Shown here piece after piece: positions 1 to 64,000 of a stretch of 64,000 nt of DNA. The stretch is from Paraburkholderia sp. Tr-20389 (GTDB lineage: Bacteria; Pseudomonadota; Gammaproteobacteria; Burkholderiales; Burkholderiaceae). Below the pieces are notes generated by a model, which was given only the letters and a program-made list of their open reading frames with translations, was not told the DNA's origin and did not search any database. The position numbers and the translations under genes are program-made. Numbering within the stretch: position 1 is the stretch's first letter; each line of letters opens with the position of its first letter. The stretch lies in assembly GCF_017104565.1 (NCBI RefSeq), contig NZ_JAAGPD010000006.1, forward strand, positions 226,129 through 290,128, read 5' to 3'.

Positions 1-2
1 AG

Positions 3-263
3 GTCCAGTCGGTCCTTGAGGACAATCCGTTCGGTGGCGATGTGTTTGTGTTTCGGGGCCGTCGAGGTGACACAGTCAAGATTCTCTGGGCCATGGCTGA
101 CGGGCTCTGCGTATTCAGCAAGCGACTCAAGAGCGTGCACTTTGTCTGGCCTGAGGCCGACAGCGGCAAGATCCATCTGACGCAGGCCCAACTGTCGATG
201 CTTCTCGAAGGCATCAACTGGAAGCAACCTTCCCGAACGCGCACGCCACTGTCGATGTTGTAA
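3..263 (+). CDS. tnpB: IS66 family accessory protein TnpB (5'-truncated by window edge)
   Basis: The frame is open from base 3 and reads VQSVLEDNPFGGDVFVFRGR, then RRGDTVKILW...DGLCVFSKRL...FVWP, which is the conserved core of IS66 Orf2/TnpB. The family protein is about 115 residues, so roughly the first 25-30 residues lie outside the window. TnpB is an accessory protein needed for IS66 transposition; its biochemical role is not settled. A tnpC start follows 30 bases downstream, the usual IS66 order. The next gene is broken, so this is a remnant and not an active element. Confidence 0.85.
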   Translation, partial: VQSVLEDNPFGGDVFVFRGRRGDTVKILWAMADGLCVFSKRLKSVHFVWPEADSGKIHLTQAQLSMLLEGINWKQPSRTRTPLSML

Positions 264-266
264 ACC

Positions 267-293
267 GCGCGGGAGGTGCGTAAACTCCCGCGC
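267..293 (+). promoter_or_regulatory. Hairpin that hides the tnpC ribosome-binding site
   Basis: GCGCGGGAG (267-275) and CTCCCGCGC (285-293) form a perfect 9-bp stem with a 9-base loop, ending directly at the tnpC ATG (294). The purine-rich GGGAGG that would serve tnpC sits in the 5' arm. The layout suggests tnpC is translated only when ribosomes leaving tnpB (stop at 261-263) open the stem. The structure is seen; the coupling role is inference. Confidence 0.45.
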
Positions 294-524
294 ATGTCTG
301 ATACGCCGCCGCTTCCTGACGACATCGATGCCTTGAAGGCGATGCTTGCCGAGCGGGACCTCGTTATCGAGCAACTCAAGGCGATCTCCGGCGAATCGTA
401 TCGACTGAAGGAAAAGCGGCAAGCGGGTGTGATTAATCGTATTCCGCCCGCGCAAATCGAGGCAGACGACCTCAAACGAAAACGAAATCCAAAGGAGCCA
501 ACCACCCGCCTTGCACTGCAATAA
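294..524 (+). pseudogene. tnpC: IS66 transposase TnpC, N-terminal fragment
   Basis: The product begins MSDTPPLPDDIDALKAML and continues AERDLVIEQLKAISGE, the typical start of IS66 transposases (helix/leucine-zipper-like N-terminus). An intact IS66 transposase is about 500 residues; this frame stops after 76 residues, and after about residue 50 the sequence no longer resembles the family. The DDE catalytic domain is absent. The ATG at 294 is preferred over the in-frame GTG at 276 because family members start MSDT/MSxx. It is a dead relic bordering the operon on its downstream side. Confidence 0.75.
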
Positions 525-538
525 CATTTGAAATCGGT

Positions 539-597
539 GTATCAACTCATGATCGCGTTTGCGTCTGAGGCTGTATCAAGTTGAGATTGCGTTTGAC
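539..597. repeat. Two imperfect direct repeats, possible IS end
   Basis: GTATCAA-T---GAT-GCGTTTG occurs at 539-562 and again at 573-596, matching at 18 of 24 positions, with unit starts 34 bp apart. Tandem short repeats near a terminus are typical of IS21-type element ends, and this copy lies just beyond the IS66 relic. No IS21 istA/istB gene is visible nearby, so the assignment is tentative. Confidence 0.35.
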
Positions 598-649
598 AAT
601 AATTTCGACGTCCGACTCAACCAGTGCCTGCGGACGCCGCTACGAGCGA

Positions 650-1903
650 TCAGCCTTCTCGCTCGACAGTGAACAATTCCCGGTTGATGAAGCCAGCCAC
701 TTTGCTTCGAATGTATGTGTGGTTTTGGTTCATATAAACCGCATAGCCAAGCCGGTCATCGGAATTGCGCAATCCCTGAATAGTTCGAGGTAACCCGAAG
801 GATTTCTGTCGAACGAACTCATTATCAAGGAGCGTAAACCCGCTCACATGGCCCGGTTCTTCTTCGGTAATGAAGCCGATGGCCGCAAACCCATTCCGAG
901 TCGGCACCGCTTCGTCCCCGAGTGGTAGATTCATATTGGCACACACCATCATGCGAATCGGGTCATAGCCGCGAGCCAGCGTCATAAGTTCCGCAATCAT
1001 GTCGCCACCCGGCCGTGGATTCACTTCGATAACGTGAAAGCGCCCGCCGTCAACCTTGAACTCGACGTGGGCAAACGTGCTGCGTAAATCGATCGCCGAC
1101 ATGACCGCGAGCAGGCCGCCCGAAATCTCCCTGTCCAGTTCTGCATCGAACTGATGAGGATAGATGTGGGCGAGTTCAACGCATCGAGGCGGTGGCGTAA
1201 TGAATTTCTTCGTAATCCCCAGGATTCGCCACACGCCGCCGTTCGGATCCCAGACCATCTCGGCACTGAACTCGTCGCCACCGACATATTCTTCGACGAT
1301 GAATTTCCGCGACGACGAATAGCCGCGACTGTTGACCGCTGGTAGCGCCAGAATGTCGCCCACGGCCTCTCGCATATCCGTGGCGCTGTAACACACACGC
1401 ACCGCGACGCTACCGTTCTCGTCAACAGGCTTGACCACGCAGGGAAAGCCGAATGGCGGCTCATCGATCGCAGCCATGGCGTTCGCTTCGTTGAACACGA
1501 TGTGACGCAGCTCATAGCGCGACCCGGAAAGTTTCTTGCGAAGCACGCTCTTGAATCGGCATGCCAGCAACGCTGGCACCGACGGATGCGCGTTATTCCC
1601 GAGGTACCGGTTGACGATCGAGGACTGCAGCACACGGAAATCATCGAACGCCAGGCACGCGACGATTTTTCGCTCCGATCCGTAAGCGAAATCGAGGATC
1701 TTTCCGATGTCGTAGGTATCCACCAACGCAACCTCGTCCGCCACATCGGTCGGATTGGTCACCGAGTTTCGATACTCACCGACATCACGGCTCAGGAAGA
1801 TGGTGTGATAGCCCATCTCCTTCAAATACTGGATGGCCGAGTACCCATACCCCGACAAATTTGACTCGAGAATCAATACAGCGTCTTTCAATCTCAGCTC
1901 CAT
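650..1903 (-). CDS. ATP-grasp family ligase (last gene of the N-N bond operon)
   Basis: A 417-residue ATP-grasp enzyme of the carbamoyl-phosphate-synthase/peptide-ligase type. The central nucleotide-binding motifs are clear: FPCVVKPVDENGS (about 155-167), IVEEYVGGDEFSAE (about 203-216), and the metal-binding VIEVNPRPGGD (about 294-304). The N-terminal ILESN-SGYGYSAIQYLKEMGY resembles the pre-ATP-grasp fold of amino-acid ligases. Such enzymes activate a carboxylate as acyl phosphate and form an amide with an amine, often in dipeptide natural products. It lies 42 bases behind the GST-like gene and ends the ten-gene unit, so I infer that it joins the N-N-containing amino acid to another amino acid or carboxylate. 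The substrate cannot be read from the sequence. Confidence 0.85.
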   Translation of the reverse strand: MELRLKDAVLILESNLSGYGYSAIQYLKEMGYHTIFLSRDVGEYRNSVTNPTDVADEVALVDTYDIGKILDFAYGSERKIVACLAFDDFRVLQSSIVNRYLGNNAHPSVPALLACRFKSVLRKKLSGSRYELRHIVFNEANAMAAIDEPPFGFPCVVKPVDENGSVAVRVCYSATDMREAVGDILALPAVNSRGYSSSRKFIVEEYVGGDEFSAEMVWDPNGGVWRILGITKKFITPPPRCVELAHIYPHQFDAELDREISGGLLAVMSAIDLRSTFAHVEFKVDGGRFHVIEVNPRPGGDMIAELMTLARGYDPIRMMVCANMNLPLGDEAVPTRNGFAAIGFITEEEPGHVSGFTLLDNEFVRQKSFGLPRTIQGLRNSDDRLGYAVYMNQNHTYIRSKVAGFINRELFTVEREG

Positions 1904-1945
1904 TTGAATGATCCATTCACGCGCGTAGGTCCAGGTTGTTGCTGA

Positions 1946-2638
1946 TCACGCCGCAGCCAACGCGTTCGCGTACCGCTCGAGCTCCAGCAGGATGACTGGC
2001 TCGTGGTGGGCCGCATCGACCCAATCGCAATACGAAGCACGCGACAGCACAAAATCCAGATAACCGCCGATCAATGAATCCGTGATGTCGAGGTATGTCG
2101 ACGCGCGTGACATCATCGGCAACACCATCGCATCGACGATCGAGTATTCGCCGAACAGGAACGGCCCACCGGACGCTTCCAGCGCGATGTGCATGCCGCG
2201 CGTCAGGCGTTCCCACTCGTCCCCCACTGCCCCCGTCGGCCTCATGCGCTTGTCCATTCGTCTTGTGCACCAAAATGGGAAGGTTGAGCGGATTAATGCG
2301 AATTCGCTCTGCAGTTCGGTCGCGAGCGAGCGTGCGAATGCCCTCGTCGCCCGATCATGCGGCCAGAGCCGGCCATCGCAGTACTCTTGCGAGACATACT
2401 CGCAAATCGCAAGCGTTTCCCAAATGACGATCGATCCATCGTGAAGCACCGGAACGCGCGACGACGGATGGACAAGCGCGGCCGCCTGCTTGAAGTCGTC
2501 GGTGAACTCGCGGGATCCCGGAATCGCCTCGAACGGGATCACGATTTCCTCGAACAGAACCGCCGCTTCACGCAACAGTGACCACGGACGCAGTGACCAC
2601 GACGAATACTTCTTGGTACCGCAGTAAAGCTTCAACAT
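1946..2638 (-). CDS. Glutathione S-transferase-fold protein
   Basis: A 230-residue protein with an N-terminal thioredoxin-like GST domain: MLKLYCGTKKYSSWSLRPW, with SSWS at the position of the catalytic Ser in zeta/bacterial GSTs, and SSRVPVLHDG with the cis-Pro that binds glutathione. The C-terminal half is the helical GST domain (FLFGEYSIVDAM). The ATG is preceded by AGGTGA. It starts 6 bases after the deacylase stop, so the two are translationally close. In biosynthetic operons GST-fold proteins act as isomerases, dehydratases or glutathione-dependent lyases, or detoxify reactive intermediates; a reactive hydrazine or hydroxylamine would fit, but this is inference. Confidence 0.85.
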   Translation of the reverse strand: MLKLYCGTKKYSSWSLRPWSLLREAAVLFEEIVIPFEAIPGSREFTDDFKQAAALVHPSSRVPVLHDGSIVIWETLAICEYVSQEYCDGRLWPHDRATRAFARSLATELQSEFALIRSTFPFWCTRRMDKRMRPTGAVGDEWERLTRGMHIALEASGGPFLFGEYSIVDAMVLPMMSRASTYLDITDSLIGGYLDFVLSRASYCDWVDAAHHEPVILLELERYANALAAA

Positions 2639-2644
2639 TGCTGG

Positions 2645-3592
2645 TCACCTGTCCGCATCCACGCCAACGGCGCATACGACATCGCCTTTGTTGATCGCCA
2701 GCGTATTAACGAAAAACAGGACAATCCCCTCGTCCTTTGCGAGCGGAACGTAGCCGCCGTCGCACAGCAACGTGTCAAGTCGCCCGACCGCCGTCCCGCG
2801 GGACACCTTCATCCCGGGCTGAATCTGCGGATACCACAACCCGTCCAGCTCGGAGGTCAGCGTCCTGAGTGATAGTTCTCGCGGTATCTGAGACGCCGGC
2901 ATGGCTTCTCCGCACATGCCCAGATGGACCATGACTCGATGAATGCCATCCGTGAGTTGCTGCACGCAAGCGTCGTCGACGCTACCCGAATGCCCCGCCT
3001 CGACCAGGATTCCGGGCACATCGATCGAAGAGCTCGCACGGCAGCTGAACCCGTCGCGCGGCGCACCGACGATGTAAGGCAAGCCAAACACCGCCGCGAG
3101 CACGCGACTTGCTTCGTTCCCCGCATCGAAGAACGTGAACGGCGTCAACGCTTCGCCAATGTCGCCGGAATGCACGTCGATATAGGCGTCGGATATCGAT
3201 ATCACCTTCGAGAACAGCGCGTGAGCCAGTCGATCGCTCGCGCTTCCATCGGGCGAGCCCGGAAACAACCGGTTGAGGTTCTTGCCATCGACAGGATTCT
3301 CGGACACGCTGCGCTTTTTGAACCCTGCCGTGTTCACGACAGGCATGACAATCAGCGTTCCGCTGCGCAATCGATCCGCGTCCCTAGACAGCCGGACCAC
3401 CGCCTCGATACCGGTGTATTCGCTCGCATGGACGCCACCCGTGACGGTCAGAACCGGGCCAGGCACTTCCGAACGAATCACAAAGAACGGGATAGGATGG
3501 CGCATGTCGTCATCGACGACGAAATAGCCTTTGCTCGTACGTCCGACCGGGAACTGATTCAGGTCGAACTCGTTGAAGTTGATAATCGTCAT
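2645..3592 (-). CDS. Zinc-dependent deacylase, succinylglutamate desuccinylase/aspartoacylase family (DoeB-like)
   Basis: A 315-residue M14-related AstE/AspA family enzyme. Zinc ligands are visible as GGVHASEYTG (His55, Glu58) and DVHSGD (His141), the substrate motif as DGKNLNRLFPG (about 102-112), and the catalytic Glu in VEAGHSG (Glu199). The ATG at 3592 is chosen over the upstream in-frame ATG because GAGAG precedes it and the family start (short N-terminus) fits. Family members remove N-acyl groups from amino acids; one subgroup, DoeB, hydrolyses N-acetyl-2,4-diaminobutyrate in ectoine breakdown. Because an EctB-like diaminobutyrate aminotransferase is in the same operon, an acylated diaminobutyrate-derived substrate is a reasonable inference. 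Confidence 0.85.
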   Translation of the reverse strand: MTIINFNEFDLNQFPVGRTSKGYFVVDDDMRHPIPFFVIRSEVPGPVLTVTGGVHASEYTGIEAVVRLSRDADRLRSGTLIVMPVVNTAGFKKRSVSENPVDGKNLNRLFPGSPDGSASDRLAHALFSKVISISDAYIDVHSGDIGEALTPFTFFDAGNEASRVLAAVFGLPYIVGAPRDGFSCRASSSIDVPGILVEAGHSGSVDDACVQQLTDGIHRVMVHLGMCGEAMPASQIPRELSLRTLTSELDGLWYPQIQPGMKVSRGTAVGRLDTLLCDGGYVPLAKDEGIVLFFVNTLAINKGDVVCAVGVDADR

Positions 3593-3643
3593 GGTTCTCT
3601 CGAAATAATGGAACATCGATTCGATTCCCTAACACCGCGCCGC

Positions 3644-4885
3644 TCAAACCGTCTCAGGCCGCTCGGACGCTACGTGGGCCTCTTTTCGACTTGTCACGGC
3701 GTGCAGCACGAGCACGAATAGGCAGATCATCGAAAGCACCGCGAACAGTCCAGTGCCGCCTAGGTACTGAAGAAGTCCGCCGCCAAGCAACGGCGCGACC
3801 GCGCTGCCGAGCGAGTACAGGTTGCCGGCACCGAAGTAGCTGCCGCGGAGGTCGTCGGGCGTCAAGCGATCGATCTTCACGCTGAACGTCGGGAACACGA
3901 TCAGTTCGCCGAGGCTCAACACGATCGTCGCCAGAACGAGTATCGACATCTGCTTTACGCCCGCTGTGGCGAAACCGACCTGCGCAGCGAACATGAGCGC
4001 CAGGCCTATCGTGAGCCTCAACTCGATCGAACGGGCTTCGAGCAATCTCAGCACCGGAAATTGCGCGATGGTCACTGTCGCAGCGTTCACGGCAATCAAC
4101 CAGGCGACCAGGCGACGGCCGCCGTCCGGACTGGATCGAGCGATGTACTGGACCAACGTCGAATCAAAATTCGCGTAGACCAGCGCGACCAGCATGTTGC
4201 AGATCAACAGGGTTACAAAGGCGCGATGGCCGAGAATTCGTGCGCACGCATCGGAAAAGCTTCCCTGCTCGCCAGGGACCTGCGCTGCCTTGCGTGGTTC
4301 GAGCTGCCGCAGCAGGGCCCAAAGCACCGCGCCATAGACAAGATGAATCACCCCCACCGTCATGAAAGTCGTGAGCGGATTGGCGATCCCGGCAGTCACC
4401 CCGATGAGCGCCCCCGCGGCGACGCCAATGTTCAATGCGAAGTAGCGAAAATAGAGCGCGAACTCGCGATCACCGGCATCGGTCACGCGATCCCCGATCA
4501 GCGCCTTGCAGCAGGCTTCCAGTTGAGCGCAACCCATGCTTACCACAAGAATCGACACCGAGTAGCCCGTCAACGAATCGCTTGCGCTCATGAGCATGTA
4601 GCCGATCGCCGCCACCACCGTGCTGATGCTGATGACGGCTCTGCGCCCGTACCTGTCGGACAGATAACCCGCATAAATGCCGCTGAATGCGCCGCACGCC
4701 GTTGCTACCGCCAGAAAGCCGCCCACCGCGATTGCCGGCAGGCCGAACTTTTCGAACAGCGTGATTGAAAAGAACGGCCAAGCCATGTAGTAGCCGCCCC
4801 GCGTCAGCAACGTGCCCAGCAACATCATGTGGATCTCGCGAGGAAGCCGGCGATATCGCGCCATTTGAAAGATTCTCGTTTCCAT
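3644..4885 (-). CDS. MFS transporter, probable product exporter
   Basis: A protein of about 413 residues with twelve predicted membrane segments and the MFS motif A GYLSDRYGRRAV between segments 2 and 3. Overall it resembles drug/H+ antiporters of the DHA1/MdtH type (RGGYYMAWPFF near the start). An ATG at 4885 is preferred over the longer frame beginning at 4987, which would overlap the aminotransferase; a GGGGGA stretch lies about 17 bases upstream, so the start is not firm (ATG 4864 is also possible). Its position within a biosynthetic operon suggests export of the product or self-resistance. Confidence 0.85.
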   Translation of the reverse strand: METRIFQMARYRRLPREIHMMLLGTLLTRGGYYMAWPFFSITLFEKFGLPAIAVGGFLAVATACGAFSGIYAGYLSDRYGRRAVISISTVVAAIGYMLMSASDSLTGYSVSILVVSMGCAQLEACCKALIGDRVTDAGDREFALYFRYFALNIGVAAGALIGVTAGIANPLTTFMTVGVIHLVYGAVLWALLRQLEPRKAAQVPGEQGSFSDACARILGHRAFVTLLICNMLVALVYANFDSTLVQYIARSSPDGGRRLVAWLIAVNAATVTIAQFPVLRLLEARSIELRLTIGLALMFAAQVGFATAGVKQMSILVLATIVLSLGELIVFPTFSVKIDRLTPDDLRGSYFGAGNLYSLGSAVAPLLGGGLLQYLGGTGLFAVLSMICLFVLVLHAVTSRKEAHVASERPETV

Positions 4886-4968
4886 CAGGTATTCCCATCC
4901 CCCACAATCCTGCAGATGTCTGCCGGCCGCTACGGAACCGCGATCCGGAGCGGCCTGCGCGGCCTCGA

Positions 4969-6285
4969 CTACAACGAAGCGATGCACTCGTCGATCAACT
5001 TGATCGTCCGCTCGAGCAACGTCGCAGGAATCGTCAACGGCGGCATGAGTTTCAGGACTTCGCCACGCGGCCCCGACATCTCCATCACCACCGCCCGATC
5101 AAACATCGCCGCGCGAACGCGCAGCGCATCTTCCGGCCGCGCGAATTCGATTCCCTGAAAGAGGCCGCGGCCCTTTTTCCGGACCAGCAACTTCGGATGC
5201 TTCTTCAGCACCGCCTCCAGTCCCAGATCCATGACCTGAATGTTGTCGTCGAGTTGCCCGAGAAAATGCGCGTCTTCCCAGTACGACAACGCGGCTCTCG
5301 CCGCCACGAACGCAAGGTTGTTGCCGCGGAACGTGCCGTTATGCTCGCCTGGCGCCCAGATGTCGTACTTAGGGGCGATGAGCACGATCGCCATTGGCAG
5401 CCCGTTCCCGCCGATCGACTTCGACAGGCAAATCACGTCCGGTTGAATTCCGAACCGCTCGAAACTGAAGAACGTTCCGGTGCGACCACACCCTGCCTGA
5501 ATATCGTCGATGATGAGCAACGCCCCCAACTCGGTGGCCAGCGCCTGCAGGCCGCGCAACCATGCCTCAGACGCGACGTTCAGACCGCCTTCCCCCTGAA
5601 CGGTCTCGACGATGAACGCGGCCGGCTTCGCATACCCAGAACTCGGATCGCCGAACAATTGGCGCGCGTAAGCGATTGAGTCGAAGTTCCCATCGATGTA
5701 ACAGTCGAACGGCAAGCGCACCACATCGTTCAACGACACACCCGCGGCGGAGCGCTTGAAGTCGTTACCTGTGGCCGCCAGCGCGCCAAGCGAGACACCA
5801 TGGAAGCCGTTGGTGAACGACGCGACCACCGTGCGCCCTGTCGCCTTGCGAGCCAGCTTCAATGCGGCCTCGACAGCATTCGTGCCGGTCGGCCCGGTGA
5901 ACTGGATGCGGTAGTCCATGCCGCGCGGACCGAGCACGATTCGCGCGAAATCGCGAAGGAACGCCACCTTGGCCGTCGTCGCGAGATCGAGTCCTTGGAC
6001 GACCCCGTCGTTGAGCAGGTACTCGACCACCGCATCCTTGATGCGTGCATCGTTGTGCCCGTAGTTGACCGACCCGGCGCCAGCCAGCAGGTCCACATAG
6101 GCGTTGCCTGCTTCGTCGTACAGCAGCGCCCCCTTCGCAGTCGAAAATACGGTCGGAAAGCCACGTGAGTACGACCGGACATTCGACTCGATCCGCTCGA
6201 CGGCGCTCATACCGCATTCATCGACGATGGCCCGGCTCGCTTCCTGTTCTGCAATGTAACCTTCCAGCTTTTCCTCGATATACAT
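4969..6285 (-). CDS. Class III aminotransferase, EctB-like (L-2,4-diaminobutyrate--2-oxoglutarate)
   Basis: A PLP enzyme of about 438 residues closely matching the EctB/Dat pattern: ESNVRSYSRGFPTVF, LAGAGSVNYGHN, QFTGPTGTNAVEAALKLARK, IIDDIQAGCGRTG, and the PLP lysine in CLSKSIGGNG (Lys289). EctB-type enzymes transaminate L-aspartate-4-semialdehyde with glutamate to L-2,4-diaminobutyrate. No ectA (acetyltransferase) or ectC (ectoine synthase) is present, so the operon is not for ectoine. I infer that it supplies diaminobutyrate as precursor for the N-oxygenase or the ligase. The ATG at 6285 has AGGAG 5 bases upstream; a GTG two codons earlier is possible but overlaps that site. Confidence 0.9.
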   Translation of the reverse strand: MYIEEKLEGYIAEQEASRAIVDECGMSAVERIESNVRSYSRGFPTVFSTAKGALLYDEAGNAYVDLLAGAGSVNYGHNDARIKDAVVEYLLNDGVVQGLDLATTAKVAFLRDFARIVLGPRGMDYRIQFTGPTGTNAVEAALKLARKATGRTVVASFTNGFHGVSLGALAATGNDFKRSAAGVSLNDVVRLPFDCYIDGNFDSIAYARQLFGDPSSGYAKPAAFIVETVQGEGGLNVASEAWLRGLQALATELGALLIIDDIQAGCGRTGTFFSFERFGIQPDVICLSKSIGGNGLPMAIVLIAPKYDIWAPGEHNGTFRGNNLAFVAARAALSYWEDAHFLGQLDDNIQVMDLGLEAVLKKHPKLLVRKKGRGLFQGIEFARPEDALRVRAAMFDRAVVMEMSGPRGEVLKLMPPLTIPATLLERTIKLIDECIASL

Positions 6286-6309
6286 GGTCACTCCTGCAAT
6301 TCGGTTGAT

Positions 6310-7629
6310 TTATTTGAGATCCTTACGATCTTCGGAACGATAATAGGCACCGATGAGCGGCATGAGCGATCGAGCAATCCGATAGCTGAGCGACGGGCGG
6401 ATCGTGTCCGAAAAGAACGGGCAATGAGCCCGCTCTCCATCACCGATATAGCGAGCCAACGCGAACCCTGCCGACACCGAGGTCGGCACGCCGTGACCGC
6501 AATAGCCACCGGCGAACAGAACACGCTCACTGACATGGCCGATCCGTGGTGTTCGATCGCGCGTGAAGGCGAGGCGGCCGCCCCAGCATCGGGCGACGGT
6601 GGGGAGCTCTATAGCGTCGCCGAACAGCTCGCGCGCCGCCGCCGCCAGTTCGTTGCCGATGTCCGCGAAATCACCGTATGACGCCAGTGATTTCCGTCCA
6701 CCGAACAACAGCGTTCCATCCTCAAGAATCCGGAAGTAGTTCGAGTAATTGCTGATCGTGGAGGCCACTTTTCCCGTCGGAAGCAGACGCCTTCGAGTGT
6801 CTGGCGACAACGGCTCGGTCGCGACGATGAAGCTGCCCAACGGAACGGTGAAGTGTTGCGCCCCGATACCGAGGGATTCGCTGTATCCGTTGGTCGCAAC
6901 CACGACGCACTGTGCGCGCACGACGCCGTGCTCGTGTGTCACTTCGACGTCCGACGACGACTCGCGCACCCGGATGACAGGCGCGTCCTCGTGAACGCTC
7001 GCCCCGTGCTTCAACGCGATTCGCGCCAACTCTCCCACCAGCTTGCGCGGGTTCAGACATGCGCTCGTCCTATCCGAGATGGCTGCGACGAATCCCGTCG
7101 CGCCGATGTGTTCGCGCAGCGCGGCTCCATCCAGAAATTCGATCGGAAGACGAAACACGTCGTGCTGGATGTCGAAATTTCGCCTGAGACGTGCCGCATG
7201 ACGCGCGGAGCACGCAAGCGACAATCGGCCGGATACCCGCCAATCAATGTCGAGACATTCCTCTTCGACGAGCTTCTGAATCGAGCTCACCGCGTTCAGG
7301 AACCATCGAAAATACCGCGCTCCTTCTTCGGCCCCGTAAGCCTCGAGTACGGACGACGCCGATGCGGACGGCCCGATCGTGCAGAAGCCGGCGTTCCGAG
7401 AACTTGCGCCGAAACCGATCTGGCGGGCCTCTAGCAACACAACGTCACGCCCGCTCTTCGCCAGCGCGTAGGCCGTCGCAAGACCGGTGAAACCGCCTCC
7501 GATGATCACTGTGTCGGCGACCGCCGGCACCGCCGGTGACATCGTCACGACGCGCGCGGGCCCCGCCCAGACCGGTACGCCAAAGCCTAGGTCTGACCGC
7601 TCGGAAGCGGTGTGGCCGTTAGGCTTCAA
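6310..7629 (-). CDS. FAD-dependent oxidoreductase, D-amino-acid/glycine oxidase (DAO) family
   Basis: A 439-residue flavoprotein with the dinucleotide-binding fold VIIGGGFTGLATAYALAKSG (about 42-61) and ending ...LEA, the DAO-family C-terminal FAD contact VLFAGGYCGHGV, and the RNAGFC segment after the first strand. The start is a TTG at 7629, supported by GGAGGGAG six bases upstream; it overlaps the stop of the N-monooxygenase by 11 bases, indicating translational coupling. In characterised hydrazine-synthetase pathways (Spb39 and Tri27 types) a homologous flavoenzyme oxidises the N-N-linked adduct at the C-N bond to release a hydrazino acid. The same role is inferred here. Confidence 0.88.
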   Translation of the reverse strand: MKPNGHTASERSDLGFGVPVWAGPARVVTMSPAVPAVADTVIIGGGFTGLATAYALAKSGRDVVLLEARQIGFGASSRNAGFCTIGPSASASSVLEAYGAEEGARYFRWFLNAVSSIQKLVEEECLDIDWRVSGRLSLACSARHAARLRRNFDIQHDVFRLPIEFLDGAALREHIGATGFVAAISDRTSACLNPRKLVGELARIALKHGASVHEDAPVIRVRESSSDVEVTHEHGVVRAQCVVVATNGYSESLGIGAQHFTVPLGSFIVATEPLSPDTRRRLLPTGKVASTISNYSNYFRILEDGTLLFGGRKSLASYGDFADIGNELAAAARELFGDAIELPTVARCWGGRLAFTRDRTPRIGHVSERVLFAGGYCGHGVPTSVSAGFALARYIGDGERAHCPFFSDTIRPSLSYRIARSLMPLIGAYYRSEDRKDLK

Positions 7630-8932
7630 TTGCTGCTCCCTCCACCGTCTTCAGGGACGCCCGCAGTGCCGACGAGATTTCTACGGCGCGCAGAGACAGG
7701 ATGCTGAACGAGCCCGCATCACCGAGCCCGTGCGAGGATTCGCACAGCCCGTTCACGAAGAACGGCGGCGTTCCGTCCACATCACGTGGCTGCAGTGAGT
7801 AGTTCCGGTTGATTTGCAAGCCTCCGTTCCGATCCGCTGCGAATGCGGCGCGAATGCCGGTCATCAGCGGATGAATCGGTTCCTCGGCCAGACCTCGCCC
7901 GAAGTTCTTGAAGCCGGTGGCCAGAACCACGGCATCCACCTGCAGGGATTGCCTTGCGCCGGTAAGCCGCTCGAGTATCTCGATGCGATAGCGGTCGCCT
8001 TCACGCTCGCACGCCTCGACCTCGTGGCTGCGATGCATCCGGATAACCTCTTTGCCTTCGATCCTTTGCGCATACAGCCTCAGATAGAGCTTATGGATCA
8101 CGTCGCCGTCGGCGGACGAGTAGTTTGTCGCCTTGAGTTCTGCGTTGAGTATCCGTTTGCCCTCGTCGCTCGCGTTGTAGTAGTAGTCGACGAACTCAGG
8201 GAAATAGACCTCTTCGCTAAACGGACTCGTATCCTTGAGACGGAATGAGTAAGCGCGATGCACGGCGTGCACCGTTGATGCGGGAAAGCGCGCGGCCAGA
8301 TCGAGCACAAGCTCGGCAGCACTTTGGCTACCTCCGATCACCGCGATGGCTCCGCCAGCTTCGAGTCTGTCGGCTACCAGCGTAAGCGACTGCTCGTAAC
8401 GAGTCAGATGAAAGACGTCCGGACCGGCCGCTGGCTCGAATACCTGCGGAATGTTCGGCGTACGCCCGGGTGCGAGCACGACGCTGCGCGCATACCACGT
8501 TGCATCGCAAGACTCGATGCGATAAAGGAGCTCACCCTTGACCGTTGTGAGGCTGATCGACTGCACATCCACGCCGTACCGCACGTGCTGCGCAAAATGC
8601 CGGGCCACCCACACCACGTAGTCGGCATACTCGCGTCTTAACGGGAATGTGATTCCTAGGTTAAGAAAATCGAATAGCCGCTTGTGGACGTGGAGATAGT
8701 TCGTGAATGAATAGTAGCTACGCGGATTGGCCGGAGTGACCAGGTCGCGCAGCGGATGATTCTGGATGTCAGAGTCATCCAGCAGCATTTCTCGCTGCCA
8801 GCCAGGTGACTGATGCCGCTCTAGAAACACGTAACTGCCGTCAAATCCGCGCTCTTCGAGTGCAACGGCAAGCGCAATGTTGGCGGGTCCGAATCCGATG
8901 CCGACGAAATCCAGTACGTTCATGTTTGTCAC
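7619..8932 (-). CDS. L-lysine/L-ornithine-type N-monooxygenase
   Basis: A 437-residue class B flavin N-hydroxylase of the PvdA/IucD type. The FAD motif GIGFGPAN lies at 11-18, the conserved DDSDIQNHPLRDLVTP segment at 52-67, the NADPH motif GGSQSAAE at 200-207, and the late ATGF at about 352. The family adds one oxygen to the side-chain amino group of ornithine, lysine or diaminobutyrate. Siderophore genes are not adjacent; instead the gene sits between a MetRS-like gene and a DAO-type oxidase, as in hydrazine pathways, where the N-hydroxy amino acid is the N-N coupling partner. The GTG at 8932 has an AGG about 10 bases upstream; the ATG at 8923 is the alternative. Confidence 0.92.
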   Translation of the reverse strand: MTNMNVLDFVGIGFGPANIALAVALEERGFDGSYVFLERHQSPGWQREMLLDDSDIQNHPLRDLVTPANPRSYYSFTNYLHVHKRLFDFLNLGITFPLRREYADYVVWVARHFAQHVRYGVDVQSISLTTVKGELLYRIESCDATWYARSVVLAPGRTPNIPQVFEPAAGPDVFHLTRYEQSLTLVADRLEAGGAIAVIGGSQSAAELVLDLAARFPASTVHAVHRAYSFRLKDTSPFSEEVYFPEFVDYYYNASDEGKRILNAELKATNYSSADGDVIHKLYLRLYAQRIEGKEVIRMHRSHEVEACEREGDRYRIEILERLTGARQSLQVDAVVLATGFKNFGRGLAEEPIHPLMTGIRAAFAADRNGGLQINRNYSLQPRDVDGTPPFFVNGLCESSHGLGDAGSFSILSLRAVEISSALRASLKTVEGAAIEA

Positions 8933-8953
8933 GATTTGTATACCTGTGCGGGA

Positions 8954-10534
8954 TTAGATCAAGGCAGCCATGGGCTTTGACAGAGACCAGGTGAGATCAG
9001 TAATCTCAGGTTGAACCTCCCAACCTGTGATACTCGGCATCTCCAGACGCACCCTGATGCCCGCCGCGCTTTCCGGCATGAGAGGAGCGAGAACCACTGG
9101 CAGCACGTTCGCGACCAGCCCGTAAACAAAGGCTACCTGCTGACGGCCGATCGACGGCACCACGTCGGAGAGACAGTTCGATGCATAGATCAGTAGCGCA
9201 CTGACGTGTTCAGCAATGCGCTGCGGGCTGAACTTCTCAACCGTATAAAACTGTTCGAAGCGGTCCAAAATCGACTGCAATTCAGTACGTTGTTCGGCCG
9301 TCACCTCGAGTCGGTCGCCTGGTCGTACGCCCGCACGTGCGGCCGCATCGATCAACTGCGCGTCGACCTTGCGCCACGGCGAGATCAATCGAGCGTCTAG
9401 AAGTTTGTCCATTCCCGCACGCGTAAAATTGACCTTCTGATGCTCGGGGTTGCTGAGTGCTAGGTAATATCGCACACGATCTTTCGGCACTTCAGCTAAC
9501 AGATCACGGCCCCAGATAAGGTTGCGCTTGCTTGTCGAGAACTTGAAGTTCTCGAATTCATAGAACTCGTTTGTCACGATGAAGTCCGGTTGCCGCATTC
9601 GCCCGTCGGCAAACGACATTGCCAAGTGCACCAGCGCGAAAAAGAACGAGTTGTCGTAACCGAGAAACTGCACGATGCGGGTGTCCGCGGTACGCTCCCA
9701 GTGCAATGAGCCGTCGTGACGTTTGCCTGCTGCGATCTCGGCTGCATGGATCAGCCCCGGCATCATTTCCGCCCACACGTTGAACACCTGTCCCTCGTGT
9801 CCCGGGATCTGTGCTGGAATCCCCCAATCCGAGACATATGTGACCGGATAGTCGGGCAGCGGGCGGGCGAGCAACTCGTCCACCAGTTGCAGCAAATGCG
9901 GCCGCCAGTGCTTCGACTTCTCCGAGAAGAACCGCGTGATTTCCTGACGATAGCGTTCCAACTCGAGTACGAACAGCTTCACTTCGGAGCGAACGAGTCC
10001 GTGCTTTGGTGCGATCGCGTTACGAGGAAGCTTGAGGGTCGTGGCATCGTTCGGATGGCCACAGTTCTCGCAGATCGCGCCAGCAGTCTCGGCAAAGCAC
10101 ACAGCGCAATGTCCACGCAGGTAGGACTCGAATATCATTGAGCCGTCCACCGCATCCGTCCAGACGTGCTTGGTCTTCGACGTCAGCTTTCCGTGCTCGT
10201 AGAGCCGCTGGAAAAACTTCTGGACGAATGCGACGTGTTCAGCATCCGGGTTGTGAAATGTGTCTGCTTCGATACCCGCCATTTCCAACGTTTCGCGAAT
10301 CTTGTCGGCATAGTCATCGGCCAGCGCCATCGGCATCGCATTCATCTTTGCCGCCGTGGAAACGACATAGGTCTGGTTGTGATCCGAGTAAGAGACGTAA
10401 GCTGCCGTCTCGTTCTTCAGTCTTAGGTATCGCGTATAAATATCGGCACCGAGATACGGGCCGCAGATGTGACCGACATGCAGGTCACCATTCGGGGTGG
10501 GGGGCGTCGCAGTGACGATTGTCGTTCTTGTCAT
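8954..10534 (-). CDS. Methionyl-tRNA-synthetase-like protein, putative hydrazine synthetase catalytic half
   Basis: A 526-residue class I aaRS-like protein. It keeps the HIGH-type HVGH (19-22), a KMSKS-type KFSTSKR (331-337), and two CxxC pairs of the zinc knuckle (Cys143/146 and Cys155/158). The methionine-pocket region differs from housekeeping MetRS: the usual VWLDAP segment reads NVWAEMMPG (252-260). The protein is short and shows no EMAP/tRNA-binding tail. In hydrazine synthetases the MetRS-like domain activates an amino acid as adenylate and esterifies it to the N-hydroxyl of the partner, and the cupin domain then rearranges the ester to the N-N bond. Those enzymes are typically cupin-MetRS fusions; here the two parts are separate neighbours. 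A translation role is unlikely given the operon. Confidence 0.88.
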   Translation of the reverse strand: MTRTTIVTATPPTPNGDLHVGHICGPYLGADIYTRYLRLKNETAAYVSYSDHNQTYVVSTAAKMNAMPMALADDYADKIRETLEMAGIEADTFHNPDAEHVAFVQKFFQRLYEHGKLTSKTKHVWTDAVDGSMIFESYLRGHCAVCFAETAGAICENCGHPNDATTLKLPRNAIAPKHGLVRSEVKLFVLELERYRQEITRFFSEKSKHWRPHLLQLVDELLARPLPDYPVTYVSDWGIPAQIPGHEGQVFNVWAEMMPGLIHAAEIAAGKRHDGSLHWERTADTRIVQFLGYDNSFFFALVHLAMSFADGRMRQPDFIVTNEFYEFENFKFSTSKRNLIWGRDLLAEVPKDRVRYYLALSNPEHQKVNFTRAGMDKLLDARLISPWRKVDAQLIDAAARAGVRPGDRLEVTAEQRTELQSILDRFEQFYTVEKFSPQRIAEHVSALLIYASNCLSDVVPSIGRQQVAFVYGLVANVLPVVLAPLMPESAAGIRVRLEMPSITGWEVQPEITDLTWSLSKPMAALI

Positions 10535-10625
10535 CTTCCACTCTCGGATTTTTGCCTCTCTAACATATTTTTAGTAAGGTATCCAAACTTAGATGATTAT
10601 CATAAAGTCGTATTCCTGTTGCCTT

Positions 10626-10967
10626 TCAGGCGGATGTTGGCGCTCCCCACCAGATGCAAAGCAGCTCAAGCGGCGTTGTCGACGAGACGTTTCTCAGCTT
10701 GTGAGTGCTGAAACGCGGCAGATAGATCATGTCGCCCTTCTCGACAGCGCATCGCTCACCCTCGACTTCCATCTCACCGTTTCCCGACAAGATCAGGAAC
10801 GTTTCTTCTTCGTCGTGATCGTGAGGAGTGGATGCCTGATCAGGAGCGATCGTCATCCATGCACCTCCCCACGAGGGAGTAGTAACGCCATCCCACGGAT
10901 ACAGCCGACGGAAGTCCCCGCCGTATTCCGCTTTGACCACGTCAGTGCTGGCTTTCCGTACCTTCAT
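10626..10967 (-). CDS. Single-domain cupin, putative N-N bond-forming partner of the MetRS-like protein
   Basis: A 113-residue cupin with both metal motifs: TPHDHDEEETFLILSGNG (His49, His51, Glu55) and GDMIYLPRFSTHKLRN (His89), giving a complete 3-His/1-Glu site. The ATG at 10967 is chosen because GAGGA lies just upstream and it starts 13 bases after the dioxygenase stop; the longer frame from 11027 would overlap that gene. Its size equals the cupin domain fused to the N-terminus of known hydrazine synthetases (Spb40 type), where a metal-bound cupin catalyses rearrangement of the aminoacyl-O-N ester into a hydrazine. The neighbour MetRS-like gene follows after 91 bases. A role as a trans-acting half of that enzyme is inferred. 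Confidence 0.85.
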   Translation of the reverse strand: MKVRKASTDVVKAEYGGDFRRLYPWDGVTTPSWGGAWMTIAPDQASTPHDHDEEETFLILSGNGEMEVEGERCAVEKGDMIYLPRFSTHKLRNVSSTTPLELLCIWWGAPTSA

Positions 10968-10980
10968 TTGCGCGTCCTCG

Positions 10981-11961
10981 TTAGAAAGAATGATCGACCG
11001 AAGGGTTCGACAACAGACCCCAAACACTTATCAGGTCGTCGGCTCCAATCATCGACTCGTGACGCGTACCATAGATTCGCTTCAGCCACCGCCACCCTGC
11101 AACTTCTCCACGGCCGTGAATGCAGCGATTGTTGTTGAAGATGAGCAATTCTCCGGGCTGCAGGACGATTCGGCGGCATGCAGTCTGTGCAAGCGCCTTG
11201 AGCTCGGCAATCGCCGCTTCCGCCCGCTTGTCTGTCGACTGCGTGAACACGGCCCAGCGGATTTCGTCGAAGCCGTCCACGCTTTTGATCACCGGCGAAT
11301 TCGTCGCGAAAATCTTGTATTTGTTGAGGTTGAACGAATCAGCATGTCGAAAATCGAAGATGCTTTGGCGCAATACGTTCAACGTTTCGGTCGGCAAGCT
11401 GCGTTTGATCTCGCCAATCGTCAGCAAATGTGTCGCGGTTTCGGAGTCGTTGTTGATACTCACGAGTGTGAGCACTTCAGGGCGCCCGACCCGGGGCAGA
11501 AAAGGATTGTCGACATGAAAGCCGAACTCGATTCGTCCCGCGTTCGATTGCGCGTTTTCCGACCCGGGAATGGGACATACATCATGCAGGATGGCACCGC
11601 CCTTCTCTTCCCGATATCCGAAATTTCGCAAACCGACATTTCCGGTCAGACCGGCGAGGATGGCCGAAGTAAATGGCGTTTCGCTCGTCGCCCACTTCTC
11701 GGTCGGTTGGTCGACGGGAAGATTCCGCAGAATGAAAAATGGTTCATCCGTCTCGAATAGCTGATTCCTGACGCGCTCGACAGGAATACCAGCCTCGCGT
11801 ATCGCCGCAGCGAATCGCGTGTTCTTTCGATCGAATTCCAAGCGAACCTCCCGACTGATCGCCGCTCGCAGACCATCGCGGCTTGAGTCGTTCAGCGTAT
11901 ATTCGTATTCGCTGGAGACATGACAAGTCTCAACTCGCTTTGCATCGATATCTTCTCTCAT
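10981..11961 (-). CDS. Fe(II)/2-oxoglutarate dioxygenase, clavaminate-synthase-like/TauD superfamily (first gene of operon)
   Basis: A 326-residue enzyme with the iron-binding facial triad FGFHVDNP (His149, Asp151) and distal His282 in NNNRCIHGRG, plus a 2-oxoglutarate-binding Arg in the following WLKRIYGTRH segment. Length and motif spacing match the clavaminate-synthase-like group, which includes beta-hydroxylases of free amino acids such as arginine and asparagine. The ATG at 11961 follows AGGGG; the longer frame starting with TTG at 11985 lacks a site. As first gene of the operon it may hydroxylate or desaturate the amino acid precursor or the final product; the sequence does not say which. 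Confidence 0.87.
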   Translation of the reverse strand: MREDIDAKRVETCHVSSEYEYTLNDSSRDGLRAAISREVRLEFDRKNTRFAAAIREAGIPVERVRNQLFETDEPFFILRNLPVDQPTEKWATSETPFTSAILAGLTGNVGLRNFGYREEKGGAILHDVCPIPGSENAQSNAGRIEFGFHVDNPFLPRVGRPEVLTLVSINNDSETATHLLTIGEIKRSLPTETLNVLRQSIFDFRHADSFNLNKYKIFATNSPVIKSVDGFDEIRWAVFTQSTDKRAEAAIAELKALAQTACRRIVLQPGELLIFNNNRCIHGRGEVAGWRWLKRIYGTRHESMIGADDLISVWGLLSNPSVDHSF

Positions 11962-11969
11962 GCGGTCCC

Positions 11970-12011
11970 CTAAAAAAATAAGCAACGCTTCTTTAGCATT
12001 CTTTGCGTTGC
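11970..12011 (-). terminator. Hairpin plus U-tract just upstream of the operon's first gene
   Basis: On the minus strand GCAACGC (12011-12005) pairs with GCGTTGC (11988-11982) around a 16-base loop and is followed by TTATTTTTTTA (11981-11971). The A/T tract ends next to the AGGGG ribosome-binding site of the dioxygenase gene. The structure looks like an intrinsic terminator. It could stop read-through from the IS relic upstream or, if the promoter lies before it, act as a leader attenuator. The stem is only 7 bp, so strength is uncertain. Confidence 0.5.
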
Positions 12012-12179
12012 GGGTGTGCTACTGGCTAAGGAAACATTGATCAATGAGCCGATCGCAGTTGGTTTGGCGCTTGTGGTTCGAAATTTTTAAAGCGAGAAGG
12101 CCACCGAGGAAAAATCTGAGTACTTGCTCCGCCGACTTCCTGCTTTTTGAACTCAAGACAGACTTCTCACCTGACACTG

Positions 12180-12619
12180 TCACAGCCGCGTACGCGCTGT
12201 CACAAGGTTCGCCACCGCGAACAGGCAGAACGGCCGCTCCGTGCCGGACCAGTCCTCGGCAGCGCACTTCGCGATGTCGGAACAGGTTCTTGACGACATA
12301 GATTGGGGGGATTGGCCCACGTGCGAATCTGCGCCTTGGTGCATCTTCGGGGCACAACCATTTATGGAATTCTTGGCCGACGGGGACGCCATCGAGGATG
12401 GCCCTATCCACGATACGTCCCTTCCTTCATCATCAGCCCGCGCTCACATAGCTCGATCCCGATCTCATCTAACAGCATTTGCGTCAGCTCATCTTCAACC
12501 AGTAGGTGCCGGATTCTCGGCAGTGCGGTGGCGTCAGATACGTTCCCGCGTACCAGATCGGTGCTTAGCACGCGTGTAGAGCGTGGCCTCAACAACTTGT
12601 TCGATCCTTGCAAGCTCAT
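12180..12619 (-). pseudogene. IS5-family transposase relic
   Basis: Two overlapping minus-strand frames carry recognisable IS5-group transposase pieces. The first (12619-12404) reads NVSDATALPRIRHLLVEDEL, then ...ELCERGLMMKEGT, like the family DATTILxFRHLLE and ...LxxRGLMLKxGT. The second (12392-12180) reads MASPSAKNS...APKMHQ, like IxAPSSTKN...DPEMHQ, and ends ...FCLFAVANLVTAR, like the family LFALANLWMAR. The reading frame changes between them and the middle (AHIGVD, DDE core) is missing. It is a degraded copy on the upstream side of the N-N bond operon. From 12620 to 12863 I see only AT-rich sequence without a gene. Confidence 0.6.
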
Positions 12620-12863
12620 CAGTCAATTTTTTTGCACTATATAGGGTCGGACGCCGTACCTGCACTAACAGTATCGATAGGTTTTTGGGATTGAATATTG
12701 GTGTACGAGGCACAATTCCTCGCCTCGTTTAAGTATTTTTAACATTTAACGGAAGCATCTAATTCGACATCCTAATTGATCGAAATATCTAACTAGTGAT
12801 CGCTTGAGGAAACGGAAAATAAAGCGCGTTTAGCTGCAGCTCCCAAGGAGCGGGGGTAGCCGG

Positions 12864-13180
12864 TTATGGTTCGGCGAATGCCTCGTCCATCTGCCGGTAG
12901 CGTTTGATTTCGTCGCTCTGGAGGTAGATCGATGTCGTCGCGATCAAGACGAGGCGCAAATTGTCGCGCACTGCCGTCAGCTCCGCACCGCGGGTGAGTG
13001 CATGCGTGGCGTGGGTGTCCCGCGTCCAGTGCGGGCTGGCGCGTCGCAGTTTTTCGGCTAGCACAGGATGGATTTGTGCCAATCACATCGGCGGTCATGC
13101 GGAAAAAGCGACGCGCTATGTACCACAGACGGGAACGGGTGAGGCCCGTAGCACTGGCGCTGCGCATCAGCGTGCCGCCG
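12864..13180 (-). pseudogene. Tyrosine-recombinase (integrase) C-terminal relic, frameshifted
   Basis: Frame one (from about 13173) reads RLWYIARRFFRMTADVI, and a second frame (13082-12864) continues LAEKLRRASPHWTRDTHATH and then ALTRGAELTAVRDNLR, TTSIYLQSDE. Together they match the end of XerC/phage-type integrases (HWxRHTHATHAL...GAxLxxVRDNLRH...TTxxYLH). The HxxR box is kept as HWTR, but the segment after DNLR lacks the expected catalytic His, and the N-terminal half is absent. It marks an old integration event. Bases 13201-13415 hold nothing I can assign. Confidence 0.6.
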
Positions 13181-13415
13181 GAGCGGATGTATTCGTATCT
13201 GCGCGGCATCGTGAAGTCGGAAGACGTGATGAACCGCATTCTCCAGCTGGCGTGCGAACTGTTACCGCCTGGAGGGCGCAAGGCGCCGTGAATGGCGCGT
13301 CAGCCAGTGCCCCACTTTAAGGCGGGAAAGTCGTAAGCATTCAACCAAGGCCGTAGCCAAGATTGTTGACGAGTGTGGTCGAAGTGATTACGGTGCAATG
13401 CGCCTGCTCCTCAAC

Positions 13416-13654
13416 TTAATCGGCTTTTGCAGCCGCCAACGCTTCATCGCCCACCCTGCGCGGAATCAGATGGAAGTGCACGTGGTGTATTTTCTGTCCG
13501 GCAATAGACCCATTATTCGACCCTAAGTTGAATCCGCCGACTGTCGTATCTTCTGCGATGATGGCGTCGCGCATCCGCCGCCCAGGTTCGAACATCGCCG
13601 CCAGCTCGACGGGAGCAAGATCAAATGTATCGCAGACGTGCCGCCTTGGAAGAT
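13416..13654 (-). pseudogene. HIT-family hydrolase, C-terminal part, cut by an insertion sequence
   Basis: The fragment reads LPRRHVCDTFDLAPVELAAM, then EDTTVGGFNLGSNNGSIAGQ and the histidine-triad signature HHVHFHLIPRR, followed by a normal stop. HIT proteins are about 110-140 residues and bind nucleotides, hydrolysing alpha-phosphoramidates or dinucleotide polyphosphates. The N-terminal about 40 residues are missing because an IS is inserted at 13655-13657. Joining the sequence beyond the IS (from 14576) in the same frame does not restore a convincing HIT N-terminus, so the gene was probably damaged in more than one step. Confidence 0.75.
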
Positions 13655-14575
13655 TAAGAGACCGCTTCAAAAAGACCCCGAGGGGGCTGTTAACCTTATC
13701 GCCAAGCTGTTAACCTTGGTCGTCTGAACAACCGGAACCACGGGGATGGGCGCACCGATCATTGATGACGAACTATGGGCATTGATAGAGCCTTTGCTGC
13801 CACCGGCAAAACCCACGCCGCAAGAAATACCCAGGACGGCTCCCGGTTTCCAACCGGGCTGCACTGAACGGCTTCCTGTTCGTATTCAAGACCGGAATAC
13901 GCTGGTGCAACCTCTCGACCAAGCTGGGATTCGGCTCCGGGCCAACCTGCTGGAGGCGTTTGCGCGATTGGCAAAGGGCCGGCGTGTGGAGCGCGTTGCA
14001 CGAACTGCTGCTTGCGAAGTTACGCGAAGCCGGCGAACTCGATTTCTCACGGGCAGCGACCGATTCATCCTCGGTGCGAGCCGTTGGGGCGGGCGAAAAA
14101 CTGGCCCGAACCCCACCGATCGCTCGCGACCAGGTTCGAAGCATCACATCCTCGTCGACGCCAATGGCGTCCCCATCAGTGCCATCCTGACTGGCGCGAA
14201 TCGCAACGACGTTACCCAGTTGCTGCCGCTCATCGACGCGGTCCCGCCACTTCGCGGCGTACGCGGCCGACCGCTTCGCACGCCCAAAGTCATCTACGCA
14301 GATCGTGGCTATGACTCCGAGCCGCATCGTCAGCGGCTTCGTGCGCGCGGTATCGAACCGGTGATTGCCAGGCGCCGCACGGAACACGGCAGCGGACTCG
14401 GCAAGTCCCGTTGGGTGGTCGAACGTACTCACGCAGGCTGCACAATTTTCGCCGTCTTCGCATTCGCTTTGAGCGTCGAGCCGACATTCACGAGGCATTC
14501 CTTAAACTCGGTTGTGCGCTCGTCTGCTGGAACATCTTCAGACGTACCGAGCAGTCTTTTTGAAACGGTCTCTAA
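13655..14575. mobile_element. IS427-group (IS5 family) insertion sequence with TAA target duplication
   Basis: The element spans 13658-14572 (915 bp). Its ends are inverted repeats GAGACCGCTTCAAAAAGAC (13658-13676) and, at 14554-14572, GTCTTTTTGAAACGGTCTC, which differ at one position. It is bracketed by TAA at 13655-13657 and 14573-14575, the 3-bp TNA duplication typical of the IS427 group. A transposase reading frame lies inside on the plus strand. The intact termini and duplication show a relatively recent insertion, although the transposase has since been damaged. Confidence 0.88.
13746..14563 (+). pseudogene. IS427-like transposase, frameshifted
   Basis: The N-terminus MGAPIIDDELWALIEPLLPP is normal; around 13806-13822 the coding frame shifts by one to KKYPGRLPVSNRAALNGFLF, which continues to RDWQRAGVW and DFSRAATDSSSVRAVGAGEK. 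At the A5 run near 14096 it shifts back to TGPNPTDRSRPGSKHH and VIYADRGYDSE; this second shift fits the programmed -1 frameshift used by the IS427 group. A third shift, a missing base near 14430, precedes LHNFRRLRIRFERRADIHEA and the end WNIFRRTEQSF. The first and third are disabling, so the enzyme is dead unless supplied in trans. Confidence 0.8.
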
Positions 14576-14749
14576 GTAACGCGGCGCAGTTATTGGATCG
14601 GCGATGACAAGCGGCGCGTATCCGGCCCGGCAATGCGTTTTTTCTTCGTGGGGACTGAAATGTCCGCCGGGACCGGATCGTGCGCATAGCTATGCCCGCA
14701 GGAGTTGCACGGGCAAGCCATGCGCACATGGTGCGCAAAAGCGCTCTAA

Positions 14750-15877
14750 CTAACGAATACTGTCCAGTGCCTTCGCAAACCTGGCGACCGCACCTTCGAC
14801 ATCATGCAGTTTGTCCAGGCCGAACAGGCCGATGCGGAAGGTCTTGAAGTCTTCGGGCTCGTCACATTGAAGGGGAACGCCGGGCGCGATCTGCAAGCCG
14901 GCATCGGCGAACTTCTTGCCGGATCGTATGCCGTCGTCGTCCGTGTAGCTGACCACGACGCCCGGTGCCTGAAAACCTTCGGCCGCCACGCTTTTGAAAC
15001 CTGCTCCGGTCAAGAGCGAACGAATGCGCTCGCCGAGTTCCAGCTGCTCCGCTCTCACTTTGTCGTAGCCATATGCCTCGGTTTCCTTGATGACGTCGCG
15101 CAGCGTCGCGAGACTGTCGGTGGGCATCGTGGCGTGGTACGCGAAGCCGCCGTTCTCGTAGGCTTCCATGATCTGCAGCCATTTGCGAAGATCGCAAGCG
15201 AAACTGGTGCTGGTCGTTGCGTCGATTCTTTCGCGGGCGAGCGGGCTCAACATGACCAGCGCGCAGCAGGGTGACGCGCTCCAACCTTTTTGCGGCGCGC
15301 TGATCAGCACATCGACACCGCTGGCCTGCATGTCCACCCAGACGGTACCCGAGGCGATGCAATCCAGTACGAACATCCCGCCGACGGCATGGACGGCGTC
15401 GGACACCGCGCGCAAATACGAATCGGGCAGCATCATTCCGGATGCAGTTTCGACATGCGGCGCAAAGACCAGGTCCGGCTTGTTTTCCTTGATCGCGGCG
15501 ACCACTTCTTCGATCGGAGCCGGTGCATAGGCGGCCTGCCTTCCCTGTTCGACGGGGCGCGCCTTCAACACCATCGATTCAGACGGAATACTGCCCATGT
15601 CGAAAATCTGCGACCAGCGGAAACTGAACCAGCCATTGCGGATGACCAGACATTTCCTGTTCGTCGCAAACTGCCGGGCAACAGCTTCCATGCCGAACGT
15701 CCCGCTGCCCGGGACGACAACGGCCGACTTCGCGTTATAGACTCTTTTCAGGGCGTCGGAGATATCCCGCATGACGCCTTGAAAAAGCTGCGACATATGG
15801 TTGATTGATCGGTCGGTGTAAACGACTGAATATTCGAGGAGTCCCTCGCGATCGACATCGGGAAGTAAACCTGGCAC
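14750..15877 (-). CDS. Class V aminotransferase (alanine/serine--glyoxylate type)
   Basis: A 375-residue PLP enzyme of fold type I, class V. VVPGSGTFGMEA (about 55-66) binds the phosphate, FVLDCIASGTVWVDM supplies the PLP-ring Asp region, and SAPQKGWSASP carries the catalytic Lys. This is the pattern of alanine-glyoxylate/serine-pyruvate aminotransferases, which convert glyoxylate or pyruvate to glycine or alanine. The start is a GTG at 15877 with GGAGG seven bases upstream. It lies beyond the IS relics, 2.8 kb upstream of the N-N bond operon and on the same strand; it could feed glycine to that pathway, but a separate metabolic role with the nearby LysR is equally possible. Confidence 0.85.
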   Translation of the reverse strand: MPGLLPDVDREGLLEYSVVYTDRSINHMSQLFQGVMRDISDALKRVYNAKSAVVVPGSGTFGMEAVARQFATNRKCLVIRNGWFSFRWSQIFDMGSIPSESMVLKARPVEQGRQAAYAPAPIEEVVAAIKENKPDLVFAPHVETASGMMLPDSYLRAVSDAVHAVGGMFVLDCIASGTVWVDMQASGVDVLISAPQKGWSASPCCALVMLSPLARERIDATTSTSFACDLRKWLQIMEAYENGGFAYHATMPTDSLATLRDVIKETEAYGYDKVRAEQLELGERIRSLLTGAGFKSVAAEGFQAPGVVVSYTDDDGIRSGKKFADAGLQIAPGVPLQCDEPEDFKTFRIGLFGLDKLHDVEGAVARFAKALDSIR

Positions 15878-16079
15878 GTTCGCCTCCGGTAATGGACAAA
15901 TAATAGAATCGCAAACCGATTCTAACGAAAGCCACCTGCAACCGCATCGGCATCAACCATGCCATCAAGTCATGCCGGTGGGGAATGCTGCAGTGGCAAC
16001 AATCGGCACGATTATGAACCTTCGCCGGAGCGAAGTCGCAAAATGCCCCCGACGTTCTTGAAGCCTTCAAGGGCAACGC

Positions 16080-16964
16080 CTAAGCCAATCGCAGATCCCA
16101 CAACACATCGAGTACGTACTGCGTGGAACGCTCGACATAACCCGCACGATAGGCAATGGCGAGCCGACGCCACAACGCCGGGCGCAGCGGACGCATGACG
16201 ATGCGCCCGTCCGGTAACGGCGTAGTGGCCTCATGGGGCAGCAGCGCTGCGCCGTAACCCGCCGCGACCAGACTCTTGATCGCGTCGTTGTAGTTGAGCT
16301 GGATGCGCGGCACAGGATGGTGTCCTGCCGTCGCGAACCACTCGGCGGTCAGACGCGAAAGACCCGTGGTCGTGTCATTGAGAATGAGCGGTTGGGCCGC
16401 GAGCCATTCAGGCGTGACGCGAGCCGGACACCGCCAGTGCGCCGGCACAAAGGCCATCACGGGGTCGCGGCGCCACGGCTTTATCACGAGTCCCGCCACC
16501 GGCGGCTGAGGCAATGCGACGAGTCCGACATCCAGCGTTCCATCCGTCAGCCGGGACAGCGTTTCTTGCGAAGTGAGAACTGCGATCTGAATGTCGATAG
16601 CGGGATGGTGCTGGCGCAGCACCTCGAGCGCCTGAGGCAACAGGTGGGCAATAGCGCCGGTCGACGCACCGAGCCGTGCGCGCCCTTCGAGCCCCAACAC
16701 CTGACGTTGAATATCGTCCAGCGCCTGCTCCGCATCGGCGAGCAGTCGACGCGCGCGCTCCACCAGTACCTCGCCTATGCCCGACGGCTTCACCTGACCG
16801 CGCTTGCGTGACAGGAGCGGCGCCCCAATGCGCTCTTCGAGTTCAGCGATATGGAGGCTGACCGTCGGCGGCGCCAGATGCAATGCCCGCGCCGCATCGG
16901 CAAACGAGCCGCGGTCGGCAATGGCGACCAGAGTTCGCAGGCGGTCCAGGCTGATCTCTCGCAT
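16080..16964 (-). CDS. LysR-family transcriptional regulator
   Basis: A 294-residue LTTR. The N-terminal winged helix-turn-helix is LDRLRTLVAIADRGSFADAA, then LHLAPPTVSLHIAELEERIG; a periplasmic-binding-protein-like effector domain follows from about residue 90. It is divergent from argC across a 127-bp interval (16965-17091), the usual arrangement for control of the neighbour. Its own promoter region has AT-rich stretches (TTCAACTTTTCC) suited to LTTR binding, but no clear T-N11-A box was chosen. Confidence 0.9.
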   Translation of the reverse strand: MREISLDRLRTLVAIADRGSFADAARALHLAPPTVSLHIAELEERIGAPLLSRKRGQVKPSGIGEVLVERARRLLADAEQALDDIQRQVLGLEGRARLGASTGAIAHLLPQALEVLRQHHPAIDIQIAVLTSQETLSRLTDGTLDVGLVALPQPPVAGLVIKPWRRDPVMAFVPAHWRCPARVTPEWLAAQPLILNDTTTGLSRLTAEWFATAGHHPVPRIQLNYNDAIKSLVAAGYGAALLPHEATTPLPDGRIVMRPLRPALWRRLAIAYRAGYVERSTQYVLDVLWDLRLA

Positions 16965-17091
16965 GTCGACGTCCAGATTCAGAAAAACTGAATGTACAAG
17001 TCATGAAATTCAACTTTTCCTATTCTAGCCGTCAATGGAACATAGCGGTTCCTTCTACCTGTCAACCCGCAGCCACCGGAGCATTCCACCT

Positions 17092-18021
17092 ATGCACTCT
17101 CCCATTGTTTTCATCGACGGCGACCAGGGCACGACCGGGTTGCAAATCCACGAACGGCTGCGCAACCGGACCGACCTCGAGCTGTTCACGCTTGCCGCTG
17201 CCGAACGCAAAGATCCGCGGCGGCGCGCGGAAGCCATCAACGCGTGCGACATCGCCATCCTCTGTTTGCCTGATGCGGCCGCGCGCGAGGCAGTGCACGC
17301 CATCGTCAATCCCGCCGTCAGGGTGATCGACGCGAGTTCCGCGCACCGCACACAGCAGGACTGGACATACGGCTTTCCGGAGATGACGCAAGGACAGAGC
17401 GAGCGCATTGCGAATGCACGTCGGGTCACCAATCCCGGTTGCTATCCGACCGGAGCAATTGGCTTGCTGCGTCCTCTGCTGGAGGCCGGGCTCATACCAG
17501 GCGACTACCCTGTCAGCATTCATGCGGTGTCCGGCTACTCAGGACGCGGGCGTGCCGGCGTGGAGGAACATGAGGGGCAAGCTGCGGCCAACGCGCCTTC
17601 ATACCTGGTGTATGGTCTTGAACTCGCGCACAAGCACACCCCTGAGATCCAGCAGCACGCCGCGCTCGCGCAGCGCCCCATCTTCGTCCCTGCGTATGGC
17701 GCGTTCCGCCAGGGCATCGTGCTGACGGTGCCCCTGGCGTTGCGGCTGCTCGCGCCGGGCGTGGACGGCGCCACGTTGCACGCCTGCCTCGCGCGTCACT
17801 ATGCCGATGCGGCCCACGTGCGTGTCGAGCCGCTGCACGAATCGGGCGTCGTACCGCACCTGGATCCGCAAGCGCTGAACGGTACGAACGACATGCGCCT
17901 GTGCGTGTTTTCCAACATCGAACACGGGCACGTCCTGCTGTCCGCGGTTTTCGATAATCTTGGCAAAGGCGCGTCGGGCGCAGCGGTCCAGAACCTGAAC
18001 CTGATGCTCGCGCAGCGATAG
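17092..18021 (+). CDS. argC: N-acetyl-gamma-glutamyl-phosphate reductase, short (type 2) form
   Basis: A 309-residue ArgC of the short class: [20 protein letters not shown] (Rossmann nucleotide fold), [10 protein letters not shown], and the catalytic Cys in [20 protein letters not shown]. The enzyme reduces N-acetylglutamyl 5-phosphate to the semialdehyde in arginine synthesis, with NADPH. The ATG at 17092 fits the short family start; the longer frame adds 19 unconserved residues. No argB or argJ is adjacent, only a divergent LysR gene, so it may be a secondary copy or serve a side pathway. Confidence 0.88.
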
Positions 18022-18040
18022 TGGCCATGCGCAAAGGCGA

Positions 18041-18457
18041 TCATTGGACAAGCTTGCCCAATGTCCGCGCCCACATGGCGCGAACACGCCGGGCACGATC
18101 TTCGAACAGATATGAAGCGACCAGCGTGAGCAGACCCGATATCACGCCCGTTATCACGTGCTCCGCAAAGAGCGGACCGTAGTGATTCGGGTGTGCGTAG
18201 ATATCGCCCACTATCGTCAGGAGCCCAACGATCAGCGCATTGCCGTAACGGTTCTTGTAGAGCTTTGCTGCTGGCGTGAAGGTCAACACCACCGCCAGGA
18301 TTCCGGTGAGAAGCCCCGTGTTCAAGGCAATCGACCAGTGGGCAATGCTCATGATGTTGCCCCAGCTCCCAGGCATGCATGTCATGCATGCGCTGGTCGG
18401 CTGCCAGAAGCGCTTGATGAACAGCATGGCACGATGCTTCCACTCGCTTGACATCAT
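18041..18457 (-). CDS. Small integral membrane protein, chlorhexidine/PACE- or DUF2061-like size, unassigned
   Basis: A 138-residue protein with three hydrophobic segments (about 37-58, 73-90, 97-116) and basic ends. ATG pair at 18457/18454 with AGGAG seven to eight bases upstream. Segments such as HWSIALNTGLLTGILAVVLT and NALIVGLLTIVGDIYAHP suggest a small transporter or membrane-anchored protein, but I do not recognise the family with certainty. It is convergent with argC (19-base gap). Confidence 0.6.
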   Translation of the reverse strand: MMSSEWKHRAMLFIKRFWQPTSACMTCMPGSWGNIMSIAHWSIALNTGLLTGILAVVLTFTPAAKLYKNRYGNALIVGLLTIVGDIYAHPNHYGPLFAEHVITGVISGLLTLVASYLFEDRARRVRAMWARTLGKLVQ

Positions 18458-18543
18458 TCACTCCTGTCGACGACCTCGTTGCAGCGGATGCGGCCGCACG
18501 TTGTCGTTGAACTGCACATATTCAGCATTCACGCATGCGAACA

Positions 18544-19470
18544 TCATTCTGTGCCTTTGCTCGCAGAACGTCTTTTCACATGATCGATGAACGCGCGCAG
18601 CTTCGGCATGATCTGCCGACGATCCGGGTAGTACAGAAACACGCCGGGTATCACGGGCGCGAAGGGCTCCAGCACCTGCACCAGCTTTTTCGCTTTCAAT
18701 GCTTCCCTGGCGATCGGCGCCGGCAATTGCGCAAGGCCCACGCCTTCGATTGCCGCGCCGAGCATGGTGGGAAAGTCGTTGGCGATGAAGGGGCCGGACA
18801 CTGCGATCTCGATTGCCTCTCCGTTATCGTTGAATGACCACGGCGCGAGCGCGCCGCCGGATCTCCGCCAGCGCAAGCATGCGTGCTGGCGCAGGTCGTC
18901 CGGATGTCGAGGCCGGCTGCGCGCTGCAAAGTAGCCTTGGCTCGCGACGACGGTGAGACGCAATGGGGGCGTCAATGGGACGGCGACCATGTCGGTCGCC
19001 ACGAACTGGCCTAGCCGGATTCCGGCGTCGAATCCTTCCGCCGCGATATCGATCAGCTTTTCGGTCGCGTCGATTTCGACTTCAACCTCGGGATACGCCT
19101 GGCAGAAGGATGCGATCAAGGGCTCCAGCAGAATCGGCACCACCGCACGCGGCACCGATAGCCGCAACAACCCTGCAGGCCGCTGCCCAAGTCCGCGCGC
19201 AACCTCGCTGGCGGCCACCAGCTCCTCGAAGGCTGGCTTTGCGCGCGAAAGAAATCGCTCGCCGGCTTCCGTCAGGCCGACACTTCGCGTCGTGCGTATG
19301 AAGAGTGCAGCGCCGATACGCGTTTCCAGCACACGTACGGCCTGACTGATGGCCGATGCCGTCACGCCGAGTTCAGCGGCGGCCCGGCGAAAGCTGCGAT
19401 GCTGCGCCACGCTCAGGAACGCTTCTACTCCGTCGAGCGCACCTTGCCTGACTGTGAAGTTTTGCTTCAT
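18544..19470 (-). CDS. LysR-family transcriptional regulator (DhcR/AaeR-like group)
   Basis: A 308-residue LTTR with HTH ALDGVEAFLSVAQHRSFRRA and LGVTASAISQAVRVLETRIG, then VGLTEAGERFL and a substrate-binding domain in which RHPDDLRQHACLRWR matches the common LTTR 'PxDLxxHxClR' motif. It is divergent from two membrane-protein genes (19559 and 20444) with an 88-base gap, so those are its likely targets. The C-terminus ends in basic residues after AFIDHVKRR. Confidence 0.9.
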   Translation of the reverse strand: MKQNFTVRQGALDGVEAFLSVAQHRSFRRAAAELGVTASAISQAVRVLETRIGAALFIRTTRSVGLTEAGERFLSRAKPAFEELVAASEVARGLGQRPAGLLRLSVPRAVVPILLEPLIASFCQAYPEVEVEIDATEKLIDIAAEGFDAGIRLGQFVATDMVAVPLTPPLRLTVVASQGYFAARSRPRHPDDLRQHACLRWRRSGGALAPWSFNDNGEAIEIAVSGPFIANDFPTMLGAAIEGVGLAQLPAPIAREALKAKKLVQVLEPFAPVIPGVFLYYPDRRQIMPKLRAFIDHVKRRSASKGTE

Positions 19471-19558
19471 AGCTTGTCAACATTGTGATGAATAGTCGCT
19501 CACACAGGAGGATGGTACATCTAACGCCGTCTGCCGATACATGTCTGGAGAACCGCCG

Positions 19559-20395
19559 ATGGCCAGCACTTCCATTACAGCCGATGTCTTCACCCAGCGT
19601 CCCGCGTGGCGCAGTCTGCGTTGGACCGTCCCGCTGACAGTCCTGTGGGTCGGGTTGATCTACTGGTTGCCGGTCATCCCGACCAGCGGCGTTCCGACGA
19701 CGGCTCACCAGTTAATGGCGCACGGATTGATCGCGCTTGGTTTGTGGCTGGGTCTCGAACGCGCGGATCTGACTCCGGACCAACGCCGCGCGATCTGGCT
19801 GACGATCATGATCACCGACACGCTCTGGTTCGCGCTCGCGTGGAGCTGTGCAATCAACGGCATGTTCCGAACGGACGGCTCGACGTCCTCTGTGCCGATG
19901 CTGCCGTTGGCGATCTTCCTGCCGATCATCATCGGCGCGCCGCTGCTGCTTCTTTCGAAGCGCGTGGGACAGGTGCTGGCCGCGACGCCGGCATCCTGGC
20001 TCATCGCACTTCAGTTCTACCGGGTATTCGGAAGCTGGGCACTGGCTGCGTGGCTGCGTGGCGCGCTACCAGGCGTATTTGCGTTGCCCGCCGGAACAGG
20101 CGATGTGTTGACGGGTCTGTTCGCGCTGCCGGCGGCACTCGCGTTGGCGAGCGGTACGGATCAAGGGCGAAGAGCGGCGATTGCGTGGAATATCTTCGGC
20201 CTCGCCGACTTCGTCGTCGCGATTGCGTTGGGCATGGTGACGTCACCCGGCCGATTCCAGTTGATCGTTCCAAGCGTGCAAAGCATTGGCGCCGGCGCTT
20301 ACCCGGATGTGCTGACGCCAGCTTTCGTGGTGCCGGCCTCGGTCCTGTTGCACGCGCTTTCGCTGCGTCAGTTGCTCGGCCGACGCGCCCGTTGA
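19559..20395 (+). CDS. Multi-pass membrane protein of unknown function
   Basis: A 278-residue protein with about eight hydrophobic helices, including VPLTVLWVGLIYWLPVIPTS near the start and IAWNIFGLADFVVAIALGMV near residue 210. The ATG at 19559 has GGAG eight bases upstream and is preferred over one six codons earlier. No enzyme motif stands out. It starts 88 bases from a divergent LysR gene and is followed by another small membrane protein after 48 bases, so the two probably form an operon. Confidence 0.65.
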   Translation: MASTSITADVFTQRPAWRSLRWTVPLTVLWVGLIYWLPVIPTSGVPTTAHQLMAHGLIALGLWLGLERADLTPDQRRAIWLTIMITDTLWFALAWSCAINGMFRTDGSTSSVPMLPLAIFLPIIIGAPLLLLSKRVGQVLAATPASWLIALQFYRVFGSWALAAWLRGALPGVFALPAGTGDVLTGLFALPAALALASGTDQGRRAAIAWNIFGLADFVVAIALGMVTSPGRFQLIVPSVQSIGAGAYPDVLTPAFVVPASVLLHALSLRQLLGRRAR

Positions 20396-20443
20396 TCCAC
20401 TCCTTCCCATCCGCACACACGACACCACCTGACGGGAGACATC

Positions 20444-20947
20444 ATGTCATCGGAACGAATCTTCCAGCTGCAGCTTGTACTTGGCTATGTCGCGTGGCTG
20501 CTTTGCTTTGTGGAATACATCTGGCCCAGGATCAGGGCGATGAACCCCGTCGACGCGCATCGCGCGATCGCCACCTTGCACAGTTTCCGTTTCTTCGGTC
20601 TGGTGTTCATCCTGCCGGGCGTCGTCGGTTCCCATCTTTCCCCGAGCTTCGCCGTATTTGCCGCATACGGCGACCTGGCGACGGGAGTGCTCGCGATGCT
20701 GGCGCTGCTCACGGTGCGCATACGGGCACTCTTCTGGTCGTTCGTCCTGGCTTTCAATCTGGCAGGTGCAACCGACCTCATCCTCGATTACTACCACGCC
20801 ATCCAGACCGATCTTCCTGCGCATGCAGGAGAACTCGGCGCCATGTACGCGATTCCCGTCATCTACGTGCCCTTGCTGATGATTACGCATGTGACCGCCT
20901 TTTATCTGCTGCTGCGCGCTCTACCCAAACCCGTGCCGAGCTATTGA
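20444..20947 (+). CDS. Small membrane protein of unknown function
   Basis: A 167-residue protein with four to five hydrophobic segments (LQLVLGYVAWLLCFVEYIWP, FRFFGLVFILPGVVGSHLSP, GELGAMYAIPVIYVPLLMIT). GGGAGA lies five bases before the ATG. It is probably co-transcribed with the membrane protein at 19559 and converges on cysS with a 5-base gap. No family was recognised with confidence. Confidence 0.65.
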   Translation: MSSERIFQLQLVLGYVAWLLCFVEYIWPRIRAMNPVDAHRAIATLHSFRFFGLVFILPGVVGSHLSPSFAVFAAYGDLATGVLAMLALLTVRIRALFWSFVLAFNLAGATDLILDYYHAIQTDLPAHAGELGAMYAIPVIYVPLLMITHVTAFYLLLRALPKPVPSY

Positions 20948-20952
20948 TCCGT

Positions 20953-22347
20953 TCATTCGGAGTGACTATTGGAAATCCGAGCCACACGTTGCCCATCGCG
21001 TCCGTCTTCAACCTGCCACCCTCGAAGCTGTAGTGTCGTTCTCAGTGCATCGGACTTTGCCCAGTCCCGTTCAAGCCGTACCCGTGCGCGCTCGTCGAGC
21101 AAGGCCTGAATGTCATCGGGAATCTCCGTGGCGAGCGGAGTCCAGTCGCGCAACCCGAGTCCCAGCATGGCATCGAAACTGTCGACGGTCGCGCGCCGCG
21201 TGGCGCCCGGCAAGTCGCTCTTCATCAGATCCCAAAGCACCGCAAGCGCGTTGGGCATGTTGATATCTTCATTCACCTCAGCATCGAATCGCTCGACAAA
21301 GCGTGCATCGGCGACACCGTCTTCGGGCCAACGGGTATAGGCGTGGCGTAGCCGGTTCAACGCCGACTGGGCAGCATCGAGCGATGCCCAGCTGAAATGC
21401 AGGTTGCTTCGATAGTGCGCGGTCAGGCACAGATAGCGGTATGCGATCGGATCGATGTGCCTGTCGCGCAGCGTTTGCAAACGAATGAAATCTCCGTCCG
21501 ACTTCGACATCTTCGTGGCGCTCAAAGTCAAAAAGTGCCCATGCAGCCAGTAGTTCGCGAGTCGCGTACCGTATGCCGCTTCCGTCTGCGCAATCTCATT
21601 GCTGTGATGCACGGCAATATGATCTTCGCCTCCGCAATGAATATCGAACCACGTGCCGAGGTACTTCGCAGACATCGCCGAGCACTCGATATGCCACCCT
21701 GGAAAGCCACGTCCCCAAGGGCTGTCCCATTCCATCTGCCGCTTGACGTCGGCGGGGCTGAACTTCCACAACGCGAAGTCCGTGATGTTCTTCTTCGCGC
21801 CAAGCGCGACGCGTTTGCCCGCCTGCAAGCCGGCACGATCCAGACGCGCGAGATAGCCATAGCTGTCCTGCTTGCCCGTATCGAAGTAGAGGCCGTCGTT
21901 CGTCCGGTACACGTAGCCCGCGCGTTCAAGTTCGAGGATAAAAGCAATCTGCTCAGCGATATGATCCGTCGCGCGGCACCAGACCGACGGCTCCAGCAGA
22001 TTGAGCGCGCGCCAGTCCGACACGAACGCGTCGGTATAGCGGCTCGCGATTGTCCATGCTGACTCGCCCGTGCGTCGACTGCCCTTTTCCATCTTGTCCT
22101 CGCCTTCATCTGCATCGGAGACGAGATGGCCCACATCGGTAACGTTCACGACGTGACGCACTTCGTAGCCATTGCGCACCAGCGTGCGACGCAGAATGTC
22201 CTCGAAAACATAGGTTCTCAGGTTGCCGATATGCGCATGGTCGTAGACGGTCGGCCCGCAGCAATACATACCGGCACGGCCCGCTTCGATCGATACGAAC
22301 GGGCGCAAACTGCGCGACCAGGTGTCATACAACATCAGCGGCGGCAT
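20953..22347 (-). CDS. cysS: Cysteinyl-tRNA synthetase (probably a second copy)
   Basis: A 464-residue class I aaRS with the zinc/Cys-binding CCGPTVYDHAHIGNLRTYV (Cys30, HIGN 39-42), GWHIECSAMS and HCGGEDHIAVHHSNEIAQTE (remaining zinc ligands Cys and His), and KMSKSDG. All catalytic signatures are intact. It charges tRNA-Cys with cysteine. The ATG at 22347 has GGAGAG upstream; the longer frame begins within a terminator stem. Its location beside iron-uptake genes and its own Cys-rich leader suggest a regulated, non-housekeeping copy; that a main cysS exists elsewhere is assumed. Confidence 0.93.
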   Translation of the reverse strand: MPPLMLYDTWSRSLRPFVSIEAGRAGMYCCGPTVYDHAHIGNLRTYVFEDILRRTLVRNGYEVRHVVNVTDVGHLVSDADEGEDKMEKGSRRTGESAWTIASRYTDAFVSDWRALNLLEPSVWCRATDHIAEQIAFILELERAGYVYRTNDGLYFDTGKQDSYGYLARLDRAGLQAGKRVALGAKKNITDFALWKFSPADVKRQMEWDSPWGRGFPGWHIECSAMSAKYLGTWFDIHCGGEDHIAVHHSNEIAQTEAAYGTRLANYWLHGHFLTLSATKMSKSDGDFIRLQTLRDRHIDPIAYRYLCLTAHYRSNLHFSWASLDAAQSALNRLRHAYTRWPEDGVADARFVERFDAEVNEDINMPNALAVLWDLMKSDLPGATRRATVDSFDAMLGLGLRDWTPLATEIPDDIQALLDERARVRLERDWAKSDALRTTLQLRGWQVEDGRDGQRVARISNSHSE

Positions 22348-22375
22348 GGAACTCTCCGTTCTGCAGCGGTTGCAC

Positions 22376-22413
22376 AAAAAACAAAAAGGCCGCCGGTTTT
22401 TCAACGGGCGGCC
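22376..22413 (-). terminator. Intrinsic terminator in the cysS leader (attenuator)
   Basis: On the minus strand GGCCGCC (22413-22407) pairs with GGCGGCC (22394-22388), flanking a 12-base segment, then TTTTTGTTTTTTG runs to 22375. It lies 28 bases before the cysS ATG and 31 bases after the leader-peptide stop. A terminator in this position only makes sense as a conditional one, which together with the Cys-codon leader indicates transcription attenuation. Confidence 0.8.
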
Positions 22414-22444
22414 AGAAGGCGATTGATTCGACGTATAGCAAACG

Positions 22445-22522
22445 CTAGACGCAGCTTCCCTCCGGCATGTCTTGGCAACATGCGCGTACGATCGAGACGA
22501 GGGAAGTGGCGTGGCTTGTCAT
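22445..22522 (-). CDS. Cys-rich leader peptide of cysS (25 residues)
   Basis: A short minus-strand frame from ATG (22522) to TAG (22445): it begins MTSHATSLVSIVRACCQ and ends MPEGSCV, with a Cys-Cys pair at residues 15-16 and a third Cys at 24. CTTCCCTC (within codons 6-9) and GAGGGAAG (codons 21-23) are complementary, forming a stem whose loop holds the Cys-Cys codons. The cysS terminator follows. Stalling at Cys codons when Cys-tRNA is short would change folding and let transcription proceed into cysS. A TTGACC...TAGCAT promoter-like pair lies just upstream (about 22559-22530), so the peptide may be translated from a nearly leaderless transcript; no Shine-Dalgarno is seen. Confidence 0.7.
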   Translation of the reverse strand: MTSHATSLVSIVRACCQDMPEGSCV

Positions 22523-22594
22523 GTGCACGATGCTAGCGTCTGTTCTGATCGAAGGTCAACACCTGTTTCGTTCTTTGTGCGATTCGATCCGCGG

Positions 22595-24775
22595 TTAGAA
22601 CTGCATGGTCGCGCTAGCGACGGCCGTACGCGTGGCGGACGGACTGACGTAGTAGCCCCATGCCGTCGTCCAGTAGCGACGATTGAACACGTTGTTGATG
22701 CCCGCGCGGAACGTCACTTCCTTGCCCGCGATGCGCGTGTCGTACTTGCCGCTCAGATCGAACACCGTGTAGGCGGGCACGAACTGCGTGTTGGCGGCAT
22801 CGACGGCCATGTCGCTGACATAGCGGCCACCGAATGCGAGCGTCAGGCGTCGCATGTACGACGGGTTGTACTCGACGCGGCCAGTCAGCGTCCAGCGCGG
22901 CGCGCCATAGACTCGCTTGCCCTCGATGGTCGGGTCGTCGATATCGACTGCCTTGGTATCGAGCCACATGACGCCGCCCATCACGCGCCAGTCGCTCGCC
23001 AACTGAAGCCAGCCGCTCGCGTCGACACCCGTGTAGCGTTTGGTGCCGTCCTGCGTGAAGACGTTGGCCGAGTTCGTGTAGTAGTAGCCTTGATCGACGC
23101 GGAACAGCGCGATATTTGCACCCCACTTGCTTCGGTCTGTCTTGAAGCCGATTTCATACTGCTTGCTGCGCAGCGGGCCGAACGTAGCCGGATAGTTGAC
23201 GTTCGTATTCGCAGCCGAGCCGCCCTGTTCGAGCGACTGCACGTAGCTCACGTACAGCGTCGAATACGGGTCCGTCTTGTACATCAGCGCCACAGTCGGC
23301 GTCACGGGCGACGCAGCGTAATTCGCCGTGGTCGCGCCCGTCGGGTCGTACGTGAACTGATGGAACTGCGTATAGCGCAAACCGAGCAACGCGGAGATGC
23401 GCGACGTGAATTGCACGGTATCGCTCGCGTAGACGGCCGCTTGCGTCGTGCGCGATTGCCTGTAGAGATTCTCGCCGATGTGTACATCGGCATTCGTCAG
23501 GTACGTGCTGCTGTAGATGTTGCCAATGCCGAGCGGGTAGCCGACGTTCCAGCCTTCGCTGTTGTCGTATTCGGTGACTTGCGACTGGAATCCCGCGCCC
23601 AGCACGACGTCGTGCTTGATGCTGCCCGTGTTGAACTTGCCCTCCACCATCGCATCGACGTTCTGGTAAAAGTATCGCGTCATCGCCGCATACAGCGTGT
23701 TCGAGTAGTTGCCCGCGTTGTCGTAGACGTACAGCAGGCTGTCCGAATTCGTGCGGTTTTCCTTCGCAAAGCGGTACTTCACGCTGGCGCGCCAGTTCTC
23801 GGAGAGACGGTAGTCGAGGCCCGTTCCAAACGATGCCATTTCGACCTGGTAATAGTTCTGCGGCTGCGACAGGTCATGCGTGACGAGACTCGCGTCCGGA
23901 ATGCCACCCGCGTCCGAGCCGAACATCAGGCCGAAAATCGTGCCTTCCTGCTTGCGCTTCGTGTAGAACGCATCGACCGACCACGTGAGGTCCGGCGTAA
24001 TGCGGAAGTCGAGCGCGGCCGACGCAACCTGGCGGCGCAAATGACCGTTCGCTTCGGCCGTGTTGCCGTCTTCATTGACGAGGTTGAAGCGATAGCCGAA
24101 CCGGTCGTCCTTGCCGAAGCGGCCGCCGACGTCCAGTTTCTCGCTGAACACGCCTGCCGACTGGTAGCCCACAGAAACGCTGCGATAAGGCGTGTCCGTC
24201 GGGCGCTTGAGCACGTAGTTGACGATGCCGCCAGGCGAGCCGAAACCGTACATGAAACCGGACAGTCCTTTCAGCAGTTCCACCTGCTCGAACGGTTCGA
24301 GTGCGAGATCCGTGTCCCACGACGGGAAGCTCTGTCCGTCGACCTTGATGCTGTTCAGCGTGTCGATCGGCAAGCCGCGTACGTTGAACATCGAGTTTTC
24401 GCCGATCGCGTTCGTGCTCGTGATCGAAACGGCGGGATCGTACTGGAACAGGTCATTCGCGGTGTTCGCGAACAGGTCCTTGGCTTCTTCACTGGTCACG
24501 ACGTGCGTCGAGAACGGCGTGTCAACCTGCTTGCGCGTGCCGAGCGCGCCGCCGTTGATCTTCTCGGCCTGCGTCGCGTCGGTATCCGCAGACGCTTTCA
24601 CGCTGACGGTCGGCAGCGTGGCGTTATCGGTGACGGCGTCCTGCGCGCGGACGCTCGACGAAGCAGTCGACAACACCAGCCCGACGCTGGCAAGCAGCGC
24701 AGCGCCGAGGATCGACGTGTTACGACGGAAACGAGGAGTAAGGCGCATGGCTTGGTTTGACTGTGACATCTTCAT
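22595..24775 (-). CDS. TonB-dependent siderophore receptor
   Basis: A 726-residue outer-membrane receptor. A signal peptide (LGAALLASVGLVLSTASSSV, cut near VRAQDA) is followed by a plug domain (VDTPFSTHVVTSEE, FNVRGLPIDTLNSIKVDGQS, FEQVELLKGLSGFMYGFGSP) and a 22-strand barrel ending in ...VASATMQF with the terminal Phe. It lacks the N-terminal STN domain, so it does not signal to a sigma factor. The plug pattern is that of ferric-siderophore receptors of the FhuE/FpvA superfamily; substrate unknown. Fur-like boxes occur in the 371-base interval upstream. It is on the same strand as cysS downstream. Confidence 0.92.
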   Translation of the reverse strand: MKMSQSNQAMRLTPRFRRNTSILGAALLASVGLVLSTASSSVRAQDAVTDNATLPTVSVKASADTDATQAEKINGGALGTRKQVDTPFSTHVVTSEEAKDLFANTANDLFQYDPAVSITSTNAIGENSMFNVRGLPIDTLNSIKVDGQSFPSWDTDLALEPFEQVELLKGLSGFMYGFGSPGGIVNYVLKRPTDTPYRSVSVGYQSAGVFSEKLDVGGRFGKDDRFGYRFNLVNEDGNTAEANGHLRRQVASAALDFRITPDLTWSVDAFYTKRKQEGTIFGLMFGSDAGGIPDASLVTHDLSQPQNYYQVEMASFGTGLDYRLSENWRASVKYRFAKENRTNSDSLLYVYDNAGNYSNTLYAAMTRYFYQNVDAMVEGKFNTGSIKHDVVLGAGFQSQVTEYDNSEGWNVGYPLGIGNIYSSTYLTNADVHIGENLYRQSRTTQAAVYASDTVQFTSRISALLGLRYTQFHQFTYDPTGATTANYAASPVTPTVALMYKTDPYSTLYVSYVQSLEQGGSAANTNVNYPATFGPLRSKQYEIGFKTDRSKWGANIALFRVDQGYYYTNSANVFTQDGTKRYTGVDASGWLQLASDWRVMGGVMWLDTKAVDIDDPTIEGKRVYGAPRWTLTGRVEYNPSYMRRLTLAFGGRYVSDMAVDAANTQFVPAYTVFDLSGKYDTRIAGKEVTFRAGINNVFNRRYWTTAWGYYVSPSATRTAVASATMQF

Positions 24776-25146
24776 TCGTTGTTATCGCAGGCGGCTGCAC
24801 AACACCTGGTTCGATCGTTGATGGAATTTTCGACGAAATGGTAATGACAACGATTCGCAATTGCAATGTCGTTTGAATGAACGTGGCGTGTGAGCGACAA
24901 CGGATGGATCGCTGCGCGGCGCGCTCGCCTGGCGTTTTGCGACGCCCCGCAACGCGTCATCAAAGACGGAAAGGGCACGCCTCGTCTGCGATTCGCCCCA
25001 ATATTAAACGCGAATCATTCGCATTTAATAACAATTTGTGGCATGATGGAATCGCCAGACAAAGCGGAGGACGGGTTGCGCGAACGCTTGAAGGACAGTC
25101 CGACAACCGTGTCAGGCTGCTCGACGTAGATACCAGGAGCGAAACC
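24776..25146. promoter_or_regulatory. Divergent regulatory region with two Fur-like boxes
   Basis: This 371-base interval has no gene. AATGACAACGATTCGCAAT (24843-24861) resembles a 19-bp Fur box and suits the receptor transcribed leftward. A second, AACGCGAATCATTCGCATTT (25008-25027), resembles the Burkholderia Fur consensus (GCGAATcATTcgCATTT) and suits the rightward small gene and DUF2325 gene. Both are read by eye against NAT-NAT-AT-N-AT type hexamers; a weight-matrix score would decide. Confidence 0.5.
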
Positions 25147-25287
25147 ATGAACGTATCGATCAGTGATACGAAGGCGCACATTCGGCCAAGACGATATGTC
25201 CGGCGTGCGATTGGATTCGCAATCGTAGGCGCAGGCTTGATCATCGGCGTCGTGCGGCTTGCGTCCTGGTTATCGAGTGTTGCGTGA
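25147..25287 (+). CDS. 46-residue single-pass membrane protein
   Basis: A short frame opening MNVSISDTKAHIRPRRYVRR, followed by a hydrophobic helix AIGFAIVGAGLIIGVVRLAS. AGGAG lies seven bases before the ATG at 25147, which is why the in-frame upstream codons from 24877 are not used. It sits behind a Fur-like box and ahead of a DUF2325 gene. Small basic single-pass proteins of this kind (HemP-like in size, not in motif) often accompany iron-uptake genes in Burkholderiaceae; function unknown. Confidence 0.6.
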   Translation: MNVSISDTKAHIRPRRYVRRAIGFAIVGAGLIIGVVRLASWLSSVA

Positions 25288-25351
25288 CATCCGGATAACG
25301 ACATGTACTGTCGCGCCGCCAGCTTCCCAGTCATCGAAAGACACTCGCACG

Positions 25352-26044
25352 ATGCCTGACGCCATCTTCACGAGCAGAACGGATGCGGAGTACCTTGCGC
25401 TCATCGATGAGTACGCGCGCGCTCAACAACGCATATCGCAACTGATCGGCGAGCAGAACCGGACGATCGCCGCGTTTGCAGCCGAGGTGATGCGATTGCG
25501 TGCAGCGTCGATGATCAAAGAGACGGCGCTCGCGTGGGCGCTGGAAGACATGGAAGCGATCAAGGCTGCCGTGCCCGGTCTGCCGACTCGCCTCGTTCTT
25601 GCACGTCAGGTTCAGCATCTCGAATCGCGTGTCCAGTCGCTTGCACGCGAACACAACGGAGTGAGTGCAGGCCGGCAAGAACAGGTCGATGCACCGGCAA
25701 GGCGCGAACCATCAGTTCATCGCCCGCAAGGCCGCGAAACGATCGTTCTTTGGATTGGCGCAGACGGCACCGCATGCGAACAGCGTCAACGTGTTGATGG
25801 CAAAGCGAGTACGCGCATCGTGCCTGTTGGGGGCGTCAACCCAATCGTGCGCGATACCGACCTCGCCGAAGCCGATCTGGTGATCTGCCAGACAGGATGC
25901 TTAAGCCACCACGCCTGGTGGCGCGTCAAAGACCATTGCAAGCGCACCGGCAAACAATGCGTGCTGGTCGAGCGGCCCGACGCATTGCAACGTCTATTCG
26001 GCTTTTCCTCTCCCGAAGAAATCGATCCATCGTCAACGACCTGA
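25352..26044 (+). CDS. DUF2325 domain protein
   Basis: A 230-residue cytosolic protein. Residues about 10-115 are helical, partly coiled-coil (YLALIDEYARAQQRISQLIG). The C-terminal DUF2325 domain is clear: TIVLWIGADGTACEQ, DTDLAEADLVICQTGCLSHH, RVKDHCKRTGKQCVLVERPD. The domain has a Rossmann-like fold with conserved Cys residues and may bind metal or a cofactor; its biochemical role is not established. The ATG at 25352 follows the small membrane protein by 64 bases; both are probably one Fur-regulated unit ending at the terminator at 26212. Confidence 0.8.
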   Translation: MPDAIFTSRTDAEYLALIDEYARAQQRISQLIGEQNRTIAAFAAEVMRLRAASMIKETALAWALEDMEAIKAAVPGLPTRLVLARQVQHLESRVQSLAREHNGVSAGRQEQVDAPARREPSVHRPQGRETIVLWIGADGTACEQRQRVDGKASTRIVPVGGVNPIVRDTDLAEADLVICQTGCLSHHAWWRVKDHCKRTGKQCVLVERPDALQRLFGFSSPEEIDPSSTT

Positions 26045-26211
26045 ACCGTCGCCACGAAAGCCTGCGTTGGACTCACCGGCTTAAGAGTTTGCTAAGGCAT
26101 CAGCCCCTAAGCTTCTCCATCACTGAGGAGCATCGTCCACGCAGGTGGTTGAGGTGGGGCTCTCGACAGTACGTCGGTACGTTTGATCGCTTTCCGAAAC
26201 CGCCTTTTTCA

Positions 26212-26242
26212 GGGCCCGGCATCGCTGCCGGGCCCGTTTTTT
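26212..26242 (+). terminator. Intrinsic terminator after the DUF2325 gene
   Basis: GGGCCCGGC (26212-26220) and GCCGGGCCC (26227-26235) form a perfect 9-bp stem with a 6-base loop, followed by GTTTTTT. It is a strong plus-strand terminator. Confidence 0.88.
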
Positions 26243-26338
26243 ATTGTGCTGCCCACGATAGACGACACACGCTCCGCCCGGACTCCAATAGCGCGCCGAC
26301 GCTCAGATTGAATGCCGCCCGCATCGTTCTTATGCGAC

Positions 26339-26358
26339 AATAGGAATAGTTCTCATTT
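26339..26358 (+). promoter_or_regulatory. Fur-like box upstream of the ECF sigma gene
   Basis: AATAGGAATAGTTCTCATTT resembles the Fur box core (GAATAnTTCTCATTT type). It lies 45 bases ahead of the sigma-factor ATG, so iron repression of this FecI-type system is likely. Confidence 0.55.
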
Positions 26359-26402
26359 ACCAACCTGCATTTTCGCTTACTGTTTCGTGCGGAAGATCGC
26401 GA

Positions 26403-26915
26403 ATGTCGGCAGACAATCTCTCTTTGCGTCTCGAGGTCGAAGACCTCTACGTCGCCCATCACGGCTGGCTTCATACGTGGATGCGTCGCAAGCTGGGATG
26501 CGCGCATCGGGCCGCGGATCTTGCGCATGACACGTTCATGCGCCTGCTTGCGCGCGACGAGCCGCTCGAACTGCTCGAACCCCGCGCCTTCCTCACGACG
26601 GTCGCGCAGCGCGTGCTGGCCAATCACTGGCGGCGCGAACAGATCGAACGCGCGTATCTCGAAGCACTGGCGCAAGTGCCCGAATCGCTCGCACCCTCGC
26701 CCGAAGAGCGCGCCGTTCTGCTCGAAACGTTGTGTGAGATCGACGCGTTACTCGACGGCCTGTCTGCGCCCATCAAACGTGCGTTCCTGATGTCGCAACT
26801 CGACGGCGCGACGCACGCGGAGATCGCCGCGACTCTTCGTATTTCGATTGCGACCGTGAAGCGCTATCTGCTGAAAGCGGCAGCGCAGTGCTTCTTCGCG
26901 ATGAAGCTGGATTGA
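26403..26915 (+). CDS. ECF sigma factor, FecI type
   Basis: A 170-residue sigma-70-family ECF factor. Region 2 reads VEDLYVAHHGWLHTWMRRKL, ADLAHDTFMRLLARD; region 4 reads APIKRAFLMSQLDGATHAEIA and AATLRISIATVKRYLLKAA, a helix-turn-helix for the -35 element. These residues are characteristic of FecI-like iron-starvation sigma factors. It is followed by FecR-like (4-base gap) and an STN-containing receptor, the standard three-part cell-surface signalling module. Confidence 0.93.
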   Translation: MSADNLSLRLEVEDLYVAHHGWLHTWMRRKLGCAHRAADLAHDTFMRLLARDEPLELLEPRAFLTTVAQRVLANHWRREQIERAYLEALAQVPESLAPSPEERAVLLETLCEIDALLDGLSAPIKRAFLMSQLDGATHAEIAATLRISIATVKRYLLKAAAQCFFAMKLD

Positions 26916-26919
26916 GCGC

Positions 26920-27906
26920 GTGAAGATCGACAGTCCTCCCGGCATCGAGCCGAAGGTCGCGCGCAGCGCGGTCGAGTGGTGGCTCGACCTGCAATCCGGC
27001 GAAACCACGGATACGCAGCGACGCGCTTTCGAGCAATGGCGCACGCAGCATGTCGATCACGACCGTGCGTGGCGGCACATCCAGTCCGTGAGCCAACGCT
27101 TGCAGACGCTCAACGAAGCTTCAGGCGCGAGCGCAGCGCGCGCCGCACTGACGCGGCCGCGCTCGACATCGCGGCGCGCCGGCGTCAAGGCACTCGTTCT
27201 TCTCTTCTTTACGGGCGGCACAGCGTGGGTCGCGCGCGATCAGACCGCGTGGCGCAGCTGGAGCGCGGATCTGCGCACGGGCACGGGCGAGCAGCGCAAC
27301 GTAACGCTCACCGACGGCACGCATCTCACGCTCAATACGGCAAGCGCCGTCGATATCCGCTTCTCCGACACGGAACGCCGCATCGTTCTGCTTAGCGGTG
27401 AAGTCATGATCGTCACGGGTCACAACGAAGGCCCAGCCCTTCGCCCATTCGTCGCGCAAACGGCGCAGGGTCGTGCGATACCGCTCGGCACGCGCTTCTC
27501 GCTCAGAGAGGAAAGCTCGACCACGCGTATCGACGTGTTCGAAGGCATGGTCAAAGCAGAACCTGCACTTGCGCCAGACGCGTTCAAAGTGGTGCGTGCC
27601 GGAGAACAGATGCGCTTCACGTCGACGCAGGCAATGCCGATAGAGCCGTTCAGCGCGAACGCAGCCGCATGGACACAAGGCATGCTGGTCGCGAGCAATA
27701 TGCGACTCGCCGACTTCCTGTCGGAGCTTTCACGCTATCGCGACGGATATCTGCGCTGCGATCCGTCGATCGCCGATTTCCGCCTCTCGGGCACCTATCC
27801 GCTCGCGGACACGGACCGGGTGCTCAACGCGCTAGTCAGTTCGCTGCCCGTCAGACTCGAGTACGTCACGCGCTACTGGGTCACAGTGAAGCCAGCGCAT
27901 TCATAG
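26920..27906 (+). CDS. FecR-family anti-sigma/sigma regulator
   Basis: A 328-residue inner-membrane signal transducer. The cytoplasmic N-terminal domain carries ARSAVEWWLDLQSGETTD and RRAFEQWRTQHVDHDRAWR, with the conserved Trp residues (FecR N-terminal DUF4880); the single membrane segment is GVKALVLLFFTGGTAWVA (about 88-105). The periplasmic FecR domain follows (TLTDGTHLTLNTASAVDIRF) and an STN-like C-terminal part (MRLADFLSELSRYRDGYLRC). It starts with GTG four bases after the sigma gene. It relays receptor occupancy to the sigma factor. Confidence 0.92.
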   Translation: MKIDSPPGIEPKVARSAVEWWLDLQSGETTDTQRRAFEQWRTQHVDHDRAWRHIQSVSQRLQTLNEASGASAARAALTRPRSTSRRAGVKALVLLFFTGGTAWVARDQTAWRSWSADLRTGTGEQRNVTLTDGTHLTLNTASAVDIRFSDTERRIVLLSGEVMIVTGHNEGPALRPFVAQTAQGRAIPLGTRFSLREESSTTRIDVFEGMVKAEPALAPDAFKVVRAGEQMRFTSTQAMPIEPFSANAAAWTQGMLVASNMRLADFLSELSRYRDGYLRCDPSIADFRLSGTYPLADTDRVLNALVSSLPVRLEYVTRYWVTVKPAHS

Positions 27907-28013
27907 CGCGATCAATCACTTAAAAAAATCACCGGTATTGAGCTGTTTTCGATTCTCGCGGGACAAGGCAGATGAGAACACCAGATCATCTACCTCCGCG
28001 AGCTTCGTAAAAC

Positions 28014-30509
28014 ATGGGACTTTCTGCAAGGGCCTGGACCAACACCGCCGTTGAAACGCATGAGCACAGGCGCGCATCGCATCGTCGAGCGGTCCGCAAA
28101 CGGCACATCATCGGCGTTGCGGCTGCAACGATCTTTGCGACGGCTGCGTCGCCTGCCGTCTCAGCTGACACGACGCAAATGTCGAAAGCGTCGCCGCGCA
28201 AGACCTTCGACATCGCCGCAGGTCCGCTCGAAACCGCGCTCAACCAGTTCGGTCAGCAAGCCCGGATCATGCTGTCGTACCCGAGCGCGCTCACCGCGAA
28301 TCGTCACAGCGCGGGACTGCACGGCGAATACGACACGCAGCAAGGTCTTACCCGTCTATTGCATGGATCGGGCGTGTCCGCGCTCCAGCAGACGAACGGC
28401 AGCTACACCCTCGTCGAGGACGCGAGCAATGTCGAACTGGACGACAGTGCCGTTCTGCCCGCCGTCAAGGTCAGTTCGACGGGAATCAGCGCGGGCAGCT
28501 ACAGGCCGCCCGCCGAAGCGAACGTGACGCGCTCCGACATCCCCGTGATCGACACGCCGCAAGCCATCAATACCGTCCCGGCCCAGGTGCTGCGCGATCA
28601 ACGTCCGCGCAATCTCGACGACGCGCTGGCGAACGTGAGCGGCATCGTCCAGGGCAACACGCTCGCGGGCACGCAGGACACGCTGCTCAAACGCGGCTTC
28701 GGCGGCAATCGCGATGGGTCGATCATGCACAACGGCATGCCGCTCGTGCAAGGCCGCGGCCTCAATGCGGCCGCCGATAGCGTCGAAGTGCTCAAAGGGC
28801 CGTCGTCCCTGCTCTACGGGATCATGGACCCGGGCGGCGTCGTCAATGTGGTGAGCAAGCAGCCACTGCTCACGCCTTATCATGCCGTCTCGCTGCTCGG
28901 TTCGACCTACGGTCACGGCCGTAATGGCGCGGGCGGCACTGTCGATCTGACAGGTCCAGTCGGCGATTCGGGACTCGCATACCGCCTCATCGTCGACCAC
29001 ACGGATGAGCAGTATTGGCGCAACTTCGGCGAGCATCGCGAAACGCTCGTTGCGCCATCGCTGGCGTGGTATGGGCGCGATACGCAGGTCGTGCTGTCCT
29101 ATGAATACAGGCAGTTCCTCTACCCGTTCGATCGCGGCACCGCGCTTGATCCAAAGACCAATCAACCGCTGGCGATTCCCGCGCGCGAACGTCTCGACGA
29201 GCCGTCCAACGAAATGGACGGCGAGTCGCATCTCGCGCAGTTGAGTGTCGATCACCAGATCAACGCGAACTGGAAGGCACATTTCGGCTATAGCTACAAC
29301 CGCGAAACCTACGATGCCGGCCAGTTGCGCGTGCAAGGCGTCAACAGCACGACAGGCGTGCTCTCGCGCAGCAACGACGCGACGCATGGCGCACTCAGCA
29401 CGGACAGCTATGCGATTGCGTATATCGACGGACACTTCACCGTGGCCGGTTTTCGCAACGATCTGCAGGTCGGTGTCGACGACGAATACCGGCGCATCTA
29501 TCGGAAAGATCTGCTGCGGCAGGCAACGAAATACACGTTCAACTATCTGAACCCCGTGTATGGCCTCGAAAGCCCGTCGACGACAGTATCCGCGAGCGAC
29601 AGCGATCAAACGGACACGTTGCACGATGCATCGGTGTTCTTTCAGGACAGCCTGCATCTCACCGACAAGTGGATACTGGTCGGCGGCGCGCGCTTTCTCT
29701 CGTATAACCAGGTCGCGGGACGCGGTCGTCCGTTTCAGATCAACACCGATCTGAACGGGACCAAATGGTTGCCGCGCGCGGGCATCGTCTACAAGTGGAC
29801 CGAGAACTTTTCGCTCTACGCAAGCTATACGCAATCGCTGAAACCGACGTCGACGATTGCACCGCTCAGCACCGGCGTCGTGATCGACTCATCAGTGCTG
29901 CCGGAAGAAGCGACCTCTTGGGAGGTCGGCGCGAAAGTCGCGATGCCGGCCGGGCTGACGGGCACGCTCGCGCTGTTCAACATCGACAAATCGAACGTGC
30001 TGGTCTCGCAGTACAACGACACGACCAAGCAAACGGACTGGAGAACTTCCGGAAAAGCGCGTTCGCGCGGTGTCGAACTGGATGTCGCCGGGCAGATCGG
30101 ACAGCACTGGAGCGTCATCGCGAGCTACGCCTATATCGACGCCAAAACCACGGAAGACCCGCTCTATGCAGGCAACCGGTTGTGGAACGTCGCGCAGCAT
30201 ACGGCATCGCTTGCTGCCGTCTATGACTTCGGCGCGATCTTCGGCGGTGACCAGTTGCGTGTCGGCGCCGGCGCACACTACGTCGGCGAACGTCCGGGCG
30301 ATTCTGCGAACAGCTTCACGCTGCCCGCTTACACCGTTGCCGATGCATTCGCGACGTACAGCACGAAATGGGGCGGACGCAATCTCTCGTTTCAGCTGAA
30401 CGTGAAGAACCTGTTCAACAAGACCTATTACCCGTCCAGCGCCAACCGATACTTCGTTGCCGTCGGCGACGCGCGGCAGGTTTCGCTGCTTTCCACGCTC
30501 GAGTTCTGA
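28014..30509 (+). CDS. TonB-dependent receptor with N-terminal signalling (STN) domain
   Basis: An 831-residue receptor. A long basic leader and signal peptide (HIIGVAAATIFATAASPAVS) precede the STN domain (FDIAAGPLETALNQFGQQAR, MLSYPSALTANRHSAGLHGE), the plug (IPVIDTPQAINTVPAQVLRD, DSVEVLKGPSSLLYGIMDPG) and a barrel with the FhuA/FoxA-like end (LSFQLNVKNLFNKTYYPSS ... LLSTLEF). The STN domain is what contacts FecR. The plug pattern is typical of hydroxamate ferric-siderophore receptors such as ferrichrome or ferrioxamine uptake systems; exact ligand unknown. Third gene of the fecI-fecR-receptor unit. Confidence 0.93.
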   Translation: MGLSARAWTNTAVETHEHRRASHRRAVRKRHIIGVAAATIFATAASPAVSADTTQMSKASPRKTFDIAAGPLETALNQFGQQARIMLSYPSALTANRHSAGLHGEYDTQQGLTRLLHGSGVSALQQTNGSYTLVEDASNVELDDSAVLPAVKVSSTGISAGSYRPPAEANVTRSDIPVIDTPQAINTVPAQVLRDQRPRNLDDALANVSGIVQGNTLAGTQDTLLKRGFGGNRDGSIMHNGMPLVQGRGLNAAADSVEVLKGPSSLLYGIMDPGGVVNVVSKQPLLTPYHAVSLLGSTYGHGRNGAGGTVDLTGPVGDSGLAYRLIVDHTDEQYWRNFGEHRETLVAPSLAWYGRDTQVVLSYEYRQFLYPFDRGTALDPKTNQPLAIPARERLDEPSNEMDGESHLAQLSVDHQINANWKAHFGYSYNRETYDAGQLRVQGVNSTTGVLSRSNDATHGALSTDSYAIAYIDGHFTVAGFRNDLQVGVDDEYRRIYRKDLLRQATKYTFNYLNPVYGLESPSTTVSASDSDQTDTLHDASVFFQDSLHLTDKWILVGGARFLSYNQVAGRGRPFQINTDLNGTKWLPRAGIVYKWTENFSLYASYTQSLKPTSTIAPLSTGVVIDSSVLPEEATSWEVGAKVAMPAGLTGTLALFNIDKSNVLVSQYNDTTKQTDWRTSGKARSRGVELDVAGQIGQHWSVIASYAYIDAKTTEDPLYAGNRLWNVAQHTASLAAVYDFGAIFGGDQLRVGAGAHYVGERPGDSANSFTLPAYTVADAFATYSTKWGGRNLSFQLNVKNLFNKTYYPSSANRYFVAVGDARQVSLLSTLEF

Positions 30510-30537
30510 ACGGGCACGCACAACAAGGGAACCTGTC

Positions 30538-31296
30538 ATGAAACGCAAGAACGCGCCGAACAACCCGAATCGCGAGTGTCATCCTGTCGATCAAACCCGG
30601 CGCAGGACGCTGCTTTCCGCGTTGGGTCTGGCAACCGCTTCCGTTGTACCCGCCATTTCCCGCGCCAGCACCGTCGAATCACGCAACAAGATCGTCATGG
30701 TCGTGCAACTGAACGGACCCAACGTCGCGGTCGATGAGCGGATCGCGGCCCACCTCGGTGAACGTGGCTATCCAGTTCAACTCGTCGACCAGAACTACCG
30801 TCCCGATCTCGCACGCGACGCGAGTCTGATCATCATTTCGTCGACGGTGTCGTCGAAGGATGTGCTTCCCGAATGGCGAGCGCTGCCCGTGCCGCTCGTC
30901 ACCTGGGAAAACGATCTGCTCGACGATCTGGCGATGAGCGGCAAGCGGCACGATGTCGACTTCGGCGAGACAGAAAAAGAGCGTTATCTGTGGCTCGTGA
31001 ATGCGCCTCATCCGATTTCCGCGGGTCTTGCCGCAGGAACCGTCAACGTGTACGGCAAGCAGGCCGCAATGAGTTGGGGCAAGCCTGGTCTCGGCGCATC
31101 CATCATCGCAACCGTATACGGTCAGCCTGACAAGGCCGCGATCTTCGCCTATGAAGCAGGCGCAACGATGGACTATGAAACGCTCGCGCCGGCCCGTCGC
31201 GTGATGTTCTTCATGAGCAACGATTCATTTACGAACCTCTCTCCATCAGGGCAGCGTTTGTTCGATGCCGCGATCGACTGGGCTCGTGGACGATAG
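30538..31296 (+). CDS. Periplasmic protein with twin-arginine signal, Rossmann/ThuA-like core
   Basis: A 252-residue protein. RRRTLLSALGLATASVVPAI (about 21-40) is a twin-arginine-type export signal. The mature part starts with a beta-strand (KIVMVVQLNG), a helix and SLIIISSTVSSKDVLP, and has the gate-like RVMFFMSNDSFTNLSPSGQR followed by LFDAAIDWARG at the end. This last motif is common in ThuA-like/glutamine-amidotransferase-like proteins. It follows the signalling receptor by 28 bases, so it probably takes part in ferric-chelate handling in the periplasm (for example iron release); no catalytic residues can be named. Confidence 0.65.
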   Translation: MKRKNAPNNPNRECHPVDQTRRRTLLSALGLATASVVPAISRASTVESRNKIVMVVQLNGPNVAVDERIAAHLGERGYPVQLVDQNYRPDLARDASLIIISSTVSSKDVLPEWRALPVPLVTWENDLLDDLAMSGKRHDVDFGETEKERYLWLVNAPHPISAGLAAGTVNVYGKQAAMSWGKPGLGASIIATVYGQPDKAAIFAYEAGATMDYETLAPARRVMFFMSNDSFTNLSPSGQRLFDAAIDWARGR

Positions 31297-31328
31297 ACAT
31301 TTCTCGTAAGGCACACGGAGTTCACGGA

Positions 31329-31350
31329 GGCGCCGGCATTTGCCGGCGCC
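31329..31350. terminator. Bidirectional terminator hairpin between convergent genes
   Basis: GGCGCCGGCA TT TGCCGGCGCC is a perfect 10-bp stem with a two-base spacer, followed on the plus strand by TTGTCTTTG. It separates the iron locus from the convergent sugar operon. Confidence 0.8.
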
Positions 31351-31366
31351 TTGTCTTTGCAAACCC

Positions 31367-32701
31367 TTACTTCTGATAGCCCGCCTGGCGCACCGCCCGA
31401 TCGGCGGCAGCATTACCCGCTTTCAGAGCCGATGCAACGTCCGTCTGCCCGGCGACCACCCCGGCAATAGACTGCCCCACGACCGTACCGAACGACTGAA
31501 ACTCGGGGACACCGACGAATTGCACGCCGCTGTACGGGACTTTCTTGAGCGTCGAATCGTTCGGATTCGCTGTTTCGATTGCCTTCAGCACAAAGTCGCC
31601 AAACGGTGCGGCCTGCTTGTACTCCGGACGGGCATAGGTCGACTTGCGCGTGCCCGGCGGAACCGACGCCCAGCCTTCATCCTTCGCGACCAGTTCGATG
31701 TATTGCTTCGACGTCGCCCACTCGGCAAACTTCTTTGCCGCATCCTGTGACTTCGAGGTTTTCGGAATTGCGAACGACCACGACCACAACCAGTGCGAGC
31801 CCTTCGGCGTCACCGCAACGGGCGCAGCGGCGAAACCCACCTTGTCGGCGACCTGCGACTGCGCCTTGTTGTAGAGCATGCCGGCCGCGACCGTCGCGTC
31901 GATCCACATCGCGCATTTTCCCGATGACATCAACGTGAGGTTCTCGTTGAAGCCGTTCGAACTGGCTCCCGGCGGCCCGTCTTTCTTCAGCAGGTCCGAG
32001 TAGAACGTAATGGCCTTGTTCCATTCGGGCGTGTCGATCTGCGCCTTCCAGTTCTCATCGAACCATCGCCCGCCGAAGGTATTGACGACCGTCGAGACGT
32101 ACGCCATGTTTTCGCCCCAGCCCGCCTTGCCGCGCACGCAGATACCGTATGTGCCGTTTGCCTTGTCGGTCAGCTTGTCGGCGAATTCCTTGATCTGGTC
32201 GTAGGTCGGCTGATCAGGCATCTTGAGCCCTTTCGCCGCGAAGAGATCCTTGCGGTAGAAAGTCATCGAACTCTCGACGTAAAACGGCAGCGCCCACAGC
32301 TGACCATTCGAAGACAGACCGTCTCGTGCCGTCTTGACGACGTCGTCGAGATCGTAATCGGCTGGCAGGTTGTTCATCGGCGCGAGCCAACCGCGCTTGC
32401 CCCACTGCGGCGCTTCATAGGTGCCGATCGCGACCACGTCGAACTGTCCACTGTTCGTCGTGATGTCGGTCGTCGCGCGCTGACGAAGTACGTTCTCCTC
32501 GAGAATCACCCAGTTCAGCTTGATGTCCGGGTTCGCCTTCTCGAAGTTCGCGGACAGCTTCTTGAGTTCGAGCATGTCCGGATTGTTGAGGGTTGCGATC
32601 GTGACCGTCGCAGCATTTGCCAGGTGGGCTGCGCAAAGGGTCACGCCAGCGAACAGCGCTTTGCGGAGAAGCGCGCGGCGCGTTGGGGCTTGCATCTTCA
32701 T
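31367..32701 (-). CDS. ABC transporter sugar/polyol-binding protein
   Basis: A 444-residue extracytoplasmic solute-binding protein (family 1). The twin-arginine-like signal (RRALLRKALFAGVTLCAAHL) is cleaved near ANAAT; the fold shows QFDVVAIGTYEAPQWGKRGW, LPFYVESSMTFYRKDLF and KCAMWIDATVAAGML. Sequence pattern matches sorbitol/mannitol-binding proteins (SmoE type). The ATG at 32701 has GGAG six bases upstream. The membrane and ATPase genes of the transporter are not adjacent; after the gene comes a terminator. They must be encoded elsewhere or have been lost. Confidence 0.88.
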   Translation of the reverse strand: MKMQAPTRRALLRKALFAGVTLCAAHLANAATVTIATLNNPDMLELKKLSANFEKANPDIKLNWVILEENVLRQRATTDITTNSGQFDVVAIGTYEAPQWGKRGWLAPMNNLPADYDLDDVVKTARDGLSSNGQLWALPFYVESSMTFYRKDLFAAKGLKMPDQPTYDQIKEFADKLTDKANGTYGICVRGKAGWGENMAYVSTVVNTFGGRWFDENWKAQIDTPEWNKAITFYSDLLKKDGPPGASSNGFNENLTLMSSGKCAMWIDATVAAGMLYNKAQSQVADKVGFAAAPVAVTPKGSHWLWSWSFAIPKTSKSQDAAKKFAEWATSKQYIELVAKDEGWASVPPGTRKSTYARPEYKQAAPFGDFVLKAIETANPNDSTLKKVPYSGVQFVGVPEFQSFGTVVGQSIAGVVAGQTDVASALKAGNAAADRAVRQAGYQK

Positions 32702-32785
32702 GTCTGTCTCCATTCGTTTGTTGGCTTCGGTTCGGGACTACTACACTGTGACGCCGCGCTTGAAGCGGCATCCTGCCTGCGTGGA

Positions 32786-33562
32786 TCAGCTCATCCAGTT
32801 GCCGCCGTCCACGTTCAGCGTTTGAGCGGTGATGTAGTCCGCATCTGCGGAAGCGAGGAACACCGCTGCGCCGGTCAACTCGTCCGGCCGGCCCATCCGG
32901 CCGAGCGGAACCGCCTCGCCGACCAGACGCTTCTTCTCTCCGAGCGGACGGTTTTCGTATCGCGCAAAGAGCGCATCAACCTCTTTCCACATCGGCGTAT
33001 CGATCACGCCGGGTGCGATTCCGTTGACGTTGATGTGATGCGGCGCAAGCGCGAGCGCTGCGGACTGGGTGTAACTGATGACGGCAGCCTTGCTCGCGCA
33101 GTAATGCGACACGAGCGCTTCGCCCCGACGCCCCGCCTGAGACGCCATGTTGATGATCTTGCCGCCACCGCCCTGCTCGACCATCTGCTGGGCGACACGC
33201 TGCATGAGGAAGAACATGCCCTTCACATTCACGGCGAAAACCCGGTCGAAGATGTCCCACGACTCGTCGAGTAGAGGGCGCATGTCGAATACCGCTGCAT
33301 TGTTGAAGAGAATGTCGATGCGACCGAACCGGTCAATCGTCGAGCACACGATCGTTTCGATGCTGTCGCGCTTCGTGACGTCTGCCTGAAGCAGCAGCAG
33401 ACTGGCGTTGTCGGCATCCGCGTAGGTCGCTTCGAGTTCGGGCTTCGCCTTGACATCCACGACGACGACCTTCGCACCTTCCGCCAGATATCGGCGCACC
33501 ACCGATTCTCCGATGCCCGTTCCACCACCTGTGACGATGGCAATCTTGTCTTCCAGTTGCAT
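32786..33562 (-). CDS. Short-chain dehydrogenase/reductase, polyol dehydrogenase type
   Basis: A 258-residue SDR with the NAD-binding TGGGTGIGESV (about 11-21), the structural NNAAV, catalytic Ser in INMASQAGRRGE and YCASKAA (Tyr-xxx-Lys), and GIAPGVIDTPMW. The ATG at 33562 has AGGAG upstream. Similar enzymes oxidise sorbitol, galactitol or other sugar alcohols to ketoses. Within the operon it probably yields a ketose for the PfkB kinase. Confidence 0.88.
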   Translation of the reverse strand: MQLEDKIAIVTGGGTGIGESVVRRYLAEGAKVVVVDVKAKPELEATYADADNASLLLLQADVTKRDSIETIVCSTIDRFGRIDILFNNAAVFDMRPLLDESWDIFDRVFAVNVKGMFFLMQRVAQQMVEQGGGGKIINMASQAGRRGEALVSHYCASKAAVISYTQSAALALAPHHINVNGIAPGVIDTPMWKEVDALFARYENRPLGEKKRLVGEAVPLGRMGRPDELTGAAVFLASADADYITAQTLNVDGGNWMS

Positions 33563-33708
33563 GCTGCATCTCCTCTTATGGGACATCGCGATCGATTCCC
33601 GCAATCTCATACAAATACGGAGTACTACACATATCGTGTGGTTTGATGGACGAAGACGAATGATTCAGGTTGCGTTGAGGCTTTCGATCTCGCCCATTCG
33701 GGAAACCG

Positions 33709-34992
33709 TTACGCCTTGCACGCGGCGGCGTACACGCCTATGACTTCGCGAATCCTGCTCTGGATAAGGCTCATCGGCGTCGCGTCGAGCGCTCCGCGCC
33801 TGAATTGCCAGTACTGTTCGGGCAGGTAGCGGCTCAGCACGTTTTCCGGAATGGCGACCCCCGTCAGATTGCTGATCAGCTTGTTGACGGCAGCGTCGAT
33901 CTCCGGGTCCGCCCAGTAATAGCGCACCCGGTCGCTGTAGCTGTAGGTTCGCAGCAGCCGATTTTCCTGCTCGTCGCCGTGGTAGTACTTCTCCCAGTGA
34001 CCGGGCCTGGCAAGCATGACTGTTTCCACTATCTGCCGAAGATTGGATCGTGCTTCCGGCGCAATAAGCTCGGCCTCGATGTCTGCAAGCGCATAGAGTG
34101 CTTCACGCAGCGCGAAGGTCACGCCAGGCCCGACCTTCAGAATCGCGAAGCCGTCGCGAACGAGCGCGGCCAATGATTCAGGCTTCTGATAATCGGTGGA
34201 GTGCGCTTCGAAGACCATGCCGGGCAACCGTTCGAGAACTTCGGAAAGCTCGGTGGCAAGCTGCGGCTTGTAGTCCACGACCTTCGTATGATCGAACTCG
34301 ACGCCCGGCTGAACGACAAGCGCGATCACGCGTTGCCACGCTTCGTCGAGGCCGCGATCGTGCCACGCCTTGCGATGAACCGCGGCGGTATCCAGCGCGG
34401 CGCTGGCGTGGGTAACCTCGACAGTGTCCAGTTCTTCGGCAGCGCCACCCGGAACCGGCACCTCGGTGCCGATGATATAGACGGGCCTTTCGGTCCGGCC
34501 CTCGCGTTCGGCAGCGGCTTCCGCGACCGCGCACAGTCGCGAAGCGCGTTCGGCTACGACATCGTCCGAGAGAGGGGCTGGGTCGCCTGCGCAACTCATG
34601 CTGGTATCGAGGTGAATTTTGGTGAAGCCGGCCGACACGTAAGCGTCGATGAGTGCGTCCGCGCGTTGCATCGCCTCCTCCGCGGGCAGGTTGCGCCACG
34701 CATTCGGGCCGAGATGATCGCCGCCGAGAATCAGCCTCTCGCGCGGCAGACCCACGCGATCCGCGATCAGATGGACGAAGCGCACGAAATCGGTCGGCTT
34801 CATGCCGGTGTAGCCGCCGAACTGATCCACCTGATTCGAGGTCGATTCGATCAACAGCGGCGTGTGGTCATCGAGCGCCTGTTTCATGGCGGCGCTCAAT
34901 ACCCACGGATGCGCCGAGCAGATCGAATAGATCCCCTTGAGCCGCTTCGCCGCCTCTGCATCACGAGCGAGGCGCGATACCACGTTAGTCAT
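33709..34992 (-). CDS. GatZ/KbaZ-like tagatose-bisphosphate aldolase subunit
   Basis: A 427-residue protein with IYSICSAHPWVLSAAMKQAL, LIESTSNQVDQFGGYTGMKP, LILGGDHLGPNAWR and LDTSMSCAGDP, the signatures of the D-tagatose-1,6-bisphosphate aldolase accessory subunit family (GatZ/KbaZ). Its ATG (34992) overlaps the kinase stop by eight bases (ATGACTAA), so the two are translationally coupled. In enterobacteria GatZ stabilises the catalytic subunit GatY, which is not encoded here; some GatZ-like proteins may act alone as kinases or aldolases. Confidence 0.87.
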   Translation of the reverse strand: MTNVVSRLARDAEAAKRLKGIYSICSAHPWVLSAAMKQALDDHTPLLIESTSNQVDQFGGYTGMKPTDFVRFVHLIADRVGLPRERLILGGDHLGPNAWRNLPAEEAMQRADALIDAYVSAGFTKIHLDTSMSCAGDPAPLSDDVVAERASRLCAVAEAAAEREGRTERPVYIIGTEVPVPGGAAEELDTVEVTHASAALDTAAVHRKAWHDRGLDEAWQRVIALVVQPGVEFDHTKVVDYKPQLATELSEVLERLPGMVFEAHSTDYQKPESLAALVRDGFAILKVGPGVTFALREALYALADIEAELIAPEARSNLRQIVETVMLARPGHWEKYYHGDEQENRLLRTYSYSDRVRYYWADPEIDAAVNKLISNLTGVAIPENVLSRYLPEQYWQFRRGALDATPMSLIQSRIREVIGVYAAACKA

Positions 34993-35971
34993 GACTGTGC
35001 TCCGAAGGGTTCGCGATGAATGCGTCGAGTTCTGCCAGCGTCGCCGTTCCTTCCATGGGCCCGCGAAACGTGACGGCTCGCGCGCCGGCCGCGCATGCAT
35101 AGCCAAGCGCCTTCTCGATTCCGAAGCCTTGTGCGCGGCACGCAATGTACGTCGCGCCGAAGCAGTCGCCCGCGCCCGTCGGATCGACCTCCTGAACAGG
35201 TACAGCGGGAAGATCGATCGCGCTCGAACCGTCGTAGTAGCTGCATCCGTCTTTTCCTCGCTTGACCACGACTTCGCGCACGCCTCGCTTCAACAGTTCT
35301 TCGACGGCGCCCTGTTCATTGCTCGCGCTGGCAAGCAGCATCACCTCATGACCGCTCGGCAAGAACACATCGGTGTAGTCGAGGATGAAATCGAGCGCCT
35401 CGCGCATCTCCGGAATGCGGAGCATCTCCTTGCGGATGTTCGGATCGAAGCTCACCGTGCCGCCATGTCCCTTGACGGTCTCGATCACTTTCTTCATCGC
35501 TTCGATGATGCGGAACGAGAACAGCGAAGAACCCATCACGTGAAAATGATTGCAGCGCTTCAGCAGATCGTCGCGGATGTTGCCTACCGACAGATGACCC
35601 GATGCGCTATTCGCGATGTTGTAGATGAAGTCGCGATCGCCGTCCTCGCGATATGTGACGAACGCACTGCCCGTCGTCGCCGTCTTGATGACGGAAATGC
35701 CCGACACATCCACGCCGTCCGCACGCAAGCGTTCGACATTGAGTACGCCGAAGTCGTCGTCGCCGACGCAGCCGATCATCGCGCAGCGACTACCGACCTT
35801 CGCCACCTGATCGATGAAGATGGCGGGCGCACCGCTCGCGTATGGACCGATCAGCGTGCCCGGCCGGCGGAACGATTGTCCGCGCTCGGTGGCCATGATT
35901 TCGACGAGGATTTCGCCCATCGTCAGGATGTAGCCGGACTTGCCGGCTTGATGCAGTTCAGTGTTGGACAT
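34985..35971 (-). CDS. PfkB-family carbohydrate kinase
   Basis: A 328-residue ribokinase-fold enzyme. GEILVEIMATERGQSF at the N-terminus, the central FDPNIRKEML, and the C-terminal PfkB signature VDPTGAGDCFGATYIA with the catalytic Asp in the anion hole GAGD. It phosphorylates a sugar, most likely a ketose or ketose-6-phosphate supplied by the SDR. It is the first structural gene after the DeoR regulator (93-base gap). Confidence 0.9.
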   Translation of the reverse strand: MSNTELHQAGKSGYILTMGEILVEIMATERGQSFRRPGTLIGPYASGAPAIFIDQVAKVGSRCAMIGCVGDDDFGVLNVERLRADGVDVSGISVIKTATTGSAFVTYREDGDRDFIYNIANSASGHLSVGNIRDDLLKRCNHFHVMGSSLFSFRIIEAMKKVIETVKGHGGTVSFDPNIRKEMLRIPEMREALDFILDYTDVFLPSGHEVMLLASASNEQGAVEELLKRGVREVVVKRGKDGCSYYDGSSAIDLPAVPVQEVDPTGAGDCFGATYIACRAQGFGIEKALGYACAAGARAVTFRGPMEGTATLAELDAFIANPSEHSHD

Positions 35972-36064
35972 GGCGCTTCTTCGTTCGAACGTCGATGCAA
36001 ACGGCGGCGGGAATGACGACGCCCTTCACGATCAGTTGGCAAAAGTACGGAACACCCCGCAGAT

Positions 36065-36886
36065 TCAAGCGCCAGACGATGGCTTTCGAAACTCCAGAAT
36101 TCCGCTGTCCCTTCGATGCAGTTGAAGACCCTTGCGAGGCATCAGCTCCATCGTCGGTGGGTCGATTCCGTCATCGATCAGCAGCGCATCGACGTCGGCG
36201 ACGTTTGCGAAGACTTCACCTTCGCGCTCGTTGAGTTGCGGCTGGTACGCCACCACGATCGTCCGGCTGGCTGCCTGACGTGCTGCCTGGAATACACGCG
36301 CGACGGCCGGGTCGGCGCAAAGCAGGTTGCCGTCCCGGTCGAGGCCGGACGCCTCGAGAAAGCAAAGATCGATCGATCGGCGCGTCACGGAGGACTCCGC
36401 GTCAGGCCCCGTCATGGCGGTCGCGCCCTGTTCCAGTTGGCCGCCCGTCAGCACGAGTTCGCAATGCAGGAAGCGCTGCGCCGTCTGCGCCATGCCGACG
36501 TCCTGCATCAACAAGGCGAGATTCGACCGGTCGGAGAGGAACGGCAGGATCTTGTGAACGATCTCGCCGGTGCCCAGCATCAGCGACTCGTGATCGTCGA
36601 CGGTTTCGGCGGCAAAACGGGCGATCGTCGTCTCGGAGGCCTTGCGGGTCGCGCCGTCGGCGATGGGCACCAGCACGTTTTCACCGGGCTTCTGCGCCAG
36701 ATAACGGGCCTTGCCGAACGAGCGCACGAGGTAGCGCTGCTGCTCGAGGTAAGTCAGGTCGGTCCGGATCGTGACGCTCGACACGTCGAACGCCTGGCTG
36801 AGCTCTTCGACCGATACTTCGCCGCGTTTGCGTACCAGTTCGACGATTTGCAGCCGCCGCCTGAGGGAACTCTTGTTTGCCAGCAT
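36065..36886 (-). CDS. DeoR-family transcriptional regulator
   Basis: A 273-residue regulator. The N-terminal DeoR HTH reads RRLQIVELVRKRGEVSVEEL and SQAFDVSSVTIRTDLTYLEQ; the C-terminal ISOCOT sugar-phosphate-binding domain follows (LMLGTGEIVHKILPFLSDRS, DLCFLEASGLDRDGNL). DeoR proteins of this kind repress sugar operons until a phosphorylated intermediate binds. It heads the operon kinase-GatZ-SDR-binding protein. TTTCGA-type repeats just upstream are its probable operator, implying autoregulation. Confidence 0.93.
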   Translation of the reverse strand: MLANKSSLRRRLQIVELVRKRGEVSVEELSQAFDVSSVTIRTDLTYLEQQRYLVRSFGKARYLAQKPGENVLVPIADGATRKASETTIARFAAETVDDHESLMLGTGEIVHKILPFLSDRSNLALLMQDVGMAQTAQRFLHCELVLTGGQLEQGATAMTGPDAESSVTRRSIDLCFLEASGLDRDGNLLCADPAVARVFQAARQAASRTIVVAYQPQLNEREGEVFANVADVDALLIDDGIDPPTMELMPRKGLQLHRRDSGILEFRKPSSGA

Positions 36887-36896
36887 GACTCCGGAT

Positions 36897-36946
36897 CTCG
36901 AAAGAAAACACTTTTGTTTCGAAAGAGTTTAGTTTCGAGTCGAAAG
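36897..36946. promoter_or_regulatory. Probable DeoR operator: repeated TTTCGA half-sites
   Basis: Within 50 bases upstream of deoR there are TCGAAAG (36898-36904), the palindrome TTTCGAAA (36917-36924) and the perfect palindrome TTTCGAGTCGAAA (36933-36945). GlpR/DeoR-type regulators bind repeated TTTCG half-sites of this kind. The clustering exceeds chance by eye; binding by this DeoR is inference. Confidence 0.65.
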
Positions 36947-37148
36947 AAGGTCAAAGCGAATTTTCTGGTTTTTTGCCAGGGTTTGCCCGGATCTACTGCT
37001 CCTTTCGGCCGATGTCAGAAGTCGGCGGTAGCAGCCGCCTCCCGCTACACTACGGTTCGCAAATGGCGGTGTGACCCACACCGAGCGATCCAGGCCGCAC
37101 GCGCGGCTGACGGAAAACCCCTCTGACCATCGAACGAAAGGAGACCGC

Positions 37149-37676
37149 ATGCCGAGTCTTGAGCGATCCCGAGCGGCCATGTTTGTCGACTTCGTCTGGC
37201 GCGTCGTGCTTCGGCTCGGGTTTCAACTCGCTCGCGTCTGGTGGCACATTCGACGGCCTCACCATGAGGGCGCGCTAGTGACGATCTACGTCGGGCGGGA
37301 GCTGCTGCTGGTGAAGACCTCGTACCGGGCCGAGTGGGGTTTGCCTGGCGGCAGCATCCATCGCGGCGAAACACCCGAGGTGGCAGCGCAGCGCGAACTG
37401 GAGGAAGAGATTGGTCTCTCGTCGTGCCCGTTGGTCCCCACGGGAGAGGTCATCGGCATGTGTGACGGACGAAGAGACAGGGTGTACTTCTTCGAGCTGC
37501 ACCTCGATCGCTTGCCCGACCTGCGGCTCGATAATCGCGAGATCGTCGCCGCGCGTCTGGTATCGCCGGAAGAATTGCAAAGCATTGCACTGACAGCGCC
37601 CGTTGCTGTGTTTCTTCGCGGAGATCGCAGCGGGCTGCATAAAGAGCCTGCGAAGAACGGTCCGTCGTCAGGCTGA
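37149..37676 (+). CDS. Nudix hydrolase
   Basis: A 175-residue protein with a full Nudix box, GGSIHRGETPEVAAQRELEE continuing EIG (about 69-91). The N-terminus (FVWRVVLRLGFQLARVWWHI) is amphipathic and may contact membrane. AAGGAG precedes the ATG at 37149. Nudix enzymes hydrolyse nucleoside diphosphates linked to another group; the substrate is unknown. It is divergent from deoR and convergent with a second Nudix gene. Confidence 0.9.
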   Translation: MPSLERSRAAMFVDFVWRVVLRLGFQLARVWWHIRRPHHEGALVTIYVGRELLLVKTSYRAEWGLPGGSIHRGETPEVAAQRELEEEIGLSSCPLVPTGEVIGMCDGRRDRVYFFELHLDRLPDLRLDNREIVAARLVSPEELQSIALTAPVAVFLRGDRSGLHKEPAKNGPSSG

Positions 37677-37711
37677 GTTGAGTGTATCGAGACGGACGGA
37701 ATCGGTATCGC

Positions 37712-38188
37712 TCATATCACATCGCGACTGACGACGTGAGCGAACTGGAGCGTCTCCTGAGCGAGCGCGTCGCGCAAGAAAGCCGGACGCACGTCGATGC
37801 TCGCCAGTTCGTTGCGCTTGAACCACGCGAACTCCAGCCTGCGGCCCTGTTCGTCCCCAACGTGGCGCGCATCCAGTTCGAGAATGGCAGCGTTGAGCGG
37901 CACTTTGGCAGAGAAGTACAGGCCGACTTCGTGATAAGGACGATCGCCGATCGTGAAGAAGTTCTCGACGATCCACAGCAACCGTCCGACTGAAACGGCA
38001 ACATCCAGCTCTTCGCGCATTTCGCGCGCGACGGCCGTGGCGGCATCCTCGCCCGCTTCGACGCGGCCGCCCGGCAGCGACCAGTATGTGTCGCCTTCCA
38101 GCATATGCAGCAGCACGTGATCGCCGGATACGATCACCGCGACGGCACGCAGATTGAAACGATGGCCGTCCGTTTCGAATGAGATCAT
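37712..38188 (-). CDS. Nudix hydrolase
   Basis: A 158-residue protein with the Nudix box GGRVEAGEDAATAVAREMRE and ELDV (about 39-62). The ATG at 38188 (MISFETDGHRFNLRAVAVIV) gives the typical short N-terminus. It is convergent with the Nudix gene at 37149 (35-base gap), but the two proteins are not close copies. Confidence 0.88.
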   Translation of the reverse strand: MISFETDGHRFNLRAVAVIVSGDHVLLHMLEGDTYWSLPGGRVEAGEDAATAVAREMREELDVAVSVGRLLWIVENFFTIGDRPYHEVGLYFSAKVPLNAAILELDARHVGDEQGRRLEFAWFKRNELASIDVRPAFLRDALAQETLQFAHVVSRDVI

Positions 38189-38278
38189 CGGTGTGAGTGC
38201 ATGCGTCCGAACAGGAAGGATGCGCCATTTCGCCCGAAACGGCGCACGCATGCAAGCGTATTCAACGTATGAAATCGC

Positions 38279-39799
38279 TTACGGCAACTGAGCCTCCGCC
38301 ACAGCACGCCGCTCGCCAAACGCTGGTCCGAGAGGCCGCACACGCATGTGCGCCGCAAGTCGCTGCCAGGGCAAATCAGCGGGGTCGGCGGCCATCGGCC
38401 CTGGTGCTTTCGCCACCAGAACCGCGTGCGCAGCCGGCTGGAAGTCCGCGCGAAAATGCACGGAGCTTTTGACCACGAGTATCTTCATCGCCTCGGCCTC
38501 GATTCCCGCGACGCGGAAAAAGTTGCGTTCGAAGATCTGCATCTTGATCGTGCTGACGACGATCCGCACGCCGCCGATCCGCAGACACGCAACCGGCCCG
38601 AGATCGCCCTGCATGCCGTGCATCATCGGACCGTCGAAGCGAAAGCGTCCGTCCGACAGATACTCCACTTCGAACACGCCGTGCAGCGGTTCGTCGCCCG
38701 GCACGCCCGAACGCCCTGCCAGCGCGAGTTCGATACGCGCGCCGACACCCGCGCGATGCGCCGCTGCCGCTGCGTCTGCGTCCCATATCACACCGACCGC
38801 TGCGCCCTCGACGCGATGCTTCAGCAACGCGCGCACCATGCCCATCGTGTTCGAGTCGCCGCCCACGCCCGGGTTATCCTGCGTATCGGCGATGATGACG
38901 GGCTTGTCCGCGTGCCGCGCGAGACGCGATGCTTCGGACACGGCTTCATCGGGCGACAGGAAGCGCACTTCCCATTTCGATTCGTCGGCGAGCATGCGCT
39001 CGTACAGCGTATCGATCGCGCGGGTGAGCGCGTCTTCGTCATAGCCATATGCCCACAGCACCGGTCCGCATTCGGGAAAATCGGCGGCGGGAAATCCCGG
39101 CGCAAACGACAGCGACGCAACGTCACCCTGTTCCAGCCCGGCCAGCATGTCGTACATCCCGCGCGCGGGTTCGACGAGCGTGCACATGCCATTCACCGGA
39201 ATCAGAAACGGAATGCGCCGCGACACGCGCTTCAGCGGGCGCCTGTCGGTCGTTACTGTATCGAGCAGCGCGGCGGCGCGCTCGCCCGTTTCGGCCATAT
39301 CGACATGTGGATACGTCCGGTACGCAACGATCGCATCCGCGAGTTCCAGCATCCGGTCCGTCACGTTCGCATGCAGATCGAGCGACACGACGAGCGGCAC
39401 TGCAGCCCCGACGATGTCACGCACGCGCGCCAGCAACTCGCCTTCGCCGTCATCGATATGTTCGGCGACCATCGCACCGTGCAGATCGAGATAGATCGCG
39501 TCGAAGCCTCCCGCGTGCACGGCATCGACGATCTCGCCGGCAATGCGTTCATATGCGTCTTCCGTCACGTGCGCGGACGCGCTCGCGCCCGCCCAGATCA
39601 CGGGAATGAGTTCGTGACCTGCTCTTTGCGCGGCGTGGATGAAGCCGCCGATCGGCACGTTCACGTCGCGCAGCGCGAGCACGTCGGCGCCGCGCGACAA
39701 AGGCGGAAAGCCTTCGCCCTGAATGAAGCTCTGGTACGACGCCTTGGTCGGCGCAAAGGTGTTGGTCTCGTGTTGAAAACCGGCGATCAGGATCTTCAT
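38279..39799 (-). CDS. M81 family metallopeptidase, MlrC-like (DUF1485)
   Basis: A 506-residue protein. GFQHETNTFAP (8-18), LDLHGAMV and SLDLHANVT carry the likely zinc ligands of the MlrC/DUF1485 N-terminal domain; the C-terminal DUF1485 region has DTQDNPGVGGDSNTMGMVRA and MQIFERNFFRVAGIE. MlrC cleaves linearised microcystin fragments in sphingomonads, but most family members have unknown small amide or peptide substrates. It lies 78 bases downstream of an ACS-type MFS gene and the two probably form a transport-and-hydrolysis operon under the divergent LysR gene. Confidence 0.88.
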   Translation of the reverse strand: MKILIAGFQHETNTFAPTKASYQSFIQGEGFPPLSRGADVLALRDVNVPIGGFIHAAQRAGHELIPVIWAGASASAHVTEDAYERIAGEIVDAVHAGGFDAIYLDLHGAMVAEHIDDGEGELLARVRDIVGAAVPLVVSLDLHANVTDRMLELADAIVAYRTYPHVDMAETGERAAALLDTVTTDRRPLKRVSRRIPFLIPVNGMCTLVEPARGMYDMLAGLEQGDVASLSFAPGFPAADFPECGPVLWAYGYDEDALTRAIDTLYERMLADESKWEVRFLSPDEAVSEASRLARHADKPVIIADTQDNPGVGGDSNTMGMVRALLKHRVEGAAVGVIWDADAAAAAHRAGVGARIELALAGRSGVPGDEPLHGVFEVEYLSDGRFRFDGPMMHGMQGDLGPVACLRIGGVRIVVSTIKMQIFERNFFRVAGIEAEAMKILVVKSSVHFRADFQPAAHAVLVAKAPGPMAADPADLPWQRLAAHMRVRPLGPAFGERRAVAEAQLP

Positions 39800-39877
39800 G
39801 ATGGGGTTGCGTCCTCGTACTCGTTGCGCTTGAGTCGATTGAGACTCGAATGGCATTCGAACGTAATTCGGATGCCG

Positions 39878-41206
39878 TCAGTTCGATTCGGGGCTCAGCG
39901 CCAGCTCAGCCGCGTCGTGAGCGGGCTTGCGGCTCTGACGGCTGGCGAGAATCAGCAGGCCCGCGATCACCGGCATGCACGCCATCACGACCAGCGCGAG
40001 ATGCGAGTTGCCCGTCGCGGTGCGCGCCCAGCCGATCGCCGCCGGCCCCCAGAAACCGCCCGACAACCCGATCGTGTTGATCAGCGCAATCCCGCCCGCC
40101 GCCGCCGGACCTTTGATGTACTCGCCCGGCATCGCCCAGAACACCGTGTAGGCCATCCACATCATCGCGGTGGCGCCCGTCAGGAGCGCGAGCGTCGCGA
40201 ACAGATTGCCCTGCGTGAAGATCGACGCCACCAGCAGCAGCGCGCCCGTCAGCGCGGGCACCGCGCAGTGCAGGCGCCGCTCGCCCGTGCGGTCCGAGCT
40301 GCGTCCCGCGACATACATCGCGATCCCCGCCGCGACATACGGAATCGCCGCGTACCAGCCGAGACGCAGCGTGTCGCTGACGCCCTGCTCCTTGATCAGC
40401 GTCGGCAGCCAGAAGCTGATCGCGTAGATCGGGAAGATGATCGAGAAGTACGCGAACGCGAGCACGTAGATGCGCGGATCGCGCGCCACGGCCTTGAACG
40501 AATGATTGTGTGCGTGCGCCACGCCCGTTTCGCTTTCGAGCAGCTGCTTTTCGTCGGCGTTCAGCCAGCGCGCGTCGGCGGGACGATTCGACAGCACGAA
40601 CAGCGTGAGCACGCCGAGCGCGATGCACGGCAAGCCTTCTATCAGAAACATCCATTGCCAGCCGGCGAGACCGTAGACGCCCGAGAACGCGGATATCAGC
40701 CATGCCGACAACGGCCCGCCGACGATGCCGCCCAGCGGCCCGGCCAGAAACACGATCGCGATGGCGCGCGCCATGCGCGTCGGTCCGTACCAGCACGACA
40801 GGTAGTAGATCATCCCCGGCGCGAAGCCCGCTTCGAAGATGCCGAGCAGAAAGCGCATGCCGTAGAACATCGGCACGTTGTGCACGAACAGCATGCACGC
40901 CGACGTCAGCCCCCACAGCACCAGAATGCGGCTGAACGTCTTGCGCGCGCCGATTTTCGGCAGCAGCAGGTTGCTGGGCAATTCGAACAGCACATAGCCG
41001 AGAAAGAAGATGCCCGCGCCGACGCCATACGCCGCATCGGAGAAGCCGAGATCGCTTTGCATCTGCAGCTTCGCGAAACCGACGTTCACGCGATCCAGAT
41101 ACGCAAACATGTAGCAGGCGAGAAGAAACGGCAGCAACCGCCAGTTGAGCCGGTTGTAGAGGGCCCGAACGGCATCGTTCTCCCTCAGGGTTTGTATCGC
41201 TGTCAT
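39878..41206 (-). CDS. MFS transporter, anion:cation symporter (ACS) family
   Basis: A 442-residue twelve-helix transporter. YMFAYLDRVNVGFAKLQMQS in helix 1 and FFLGYVLFELPSNLLLPKIG in helix 2 are the ACS hallmarks (tartrate, phthalate and glucarate permeases). The ATG at 41206 gives MTAIQTLRENDAVRALYNRL; the longer frame is unconserved. It probably imports the organic anion processed by the MlrC-like enzyme, under control of the LysR gene 143 bases away. Confidence 0.9.
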   Translation of the reverse strand: MTAIQTLRENDAVRALYNRLNWRLLPFLLACYMFAYLDRVNVGFAKLQMQSDLGFSDAAYGVGAGIFFLGYVLFELPSNLLLPKIGARKTFSRILVLWGLTSACMLFVHNVPMFYGMRFLLGIFEAGFAPGMIYYLSCWYGPTRMARAIAIVFLAGPLGGIVGGPLSAWLISAFSGVYGLAGWQWMFLIEGLPCIALGVLTLFVLSNRPADARWLNADEKQLLESETGVAHAHNHSFKAVARDPRIYVLAFAYFSIIFPIYAISFWLPTLIKEQGVSDTLRLGWYAAIPYVAAGIAMYVAGRSSDRTGERRLHCAVPALTGALLLVASIFTQGNLFATLALLTGATAMMWMAYTVFWAMPGEYIKGPAAAGGIALINTIGLSGGFWGPAAIGWARTATGNSHLALVVMACMPVIAGLLILASRQSRKPAHDAAELALSPESN

Positions 41207-41349
41207 GTGCGTCTCCGGTGTCGGGTTTCGTACCCGTGCTTGCGTTCCGCCATGTTGTCGGGGTAAAAAACCGCGAGCAAGAGCAACTAAGTTCACGCTT
41301 CGTTGCCTGGAAGGCAACGCTTCGCTAATCGTCCCTGGAGACGCTCGTC

Positions 41350-42282
41350 ATGCGGGAAATCAACCAGCAAAGGCTGCGCTACTTTCATGAGGTGCTGACG
41401 CACGGCACCATTCGCGGCGCGGCGGACAGCCTGAACACCTCGCCTTCCGTGATCACGCGGCAAATCAGGCTGCTCGAAGAGGAACTGGATACGACGCTGT
41501 TCGAGCGAGAAGCGCGCGGCGTCAAGCCGACCGAGGCCGCCGCGCATCTGCTCGAATTCTGGCGCGGCTACCGTTCACAACAGGAAAAGCTCGAAGACCA
41601 ACTGCATTTGCTGAAGGGGCTTCAGCAAGGCCAGGTGCAACTGGCGGTCAGCGAGGGCTACGTCGATCCGCTGGTCGAGGAAGTGATCGCGCCCTTCTGC
41701 GCGAAGTATCCGATGCTCGATGTCGGCCTCGAAATCCTCGCGGTCGACGATCTGCTGAACCAGGTCGCCGATAGCCGTGCGCATATCGGGCTTGCGTACA
41801 ATCCGCCGCCGCATCCGCGCATCGAGTATCGCGCGAGTTCGGCGCAGCCCGTCGTGCTGCTGGTGAGGCGCGATCATCCGCTGGCGCAGCGCGGCGGTCC
41901 GGCGAGCGTGATGGATTTGCTCGAATGGCCGCTGGCGTTGATGCCCGCCACGTTCGGCATCGGCCACGCCGCGAAGATGCTGGAGTTCGCGGAAAACATC
42001 GAAATCCGCGCGACGCTCACCAGCAATTCGCTGACCGCGCTCAAGCGCTTCGTCGCGCATGGCGACGGCGTGACGCTGATCGGCGAGTTCGCCGCGTACC
42101 GCGAACTCGAAGCGGAAGAACTCGCGATCGTTCCCATCGATCACCCCTTGTTTCAGGGCGCAAAAGCACGCTTGCTCGTGAAGTCGGGACGGCCGCTCGC
42201 CGCCGCCGCGAACGAACTGCTCGAATGGATCTTGCGCGAGATGTCAATGTTCGCGCGCGATGCAGCGACGGAGGAAGGCTGA
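41350..42282 (+). CDS. LysR-family transcriptional regulator
   Basis: A 310-residue [44 protein letters not shown] (HTH), then an effector domain with a typical [15 protein letters not shown] patch. It is divergent from the MFS-mlrC pair; the 143-bp interval (41207-41349) is the probable shared operator region. Confidence 0.9.
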
Positions 42283-42433
42283 AATATCTCCGTAACCTTT
42301 CACGAGATCCGTCCCCCGTAATACGTCAGCAGTATGCCCGTTGGCTATCCGTCATCTTTGAAACTTTATTGGAGAACGCGTACAGGCCGGCCGATAAGAG
42401 ACTTGTCAGTCAACATGTACCAACGGCAAAGCA

Positions 42434-44161
42434 ATGGCGTTCCTCAATACATTCAAAATCGGTCCGCGCCTGGGCGCGGGCTTTGCAATCGTTCTGATTC
42501 TTCTCTGCGCGATCAGCGGTATTGGTTTGCTGCAAGCGTCGCGTATCTATGACGGCACCAATGAGATCGGAAGCAACTGGCTTCCGAGCGTCGAAGCACT
42601 GGGCACGCTGCGCAGCCGCGTCGACGACGTGCGGCGCCTGTCGCTGCGCGAACTGCTCGCCACGGATGCCAACCAGATGAGCGCCACGCGCGCGCAGCAC
42701 ACGGCAGCTGTCAGCGCGGTCGCGTCGTCTCTGGACGGTTATTCGAAGCTGGTTTCGTCGCCGGAAGAACAGCGGCTTTTCGACAGCGTCAAATCTTCGT
42801 GGTCCAGCTATCTGGAAGTCGACGACAAGGTCACCAAGCTCATCGACGCGGGCAGCGAAAGCGCAACGGAAGCACGGCAACTGACCGCAACGGAAGGGTC
42901 AAAGCGCTTCACAGCGACGCTCGATCTGATCGACAGCGACATCAAGCTGAATCACGACGGCTCCACGGCAGAAGTGGCGAAGGCAGGCGACGCGTTCCGC
43001 AGCGCGCGCATGTGGACCCTGCTGCTCGCGGCGCTCGCGCTGGCATTGGGCGCATGGATCGCCGTCGTCATTACGCGTTCGATCACGGGACCGCTGCGGC
43101 GCTCCGTCGAAGTGGCCGAAACCGTCGCACGCGGCGATCTGACGGCCGTCATTCACGTCGACGGCAAGGACGAGTTGAGCCAGTTGCTCGACGCGCTGCG
43201 CAACATGAACGAACGTCTGCTGGATACCGTGGGCCGTGTGCGTTCGAGCAGCGAAAGCATCGCGACGGGCTCGTCGGAGATCGCGGCGGGCAACACCGAC
43301 CTGAGCCAGCGCACGGAAGAACAGGCTGCATCGCTCGAAGAAACGGCCGCGAGCATGGAAGAGCTGACTTCGACCGTCAAGCAGAACGCCGAGAACGCCA
43401 ACCAGGGCAACGCGCTCGCTGCGCGCGCTTCGGATACGGCGGCGCGCGGCGGCGACGTCGTGAGCCGCGTGGTCGACACGATGCGCGACATCTCGAACAG
43501 CTCGCAGCAGGTCGCGCAGATCATCTCGGTGATCGAAGGGATCGCGTTCCAGACCAACATTCTCGCGCTGAACGCGGCCGTCGAAGCAGCACGCGCCGGC
43601 GAACAGGGCCGTGGCTTCGCAGTCGTCGCGGGCGAAGTGCGTACGCTTGCGCAGCGCAGCGCGTCGGCGGCGAAGGAAATCAAGGATCTGATCGACGAAT
43701 CGGTGAATCGCGTGAACAGCGGCACCGCGCTCGTCGACGAAGCCGGCCGCACGATGGGCGAGATCGTGCAATCGGTGCGTCAGGTATCCGACCTGATGGG
43801 CGAAATCAGCGCTGCATCGGGTGAACAGCATCGCGGCATCGAACAGGTCAACGTCGCGATCTCGCAGATGGATGAAGTGACGCAGCAGAATGCGGCGCTC
43901 GTCGAAGAAGCATCGGCGGCTGCGCAGTCGATGGCATCGCAAGCTTCCACGCTGCGCGAGCTGGTGTCGACGTTCCGTCTGCCCGCTGCGCAAGAGACCA
44001 GAACGACGCTTGCGCCTTCGGCATCGAAGCACGTTGCACGCGCCGCAGTCTCCATGCCGGCGAAGCCGCGCAGCGCAGCGCCCGCAAAACCGCACGTCTC
44101 TGCTGCGCCAAAAGCCGAACCGGCTATGAGCCGCGCCGAAGCCGACTGGGAAACGTTCTGA
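42434..44161 (+). CDS. Methyl-accepting chemotaxis protein
   Basis: A 575-residue transducer. Membrane helix 1 ([20 protein letters not shown]), a four-helix periplasmic sensor, membrane helix 2 ([20 protein letters not shown]), HAMP, and the conserved signalling hairpin [38 protein letters not shown]. It ends in EADWETF, the receptor-type C-terminal pentapeptide that tethers CheR/CheB. The sensor is of the Tar/Tsr four-helix (TarH-like) kind; ligand unknown. Confidence 0.95.
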
Positions 44162-44206
44162 AGAACGGCGCATCCGGGCTACGCCACGCGATGCGCCAAT
44201 CGATAT

Positions 44207-45547
44207 TCACTTATGCGTGACGGGCAGCAGCTTCATCGCAGCCGTCCGCTCACGCACGGCATGCGTCGCTGCGGCGCTCGCCCGGCTCGCCATCATCGCG
44301 CACAGACGGCTCGCACCGACTGAGCCCGCCACCGCGAACACCACCGGGAACAGCATGTCGTGTCCGAGGTGCGTGAACTCGGCGACGAGCACGATCGCGG
44401 TGATCGGCATATTCATCGACGAAGCGAGAAACGCCGTCGCACCGACCAGTGCAAACGCGCCCGTCGGCACGCTTGCGCCAATCAGATTCCACGCGCCGCC
44501 GAGCACGACGGCAAGCAGCGCGCCCACCGTCAAGCCAGGCGTCAGCAGACCGCCATGCGCGCCGACTCGCAAACTGCTTGCGCTGACGGCAACCTTCAAC
44601 GCGAGCAGCGCAGCCGCGAGCCCGATACTCAACTGACCGTCGAACCCGAGTTGCGCGGTGCCCTTGCCGTTGCCGAGCAATTGCGGAAAGTGCACGGCGA
44701 GCACGCCGATCGCCGCGAAATTGAGCACGTTGAGAGGAATCGTCAGCCAGCCTGCACCGGGCGCTGCATTGCGTGCGCGCTCCATGAAGCGCGAAAACGC
44801 GTAGGCGGCGATGCCGAACAGCGGACCCGCAGCCACCGACCACGCAACGAGACTGCCGCTCAACGCGAACGACGGAATCGCGTACTGCGACTCGTCGCCG
44901 AGCCCGATCCACGCGACGACGGCCGCAATCACCGACGTCACGAGCGCAATCGCGACCGTGGTTGTATCGAAGGTGACGAGCAGCACTTCGAGCACGAACA
45001 CGGCGCCGCCGAGCGGCACGTTATACACGGCGGCAAGGCCGGCGCCCGCACCGCACGCGATCATCACGCGCGTCTCGTTCGCCGACAGACCCGCCACGCG
45101 CGACAACCAGCCCGCCACCAGCGAACCGACTTCGCGCGGCGCGACTTCGCGGCCCAGCGGCGAGCCGAGCGCGACCGTCACGATTTGCAGCAGTGCATGG
45201 GCGAGCGTGCTCAGCATCGGCATGCGCGCGTCGGGCGATTTCACCGCCTGCCTGATGCTGACAAGCGGCTGACCGAAACGCCGCACCGCCCACCAGCCGA
45301 ATCCGGCAATCAAACCGCAGACGCTCATCACGAGCACGCGCCGTTCAGCCGACGCGCCGCTCACGCCTTCCAGGAAACTCTCGCCGCCGACGATCGCATG
45401 GAGGCTGTAGCCATAGGCGACATGCTGGATTGCGTGCAGCAGCAGCGCGAGCAGCATGCCGCCCAACCCCGCACCGACGCCCGTCAGAACGGTAACGGCG
45501 GCGAGGCGCGCCAGCGATTTGCGTTCGAGTGTGATGAAGGACGGCAT
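44207..45547 (-). CDS. ClC-family chloride channel/exchanger
   Basis: A 446-residue, multi-helix membrane protein of the voltage-gated chloride channel family. The filter motifs are variant: the GSGIP position reads FGQPLVSIRQAV, GREGP reads GSPLGREVAPREVGS and GIFAP reads GGLLTPGL. The gating Glu of GRE is kept. Such variants occur in a bacterial ClC subgroup whose ion preference is less well known. It is convergent with the chemoreceptor (45-base gap). Confidence 0.9.
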   Translation of the reverse strand: MPSFITLERKSLARLAAVTVLTGVGAGLGGMLLALLLHAIQHVAYGYSLHAIVGGESFLEGVSGASAERRVLVMSVCGLIAGFGWWAVRRFGQPLVSIRQAVKSPDARMPMLSTLAHALLQIVTVALGSPLGREVAPREVGSLVAGWLSRVAGLSANETRVMIACGAGAGLAAVYNVPLGGAVFVLEVLLVTFDTTTVAIALVTSVIAAVVAWIGLGDESQYAIPSFALSGSLVAWSVAAGPLFGIAAYAFSRFMERARNAAPGAGWLTIPLNVLNFAAIGVLAVHFPQLLGNGKGTAQLGFDGQLSIGLAAALLALKVAVSASSLRVGAHGGLLTPGLTVGALLAVVLGGAWNLIGASVPTGAFALVGATAFLASSMNMPITAIVLVAEFTHLGHDMLFPVVFAVAGSVGASRLCAMMASRASAAATHAVRERTAAMKLLPVTHK

Positions 45548-45692
45548 GACGACGTGGCTCGCGATTAAACCCTATGAGCCGCCTACTATAGGGTTTTCCC
45601 CTAAATACATCAAACAACTTTATTCACTCAATTGATGCATCCTGAGAATAGACTGGCGAAGCCTTGTGCTACGCGGCTCACCGCCGTCGATC

Positions 45693-47087
45693 TCACGATT
45701 CGCGCGGCAAAATCAGCTCCGCTTCGAGCCCGCCCGACGTGCGATTACGCAACGTGAGCGTGCCGCCGTGCGTCGCGGCGATGCTTTGCGCGATCGTCAG
45801 TCCGAGACCCGTGCCGCCGCTCGCCGCCTTGCCGCGAAAGTACGGCTCGAACACGCGCGCGAGCATCGCTTCGTCAGGAATGCCCGGCCCGTTGTCGCGG
45901 ATCGCGACGCGCACTGCGCGACCGTCGTCGGTGACGTGAATCGATGCCTCGCCGCCATGGAAAATCGCGTTGTCGAGCAGGTTCTGCAAACAGCGCTTCA
46001 GATTGCGCGGAAAACCCGCAACGGGCCGCGCCGCGCTGCCTTCGACCGTGACCATGTGGCCCGCGTCGCGTGCATCTTCGGCGAGCCCTTCGAGCATCGA
46101 ATCGAGATCGATGTCGCGGCGGTCTTCCGTCACCTCGATGCCTTGCACGGCATCGAGCGTCGCACGCACCATCGCCTCCATGTCATCGAGATCGCCGCGC
46201 AGACGCTCGCGCCACTGTGCGTCGGGCAGCATCTCCGTGCGCAGTCGCAGGCGCGTCAGCGGAGAACGCAGATCGTGCGACACCGCGGTCAGAAAGCGCG
46301 TGCGTTCGGCGAGACTCTCCGTCAACTGACGCTGCATCGAATTGAACGACATGGCCGCGCTGCGCACTTCGAGCGGACCGCTGACGGGCAGCGGCGGCCG
46401 ATAGATATTGCGGCCGAGCGCATCGGCGGCTTTCGCGAGATCGCGCAGCGGCTGCACCGCGAAGCGCACGGCGACGAACGCCAGCAAGCAGATGGCGACA
46501 AAGCGGATCAGATAGATCCGCACCAGATAGTCGACCACGAGCGAACCCGGCTCGCTCTGCATGCCCGCCTGCCCTTCGTTCGCCTGCACGTCGAGCCAGA
46601 CGCCTTCGCGTGCATCGGGCAGCTTCATTTGCACGTGGAAATCGCCCGTCGGCATGCGCGAATCGAAGAGACTCAGAATGCCTTTGTGCTTGCGCGCTTC
46701 GTCGCGCATCTCGGCGTCGATCACGCGCACTTCGACAGGCTCGCCTAGACGCCGGCGGACCACCCCGGAAATCAGATCGCTCACCGAGCGTTGCGCGAGC
46801 GATGCAGGTTGTACGGTCTGCGGCGTGTCGATCCATTGCAGCCGGTAACGCGCGTCCGCCAACCGATGCACGATGCCGTCGCGCGCCGCTGCATCGGGTA
46901 CGTGTTGCAGCAGCCTGACCGTATCCGCGAGACGGCTCGCGAACAGGCGCGCAGGGATTTCAAGCGTGCGGTTGTCGTGCGTGTCGAACCAGATCGTGCT
47001 GGTCAGCAACTGCCCGGCGAACATGCCGACGGCGAGTATCGTCACGAGCCGCCCGAACAGCGAATCGGGCCAAAGATGCAGTTTCAT
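45693..47087 (-). CDS. Sensor histidine kinase (EnvZ/RstB-like)
   Basis: A 464-residue membrane kinase: TM1 near the start (VTILAVGMFAGQLLTSTIWF), a periplasmic loop, TM2 (FVAICLLAFVAVRFAVQPLR), HAMP, the phospho-acceptor AVSHDLRSPLTRLRLR, and ATPase motifs LLDNAIFHGG, RDNGPGIP and GTGLGLTIAQ. Its ATG overlaps the response-regulator stop by 4 bases. The pair is homologous to OmpR-type osmotic or metal sensors; the signal is unknown. Confidence 0.94.
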   Translation of the reverse strand: MKLHLWPDSLFGRLVTILAVGMFAGQLLTSTIWFDTHDNRTLEIPARLFASRLADTVRLLQHVPDAAARDGIVHRLADARYRLQWIDTPQTVQPASLAQRSVSDLISGVVRRRLGEPVEVRVIDAEMRDEARKHKGILSLFDSRMPTGDFHVQMKLPDAREGVWLDVQANEGQAGMQSEPGSLVVDYLVRIYLIRFVAICLLAFVAVRFAVQPLRDLAKAADALGRNIYRPPLPVSGPLEVRSAAMSFNSMQRQLTESLAERTRFLTAVSHDLRSPLTRLRLRTEMLPDAQWRERLRGDLDDMEAMVRATLDAVQGIEVTEDRRDIDLDSMLEGLAEDARDAGHMVTVEGSAARPVAGFPRNLKRCLQNLLDNAIFHGGEASIHVTDDGRAVRVAIRDNGPGIPDEAMLARVFEPYFRGKAASGGTGLGLTIAQSIAATHGGTLTLRNRTSGGLEAELILPRES

Positions 47088-47800
47088 GCTTCGTACGTGA
47101 CGTCCGCGACCAGCATGTAGCCCTCGTTGCGCACCGTGCGGATCAGCTCGGCGCTGCGTGCCGCGTCCTTCAGATGATGACGCAGACGGCTGATGCAGAC
47201 GTCTATCGAGCGGTCGAGCGGCGTGTGCTCCTTGTCGAACACATGATCGAGCAGGAACTCGCGCGACAGCGGCCGGTTGGGATGATCGAGCAGCGTGCGC
47301 AGCGTGCGGTAATCGGAGCCGCCTAACGACACGACCACGCCATCCGGCGACAGCATCTGCTTCATGCGCGTATCGAGTCGCCAGCCGGCAAAGCCGATGA
47401 ATGCGGCCGCATCGGCGGGACGCGCGCCCGGCATGCTGCGCGAGCGGCGCAACACCGACTTGATCTTTGCGACCAGTTCACGCGGATCGAAGGGCTTGGG
47501 CAGATAGTCGTCCGCGCCCATTTCGAGGCCGAGTATGCGGTCGAGCAAACCGCCGCGCGCACTCAGGATGACGATCGGCATGCCGCGCTCGCGGCGCAGT
47601 TCGCGCGTGAGTTCGAGTCCGTCTTCACCGTCGAGCATCAGGTCGAGCACCACGAGATCGACGGGCAAGGTCGCGACGATCTGCTTCATCTGCGCGCCGC
47701 CGGTGGCCGTCGTCGCCTGATAGCCCATGCTGCGCAGATAGTCGCCGAGCAGCTGGCGAATGTTCGGATCGTCGTCGACGACAAGTATGTGGTCCATCAA
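47084..47800 (-). CDS. OmpR-family response regulator
   Basis: A 238-residue regulator: receiver domain (ILVVDDDPNIRQLLGDYLRS, phospho-Asp in VVLDLMLDGEDG, conserved Lys in YLPKPFDPRELV) and a winged-helix DNA-binding domain (LSREFLLDHVFDKEHTPLDR, IDVCISRLRHHLKD). Partner of the overlapping histidine kinase. It is divergent from the iron-ABC locus with a 191-base interval. Confidence 0.95.
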   Translation of the reverse strand: MMDHILVVDDDPNIRQLLGDYLRSMGYQATTATGGAQMKQIVATLPVDLVVLDLMLDGEDGLELTRELRRERGMPIVILSARGGLLDRILGLEMGADDYLPKPFDPRELVAKIKSVLRRSRSMPGARPADAAAFIGFAGWRLDTRMKQMLSPDGVVVSLGGSDYRTLRTLLDHPNRPLSREFLLDHVFDKEHTPLDRSIDVCISRLRHHLKDAARSAELIRTVRNEGYMLVADVTYEA

Positions 47801-47959
47801 AAGCTCTTCTTCCCTTCGTGACGTCGTCGCCTCGCGGATGCCGCCCAGCGCGCATTGTCCGCGCTACGGGCGGAAAAAAGCGGCTCAACACATTCCATTA
47901 CAAAAGTGGGCCGTCTCAACACATCGCCATTACATCTCGCCGCTAAAGTTGCGCCCGTA

Positions 47960-47979
47960 AATGCAAATAATTCTCATCC
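47960..47979 (+). promoter_or_regulatory. Fur-like box upstream of the iron ABC transporter
   Basis: AATGCAAATAATTCTCATCC matches the Fur consensus (AATnnnAATnATTCTCATT type) well and lies 12 bases ahead of the binding-protein ATG, overlapping the expected promoter and leader. Iron repression of the operon is likely. Confidence 0.7.
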
Positions 47980-47991
47980 AACAACTATATC

Positions 47992-49230
47992 ATGTCGATA
48001 TCCAGGCTTTATTCGGCTTGCGGTCGGGCCGCTTCGACGGCATCGCGCGCCGCCTCTTCAGTCACGTTCGCCGCACTTGCGCTGACGGCGGGCTGCACGC
48101 TCGTGGCCAGCGCGCCCGCGTTGGCGGCGCAACCCGCGAGCGCGACGGCACCTGTTGCCGTCACCGACCTGGCAGGTCGCACGGTGCGTGTGCCCGTCGC
48201 CGAACCGCAGCGCATCCTGCTCGGTGAAAGCCGGCTGCTGTCGGCCGTCGCGCTGCTCGAAGGGCAGAAGCCGCTTGCGCGCATCGTCGGCTGGCAAGGC
48301 GATTTGCCGCTGATGGATCCGCAGACCTACGACGCGTACGCGCAGAAATTCCCTGAAATCAAAACGATTCCGCTGATCGGCAAGGCAACGGAAGACAGCA
48401 TCAGCGACGAGAAAGCGCTGAGCCTCAAGCCCGATCTCGCGATCTTCAGCCTGGGCGGCCACGGCCCGAGCCGCTATAACGCGCTCGTGAAGCAACTGGA
48501 GGCGACGGGTACGACCGTCGTGTTCATCGACTTCCGCCTGCATCCTCTGCAGAACACGCTGCCGAGCATCGAACTGCTCGGTGCCGTACTGCATCGCGAG
48601 CAGCAGGCGAATGCGTACGTACAGTTCTATCAGCAGCATCTGGCGCGCGTGCAAAACGTCGTGAACCGCGTGCCCGAAGCGCAGCGTCCGAAGGTGTTTG
48701 TCGATCTGCTCGCGGGTGTATGGGACGCGGGCTGCTGCCACACGGCGGGCAACGGCAACTTCGGCGAGTTCGTGCAGGCTGCTGGCGGACGCAACATCGC
48801 GCAAGGTCTCGTGCCGGGCGTGCTCGGCGACATCAGCATGGAACAGGTGATCGCCGCGCAACCCGACGTCTACATCGCCACGGGCAGCCGCACGAAACCT
48901 GGCCTCGCGTCGTTGCGCGCCGGCGCGTTGACGAGCGGGCACGACGCGCGCGCGAGTCTCGCACAACTGATCGCGCGTCCCGGCTTCGACACGATCAAGG
49001 CGATTCACGACGGCAACGCGCACGGCATCTCGCACAACTACTACGACTCGCCGTACAACATTCTCGCGATCGAAGCGTTTGCGAAGTGGTTCTATCCGAA
49101 GCAGTTCGCCGATCTCGACGTGCACGCGACGCAAGCCGATCTGTACAAGCGCTTCCTCGCCGTGCCGCCGCAAGGCACGGAATGGGTCGATACGCCGCTC
49201 GCGCAAGCCGCGCTACAGGCATCGCACTGA
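47992..49230 (+). CDS. ABC iron-chelate/heme substrate-binding protein
   Basis: A 412-residue FepB/TroA-like (PF01497) periplasmic protein. The signal sequence (FAALALTAGCTLVASAPALA, cut near AQPA) precedes VTDLAGRTVRVPVAEPQRIL, LKPDLAIFSLGGHGPS and GGRNIAQGLVPG. A Cys pair in DAGCCHTAGNGN is a family feature. It starts the binding protein-permease-ATPase operon and has a Fur-like box upstream. Confidence 0.92.
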   Translation: MSISRLYSACGRAASTASRAASSVTFAALALTAGCTLVASAPALAAQPASATAPVAVTDLAGRTVRVPVAEPQRILLGESRLLSAVALLEGQKPLARIVGWQGDLPLMDPQTYDAYAQKFPEIKTIPLIGKATEDSISDEKALSLKPDLAIFSLGGHGPSRYNALVKQLEATGTTVVFIDFRLHPLQNTLPSIELLGAVLHREQQANAYVQFYQQHLARVQNVVNRVPEAQRPKVFVDLLAGVWDAGCCHTAGNGNFGEFVQAAGGRNIAQGLVPGVLGDISMEQVIAAQPDVYIATGSRTKPGLASLRAGALTSGHDARASLAQLIARPGFDTIKAIHDGNAHGISHNYYDSPYNILAIEAFAKWFYPKQFADLDVHATQADLYKRFLAVPPQGTEWVDTPLAQAALQASH

Positions 49231-49246
49231 ACGAACGATTGCGCTC

Positions 49247-50323
49247 ATGTCCGACTCACTCTCCGTGACCCGTTCAGCGCCCGCCGACGACAGCGTGCAG
49301 CCGTATCTGCGCATGACGCGTCTGCGCGCGCTATGGCTGTGCGCGGTCGCGTTGCTGATCGCAGCCTCGCTACTGTTCGATCTGCGTTCCGGCCCGTCCG
49401 GCTTGCCGCTTTCCACGCTGCTGCATGCGCTGTTCGATCACGCATCGGCCGATGCCGCGACGAATGTGATCGTCTGGCAGATACGCATGCCGTACGCCGT
49501 GATGGCGCTGCTGGTCGGCGCTTCGCTCGGTCTGTCGGGCGCGGAAATGCAGACCATCCTCAACAATCCGCTCGCCAGTCCGTACACGCTCGGCGTATCG
49601 GCGGCAGCGGCGTTCGGCGCGTCGCTCGCCATCGTGCTCGATGTCACGCTGCCCGGCATCGCGCAGACGTGGGTGGTATCAGCGAACGCGTTTCTGTTCG
49701 CTTTCATGTCGGCGTTGCTGCTCGACGGCGTCGCGCGCTGGCGCGGCATGAACACGTCGGGCGTCGTGCTGCTCGGTATCGCGCTTGTCTTCGCGTTCCA
49801 TGCGCTCGTTTCGCTGATGCAGTTCATCGCTTCCGCCGACGCGCTGCAAGGACTCGTGTTCTGGACACTCGGCTCGCTCGCGCGTGCGGACTGGCCGAAG
49901 ATCGCCGTGCTCGCCGTCGCGCTCGCCATCGCATTGCCGCTCTCGCTGCGCAACGCGTGGACACTCACCGCGCTGCGGCTCGGCGAAGACCGCGCAGCGA
50001 GTTTCGGCATCGACGTGCGGCGTCTGCGGCTCGGTACGCTGCTGCGCGTGTCGGTGCTGTCGGCGCTGGCCGTGTCGTTCGTCGGCACGATCGGCTTCGT
50101 CGGGCTGATTGCACCGCACATCGCGCGTGCGCTGTTCGGCGAAGACCATCGTTTCTATCTGCCCGGCAGCGCACTGCTCGGCGCGTTGATGCTGTCGCTC
50201 GCGTCGATTGCGTCGAAGACCATCGTGCCCGGCGTGCTGATTCCGGTCGGCATCGTGACGGCGCTGGTCGGCATTCCCCTTTTTCTCGCGATCGTCGTGC
50301 GCTCGCAGGGAGCGGCGCAATGA
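49247..50323 (+). CDS. FecCD-family ABC permease
   Basis: A 358-residue permease with about ten helices and the FecCD signature VGASLGLSGAEMQTILNNPL, ASPYTLGVSAAAAFGASLAI and the coupling-region GTIGFVGLIAPHIAR. Starts 16 bases after the binding protein; its TGA overlaps the ATPase ATG by 4 bases (ATGA). Confidence 0.94.
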   Translation: MSDSLSVTRSAPADDSVQPYLRMTRLRALWLCAVALLIAASLLFDLRSGPSGLPLSTLLHALFDHASADAATNVIVWQIRMPYAVMALLVGASLGLSGAEMQTILNNPLASPYTLGVSAAAAFGASLAIVLDVTLPGIAQTWVVSANAFLFAFMSALLLDGVARWRGMNTSGVVLLGIALVFAFHALVSLMQFIASADALQGLVFWTLGSLARADWPKIAVLAVALAIALPLSLRNAWTLTALRLGEDRAASFGIDVRRLRLGTLLRVSVLSALAVSFVGTIGFVGLIAPHIARALFGEDHRFYLPGSALLGALMLSLASIASKTIVPGVLIPVGIVTALVGIPLFLAIVVRSQGAAQ

Positions 50324-51132
50324 ACGGCCTGTCCATTCACGGTCTCGGCGTGCAATACGGCAAGCGCGCCGTGCTCAGGTCACTCGATGCAGGACCGCTG
50401 CCGCGCGGCCAGATCACTGCGCTGCTCGGCCCGAACGGCAGCGGCAAGTCGACGCTGCTGCGCGCGCTGGCGGGTCTCACGCGCGCGCACGCGGGACAAC
50501 TCACGCTCGACGGCGAAGCGCTCGAACTATCGGCGACGAGTGCGCGCTCGCACAGTGTCGTGTACTTGCCGCAGTCGTTGCCGGCAGGCGTAAAGCTGCA
50601 GGTGCTCGAGTCCGTGCTCGTCGCGAGCTGCGCGACGCGCGGCGCTTTTCGTGCGCATTCCACACGCGCCGACGATCTCGCGAATGCGCGTGCCGTGCTC
50701 GAACGGCTCGGCATCGATGCGCTCGCGTCGCGCTCGCTCGACGAACTGTCAGGCGGGCAACGACAACTGGTCGGCATGGCGCAAGCGCTGGTGCGCGAAC
50801 CGCAAGTGCTGCTGCTCGACGAGCCGCTGTCAGCGCTCGACCTGAACTACCAGTTCCATGTGATGCGCGTGCTTCGCGACATCACACGCGAACGCGGCAT
50901 CGTCACGGTCGTCGTTCTGCATGACATCAACACCGCCATGCGTGCCTGCCATCAGGCGATGCTGCTGCACGCAGGCCGCATTGCGGGCTTCGGCCCGAGT
51001 GTCGAGGTCATCACGCAAGCAAGCCTTGCAGAAGTATTCGGTGTCACCGCGCGAATCGAGCCTTGTTCGCGCGGCCAGCATCAAGTCCTGATCGACGGAC
51101 TCTCCGTTCAGGACGGCATCGCCAGCCGCTAG
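50320..51132 (+). CDS. Iron-chelate ABC transporter ATPase (FecE/FepC type)
   Basis: A 270-residue ATPase: Walker A GPNGSGKST, ABC signature LSGGQRQLV, Walker B VLLLDEPLSALD, and the H-loop LHDINTAM. It completes the importer. The chelate could be a siderophore taken up through one of the two TonB receptors at 22.6 or 28 kb, which is inference. Confidence 0.94.
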   Translation: MNGLSIHGLGVQYGKRAVLRSLDAGPLPRGQITALLGPNGSGKSTLLRALAGLTRAHAGQLTLDGEALELSATSARSHSVVYLPQSLPAGVKLQVLESVLVASCATRGAFRAHSTRADDLANARAVLERLGIDALASRSLDELSGGQRQLVGMAQALVREPQVLLLDEPLSALDLNYQFHVMRVLRDITRERGIVTVVVLHDINTAMRACHQAMLLHAGRIAGFGPSVEVITQASLAEVFGVTARIEPCSRGQHQVLIDGLSVQDGIASR

Positions 51133-51266
51133 ACATTCGTCGACGCGTCCCAGCCAGCCACCTTCACCACGCCGCATTCGTTTCGAAGCACGACGCCCGC
51201 CACCCGGCGGGCGCCGCGCCGCTGCGTGGCTCGTCAATTCGTTCAAATCAACCACGGGGAAAAAAG

Positions 51267-52406
51267 ATGAAAAAGACACTCGTCATGGCCGCTATCGCGG
51301 CAAGCTACGCTTGCCATGCGCAGGCGCAAGACAGCGTCACGCTTTACGGCGTGATCGATGCGGGGCTGTCCTATAGCGACAACCAGCAGGGCAGCAGCGC
51401 GTGGCAAGCGGGCAGCGGCAACGTGACGGGCAGCCACTGGGGCATGCTCGGACGCGAAGACCTGGGCGGCGGCACGAAGGCGATTTTTCAGCTGGAGAAC
51501 GGCTTTAGCGTGATGAACGGCACGCTGCGCCAGGGCGGACGTCTGTTCGGCTACCAGGCGTATGCGGGACTGGCGAATGACAGGCTCGGCACCGTGACGC
51601 TCGGACGTCAGTACGATTCCGTGGTCGACTATCTCGCGCCGCTCAGCTTCACGGGTCATCATCCGGGCGGCAACAATCTGTCCGCGCACCCGTACGACAA
51701 CGACAATCTGAACAACTCGTTCCGCGTGAACAACGCGGTGAAGTACGCCAGCAACAGCTATGCGGGCGTGAAGTTCGGCGCGCTGTATGGCTTCTCGAAC
51801 GAAGCCGGCGGATTCGCCGACAACCGCTTGTACAGCTTCGGCACATCGTACGAAGCCGGTCCGTTACATCTCGGCGCAGGCTACTTCCAGGCGAACAACG
51901 GCGGCAGCAGCAACACGAACGGCGCGTTGACGCTCACCGACCGCACGTTCATCGCAGCGCGCCAGCGCACTTACGGCGCGGGCGGCAGCTACGCGATCGG
52001 CGCGGCCACGTTCGGTTTCGTCTGGACGCGCACGCAACTGGGCGGCCTCGCGACGATCAACGGCGCAAACAGTCTCGGTCTCGCGGCAAACGGCGAAGGC
52101 ATGAACTTCAGCAACTATGAAGTCAACGCGAGTTATGCGCTCACGCCGACCATCGCGCTGAACGGCGAATACACGTACACGTCGGGCTCGATGTCGAACG
52201 CAACGGGCCAGCATCATCCGAAGTGGCATGAAGTCTCCGTGCAAACCGATTACTTTCTGTCGAAGCGAACGGATCTCTATGTGCAGGCGAGCTACCAGCA
52301 CATCGCGAGCGACGGTTCAGGCCTCACTGCCGATATCAGCGGGCAAAGCCCTTCGTCGAACGATCAGCAGGTCGTCGTTGCGGTTGGGATGCGGCATCGG
52401 TTCTAA
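51267..52406 (+). CDS. Outer-membrane porin, Burkholderia OmpC-like
   Basis: A 379-residue porin. The signal peptide MKKTLVMAAIAASYACHAQA is followed by QDSVTLYGVIDAGLSYSDNQ; GREDLGGGTKAIFQLENGF and KYASNSYAGVKFGALYGFSN are standard, and the C-terminus ends VAVGMRHRF with the final Phe recognised by BamA. It forms a general diffusion trimer. The ATG at 51267 is defined by GGGGAAA and the signal peptide. Confidence 0.95.
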   Translation: MKKTLVMAAIAASYACHAQAQDSVTLYGVIDAGLSYSDNQQGSSAWQAGSGNVTGSHWGMLGREDLGGGTKAIFQLENGFSVMNGTLRQGGRLFGYQAYAGLANDRLGTVTLGRQYDSVVDYLAPLSFTGHHPGGNNLSAHPYDNDNLNNSFRVNNAVKYASNSYAGVKFGALYGFSNEAGGFADNRLYSFGTSYEAGPLHLGAGYFQANNGGSSNTNGALTLTDRTFIAARQRTYGAGGSYAIGAATFGFVWTRTQLGGLATINGANSLGLAANGEGMNFSNYEVNASYALTPTIALNGEYTYTSGSMSNATGQHHPKWHEVSVQTDYFLSKRTDLYVQASYQHIASDGSGLTADISGQSPSSNDQQVVVAVGMRHRF

Positions 52407-52432
52407 AGAGACGCTGCCGCTCTAGAAGCATC

Positions 52433-52455
52433 GAGCCGCCGGAATCCGGCGGCTC
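52433..52455. terminator. Hairpin downstream of the porin gene
   Basis: GAGCCGCCGG AAT CCGGCGGCTC is a perfect 10-bp stem with a 3-base loop, 27 bases after the porin stop. No T-run follows on the plus strand, so it is a probable terminator or mRNA-stabilising hairpin between converging porin sequences. Confidence 0.65.
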
Positions 52456-52467
52456 GCATCAACACCG

Positions 52468-52741
52468 TTAGAACTTGTGCCGGATACCCACGCGCACCGT
52501 GCTTTGCCGGTCGCTGGCGGAAGGCGTCAGATTGTTGATGGCCGCGACGGCGGCCCTACCCGTCGAGTCCGTACCCGATGCCTTCTGATAGACGCCGATC
52601 AGATACACGTCCGTGCGCTTCGACAGGAAATAGTCCGCGCCGACCACATCTGATTGCGCGACGTTTCACCCGCCACACTAGCCAGGCTGTACACGCCGCC
52701 GAATGTGAGGCCCGTGTAGTTTGCGCTCGTGTACTTGACCG
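52468..52741 (-). pseudogene. Porin remnant with internal deletion
   Basis: The minus strand carries a porin end: ADYFLSKRTDVYLIGVYQKA ... STVRVGIRHKF and stop at 52468. Upstream in another frame is VKYTSANYTGLTFGGVYSLA, a mid-barrel segment. Everything else of the porin, including signal peptide and loop 3, is missing. It is a decayed second porin facing the intact one, as expected from unequal recombination between porin copies. Confidence 0.75.
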
Positions 52742-52829
52742 CATGGATTCAGGTGCACATGCACGTCCAGTTCTCCGCCGACCCCGGCATTGCGTGGCTG
52801 CGCGCTGCAATCTGCGAGATGTTCTCAGA

Positions 52830-53018
52830 TCAGACCGCGTCGAGATAGCTCTTTACGAGTTCGTGAATCTCCGCAAGCGCGTCGAGCGCCGCACGCAGCT
52901 CGCACTCGGCACCCGGCTTTGCCAGCGCCATCACATCCGCGAGCGCTTCGTCCTGCTCTTCGGCCATCATGCAGAGGTAAAACGGCGTGCGCCCCTTAAA
53001 GCCGTCCTGCTGATCCAT
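52830..53018 (-). CDS. Small conserved protein, unknown function
   Basis: A 62-residue protein (MDQQDGFKGRTPFYLCMMAE ... HELVKSYLDAV), acidic and helical. GGGAGA stands five bases before the ATG at 53018. It ends 44 bases after the glycosyltransferase upstream on the same strand stops... that is, they are consecutive on the minus strand, with this gene last. No motif is recognised. Confidence 0.5.
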   Translation of the reverse strand: MDQQDGFKGRTPFYLCMMAEEQDEALADVMALAKPGAECELRAALDALAEIHELVKSYLDAV

Positions 53019-53062
53019 GATTGTCTCCCTGCGTTGGCGCGTGGATCGCATGCCCACGTGCG

Positions 53063-54253
53063 CTATTCATGTTCCGCTCGCGAAACGACCTCATCGGGAT
53101 CGAGCACGCAGTCGGCGAGCTCCATCAGATTGCTCGCGAACACGGAGGGCTTCCACTGTTCGACGGTCAGCCGTGCGCGTGCCGATAGCCGTTCGCGCAG
53201 TGCATCGTCCAGCGCGAGCGTGCGCATGCGCGCTGCGAGCATGTCCGCGTTTCCGGGTTCGATCACATAACCGTTGACCCCGTTCACCACGAGTTCGCGC
53301 GCCACGCCGCATGTGTCCGTGACGATGGCCGTTCGCGATGCCGCGAACGCCTCGTTGATGCAAAGACCCCATTGATCGAACTCGCTTGCCAGCACGACGA
53401 AATCGGCCAGCCTGTAGATCGCGGGCATCTCGCCATTCGGCAACGCCTCGAGAAACCGCACGCTGCCATCGAGTTCGCGCTGCGAAACGAGGCTTCTCAG
53501 CGCGGGCTCGTCGCCTCCCTGCCCGATCAGGACGAGTTCGATTGCCTGATCCGCAAGGCGGGAACTCGCGAACGCATTGATCACGACGTCCACGTTCTTG
53601 CGCGCGACGAAGCGGCTCACACACAGCACATAACGTCGTGGCAAGCCGCGCAGATCGCGCACTTCATCGGCAGTCGAATAGGCGGCCGCTGCGCGACGCG
53701 AAAACGTGTCGACGTCGATCACGTCGAAGCCCACGCGCGAACGCCAGCGCGGAATGCCCAGAAACTCCGCATAGTCGCGATGCCGTTCACCGGCAACGAG
53801 CGCGGCATCGAACCGTCGCACGAGCCGCCTCTTCAGCCATTCCTTGACGTCGTTGCGTGTCCCGTCGTCGGCTTTGGAGTCCGACATGTAGATCAGCGCG
53901 AAGGGTCGCGTGAACCGTCTGACGAAACAGAGCCACAACGAATAGGGCGTGTCGTAGCCCAACGTGACAACCACATCGGGCTCGACCCGCCGGACGATCG
54001 CAGTGAGTTGCGCAAACACACTCAACCAGCGGCCGCCTGCATCGCTGACATCTTTCTCCAACGTAGTGACCCGCTCGTGACGCTGCTCGAAGAACGACGC
54101 GCGCCGCGTCTGCGGAAATGAATAGAAACCTGATCGACCGAATACTTCGACGAGACAGACTTCATCGCCACGCCTGGCCGCGAGCCGCATCAGAGCTTCG
54201 TAGCGCGGCACATGGTAGTCACCCAGGTGACCGATAACGAACAGCATCCGCAT
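53063..54253 (-). CDS. Glycosyltransferase family 4-like
   Basis: A 396-residue GT-B enzyme. The N-terminal acceptor domain begins MRMLFVIGHLGDYHVPRYEA; the C-terminal donor domain carries YVLCVSRFVARKNVDVVINA and LADFVVLASEFDQWGLCINEA, with the E-x7-E pattern of GT4 in FDQWGLCINEAFA. It probably transfers a hexose in polysaccharide or glycolipid assembly. It is divergent from the PIG-L protein gene. Confidence 0.88.
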   Translation of the reverse strand: MRMLFVIGHLGDYHVPRYEALMRLAARRGDEVCLVEVFGRSGFYSFPQTRRASFFEQRHERVTTLEKDVSDAGGRWLSVFAQLTAIVRRVEPDVVVTLGYDTPYSLWLCFVRRFTRPFALIYMSDSKADDGTRNDVKEWLKRRLVRRFDAALVAGERHRDYAEFLGIPRWRSRVGFDVIDVDTFSRRAAAAYSTADEVRDLRGLPRRYVLCVSRFVARKNVDVVINAFASSRLADQAIELVLIGQGGDEPALRSLVSQRELDGSVRFLEALPNGEMPAIYRLADFVVLASEFDQWGLCINEAFAASRTAIVTDTCGVARELVVNGVNGYVIEPGNADMLAARMRTLALDDALRERLSARARLTVEQWKPSVFASNLMELADCVLDPDEVVSRAEHE

Positions 54254-54709
54254 GACGTCCTCAAAACACTGCTGTTGGCAGAAACGCTCGACGCGCTAAC
54301 CCGTCGGGATGCCATTATTGATTTCGATGATCTTCCTGATTGTTCAGACCACTGGCGAACGCAGCAGCAGCCGCCACTCACTGTATTACGTGCAGCTTGT
54401 TACGTTTGTATGTATTGCTACTCGTGACTGCAATTTGTCGATTAAAGGCTGTTTTGCACAGCGCAATTCTCGCTTAACGCGCGCGCACTATTCTCTATTA
54501 AAAACTGACTCACAAAGATAGACTGGTCCGGACATCGATTGCGATGCAATCGCGTCAATTTTGTGTCTGCATAAAAGACTAGCGCGTCTTTCAAATCGTA
54601 AGCAGAACACGCCTTTCACTACTGTGCGCAAACAAGCCGAAGCTACTTTATACCGTCTATGACGGCTCTCGGGAACAATACCAAGAAGAACAGGGACGAT
54701 CGGAATCCT
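54254..54709. other. AT-rich intergenic region, no gene seen
   Basis: These 456 bases separate the divergent glycosyltransferase and PIG-L genes. They are visibly richer in A/T than the flanks and presumably hold both promoters. Short frames here have no coding character. No repeat, RNA gene or clear operator was recognised. Confidence 0.5.
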
Positions 54710-57091
54710 ATGAGTACCTCGCCACTTTCCCGGCTGTCGCATTTTGTACTTTTTCTTCTCTGTCTTTGCTTCATTTCCGGCGCGACGACTTCGCATGCAT
54801 CCACGGTCGATTGCAGCGCCGGCACGCTCGTCACCGTCGTCGCGCATCTCGACGACGATCTGCTGTTCGTTGAGCCTGAAATCAGCGAACGGCTGCGCGC
54901 GGGATGGTGTGTCACGACGGTTCATCTGATTGGCGGCGCCAATGGCGCGAACTTCGCGTATGTGCAGAAGCGCGAAGAAGGCTCGCGTCTCGCCTATGCG
55001 CGTGCCGCCGGTGTAGCGAACGCATGGGGTGAATCGACGATAAGAATTGCGGGAAAGCCCGTTTTTCAACTCACTTTGAAAGCGCAGCCCCGCGTGCGGC
55101 TGCTCGAACTTCGACTACCCGGCGGCGCAGTTCGCGGCGGCCGAGTACCGCTCGCACTGCTCTGGGACCAGGGCGCAACGCTCTCCACTTATCCGATGGG
55201 ACGCGGAGAAATTCCGGCAGCACGCTACACGCGCGACTCGCTTTCCGCCGTGTTGAAGTCGATCCTGCAAGACGCCACGCGCATCGCGACACTCAACCCG
55301 GACACCGTTCCGTTCATCGAACATCCCGATCACATCTACGCCGCCCGTATCACACGCCACATTGCGCAGACGTTGGAGCGATCCGTACCCATCGGCTACT
55401 ACATCACCTATCCGACGGGGAACTGGCCGCCGACGCTATTCGGCGACGCGGCGCAGCGCAAGCGCGATGTGGCGGCGAGCTATTTCTCCGTCGACGGAGG
55501 CGACTTTGCGCATGTATTCGGCGAATATCAATGGGACGGAAACTGGGTATTGCGCAACTACGTGCGCAACGATACGACGCTTCACAAGGTTCCAGATTTC
55601 GTCGCGCTACCGTCCGTTCTATTCAATGCAGGGTCTAATCAATGTCTGACATCGCGCGGTGCGGGTCGCGAGCCTGTCCTAGCACCCTGCGACGACTCAC
55701 GTAATCAGCAGTGGAAATGGGAGCCACGTGCTACCTACGCGGGCAACCAGCACAACGCGGCACTCGTCTCCGCTTCGTCGGGGCTATGTGTGAGCGAACA
55801 GAATGGCGCACTCACAGAGGAACCTTGTGAAGAATGGAGTGCGTCGCAACGTTGGACGCCCTGGGATTTTGGTCTGATATTTACGCCCTCACGACGGTGC
55901 CTGGGCGAAGAAGACAACCGGCTTCATATCCGGGGCTGCGCTTCATTGACGACGCGCTACAGATGGTCCGCAGCACGTCCGGCCTGGTCCACCGATCTTC
56001 GCCTCGCCGGCGCGATGTATGGCGACGTGACGGGACAAGGCACGCCTTCGGCCATCTACCTTCAAAGAAGGTCCGACGGTCCCGGTTTCGATGTCTACGT
56101 TCAGAACTCTGTTCTGCGCCTGTCCGAAACCCCGGATAACTGGTACGCCAACGCCGTAAGCTTCGACAGCCGTGCGACGCAACCGACGTGCAACACCGAC
56201 ACGTTGTGTTTCGACAGTGCGCGCTTTCTGATCGGCGACTTCGACGGCGACGGCCGCGCGGATCTGATGGTCGTCACGCCGAGACATGGCGGATCCGCGT
56301 TCTGGCTATTGAAGAGCAATGGCAACCGCTTTCTCGCACCCACACTATGGTTTCAAAGCAATGACGACATTCCCGCTGAACGCGCACAGCAGTACATTTC
56401 CTTCTCAACGAAGGAATCACCGAGCGAAAAAATATTGATTGCAGTCCAAAGATCGGACCACACCGTCGAGCTTTGGACCGTAGGCGCCGATCATGCCGGA
56501 CATATCCAGCAGACAAAAGTACTCGACAGCCATCGCTTCCGATCCGGTGTGCAAATTCTCTCGCTGAGAAGCGAGCAAAAAAGATCCGCCCCGTTTATTG
56601 CCATTCAATCTACCGACGAAAGTCCCGGCATGGCGGTGACGACATTCGGATTCGACAATGGTCGCTGGAGCACTGGCAAAACGTCTCTCCTTCCTTCGCT
56701 ATTCAAGCGTGACATGACGCGATTCACGAATGACGCCAGCGCGGACATGTCGATTGTCATCACGGTTCCGCATTTCGCAGAACCAGGCGGCGTGGATGTG
56801 TGGAGATGGAATGTCGCTCGTCCCGATATGGCGCCCGTTTTTCTGAAGTACCTGCCGGATATTCGCTGGCAAGATGCCGCGCCATCCGTGCTTCACGATG
56901 CGAGCAGTACGGCACTCTTCTTCTACGAAAGGACCGACGCAATATTGACCAATACGCTTTTCACGGCCGGTAAATCCACCCTCGTTCGATATCCGTTCAA
57001 CGAAAACGACATACGAAGTACACCTGCGGAATCATTTTTGCTGCCCGCCGTTTACTCGGAATCGCTATGGCTCGAACGCGTCGTCCAATAG
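54710..57091 (+). CDS. Secreted PIG-L deacetylase with lectin-like and FG-GAP-like repeats
   Basis: A 793-residue exported protein. Signal peptide (LSHFVLFLLCLCFISGATTS) then a PIG-L/LmbE domain: VVAHLDDDLLFVEPE (about residue 46; the canonical AHPDDE is AHLDDD here) and the zinc HPDH near residue 220. From about 300 comes a ricin-B-type lectin repeat (NQCLTSRGAGREPVLAPCDD, NQQWKW, ASQRWTPWDFG: QxW motifs) and further on Ca-binding FG-GAP-like repeats (GDVTGQGTPSAIYL, GDFDGDGRADLMVV). PIG-L enzymes remove N-acetyl groups from GlcNAc units. The fusion suggests deacetylation of a surface polysaccharide bound by the lectin part. The ATG at 54710 is chosen for the signal peptide. Confidence 0.85.
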   Translation: MSTSPLSRLSHFVLFLLCLCFISGATTSHASTVDCSAGTLVTVVAHLDDDLLFVEPEISERLRAGWCVTTVHLIGGANGANFAYVQKREEGSRLAYARAAGVANAWGESTIRIAGKPVFQLTLKAQPRVRLLELRLPGGAVRGGRVPLALLWDQGATLSTYPMGRGEIPAARYTRDSLSAVLKSILQDATRIATLNPDTVPFIEHPDHIYAARITRHIAQTLERSVPIGYYITYPTGNWPPTLFGDAAQRKRDVAASYFSVDGGDFAHVFGEYQWDGNWVLRNYVRNDTTLHKVPDFVALPSVLFNAGSNQCLTSRGAGREPVLAPCDDSRNQQWKWEPRATYAGNQHNAALVSASSGLCVSEQNGALTEEPCEEWSASQRWTPWDFGLIFTPSRRCLGEEDNRLHIRGCASLTTRYRWSAARPAWSTDLRLAGAMYGDVTGQGTPSAIYLQRRSDGPGFDVYVQNSVLRLSETPDNWYANAVSFDSRATQPTCNTDTLCFDSARFLIGDFDGDGRADLMVVTPRHGGSAFWLLKSNGNRFLAPTLWFQSNDDIPAERAQQYISFSTKESPSEKILIAVQRSDHTVELWTVGADHAGHIQQTKVLDSHRFRSGVQILSLRSEQKRSAPFIAIQSTDESPGMAVTTFGFDNGRWSTGKTSLLPSLFKRDMTRFTNDASADMSIVITVPHFAEPGGVDVWRWNVARPDMAPVFLKYLPDIRWQDAAPSVLHDASSTALFFYERTDAILTNTLFTAGKSTLVRYPFNENDIRSTPAESFLLPAVYSESLWLERVVQ

Positions 57092-57355
57092 AGGTACTTT
57101 GATCCTCTTAAAATGAGAATCGAGTTCAATTCTCATCGAGATAGAGAAACGAAAAGTTCTCCCGAAAGAATAAGCGTGTCCAGTAACGACTAGTGCTTGA
57201 CCGAATCGCGTCGCATGGATTGGTTATGGTATATCCACTTAGGTCGATCGCGACGAACGATGATCGAACCATGCAACCGTACGCTACAAAAACAAGAGTT
57301 CCACGGTTCGGCGAGCCGGTGCTCCAGGTACAAGCCCCATTAGGAAGGGTGATAC

Positions 57356-58483
57356 GTGCGGATACTACAGGTTGTCTATGCGCCACGGCTGTCGGGTGCG
57401 GAGATTCTGGCAAAGGGTCTCGCCATCCAGCACAGGGAGGGCGGCCACGAAGTCTGCATCACCTCGATGCAACCGCAGCTGGCTGATTTCGATCACAGCC
57501 GCAGCGAACTCTCGGCAGCAGGCGTGCTGTGCGACTTTCCTGATTCCCCCTTGGGAAGAGTAGGACGCCTCAGGCATCTCTGGCGTTGCGTCCGACGCTT
57601 CCGACCCGACATCATCATCGCGCACGCCACGCTCGCGGCGCTCTATGTACGCCTTCTGCCCAGCGTCGCACCCGTCGTCTATGTGATGCACTCGGGCTCC
57701 AACGATTTCGCCAATCCCAAGCTGAAATGGGCCGAGCGCATGTTGTCGCATCGCGCAAAAGTGGTCGTCGGCGTATCGCCGCAAAACACGTGTGACTATC
57801 TGCGCGAAGTCGGCCCGCATCCGTGCGTGACGGTGATTCCGAATGGCGTGGATCTGCCGCGCTTCGAAAACGCGGCGTCTGCGCAGAGCGCTGACGATTT
57901 CCGTGCCTCGAAGCAAATCGTGCAGTTGGGGCGCTATGTCAGCGACAAAGGACAACTGGAAACTGTTCATGCGTTCGATATCGTATTGCAACACGAGCCC
58001 GATGCACGTCTCGTGTTCTATGGCGTGATCGAAGATCAGGCCTATCACGATAAGGCCATGAATCTCGTGCACCGTTTGAACCTGGCCGCCCAGGTCACGC
58101 TGTGCGGCCCCGCATCGAACGTCGCCGCCATTCTGCAGACATCGCAGGTATTCGCGATGCCCTCGCATAGGGAGGCGCACAGCATCGGCTTCCTTGAAGC
58201 GTTGGCTTCGGGTATTCCCGTGGTGGCGAGCCGGATCGCGGCATTCGAATTCGCCCGCGATTTCCCTGGCGTGTCGCTCGTCGATACGAAGAACACGTCA
58301 GCGTATGCACACGCACTGCTCGATGCGCTGCATGCGCCACGCGCGCGTCGCGCGATGGACGGCTATACGTTGCGCGACACCGCCGAGCGCTACCTGAAGA
58401 TCGCCCAGAACGTTTTCGAAGGGAACGGCATCGCCGGGAAATCGTCGATACCCGACTGGAAGCGCAACGAGTCTTCGATGTGA
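57356..58483 (+). CDS. Glycosyltransferase family 4-like
   Basis: A 375-residue GT-B enzyme. RILQVVYAPRLSGAEILAKG (donor-independent start), VTVIPNGVDLPRFENAA, IVQLGRYVSDKGQLETVHAF and AMPSHREAHSIGFLEALASG (the GT4 E-x7-E equivalent HSIGFLEALASG). The start is a GTG at 57356, preceded by AGGGTG. It follows the PIG-L gene by 264 bases without a gene. Likely role: assembly of the same polysaccharide. Confidence 0.87.
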   Translation: MRILQVVYAPRLSGAEILAKGLAIQHREGGHEVCITSMQPQLADFDHSRSELSAAGVLCDFPDSPLGRVGRLRHLWRCVRRFRPDIIIAHATLAALYVRLLPSVAPVVYVMHSGSNDFANPKLKWAERMLSHRAKVVVGVSPQNTCDYLREVGPHPCVTVIPNGVDLPRFENAASAQSADDFRASKQIVQLGRYVSDKGQLETVHAFDIVLQHEPDARLVFYGVIEDQAYHDKAMNLVHRLNLAAQVTLCGPASNVAAILQTSQVFAMPSHREAHSIGFLEALASGIPVVASRIAAFEFARDFPGVSLVDTKNTSAYAHALLDALHAPRARRAMDGYTLRDTAERYLKIAQNVFEGNGIAGKSSIPDWKRNESSM

Positions 58484-58569
58484 AGCTGGAACAAGAACTG
58501 TCCGTCATACGTTTCTTCATCGAGCAAGCACCATCACCGACGAACTCAGCACTGCCCAACGGACTCGAC

Positions 58570-58818
58570 ATGAACCCTGAAGCCCATGATCAGGACAATT
58601 TCGGCAGCGCGCTGCAACTGCTGCTGAACGAGCAACGCGATGCAATGCAGACGATCCTCACGCTCTCGGACGCGACGCGCCACCATGATGCCGCTTCTGC
58701 GCAGGCCGCACTGGCCGAGATCTTTCATGCCGCGGAGCGGTGTCATTCCGCTTATCGCGCGATGGTCGGCGAGATCGTCGCAGCACAGCAGAGCGGCCTC
58801 ATTTCACGCAAGGCTTGA
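58570..58818 (+). CDS. Small helical protein, unknown function
   Basis: An 82-residue protein (MNPEAHDQDNFGSALQLLLN ... VAAQQSGLISRKA), predicted as helical hairpin. An alternative GTG at 58480 overlaps the glycosyltransferase stop and adds 30 less convincing residues. No family was recognised. After it, 58819-59075 contain nothing I can assign. Confidence 0.5.
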   Translation: MNPEAHDQDNFGSALQLLLNEQRDAMQTILTLSDATRHHDAASAQAALAEIFHAAERCHSAYRAMVGEIVAAQQSGLISRKA

Positions 58819-59075
58819 GGGACGTCGGGCAATTGTCAGCGGGTGATCTGCAGATAGCGCCTTAGCGTGATTTGTCTGATTGCGTGTCAATGGAGGAAGA
58901 CTGAACTACATTGAAAAGGCGTCGCGCTGCGTGCGCTTGCCAACATTCGCCCATCGATTCAACGAGGCAGCATGAGAGGCTGACGGGCGAACTGGAGCCG
59001 ATGCGCGTGACCGAATCACGTGTCGACGCCGGGTCTTTGAAGTATTGATCCAGTTCATTCAGGTTGGGGAAGAAC

Positions 59076-60065
59076 ATGATGTCTACTCGTGCGCCTCAAA
59101 GACTCGACACGAAAGAATCCGAAGGCACAGACGTCATTCCCCGTCGATTGCGGCAAGTCGCGATCGTACTGTTCGACGGCTTCGATCTGATGAGCGCCAG
59201 CGTCATTGCCAATACGCTCGAACTTGCAGGCGAGCTCTCGGCACGCGGCCCGATTCAATGGACGTACCGGATCGCCACACTGTCCGACCACGATGGGTAT
59301 GTGGCCAGTTCTGCAGCGTTGCTACTCTGCGCCGAAGCATTTGATGTACACGCCGAACATGAATTCGACGCGATCTTCGCGATCGTCGGTACCGACGCAT
59401 GCATCGATACGCGCTCGGCACAACTGGTCGCGTGGATCAACCGGGCGCGCTCGAAGGCCAGCGATGTGCGGCTCGTGGGAGCGACGCCGCCGGGACTCGA
59501 TGACCATGCTTATGGTTTTTTCGACGAGCACTCGCCCGATCCGCACACACGCGCCGCACATCATTCCGCCGATTGCAAGTCGAAGGCGCAAAGTCTTCAC
59601 GACGCGCTCACGGGCGCGTTGAAACTCATCCGCCGCGACATGGGCGACAGCATGGCGCGGCGCGTCGCCGAACGGCTGTCAATCTGTTCGCGCGACATGC
59701 TCAACGCCATCTTCGAGGATGTGGTCGGCAGCACGCCCGCCGAGAAAGTGCGCGCAGCCGCTCACTGGCTGCAGGACAACTGCCGCCGCCAGGTCACGAT
59801 CGAAGACGCCGCACAGGTAGCCGCGATGAGCGAGCGCAGTCTGCTGCGCCACTTCAGAAGCGAGCTCGGCATGACACCTTCCGACTATCTGATGCACGCG
59901 CGGCTTCAAGTCGTGTGCAACCTGCTGATCGAAACGGACCTGCCCGTCGACAAGGTGGCAAAGCGCGCCGGTTTGACGAGCGGCGACCATCTGGCGCGCA
60001 GCTTCCGGCGGCATATGAAAACGTCGCCGAGCGAGTACCGCGCGCAGCGTCGGATGCAATGCTGA
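59076..60065 (+). CDS. GlxA-type AraC-family regulator (DJ-1/PfpI + AraC)
   Basis: A 329-residue protein. The N-terminal DJ-1/PfpI-like domain (VAIVLFDGFDLMSASVIANT) is degenerate at the nucleophile (no Cys elbow: AIVGTDACIDT), so it is a ligand-sensing and not an enzymatic domain. The C-terminal double-HTH AraC domain reads VTIEDAAQVAAMSERSLLRH and TDLPVDKVAKRAGLTSGDHL, ending in SPSEYRAQRR. The ATG at 59076 follows GGGGAAG; a TTG at 59064 is possible. GlxA-like proteins control arginine or glycine-betaine/carnitine catabolism in pseudomonads; the target here is not evident. Confidence 0.88.
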   Translation: MMSTRAPQRLDTKESEGTDVIPRRLRQVAIVLFDGFDLMSASVIANTLELAGELSARGPIQWTYRIATLSDHDGYVASSAALLLCAEAFDVHAEHEFDAIFAIVGTDACIDTRSAQLVAWINRARSKASDVRLVGATPPGLDDHAYGFFDEHSPDPHTRAAHHSADCKSKAQSLHDALTGALKLIRRDMGDSMARRVAERLSICSRDMLNAIFEDVVGSTPAEKVRAAAHWLQDNCRRQVTIEDAAQVAAMSERSLLRHFRSELGMTPSDYLMHARLQVVCNLLIETDLPVDKVAKRAGLTSGDHLARSFRRHMKTSPSEYRAQRRMQC

Positions 60066-60181
60066 GCCGTACGGCTCGCTCCGGATTCGACAAGATACAA
60101 CACCCCTTTTTTGCCGGGTTTTTGCGCGCCGCGCGCTGCGGTATGCTGGCGGCTTTCCCGCTTTAGAACTGACGAATCCCG

Positions 60182-60760
60182 ATGTCCGACGAATACGAAG
60201 TCCACGGCCCGCACGATCACGCCATCGAGCATGCAGGCGCTCACGGCAATGACAACAGCGCGTCGCGCCTCGCCGTCATGACGGCGATTCTCGCGAGCGT
60301 CGGCGCAATCGCCGCTTATCAGAGCGGAGCCAACGAAAACCTTGCGCTCTTCTACAAGAACGAAGCCGCGATCCTCAAGACGGAAGCTGCGAACCAGTGG
60401 GCTTATTACCAGGCCAAGGGAGAAAAGCAGAATCTCGCGGAACTGGGCGCGGCATTGACCGATCCGGCGTCGGCTGCGCACGCGAAGTTCATCACCGATA
60501 CGCAGCGTTACAAGACCGAGAAAGAACCGATCCGCCAGCAGGCGGAGTCGCTCGAAAAGCAGGTGAAGAAGGACAATGAAGTAAGCGAGTCGTTGCAGCA
60601 TCAGCATCATCGCTGGGCACAAGCGACGACGCTGGTTCAGATCTCCATCGCGCTCGCCGCCATCACGCTGCTGACGAAGAAGCGCTGGCTGCAAAAGCTC
60701 ACCATCGGAATGGCCGTCGTCGCCATCGGTCTGTTCGTCACCGCATTGATCGGCGTATGA
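60182..60760 (+). CDS. DUF4337 membrane protein
   Basis: A 192-residue protein. The central helix LAVMTAILASVGAIAAYQSG, then a coiled-coil region (FYKNEAAILKTEAANQWAYY ... EKQVKKDNEVSESL), and two C-terminal helices (TTLVQISIALAAITLLTKKR, IGMAVVAIGLFVTALIGV) are typical of DUF4337. The function is not known. It is convergent with prpR (21-base gap). Confidence 0.85.
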   Translation: MSDEYEVHGPHDHAIEHAGAHGNDNSASRLAVMTAILASVGAIAAYQSGANENLALFYKNEAAILKTEAANQWAYYQAKGEKQNLAELGAALTDPASAAHAKFITDTQRYKTEKEPIRQQAESLEKQVKKDNEVSESLQHQHHRWAQATTLVQISIALAAITLLTKKRWLQKLTIGMAVVAIGLFVTALIGV

Positions 60761-60781
60761 GCATGGCGGGCGGCGCGTCGC

Positions 60782-62722
60782 TCATTGCGTCGCATTGAGC
60801 TTGCGCCACAACGTCGTCTTGCTGATGCCCAGCGCGCGGCACGCGGCATCGCGATCTCCGCCGCACGCCGCCAGCATCGCGCGAATCTCGTCGGCTTCGA
60901 CGTGACGGCTGCGCTCGCGCAGCGTCAACGCGCCCTTCTTCTGCGGCCGCGACGACACGAACAGTTCGGGGGCAACGACATCGAGCATCTCGCGCGTGAA
61001 TGTGTCGTCTTGCGTATCGGCGAGTTCGACGGCAATCCGTTCGATCACGTTCTGCAATTCGCGCACATTGCCCGGCCACGCATAGCCGCGCAACGGCTCG
61101 CCGATCTGCGCAAGCACGCGCGTCGCCGCTGGCAGGTCGAAGACGCGCGCCGCGAGCCTGGGTTCGCGCGCGGCGGCCTGCAGTAGCAGTTCGGCGGCGA
61201 GCGGCAGCACGTCGGTCGTGCGCTCGCGCAACGGCGGCAGCGCGACGCTCAGAATATTCAGCCGATAGTAGAGGTCCGCGCGAAACGTGCCGTCCTCGAT
61301 CCCTTCCGTCAACGCACGATGCGTCGCGGCAACCACGCGGATATCGACACGCGTCGGCTCCGTCGACCCGAGCCGCACCACTTCCCGCTCCTGCAACACG
61401 CGCAGCAGCCGGCTTTGCAACGGCAGCGGCATCTCGCCGATCTCATCGAGGAACAGCGTGCCGCGATGCGCCGCTTCGATCAGCCCCGCCTTGCCGCCCT
61501 TGCGCGCGCCCGTAAATGCGCCTTCTTCATAGCCGAACAGCTCGCTCTCCAGCAAAGCTTCCGGAAACGCGCCGCAATTGATCGCGACGAACGCAAAGTC
61601 GCGCCGCGCGCTTAGCTGATGCATGCTCTGCGCGACCATCTCCTTGCCCGTGCCGCTTTCGCCGAGTATCAGCACGGTCGCGTCCGACTTCGCATAACGC
61701 CGGACGAGCGTGCGCACGCGTTCGATCGACGGACATTCACCGACCAGATCGTCTAGCTCGTAGCGCGCCGTGAACTGCTGCGCGCGCTGTCGCGAACGCA
61801 GCGTGCGATCGAGCCGTTCGACCGCGCGCGATTCCTGGAACGTCAGCACCGTGCCCGCCGATGGCCCCGCACCCGCCAGCGGCCCACGATGCACGAGATA
61901 GCTGGTGCCGCGCACGGACACGAGCGTGTCGCCGTCGTTGTCCGGCAGCGCGCCGGCGATATCGGGTGCGAGCTGCTGTAAAGGCACACCGGCCGCGCTG
62001 GCGGCATCGATGCCAAGCACGCCCGCGAGACGCTGGTTGATCGCTTCGACGCGCCCTTGCGCGTCCAGCGCGACGACACCGTCGCGCAAGTGCTGCAACA
62101 GGTTGTCGAGACGCTGACGGCGCACGCCCTCGGCACGCGTGGCCTGCGCGACTTCGAGTGCCGTATCGAAAGCGCTGCGCACCGATGCGCGCGAATACAG
62201 AAAGACGGCACCCATGCCCGCACGCTCGGCGAGATCGGTCACGTGCCCCGGACCGACGACGGCATCGACGCCACGCTCGCGCAATTCGCGCACGCAGTCC
62301 TCCGCATCTTCCGTCGAGCGGTATGACGCGAAGATCACATCGATGCCGTATGCGGCCGTAAAGCGTTTCACCTCGTCGGGCGTGTCGCCGTGCGTGACGA
62401 GCGCCACCGAATTGCCGTCGCGCCGCGCGCGTGCGAGCGCCTGCATCACGTCGAAGCCCGTCGGCGTGATGACCACGACGGGGACGTTGACGCGCGTCTT
62501 CAGATACGCGCCGTTCGAGCCGCCCGCGACGATCACGTCCGGCAACTCGGCTCCCGCCGCTTCGATTTCCTGCACGGCGTCGTCAAAACCGCGCGGAACG
62601 ACGCGCAGGTCTGCGGGGCCCGCATACTCGCTCGCGATATCGACGAACAGATTGCTCAGGCGGCTGATGCCCATCGCCCAGATGCGCGGGCGCGGATTCG
62701 AAACGCTGGAAGGTGTGCTCAT
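60782..62722 (-). CDS. prpR: Propionate catabolism activator PrpR (sigma-54 dependent)
   Basis: A 646-residue enhancer-binding protein: PrpR_N ligand domain (PRPRIWAMGISRLSNLFVDI), a PAS domain, the sigma-54 AAA+ core (Walker A GESGTGKEM, GAFTGARKGGKAGLIEAAHR, Walker B GTLFLDEIGEMP), and a Fis-type HTH at the C-terminus (GDRDAACRALGISKTTLWRK). PrpR senses 2-methylcitrate and activates prpBCD. The ATG at 62722 gives the usual N-terminus; a GTG at 62746 with GGAAG upstream is an alternative. It is divergent from prpB. Confidence 0.95.
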   Translation of the reverse strand: MSTPSSVSNPRPRIWAMGISRLSNLFVDIASEYAGPADLRVVPRGFDDAVQEIEAAGAELPDVIVAGGSNGAYLKTRVNVPVVVITPTGFDVMQALARARRDGNSVALVTHGDTPDEVKRFTAAYGIDVIFASYRSTEDAEDCVRELRERGVDAVVGPGHVTDLAERAGMGAVFLYSRASVRSAFDTALEVAQATRAEGVRRQRLDNLLQHLRDGVVALDAQGRVEAINQRLAGVLGIDAASAAGVPLQQLAPDIAGALPDNDGDTLVSVRGTSYLVHRGPLAGAGPSAGTVLTFQESRAVERLDRTLRSRQRAQQFTARYELDDLVGECPSIERVRTLVRRYAKSDATVLILGESGTGKEMVAQSMHQLSARRDFAFVAINCGAFPEALLESELFGYEEGAFTGARKGGKAGLIEAAHRGTLFLDEIGEMPLPLQSRLLRVLQEREVVRLGSTEPTRVDIRVVAATHRALTEGIEDGTFRADLYYRLNILSVALPPLRERTTDVLPLAAELLLQAAAREPRLAARVFDLPAATRVLAQIGEPLRGYAWPGNVRELQNVIERIAVELADTQDDTFTREMLDVVAPELFVSSRPQKKGALTLRERSRHVEADEIRAMLAACGGDRDAACRALGISKTTLWRKLNATQ

Positions 62723-62792
62723 CGCGGCGGTCCGGTTCAGATCCACTGTGGTCTTCCATTATGCGCGCGCGATTTCATAACCGAAACCACAT

Positions 62793-62808
62793 ATTTCAGT
62801 TTTGAAAT
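62793..62808. promoter_or_regulatory. Palindrome between prpR and prpB, probable PrpR site
   Basis: ATTTCA GTTT TGAAAT is a perfect 6-4-6 inverted repeat, 65 bases upstream of the -24 element. An upstream activator site at this distance fits a sigma-54 enhancer-binding protein. A half-match (GATTTCATAACCGAAA) lies at 62771-62786. PrpR binding is inference. Confidence 0.6.
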
Positions 62809-62872
62809 CATCGCGGACGCCGAGTGACGCGTTCGCCTCGCAAAATCAGAGACTTAGCGCGACCGTGAAGCC

Positions 62873-62888
62873 TGGCACGTCATTTGCA
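62873..62888 (+). promoter_or_regulatory. Sigma-54 (-24/-12) promoter of prpB
   Basis: TGGCAC-GTCAT-TTGCA (62873-62888) is an exact match to the RpoN consensus TGGCAC-N5-TTGCA. It is 33 bases from the prpB start and is what PrpR would activate. Confidence 0.93.
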
Positions 62889-62920
62889 GATATAGGCCCG
62901 CAAATCCACGGAGCCTCACA

Positions 62921-63814
62921 GTGAACTCAACCAGACAACCCACCAGCGCCGGCGCTGCGTTCCGCCAGGCCGTCGCAGAAGGACAACCGCTGCAGGTCGT
63001 CGGCGCGATCACCGCCTACGCCGCGAAGATGGCCGAAGCCGTCGGCTTCAAGGCCGTGTATCTGTCGGGCGGCGGCGTCGCCGCAAACTCGCTCGGCATC
63101 CCCGACCTCGGTATCAGCACGATGGACGACGTGCTCATCGACGCCCGCCGCATCACCGACGCCACGAACCTGCCGCTGCTCGTCGATATCGATACCGGCT
63201 GGGGCGGCGCGTTCAATATCGCGCGCACGGTCCGCTCGTTCATCAAGGCGGGCGTCGCCGCCGTCCACCTCGAAGACCAGGTCGGGCAGAAGCGCTGCGG
63301 CCATCGTCCGAACAAGGAAGTCGTCGCGACGCAAGAAATGGTGGATCGCGTGAAGGCGGCTGTCGACGCGCGCACCGACGACCAGTTCGTCATCATGGCC
63401 CGCACCGATGCCGCCGCCGCCGAAGGGCTCGACGCCGCGATCGAGCGCGCCGTCGCCTATGTCGAAGCCGGCGCTGACATGATCTTCCCCGAAGCCATGC
63501 GTACGCTCGACGACTATCGCAAGTTCAAGGCCGCCGTGAAGGTGCCGATTCTCGCGAACCTGACCGAATTCGGCTCGACGCCGTTCTTCACGACGACGGA
63601 GCTGCGCGACGCGAACGTCGATATCGCGCTGTATTGCTGCGGCGCGTATCGCGCGATGAACGCGGCCGCCCTCAATTTCTACGAGACGACGATGCGCGAC
63701 GGCACGCAAAAGGCCGCTGTGCCGACGATGCAGACGCGCGAAGATCTCTACAAATATCTTGGCTATCACGCGTACGAGGACAAACTCGACGCACTGTTCG
63801 CCACTAACAAGTAA
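62921..63814 (+). CDS. prpB: 2-methylisocitrate lyase
   Basis: A 297-residue isocitrate-lyase superfamily enzyme. [38 protein letters not shown] (Mg-binding DxDxGxG), and the catalytic Cys in [18 protein letters not shown] are all present. It splits 2-methylisocitrate into pyruvate and succinate. The start is a GTG at 62921 with GGAG upstream, because the longer frames are unsupported. First gene of the prp operon. Confidence 0.96.
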
Positions 63815-63834
63815 TTGCATCTGGAGGAAGACAC

Positions 63835-64000
63835 ATGAGCGAAGCAGACAACGGCACGCAAAGCGCGGGCACATTCAAGCCGAAAAAATCCGTCGCGCTG
63901 TCGGGCGTGACGGCGGGCAATACGGCCCTGTGCACGGTCGGCAAGACGGGCAACGACCTGCATTACCGCGGCTACGACATTCTCGATATCGCGGGCGCCT
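63835..64000 (+). CDS. prpC: 2-methylcitrate synthase, 5' part (runs off right edge)
   Basis: The frame begins MSEADNGTQSAGTFKPKKSV and continues LSGVTAGNTALCTVGKTGND, LHYRGYDILDIAGA, the N-terminus of PrpC. It follows prpB by 20 bases with GGAGGA before the ATG. PrpC condenses propionyl-CoA with oxaloacetate. Only 55 residues are inside the window. Confidence 0.93.
   Translation, partial: MSEADNGTQSAGTFKPKKSVALSGVTAGNTALCTVGKTGNDLHYRGYDILDIAGA

Follow-up and report, generated by a model that had tools for sequence, protein, structure and literature searches.

The 64,000-nucleotide stretch of Paraburkholderia sp. Tr-20389 DNA analysed here (the window) holds an operon of ten genes, all on the minus strand, at positions 650–11985 when the longest open reading frames (ORFs) are taken. 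The first-pass annotation had described ten co-directional and tightly spaced genes, and this observation is confirmed. Measured between the longest ORFs, the intergenic gaps are −47, 91, 21, −11, 18, −19, 27, 6 and 42 bases from the first gene to the last, and the 11-base overlap is the junction of the N-monooxygenase (NMO) and the DAO-type flavoenzyme (DAO). The dioxygenase ORF has its first ATG at 11961, and its longest form opens with TTG at 11985. Pfam and NCBIfam profiles identify, in gene order, a TauD/clavaminate-synthase-like protein, a cupin, a tRNA-synt_1g protein, a Lys_Orn_oxgnase protein, a DAO, an EctB-type aminotransferase and MFS, AstE/AspA, GST and ATP-grasp proteins, which agree with the family names given before. 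Two copies of an IS element (DDE_Tnp_1), 99.7% identical and in direct orientation, flank the operon on both sides, one at 13655–14575 and the other 4188–3268 bases to the left of the window. Promoter and terminator scans of window positions 11900–12900 found neither element, and phage records gave no match at E ≤ 1e-30.

The same ten-gene block is found in Burkholderia sp. WSM2232 with 77.2% DNA identity. When 52 kb of the own DNA is compared with 32 kb of WSM2232 (blastn, E ≤ 1e-5), window positions 633–11981 are the only aligning stretch, and no flanking sequence is common to the two genomes in the compared stretches. The dN/dS values against WSM2232 range from 0.069 to 0.135 across all ten genes, which indicates purifying selection. 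Thus, the sole aligning block and the low dN/dS show that the operon is more than a chance grouping. A decayed island was also considered and is ruled out by the conservation of all ten genes. The full gene combination occurs in one other genome only among those searched, since the scan of genome contigs, a set that may omit near relatives of the window, returned WSM2232 alone. The MetRS-like gene (E ≤ 1e-60) and the ATP-grasp gene (E ≤ 1e-30) are found in the same two of 145 genus genomes, and the class (0 of 368) and phylum (0 of 397) samples add no genome beyond the own one at E ≤ 1e-50.

The zinc cupin (10626–11027) is the predicted enzyme of the rearrangement that forms the N–N bond. Its residues His69, His71, Glu75 and His109 (longest-ORF numbering) keep the motif H-x-H-x3-E … H intact, including the metal ligands and the invariant catalytic glutamate. 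The spacing equals that of the published residues H50/H52/E56/H90 in PyrN and D63/H65/E69/H103 in RHS1, with a Glu-to-His distance of 34 in all three proteins, and the PDB matches of the cupin include 5UQP, which is RHS1. The stand-alone MetRS-like protein (8954–10534; tRNA-synt_1g, 1e-68) is the predicted subunit for amino-acid adenylation and ester formation. It carries the ATP-binding signatures HVGH and KFSTSK and reaches no NCBIfam MetRS cut-off. The genome also encodes a normal MetRS with a frame of 755 residues, compared with 526 in the MetRS-like protein. At the methionine-pocket sites, which we take to be E. coli MetRS positions 12, 13, 15, 52, 253, 256, 257, 260, 297 and 301, the MetRS-like protein reads T P T D W M M L N F and the own MetRS reads A L Y D W A P Y I H; pocket sharing takes in S. 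nigrescens as well. In the tree, the protein clusters with biosynthetic MetRS-like proteins that also stand alone (support 99), apart from the own MetRS, so the grouping with ordinary MetRS that would have spoken against the first reading does not appear. A structure prediction from a two-row alignment gave a mean pLDDT of 34.5, too low for use. Because the cupin ligands are kept, the MetRS-like pocket and tree position are distinctive and the block is conserved, the core, judged by its sequence, joins the known family of cupin/MetRS-like hydrazine synthetases as a new member.

The flavin NMO (7619–8932; Lys_Orn_oxgnase, 1e-91) is the N-hydroxylase of the cluster and a predicted L-2,4-diaminobutyrate (DABA) N4-hydroxylase. 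Joint conservation of the N-hydroxylase and MetRS-like genes had been anticipated and is borne out: an NMO match lies near the MetRS-like match at 26 of 27 other loci, or 23 of 24 once three loci retrieved via the NMO itself are removed. Arg62 of the NMO replaces Lys107 of SidA, which binds the substrate carboxylate according to PMC7347517. Arginine occupies this site in 10 of 26 aligned rows, including all seven close members of the NMO clade, and lysine in the other 16 as well as in two further rows read singly; the Pantoea NMO of locus L013 was omitted from the alignment owing to its interrupted frame. In addition, all seven close members carry another residue in place of SidA Asn293. An EctB gene is adjacent or one gene away in six of these seven, which span four orders, whereas the fetched surroundings of the other loci contain no EctB match (0 of 22), and the plasmid-borne nearest relatives of the NMO mostly lie beside ectB. 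The NMO is therefore placed, by these residues and neighbourhoods, in an EctB-linked Lys-to-Arg clade and not in the lysine-type kind seen in the hydrazine clusters compared, which points to diaminobutyrate as its substrate.

Regarding the supply of DABA, the EctB-type diaminobutyrate–2-oxoglutarate aminotransferase (4969–6291), its predicted source, scores 584.6 bits against the TIGR02407 equivalog cut-off of 552.2. A genome search at E ≤ 1e-20 reveals no second DABA aminotransferase, and the next best protein is only 32% identical. NMO-linked EctB copies are not notably nearer to the window EctB than others are (54% for A. vitis, as much as 55% for further annotated ectB genes), so identity does not show co-inheritance with the NMO. 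EctB–NMO pairs also exist without a MetRS-like match in Mycetohabitans and A. vitis; thus, the pair alone is no proof of a hydrazine. Within the hydrazine synthetase family, PMC11705231 gives DABA as a proven partner, in the form of N4-hydroxy-DABA with Apy11/Apy9. Most synthetases in the MetRS-like branch of the window pair with Lys-type NMOs, so the use of DABA by this synthetase is a prediction.

The DAO (6310–7629; DAO, 8.8e-60) resembles AmaA and amine oxidases and is the predicted enzyme of hydrazine C–N cleavage. Its best NCBIfam match, pipecolate oxidase AmaA, scores 170 bits, where the cut-off is 600. In the tree, it falls among generic oxidases encoded in the same genome (twelve rows, eleven of them distinct; L064 and L068 are the same protein) with a support of 98, which drops to 89 once a Burkholderiaceae DAO of the MetRS-like locus L056 (28.5% match) is included. 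It lies outside the branch of seven hydrazine-cluster DAOs from Pantoea, Deinococcus, Streptomyces and rhizobia, but it may do the same job. The NMO, cupin, MetRS-like protein and DAO had been proposed together as a hydrazine synthetase core; this is supported for the first three, but not for the DAO as an orthologous fourth member.

The first gene encodes an Fe(II)/2-oxoglutarate dioxygenase similar to TauD, clavaminate synthase and VioC (10981–11985; Pfam TauD, 4.4e-9), with HxD at His157 (longest ORF) and a distal HGR. Its nearest solved structures are AsnO, VioC-like proteins and lysine 3-hydroxylase, and it is a probable hydroxylase of an amino acid or of the product. It is 79.6% identical to its WSM2232 counterpart, and the best 25 of 36 records in the search are all remote homologues, with values no higher than 34% along a portion of the protein. 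Downstream of EctB lie a predicted MFS exporter (3644–4987; MFS_1, 5e-35) and a zinc amidohydrolase (deacylase) similar to AstE, AspA and DoeB (2645–3616; AstE_AspA_cat, 1.9e-25), whose HASE and DVHSGD motifs presumably form the metal site of an AstE-like hydrolase and whose sole NCBIfam match, DoeB, is far below the cut-off. A GST-fold protein (1946–2638; GST_N_2, 1.5e-9; PRK15113 under the cut-off) precedes the last gene, which encodes an ATP-grasp enzyme (650–1903; ATP-grasp_4, 2.6e-25), a predicted amide or peptide ligase.

From these assignments, the operon very probably builds a small molecule with an N–N bond, and DABA is its likely nitrogen donor. EctB would convert aspartate semialdehyde to DABA, and the NMO would hydroxylate it to N4-hydroxy-DABA. 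The MetRS-like protein would adenylate an amino acid X and transfer it to the hydroxylamine oxygen, and the zinc cupin would rearrange the unstable ester to the N–N linked DABA–X hydrazine. The DAO would then oxidize the C–N bond beside the N–N bond, so that the two halves separate, the dioxygenase would hydroxylate a precursor or the product, the ATP-grasp ligase would add an amide bond and the MFS protein would export the product. Conserved residues, trees and neighbourhoods make the hydrazine synthetase steps a strong prediction and DABA as the hydroxylated partner a good one, while cleavage, hydroxylation, ligation and export are putative assignments by family. Taken as a whole, the best explanation is probably that the operon moves horizontally and directs the synthesis of a small metabolite with a hydrazine group, made via N4-hydroxy-DABA. 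More tentatively, DABA may be a recyclable nitrogen carrier. The DAO would attack the CH2–N side and free an α-hydrazino acid and aspartate semialdehyde, which EctB would re-aminate; the hydrazino acid would be hydroxylated by the dioxygenase, capped as a peptide by the ATP-grasp ligase and exported as a pro-drug-like inhibitor of PLP enzymes, with the AstE-like hydrolase and the GST serving to take off or protect this cap. If so, this hydrazine pathway would regenerate its own nitrogen donor, as no other known to us does, and its synthetase would join N4-hydroxy-DABA with an unassigned amino-acid pocket.

Other readings of the locus were weighed. A possible but doubtful one follows actinopyridazinone: X would be alanine, and the DAO would oxidize the Cα–N bond, as Apy10 does, to give 2-amino-4-hydrazinylbutyrate for closure to a six-membered pyridazinone or for ATP-grasp ligation. 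The use of N4-hydroxy-DABA by Apy9–Apy11, described in PMC11705231, fits this reading, as do the same-clade NMO and the EctB, cupin and MetRS-like matches in Xenorhabdus pXT29 and Vibrio halioticoli. However, none of the ten genes matches the carrier protein for ring closure or an adenylation domain, both of which the Xenorhabdus set has (the carrier by eye), the pocket at positions 256, 257, 260, 297 and 301 reads M M L N F here and G L Y C H in Xenorhabdus and Vibrio, and the DAO groups with generic oxidases. Somewhat less likely, the NMO would act on ornithine or lysine, and DABA would go elsewhere, for example as the building block that the ATP-grasp enzyme attaches. The NMO does resemble such hydroxylases (PvdA, 230 bits; best solved structure 5CQF, named L-lysine 6-monooxygenase, 265 bits, which also carries the arginine), and Arg-type NMOs without a nearby EctB match occur in three Burkholderiaceae and in Leisingera; the pairing with EctB and the replaced Asn293 site argue against it. 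It is improbable that the MetRS-like protein and the NMO yield an ester or hydroxamate of N-hydroxy-DABA, either siderophore-like or an antimetabolite, with no N–N bond and another role for the cupin. PyrN without a working cupin does give an N-acyl-hydroxylamine shunt product (PMC8664883) and the NMO family serves siderophores, but the cupin retains its catalytic glutamate and metal ligands, its gene is under purifying selection and pairs of stand-alone cupin and MetRS-like proteins are a published N–N system. Lastly, an ordinary MetRS is rejected and an extra or drug-resistant copy on an island is hardly credible, since, despite the tRNA-synt_1g match, the methionine pocket is lost, the tree position is away from the own MetRS, the protein is shorter and the model cut-offs are not reached.

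The preferred reading, a mobile hydrazine operon using N4-hydroxy-DABA, matters as metabolism seldom makes use of N–N bonds, and the enzyme families known to form them are few. The ten-gene set is minimal and could be cloned as a whole operon. Its predicted synthetase has a specificity pocket unlike the compared azaserine-like, Pantoea-like and Xenorhabdus-like enzymes, and the Arg-for-Lys exchange with a neighbouring EctB offers a sequence signature predicting diaminobutyrate hydroxylases. The first-pass annotation had called the operon a candidate for an undescribed one, which stands within the open-licence literature searched. Its actinomycete framing was too narrow: members have also been published from Pseudomonas, Ralstonia, Bacillus, Colwellia and Mesorhizobium, as listed in PMC11705231.

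Finally, we compared the operon with known systems. The two-protein cupin/MetRS-like synthetases (the RHS1 pair of Rhodococcus jostii; PyrN, Spb40, Tri28 and AzsN in fused form) have the same two catalytic parts and a neighbouring flavin NMO. The cupin ligands of RHS1 and PyrN are the same as in the window, judged from published residue numbers, whereas the pocket M M L N F is unlike the azaserine-type M A/S F N H. The plasmid clusters of Pantoea, Klebsiella and Deinococcus (L013, L015–L017) have a MetRS-like protein 39–40% identical to that of the window, a stand-alone cupin and an NMO, and those of Pantoea and Deinococcus also have DAO-like, MFS and ATP-grasp genes. However, their NMO is of the Lys type where readable (L015–L017), their pocket is G M S N W, their DAO belongs to another branch, and an annotated substrate-binding-protein gene is present instead of any EctB, TauD, AstE or GST match. 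The Streptomyces sp. BHT-5-2 plasmid (L087) combines an NMO, a cupin, a MetRS-like protein (41%), two ATP-grasp matches and a TauD-like protein (28.6%) in about 14 kb, but it has a Lys-type NMO, the pocket G I V N W and no EctB, AstE or GST match.

In Xenorhabdus sp. TCT-1 pXT29 and Vibrio halioticoli (L045 and L050), the NMO is 51% and 45% identical, EctB adjoins it and cupin and MetRS-like matches are present; however, the MetRS-like proteins are only 25–26% identical and form another branch, and Xenorhabdus has an adenylation protein and a cupin with a fused carrier-like domain (by eye), neither of which has a match among the ten genes. The actinopyridazinone pathway (Apy9, Apy10 and Apy11), compared by description, shares the use of N4-hydroxy-DABA predicted for the window, which has ATP-grasp, dioxygenase, AstE-like and GST-like proteins in place of the carrier and adenylation functions. 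In summary, because its NMO comes from the EctB-linked Arg clade and not from the lysine type of the known cupin/MetRS-like systems, the operon is, on the sequence comparison, a mosaic in which a probable DABA N-hydroxylase is joined with a synthetase from a different branch. This natural recombination of hydroxylase and synthetase branches would represent the substrate mixing sought by enzyme engineers.

The ten genes occupy positions 650–11985 of the window on the minus strand by ORF calling, and the intergenic gaps between the longest ORFs range from −47 to 91 bases. Domain profile matches identify them, in order of transcription, as a TauD/clavaminate-synthase-like dioxygenase, a cupin, a MetRS-like protein, a flavin N-monooxygenase (NMO), a DAO flavoenzyme, an EctB-type diaminobutyrate (DABA) aminotransferase, an MFS exporter, an AstE/AspA-like hydrolase, a GST-like protein and an ATP-grasp ligase. 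The coordinates and family names of the first-pass annotation are correct; its boundary at 11961 corresponds to the dioxygenase's first ATG, and the longest ORF of this gene reaches 11985. The host genome comprises 9.0 Mb in 129 contigs. The MetRS-like protein is present in two of the 145 genomes of the genus, this one counted (E ≤ 1e-60), and the ATP-grasp ligase, encoded by the last gene, is present in the same two (E ≤ 1e-30). The second genome is that of Burkholderia sp. WSM2232 (G089), in which the gene order is unchanged and the ten proteins are 78–85% identical to those of the window. When 52 kb of DNA from our genome was compared with 32 kb from WSM2232, the sole aligning stretch was window 633–11981 (77.2% identity), and the surroundings of the ten genes did not align. 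The dN/dS values are 0.069–0.135 across all ten genes (NG86 count; dS of 0.85–1.38, near saturation), and the GC content is 58.3% in the operon versus 61.7% at 15001–64000. Two IS copies of 921 bases each, 99.7% alike and in direct orientation, flank the operon on both sides like a composite transposon, at 13655–14575 and at 4188–3268 bases to the left of the window. Taken together, the shared genes without shared surroundings, the dN/dS values, the IS copies and the GC content suggest that the operon is a mobile unit under selection. About 9 kb from the operon, at 20953–22404 on the minus strand, lies a second cysteinyl-tRNA synthetase, possibly a resistance copy, which is 38.8% identical to another CysRS-like frame in the genome.

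We inspected 27 other MetRS-like loci, namely WSM2232, 16 plasmid loci picked from match lists and 10 of the 19 other Burkholderiaceae matches. An NMO match lies near the MetRS-like relative in 26 of them. Three of these loci, from Xenorhabdus sp. TCT-1 plasmid pXT29 (L045), Leisingera sp. S132 (L047) and Vibrio halioticoli (L050), entered the sample via the NMO search; therefore, the fair count for the joint conservation of N-hydroxylase and MetRS-like genes, the lack of which the first-pass annotation had named as a refutation, is 23 of 24. The sole locus of the 27 lacking an NMO match carries a truncated MetRS-like copy in Rahnella. On this R. sikkimica plasmid (L088, 11962–23541), the truncated gene is near TauD-like, MFS and three ATP-grasp genes, with neither an NMO nor a cupin match nearby. 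MetRS-like matches occur in 19 of 398 Burkholderiaceae genomes, our own counted (E ≤ 1e-30), and samples of the class (369 genomes) and the phylum (398 genomes) gave a match in our own genome alone (E ≤ 1e-50).

The MetRS-like protein retains the HIGH-type and KMSKS-type motifs. We compared its residues at E. coli positions 12, 13, 15, 52, 253, 256, 257, 260, 297 and 301, which we take to be those holding methionine in MetRS; they read T P T D W M M L N F, and those of the genome's own MetRS read A L Y D W A P Y I H. In a tree of 34 proteins (IQ-TREE), the MetRS-like protein is separate from this MetRS, as the first-pass annotation had anticipated, and shares a clade with the stand-alone MetRS-like proteins of Pantoea, Klebsiella, Deinococcus and Streptomyces angustmyceticus (support 99). 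The pocket of S. angustmyceticus (M L L N F) nearly equals that of the window (M M L N F), as does that of S. nigrescens, read from matching motifs. In contrast, the Pantoea–Deinococcus group carries G M S N W and the azaserine-like group carries M A/S F N H. The latter pocket can be assigned to glycine, because the gene content of one locus (L025) closely resembles the azs cluster in the available text of PMC10445470. WSM2232 has a second locus (L022) encoding a fused cupin–MetRS protein with this azaserine-type glycine pocket. The closest solved chains to the window protein, PDB 9L8V and 9VQ4, are named methionine-tRNA ligase and look biosynthetic by their motifs. Regarding the cupin, His69, His71, Glu75 and His109 (longest ORF) have a spacing equal to that of His50/His52/Glu56/His90 in PyrN and Asp63/His65/Glu69/His103 in RHS1, two published hydrazine synthetases. 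The study that gives these PyrN and RHS1 residues shows that an unstable ester is formed by the MetRS-like part and rearranged by the cupin to the N–N product, and that separate proteins work too (PMC8664883).

The nearest relatives of the NMO among the best 30 of 1,994 plasmid records are from Xenorhabdus (50.8% identity), Mycetohabitans (47–48%), V. halioticoli (45%), Leisingera (42%) and Agrobacterium vitis (39%). An EctB-type aminotransferase adjoins the NMO in four of these five, and a single gene, that of the DAO, separates the two in the window and in WSM2232. In the fetched surroundings, EctB accompanies the NMO at six of the seven loci of this clade versus none of 22 others (Fisher p 1.5e-5, with relatedness ignored and loci hand-picked). 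In the reference N-monooxygenase SidA, the ionic bond of Lys107 with the substrate carboxylate is described as essential in the available text (PMC7347517). We mapped residues to SidA numbering by manual count and compared them in a 26-row alignment. Position 107 is Arg in all seven NMOs of the clade, in PDB 5CQF and in three more Burkholderiaceae NMOs that have no EctB match in their vicinity. Lys occupies this position in the remaining 16 rows, in structures of the PvdA, MbtG, KtzI and SidA type and in two Streptomyces NMOs examined individually. The Lys-type NMOs of the fetched hydrazine loci are 26–35% identical to the window NMO, below the Arg-clade relatives. All seven clade members have Glu, Asp or Ser at the Asn293 position, and Asn323 is retained. 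A reasonable reading is that the longer Arg side chain would match a shorter substrate. No second DABA aminotransferase was found in our genome, the next match being 32% identical. This evidence points to DABA as the NMO substrate, and the use of DABA by this enzyme family is established for Apy11 and Apy9 of actinopyridazinone (PMC11705231). PDB 5CQF, deposited as an L-lysine 6-monooxygenase, has the loop insertion and Arg of the EctB-linked clade, and its substrate may be misnamed. The A. vitis locus (L051, 10651–21556) combines ectB and an Arg-type NMO with KASIII-like, iron-containing redox and carbamoyltransferase genes and has no MetRS-like match; it is perhaps another N-hydroxy-DABA pathway. 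In Mycetohabitans rhizoxinica pBRH01 (L046, 7913–15457), a DABA aminotransferase and an Arg-type NMO lie beside flavin hydroxylase, ring-hydroxylating dioxygenase and tautomerase genes, with no MetRS-like match near the pair.

The two trees place the window with different partners. In the NMO tree, where some inner branches are weak (45–76), its neighbours are Xenorhabdus, Vibrio, Mycetohabitans, A. vitis and Leisingera; in the MetRS-like tree it groups with Pantoea, Deinococcus and S. angustmyceticus, which have Lys-type NMOs where these are readable, and is separate from the Xenorhabdus and Vibrio synthetases. Thus, the operon has probably brought together a DABA-type hydroxylase and a synthetase from a different branch. 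Leisingera may be a second such case: its locus (9983–12721) has an Arg-type NMO, a cupin and an interrupted MetRS-like gene split into two frames, the pieces of which are 36–40% identical to the window protein and were left out of the MetRS-like tree. The 29-kb Xenorhabdus plasmid (6527–18889) carries MetRS-like, GNAT, adenylation, carrier–cupin fusion, DAO, NMO and ectB genes, a set resembling that of actinopyridazinone outside actinomycetes. The unannotated V. halioticoli plasmid record has NMO, EctB (in two frames), cupin and MetRS-like matches inside 11 kb.

The first-pass annotation had counted the DAO within the known hydrazine-synthetase core, but it falls outside the hydrazine-cluster DAOs. 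Searched against the DAO proteins of loci L013–L026, it gives no match with E under 0.005, and in a tree it joins generic oxidases encoded by the same genome (support 98), away from seven hydrazine-cluster DAO proteins. A weak match occurs in Xenorhabdus (4e-9). A further match (28.5%, 6e-26) lies inside a frame of 882 residues, which may encode a fused oxidase, beside NMO, MetRS-like and cupin matches in another Burkholderiaceae genome (G428, locus L056). With the latter added, the window DAO stays among generic oxidases (support 89), and its placement beside L056 is poorly supported (29); a generic oxidase may therefore have been recruited on more than one occasion. In NCBIfam, the window DAO comes closest to L-pipecolate oxidase AmaA, with a score far under the cut-off. 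Pipecolate oxidase acts on the carbon distal to the carboxylate. In the boldest reading, if the DAO cleaves the DABA side in this way, it would release aspartate semialdehyde, the EctB substrate, with DABA serving as a recyclable carrier of nitrogen.

Regarding later steps, the dioxygenase has HxD and the distal His at the usual places and resembles amino-acid hydroxylases. Clusters with a synthetase of the same branch in Pantoea and Deinococcus also have ATP-grasp and MFS genes, and Streptomyces sp. BHT-5-2 has ATP-grasp matches together with a TauD-like one. Because these genes recur in related clusters, a ligated, exported amino-acid-like hydrazine is a plausible product. The AstE-like hydrolase could perform a deacylation like that of the azaserine pathway, where a succinyl group is removed again (PMC10445470, in part); however, there is no acyltransferase among the ten genes.

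Finally, the cupin/MetRS-like family is described, in the accessible part of PMC11705231, from Pseudomonas, Ralstonia, Mesorhizobium, Colwellia and Bacillus besides actinomycetes, so the earlier actinomycete-only framing was too narrow. We found no published account of this gene set in the open literature searched, and the label of an undescribed operon is limited to that scope. In summary, the operon is a real, conserved variant of the known cupin/MetRS-like hydrazine synthetase systems, and its gene set is new within that scope.
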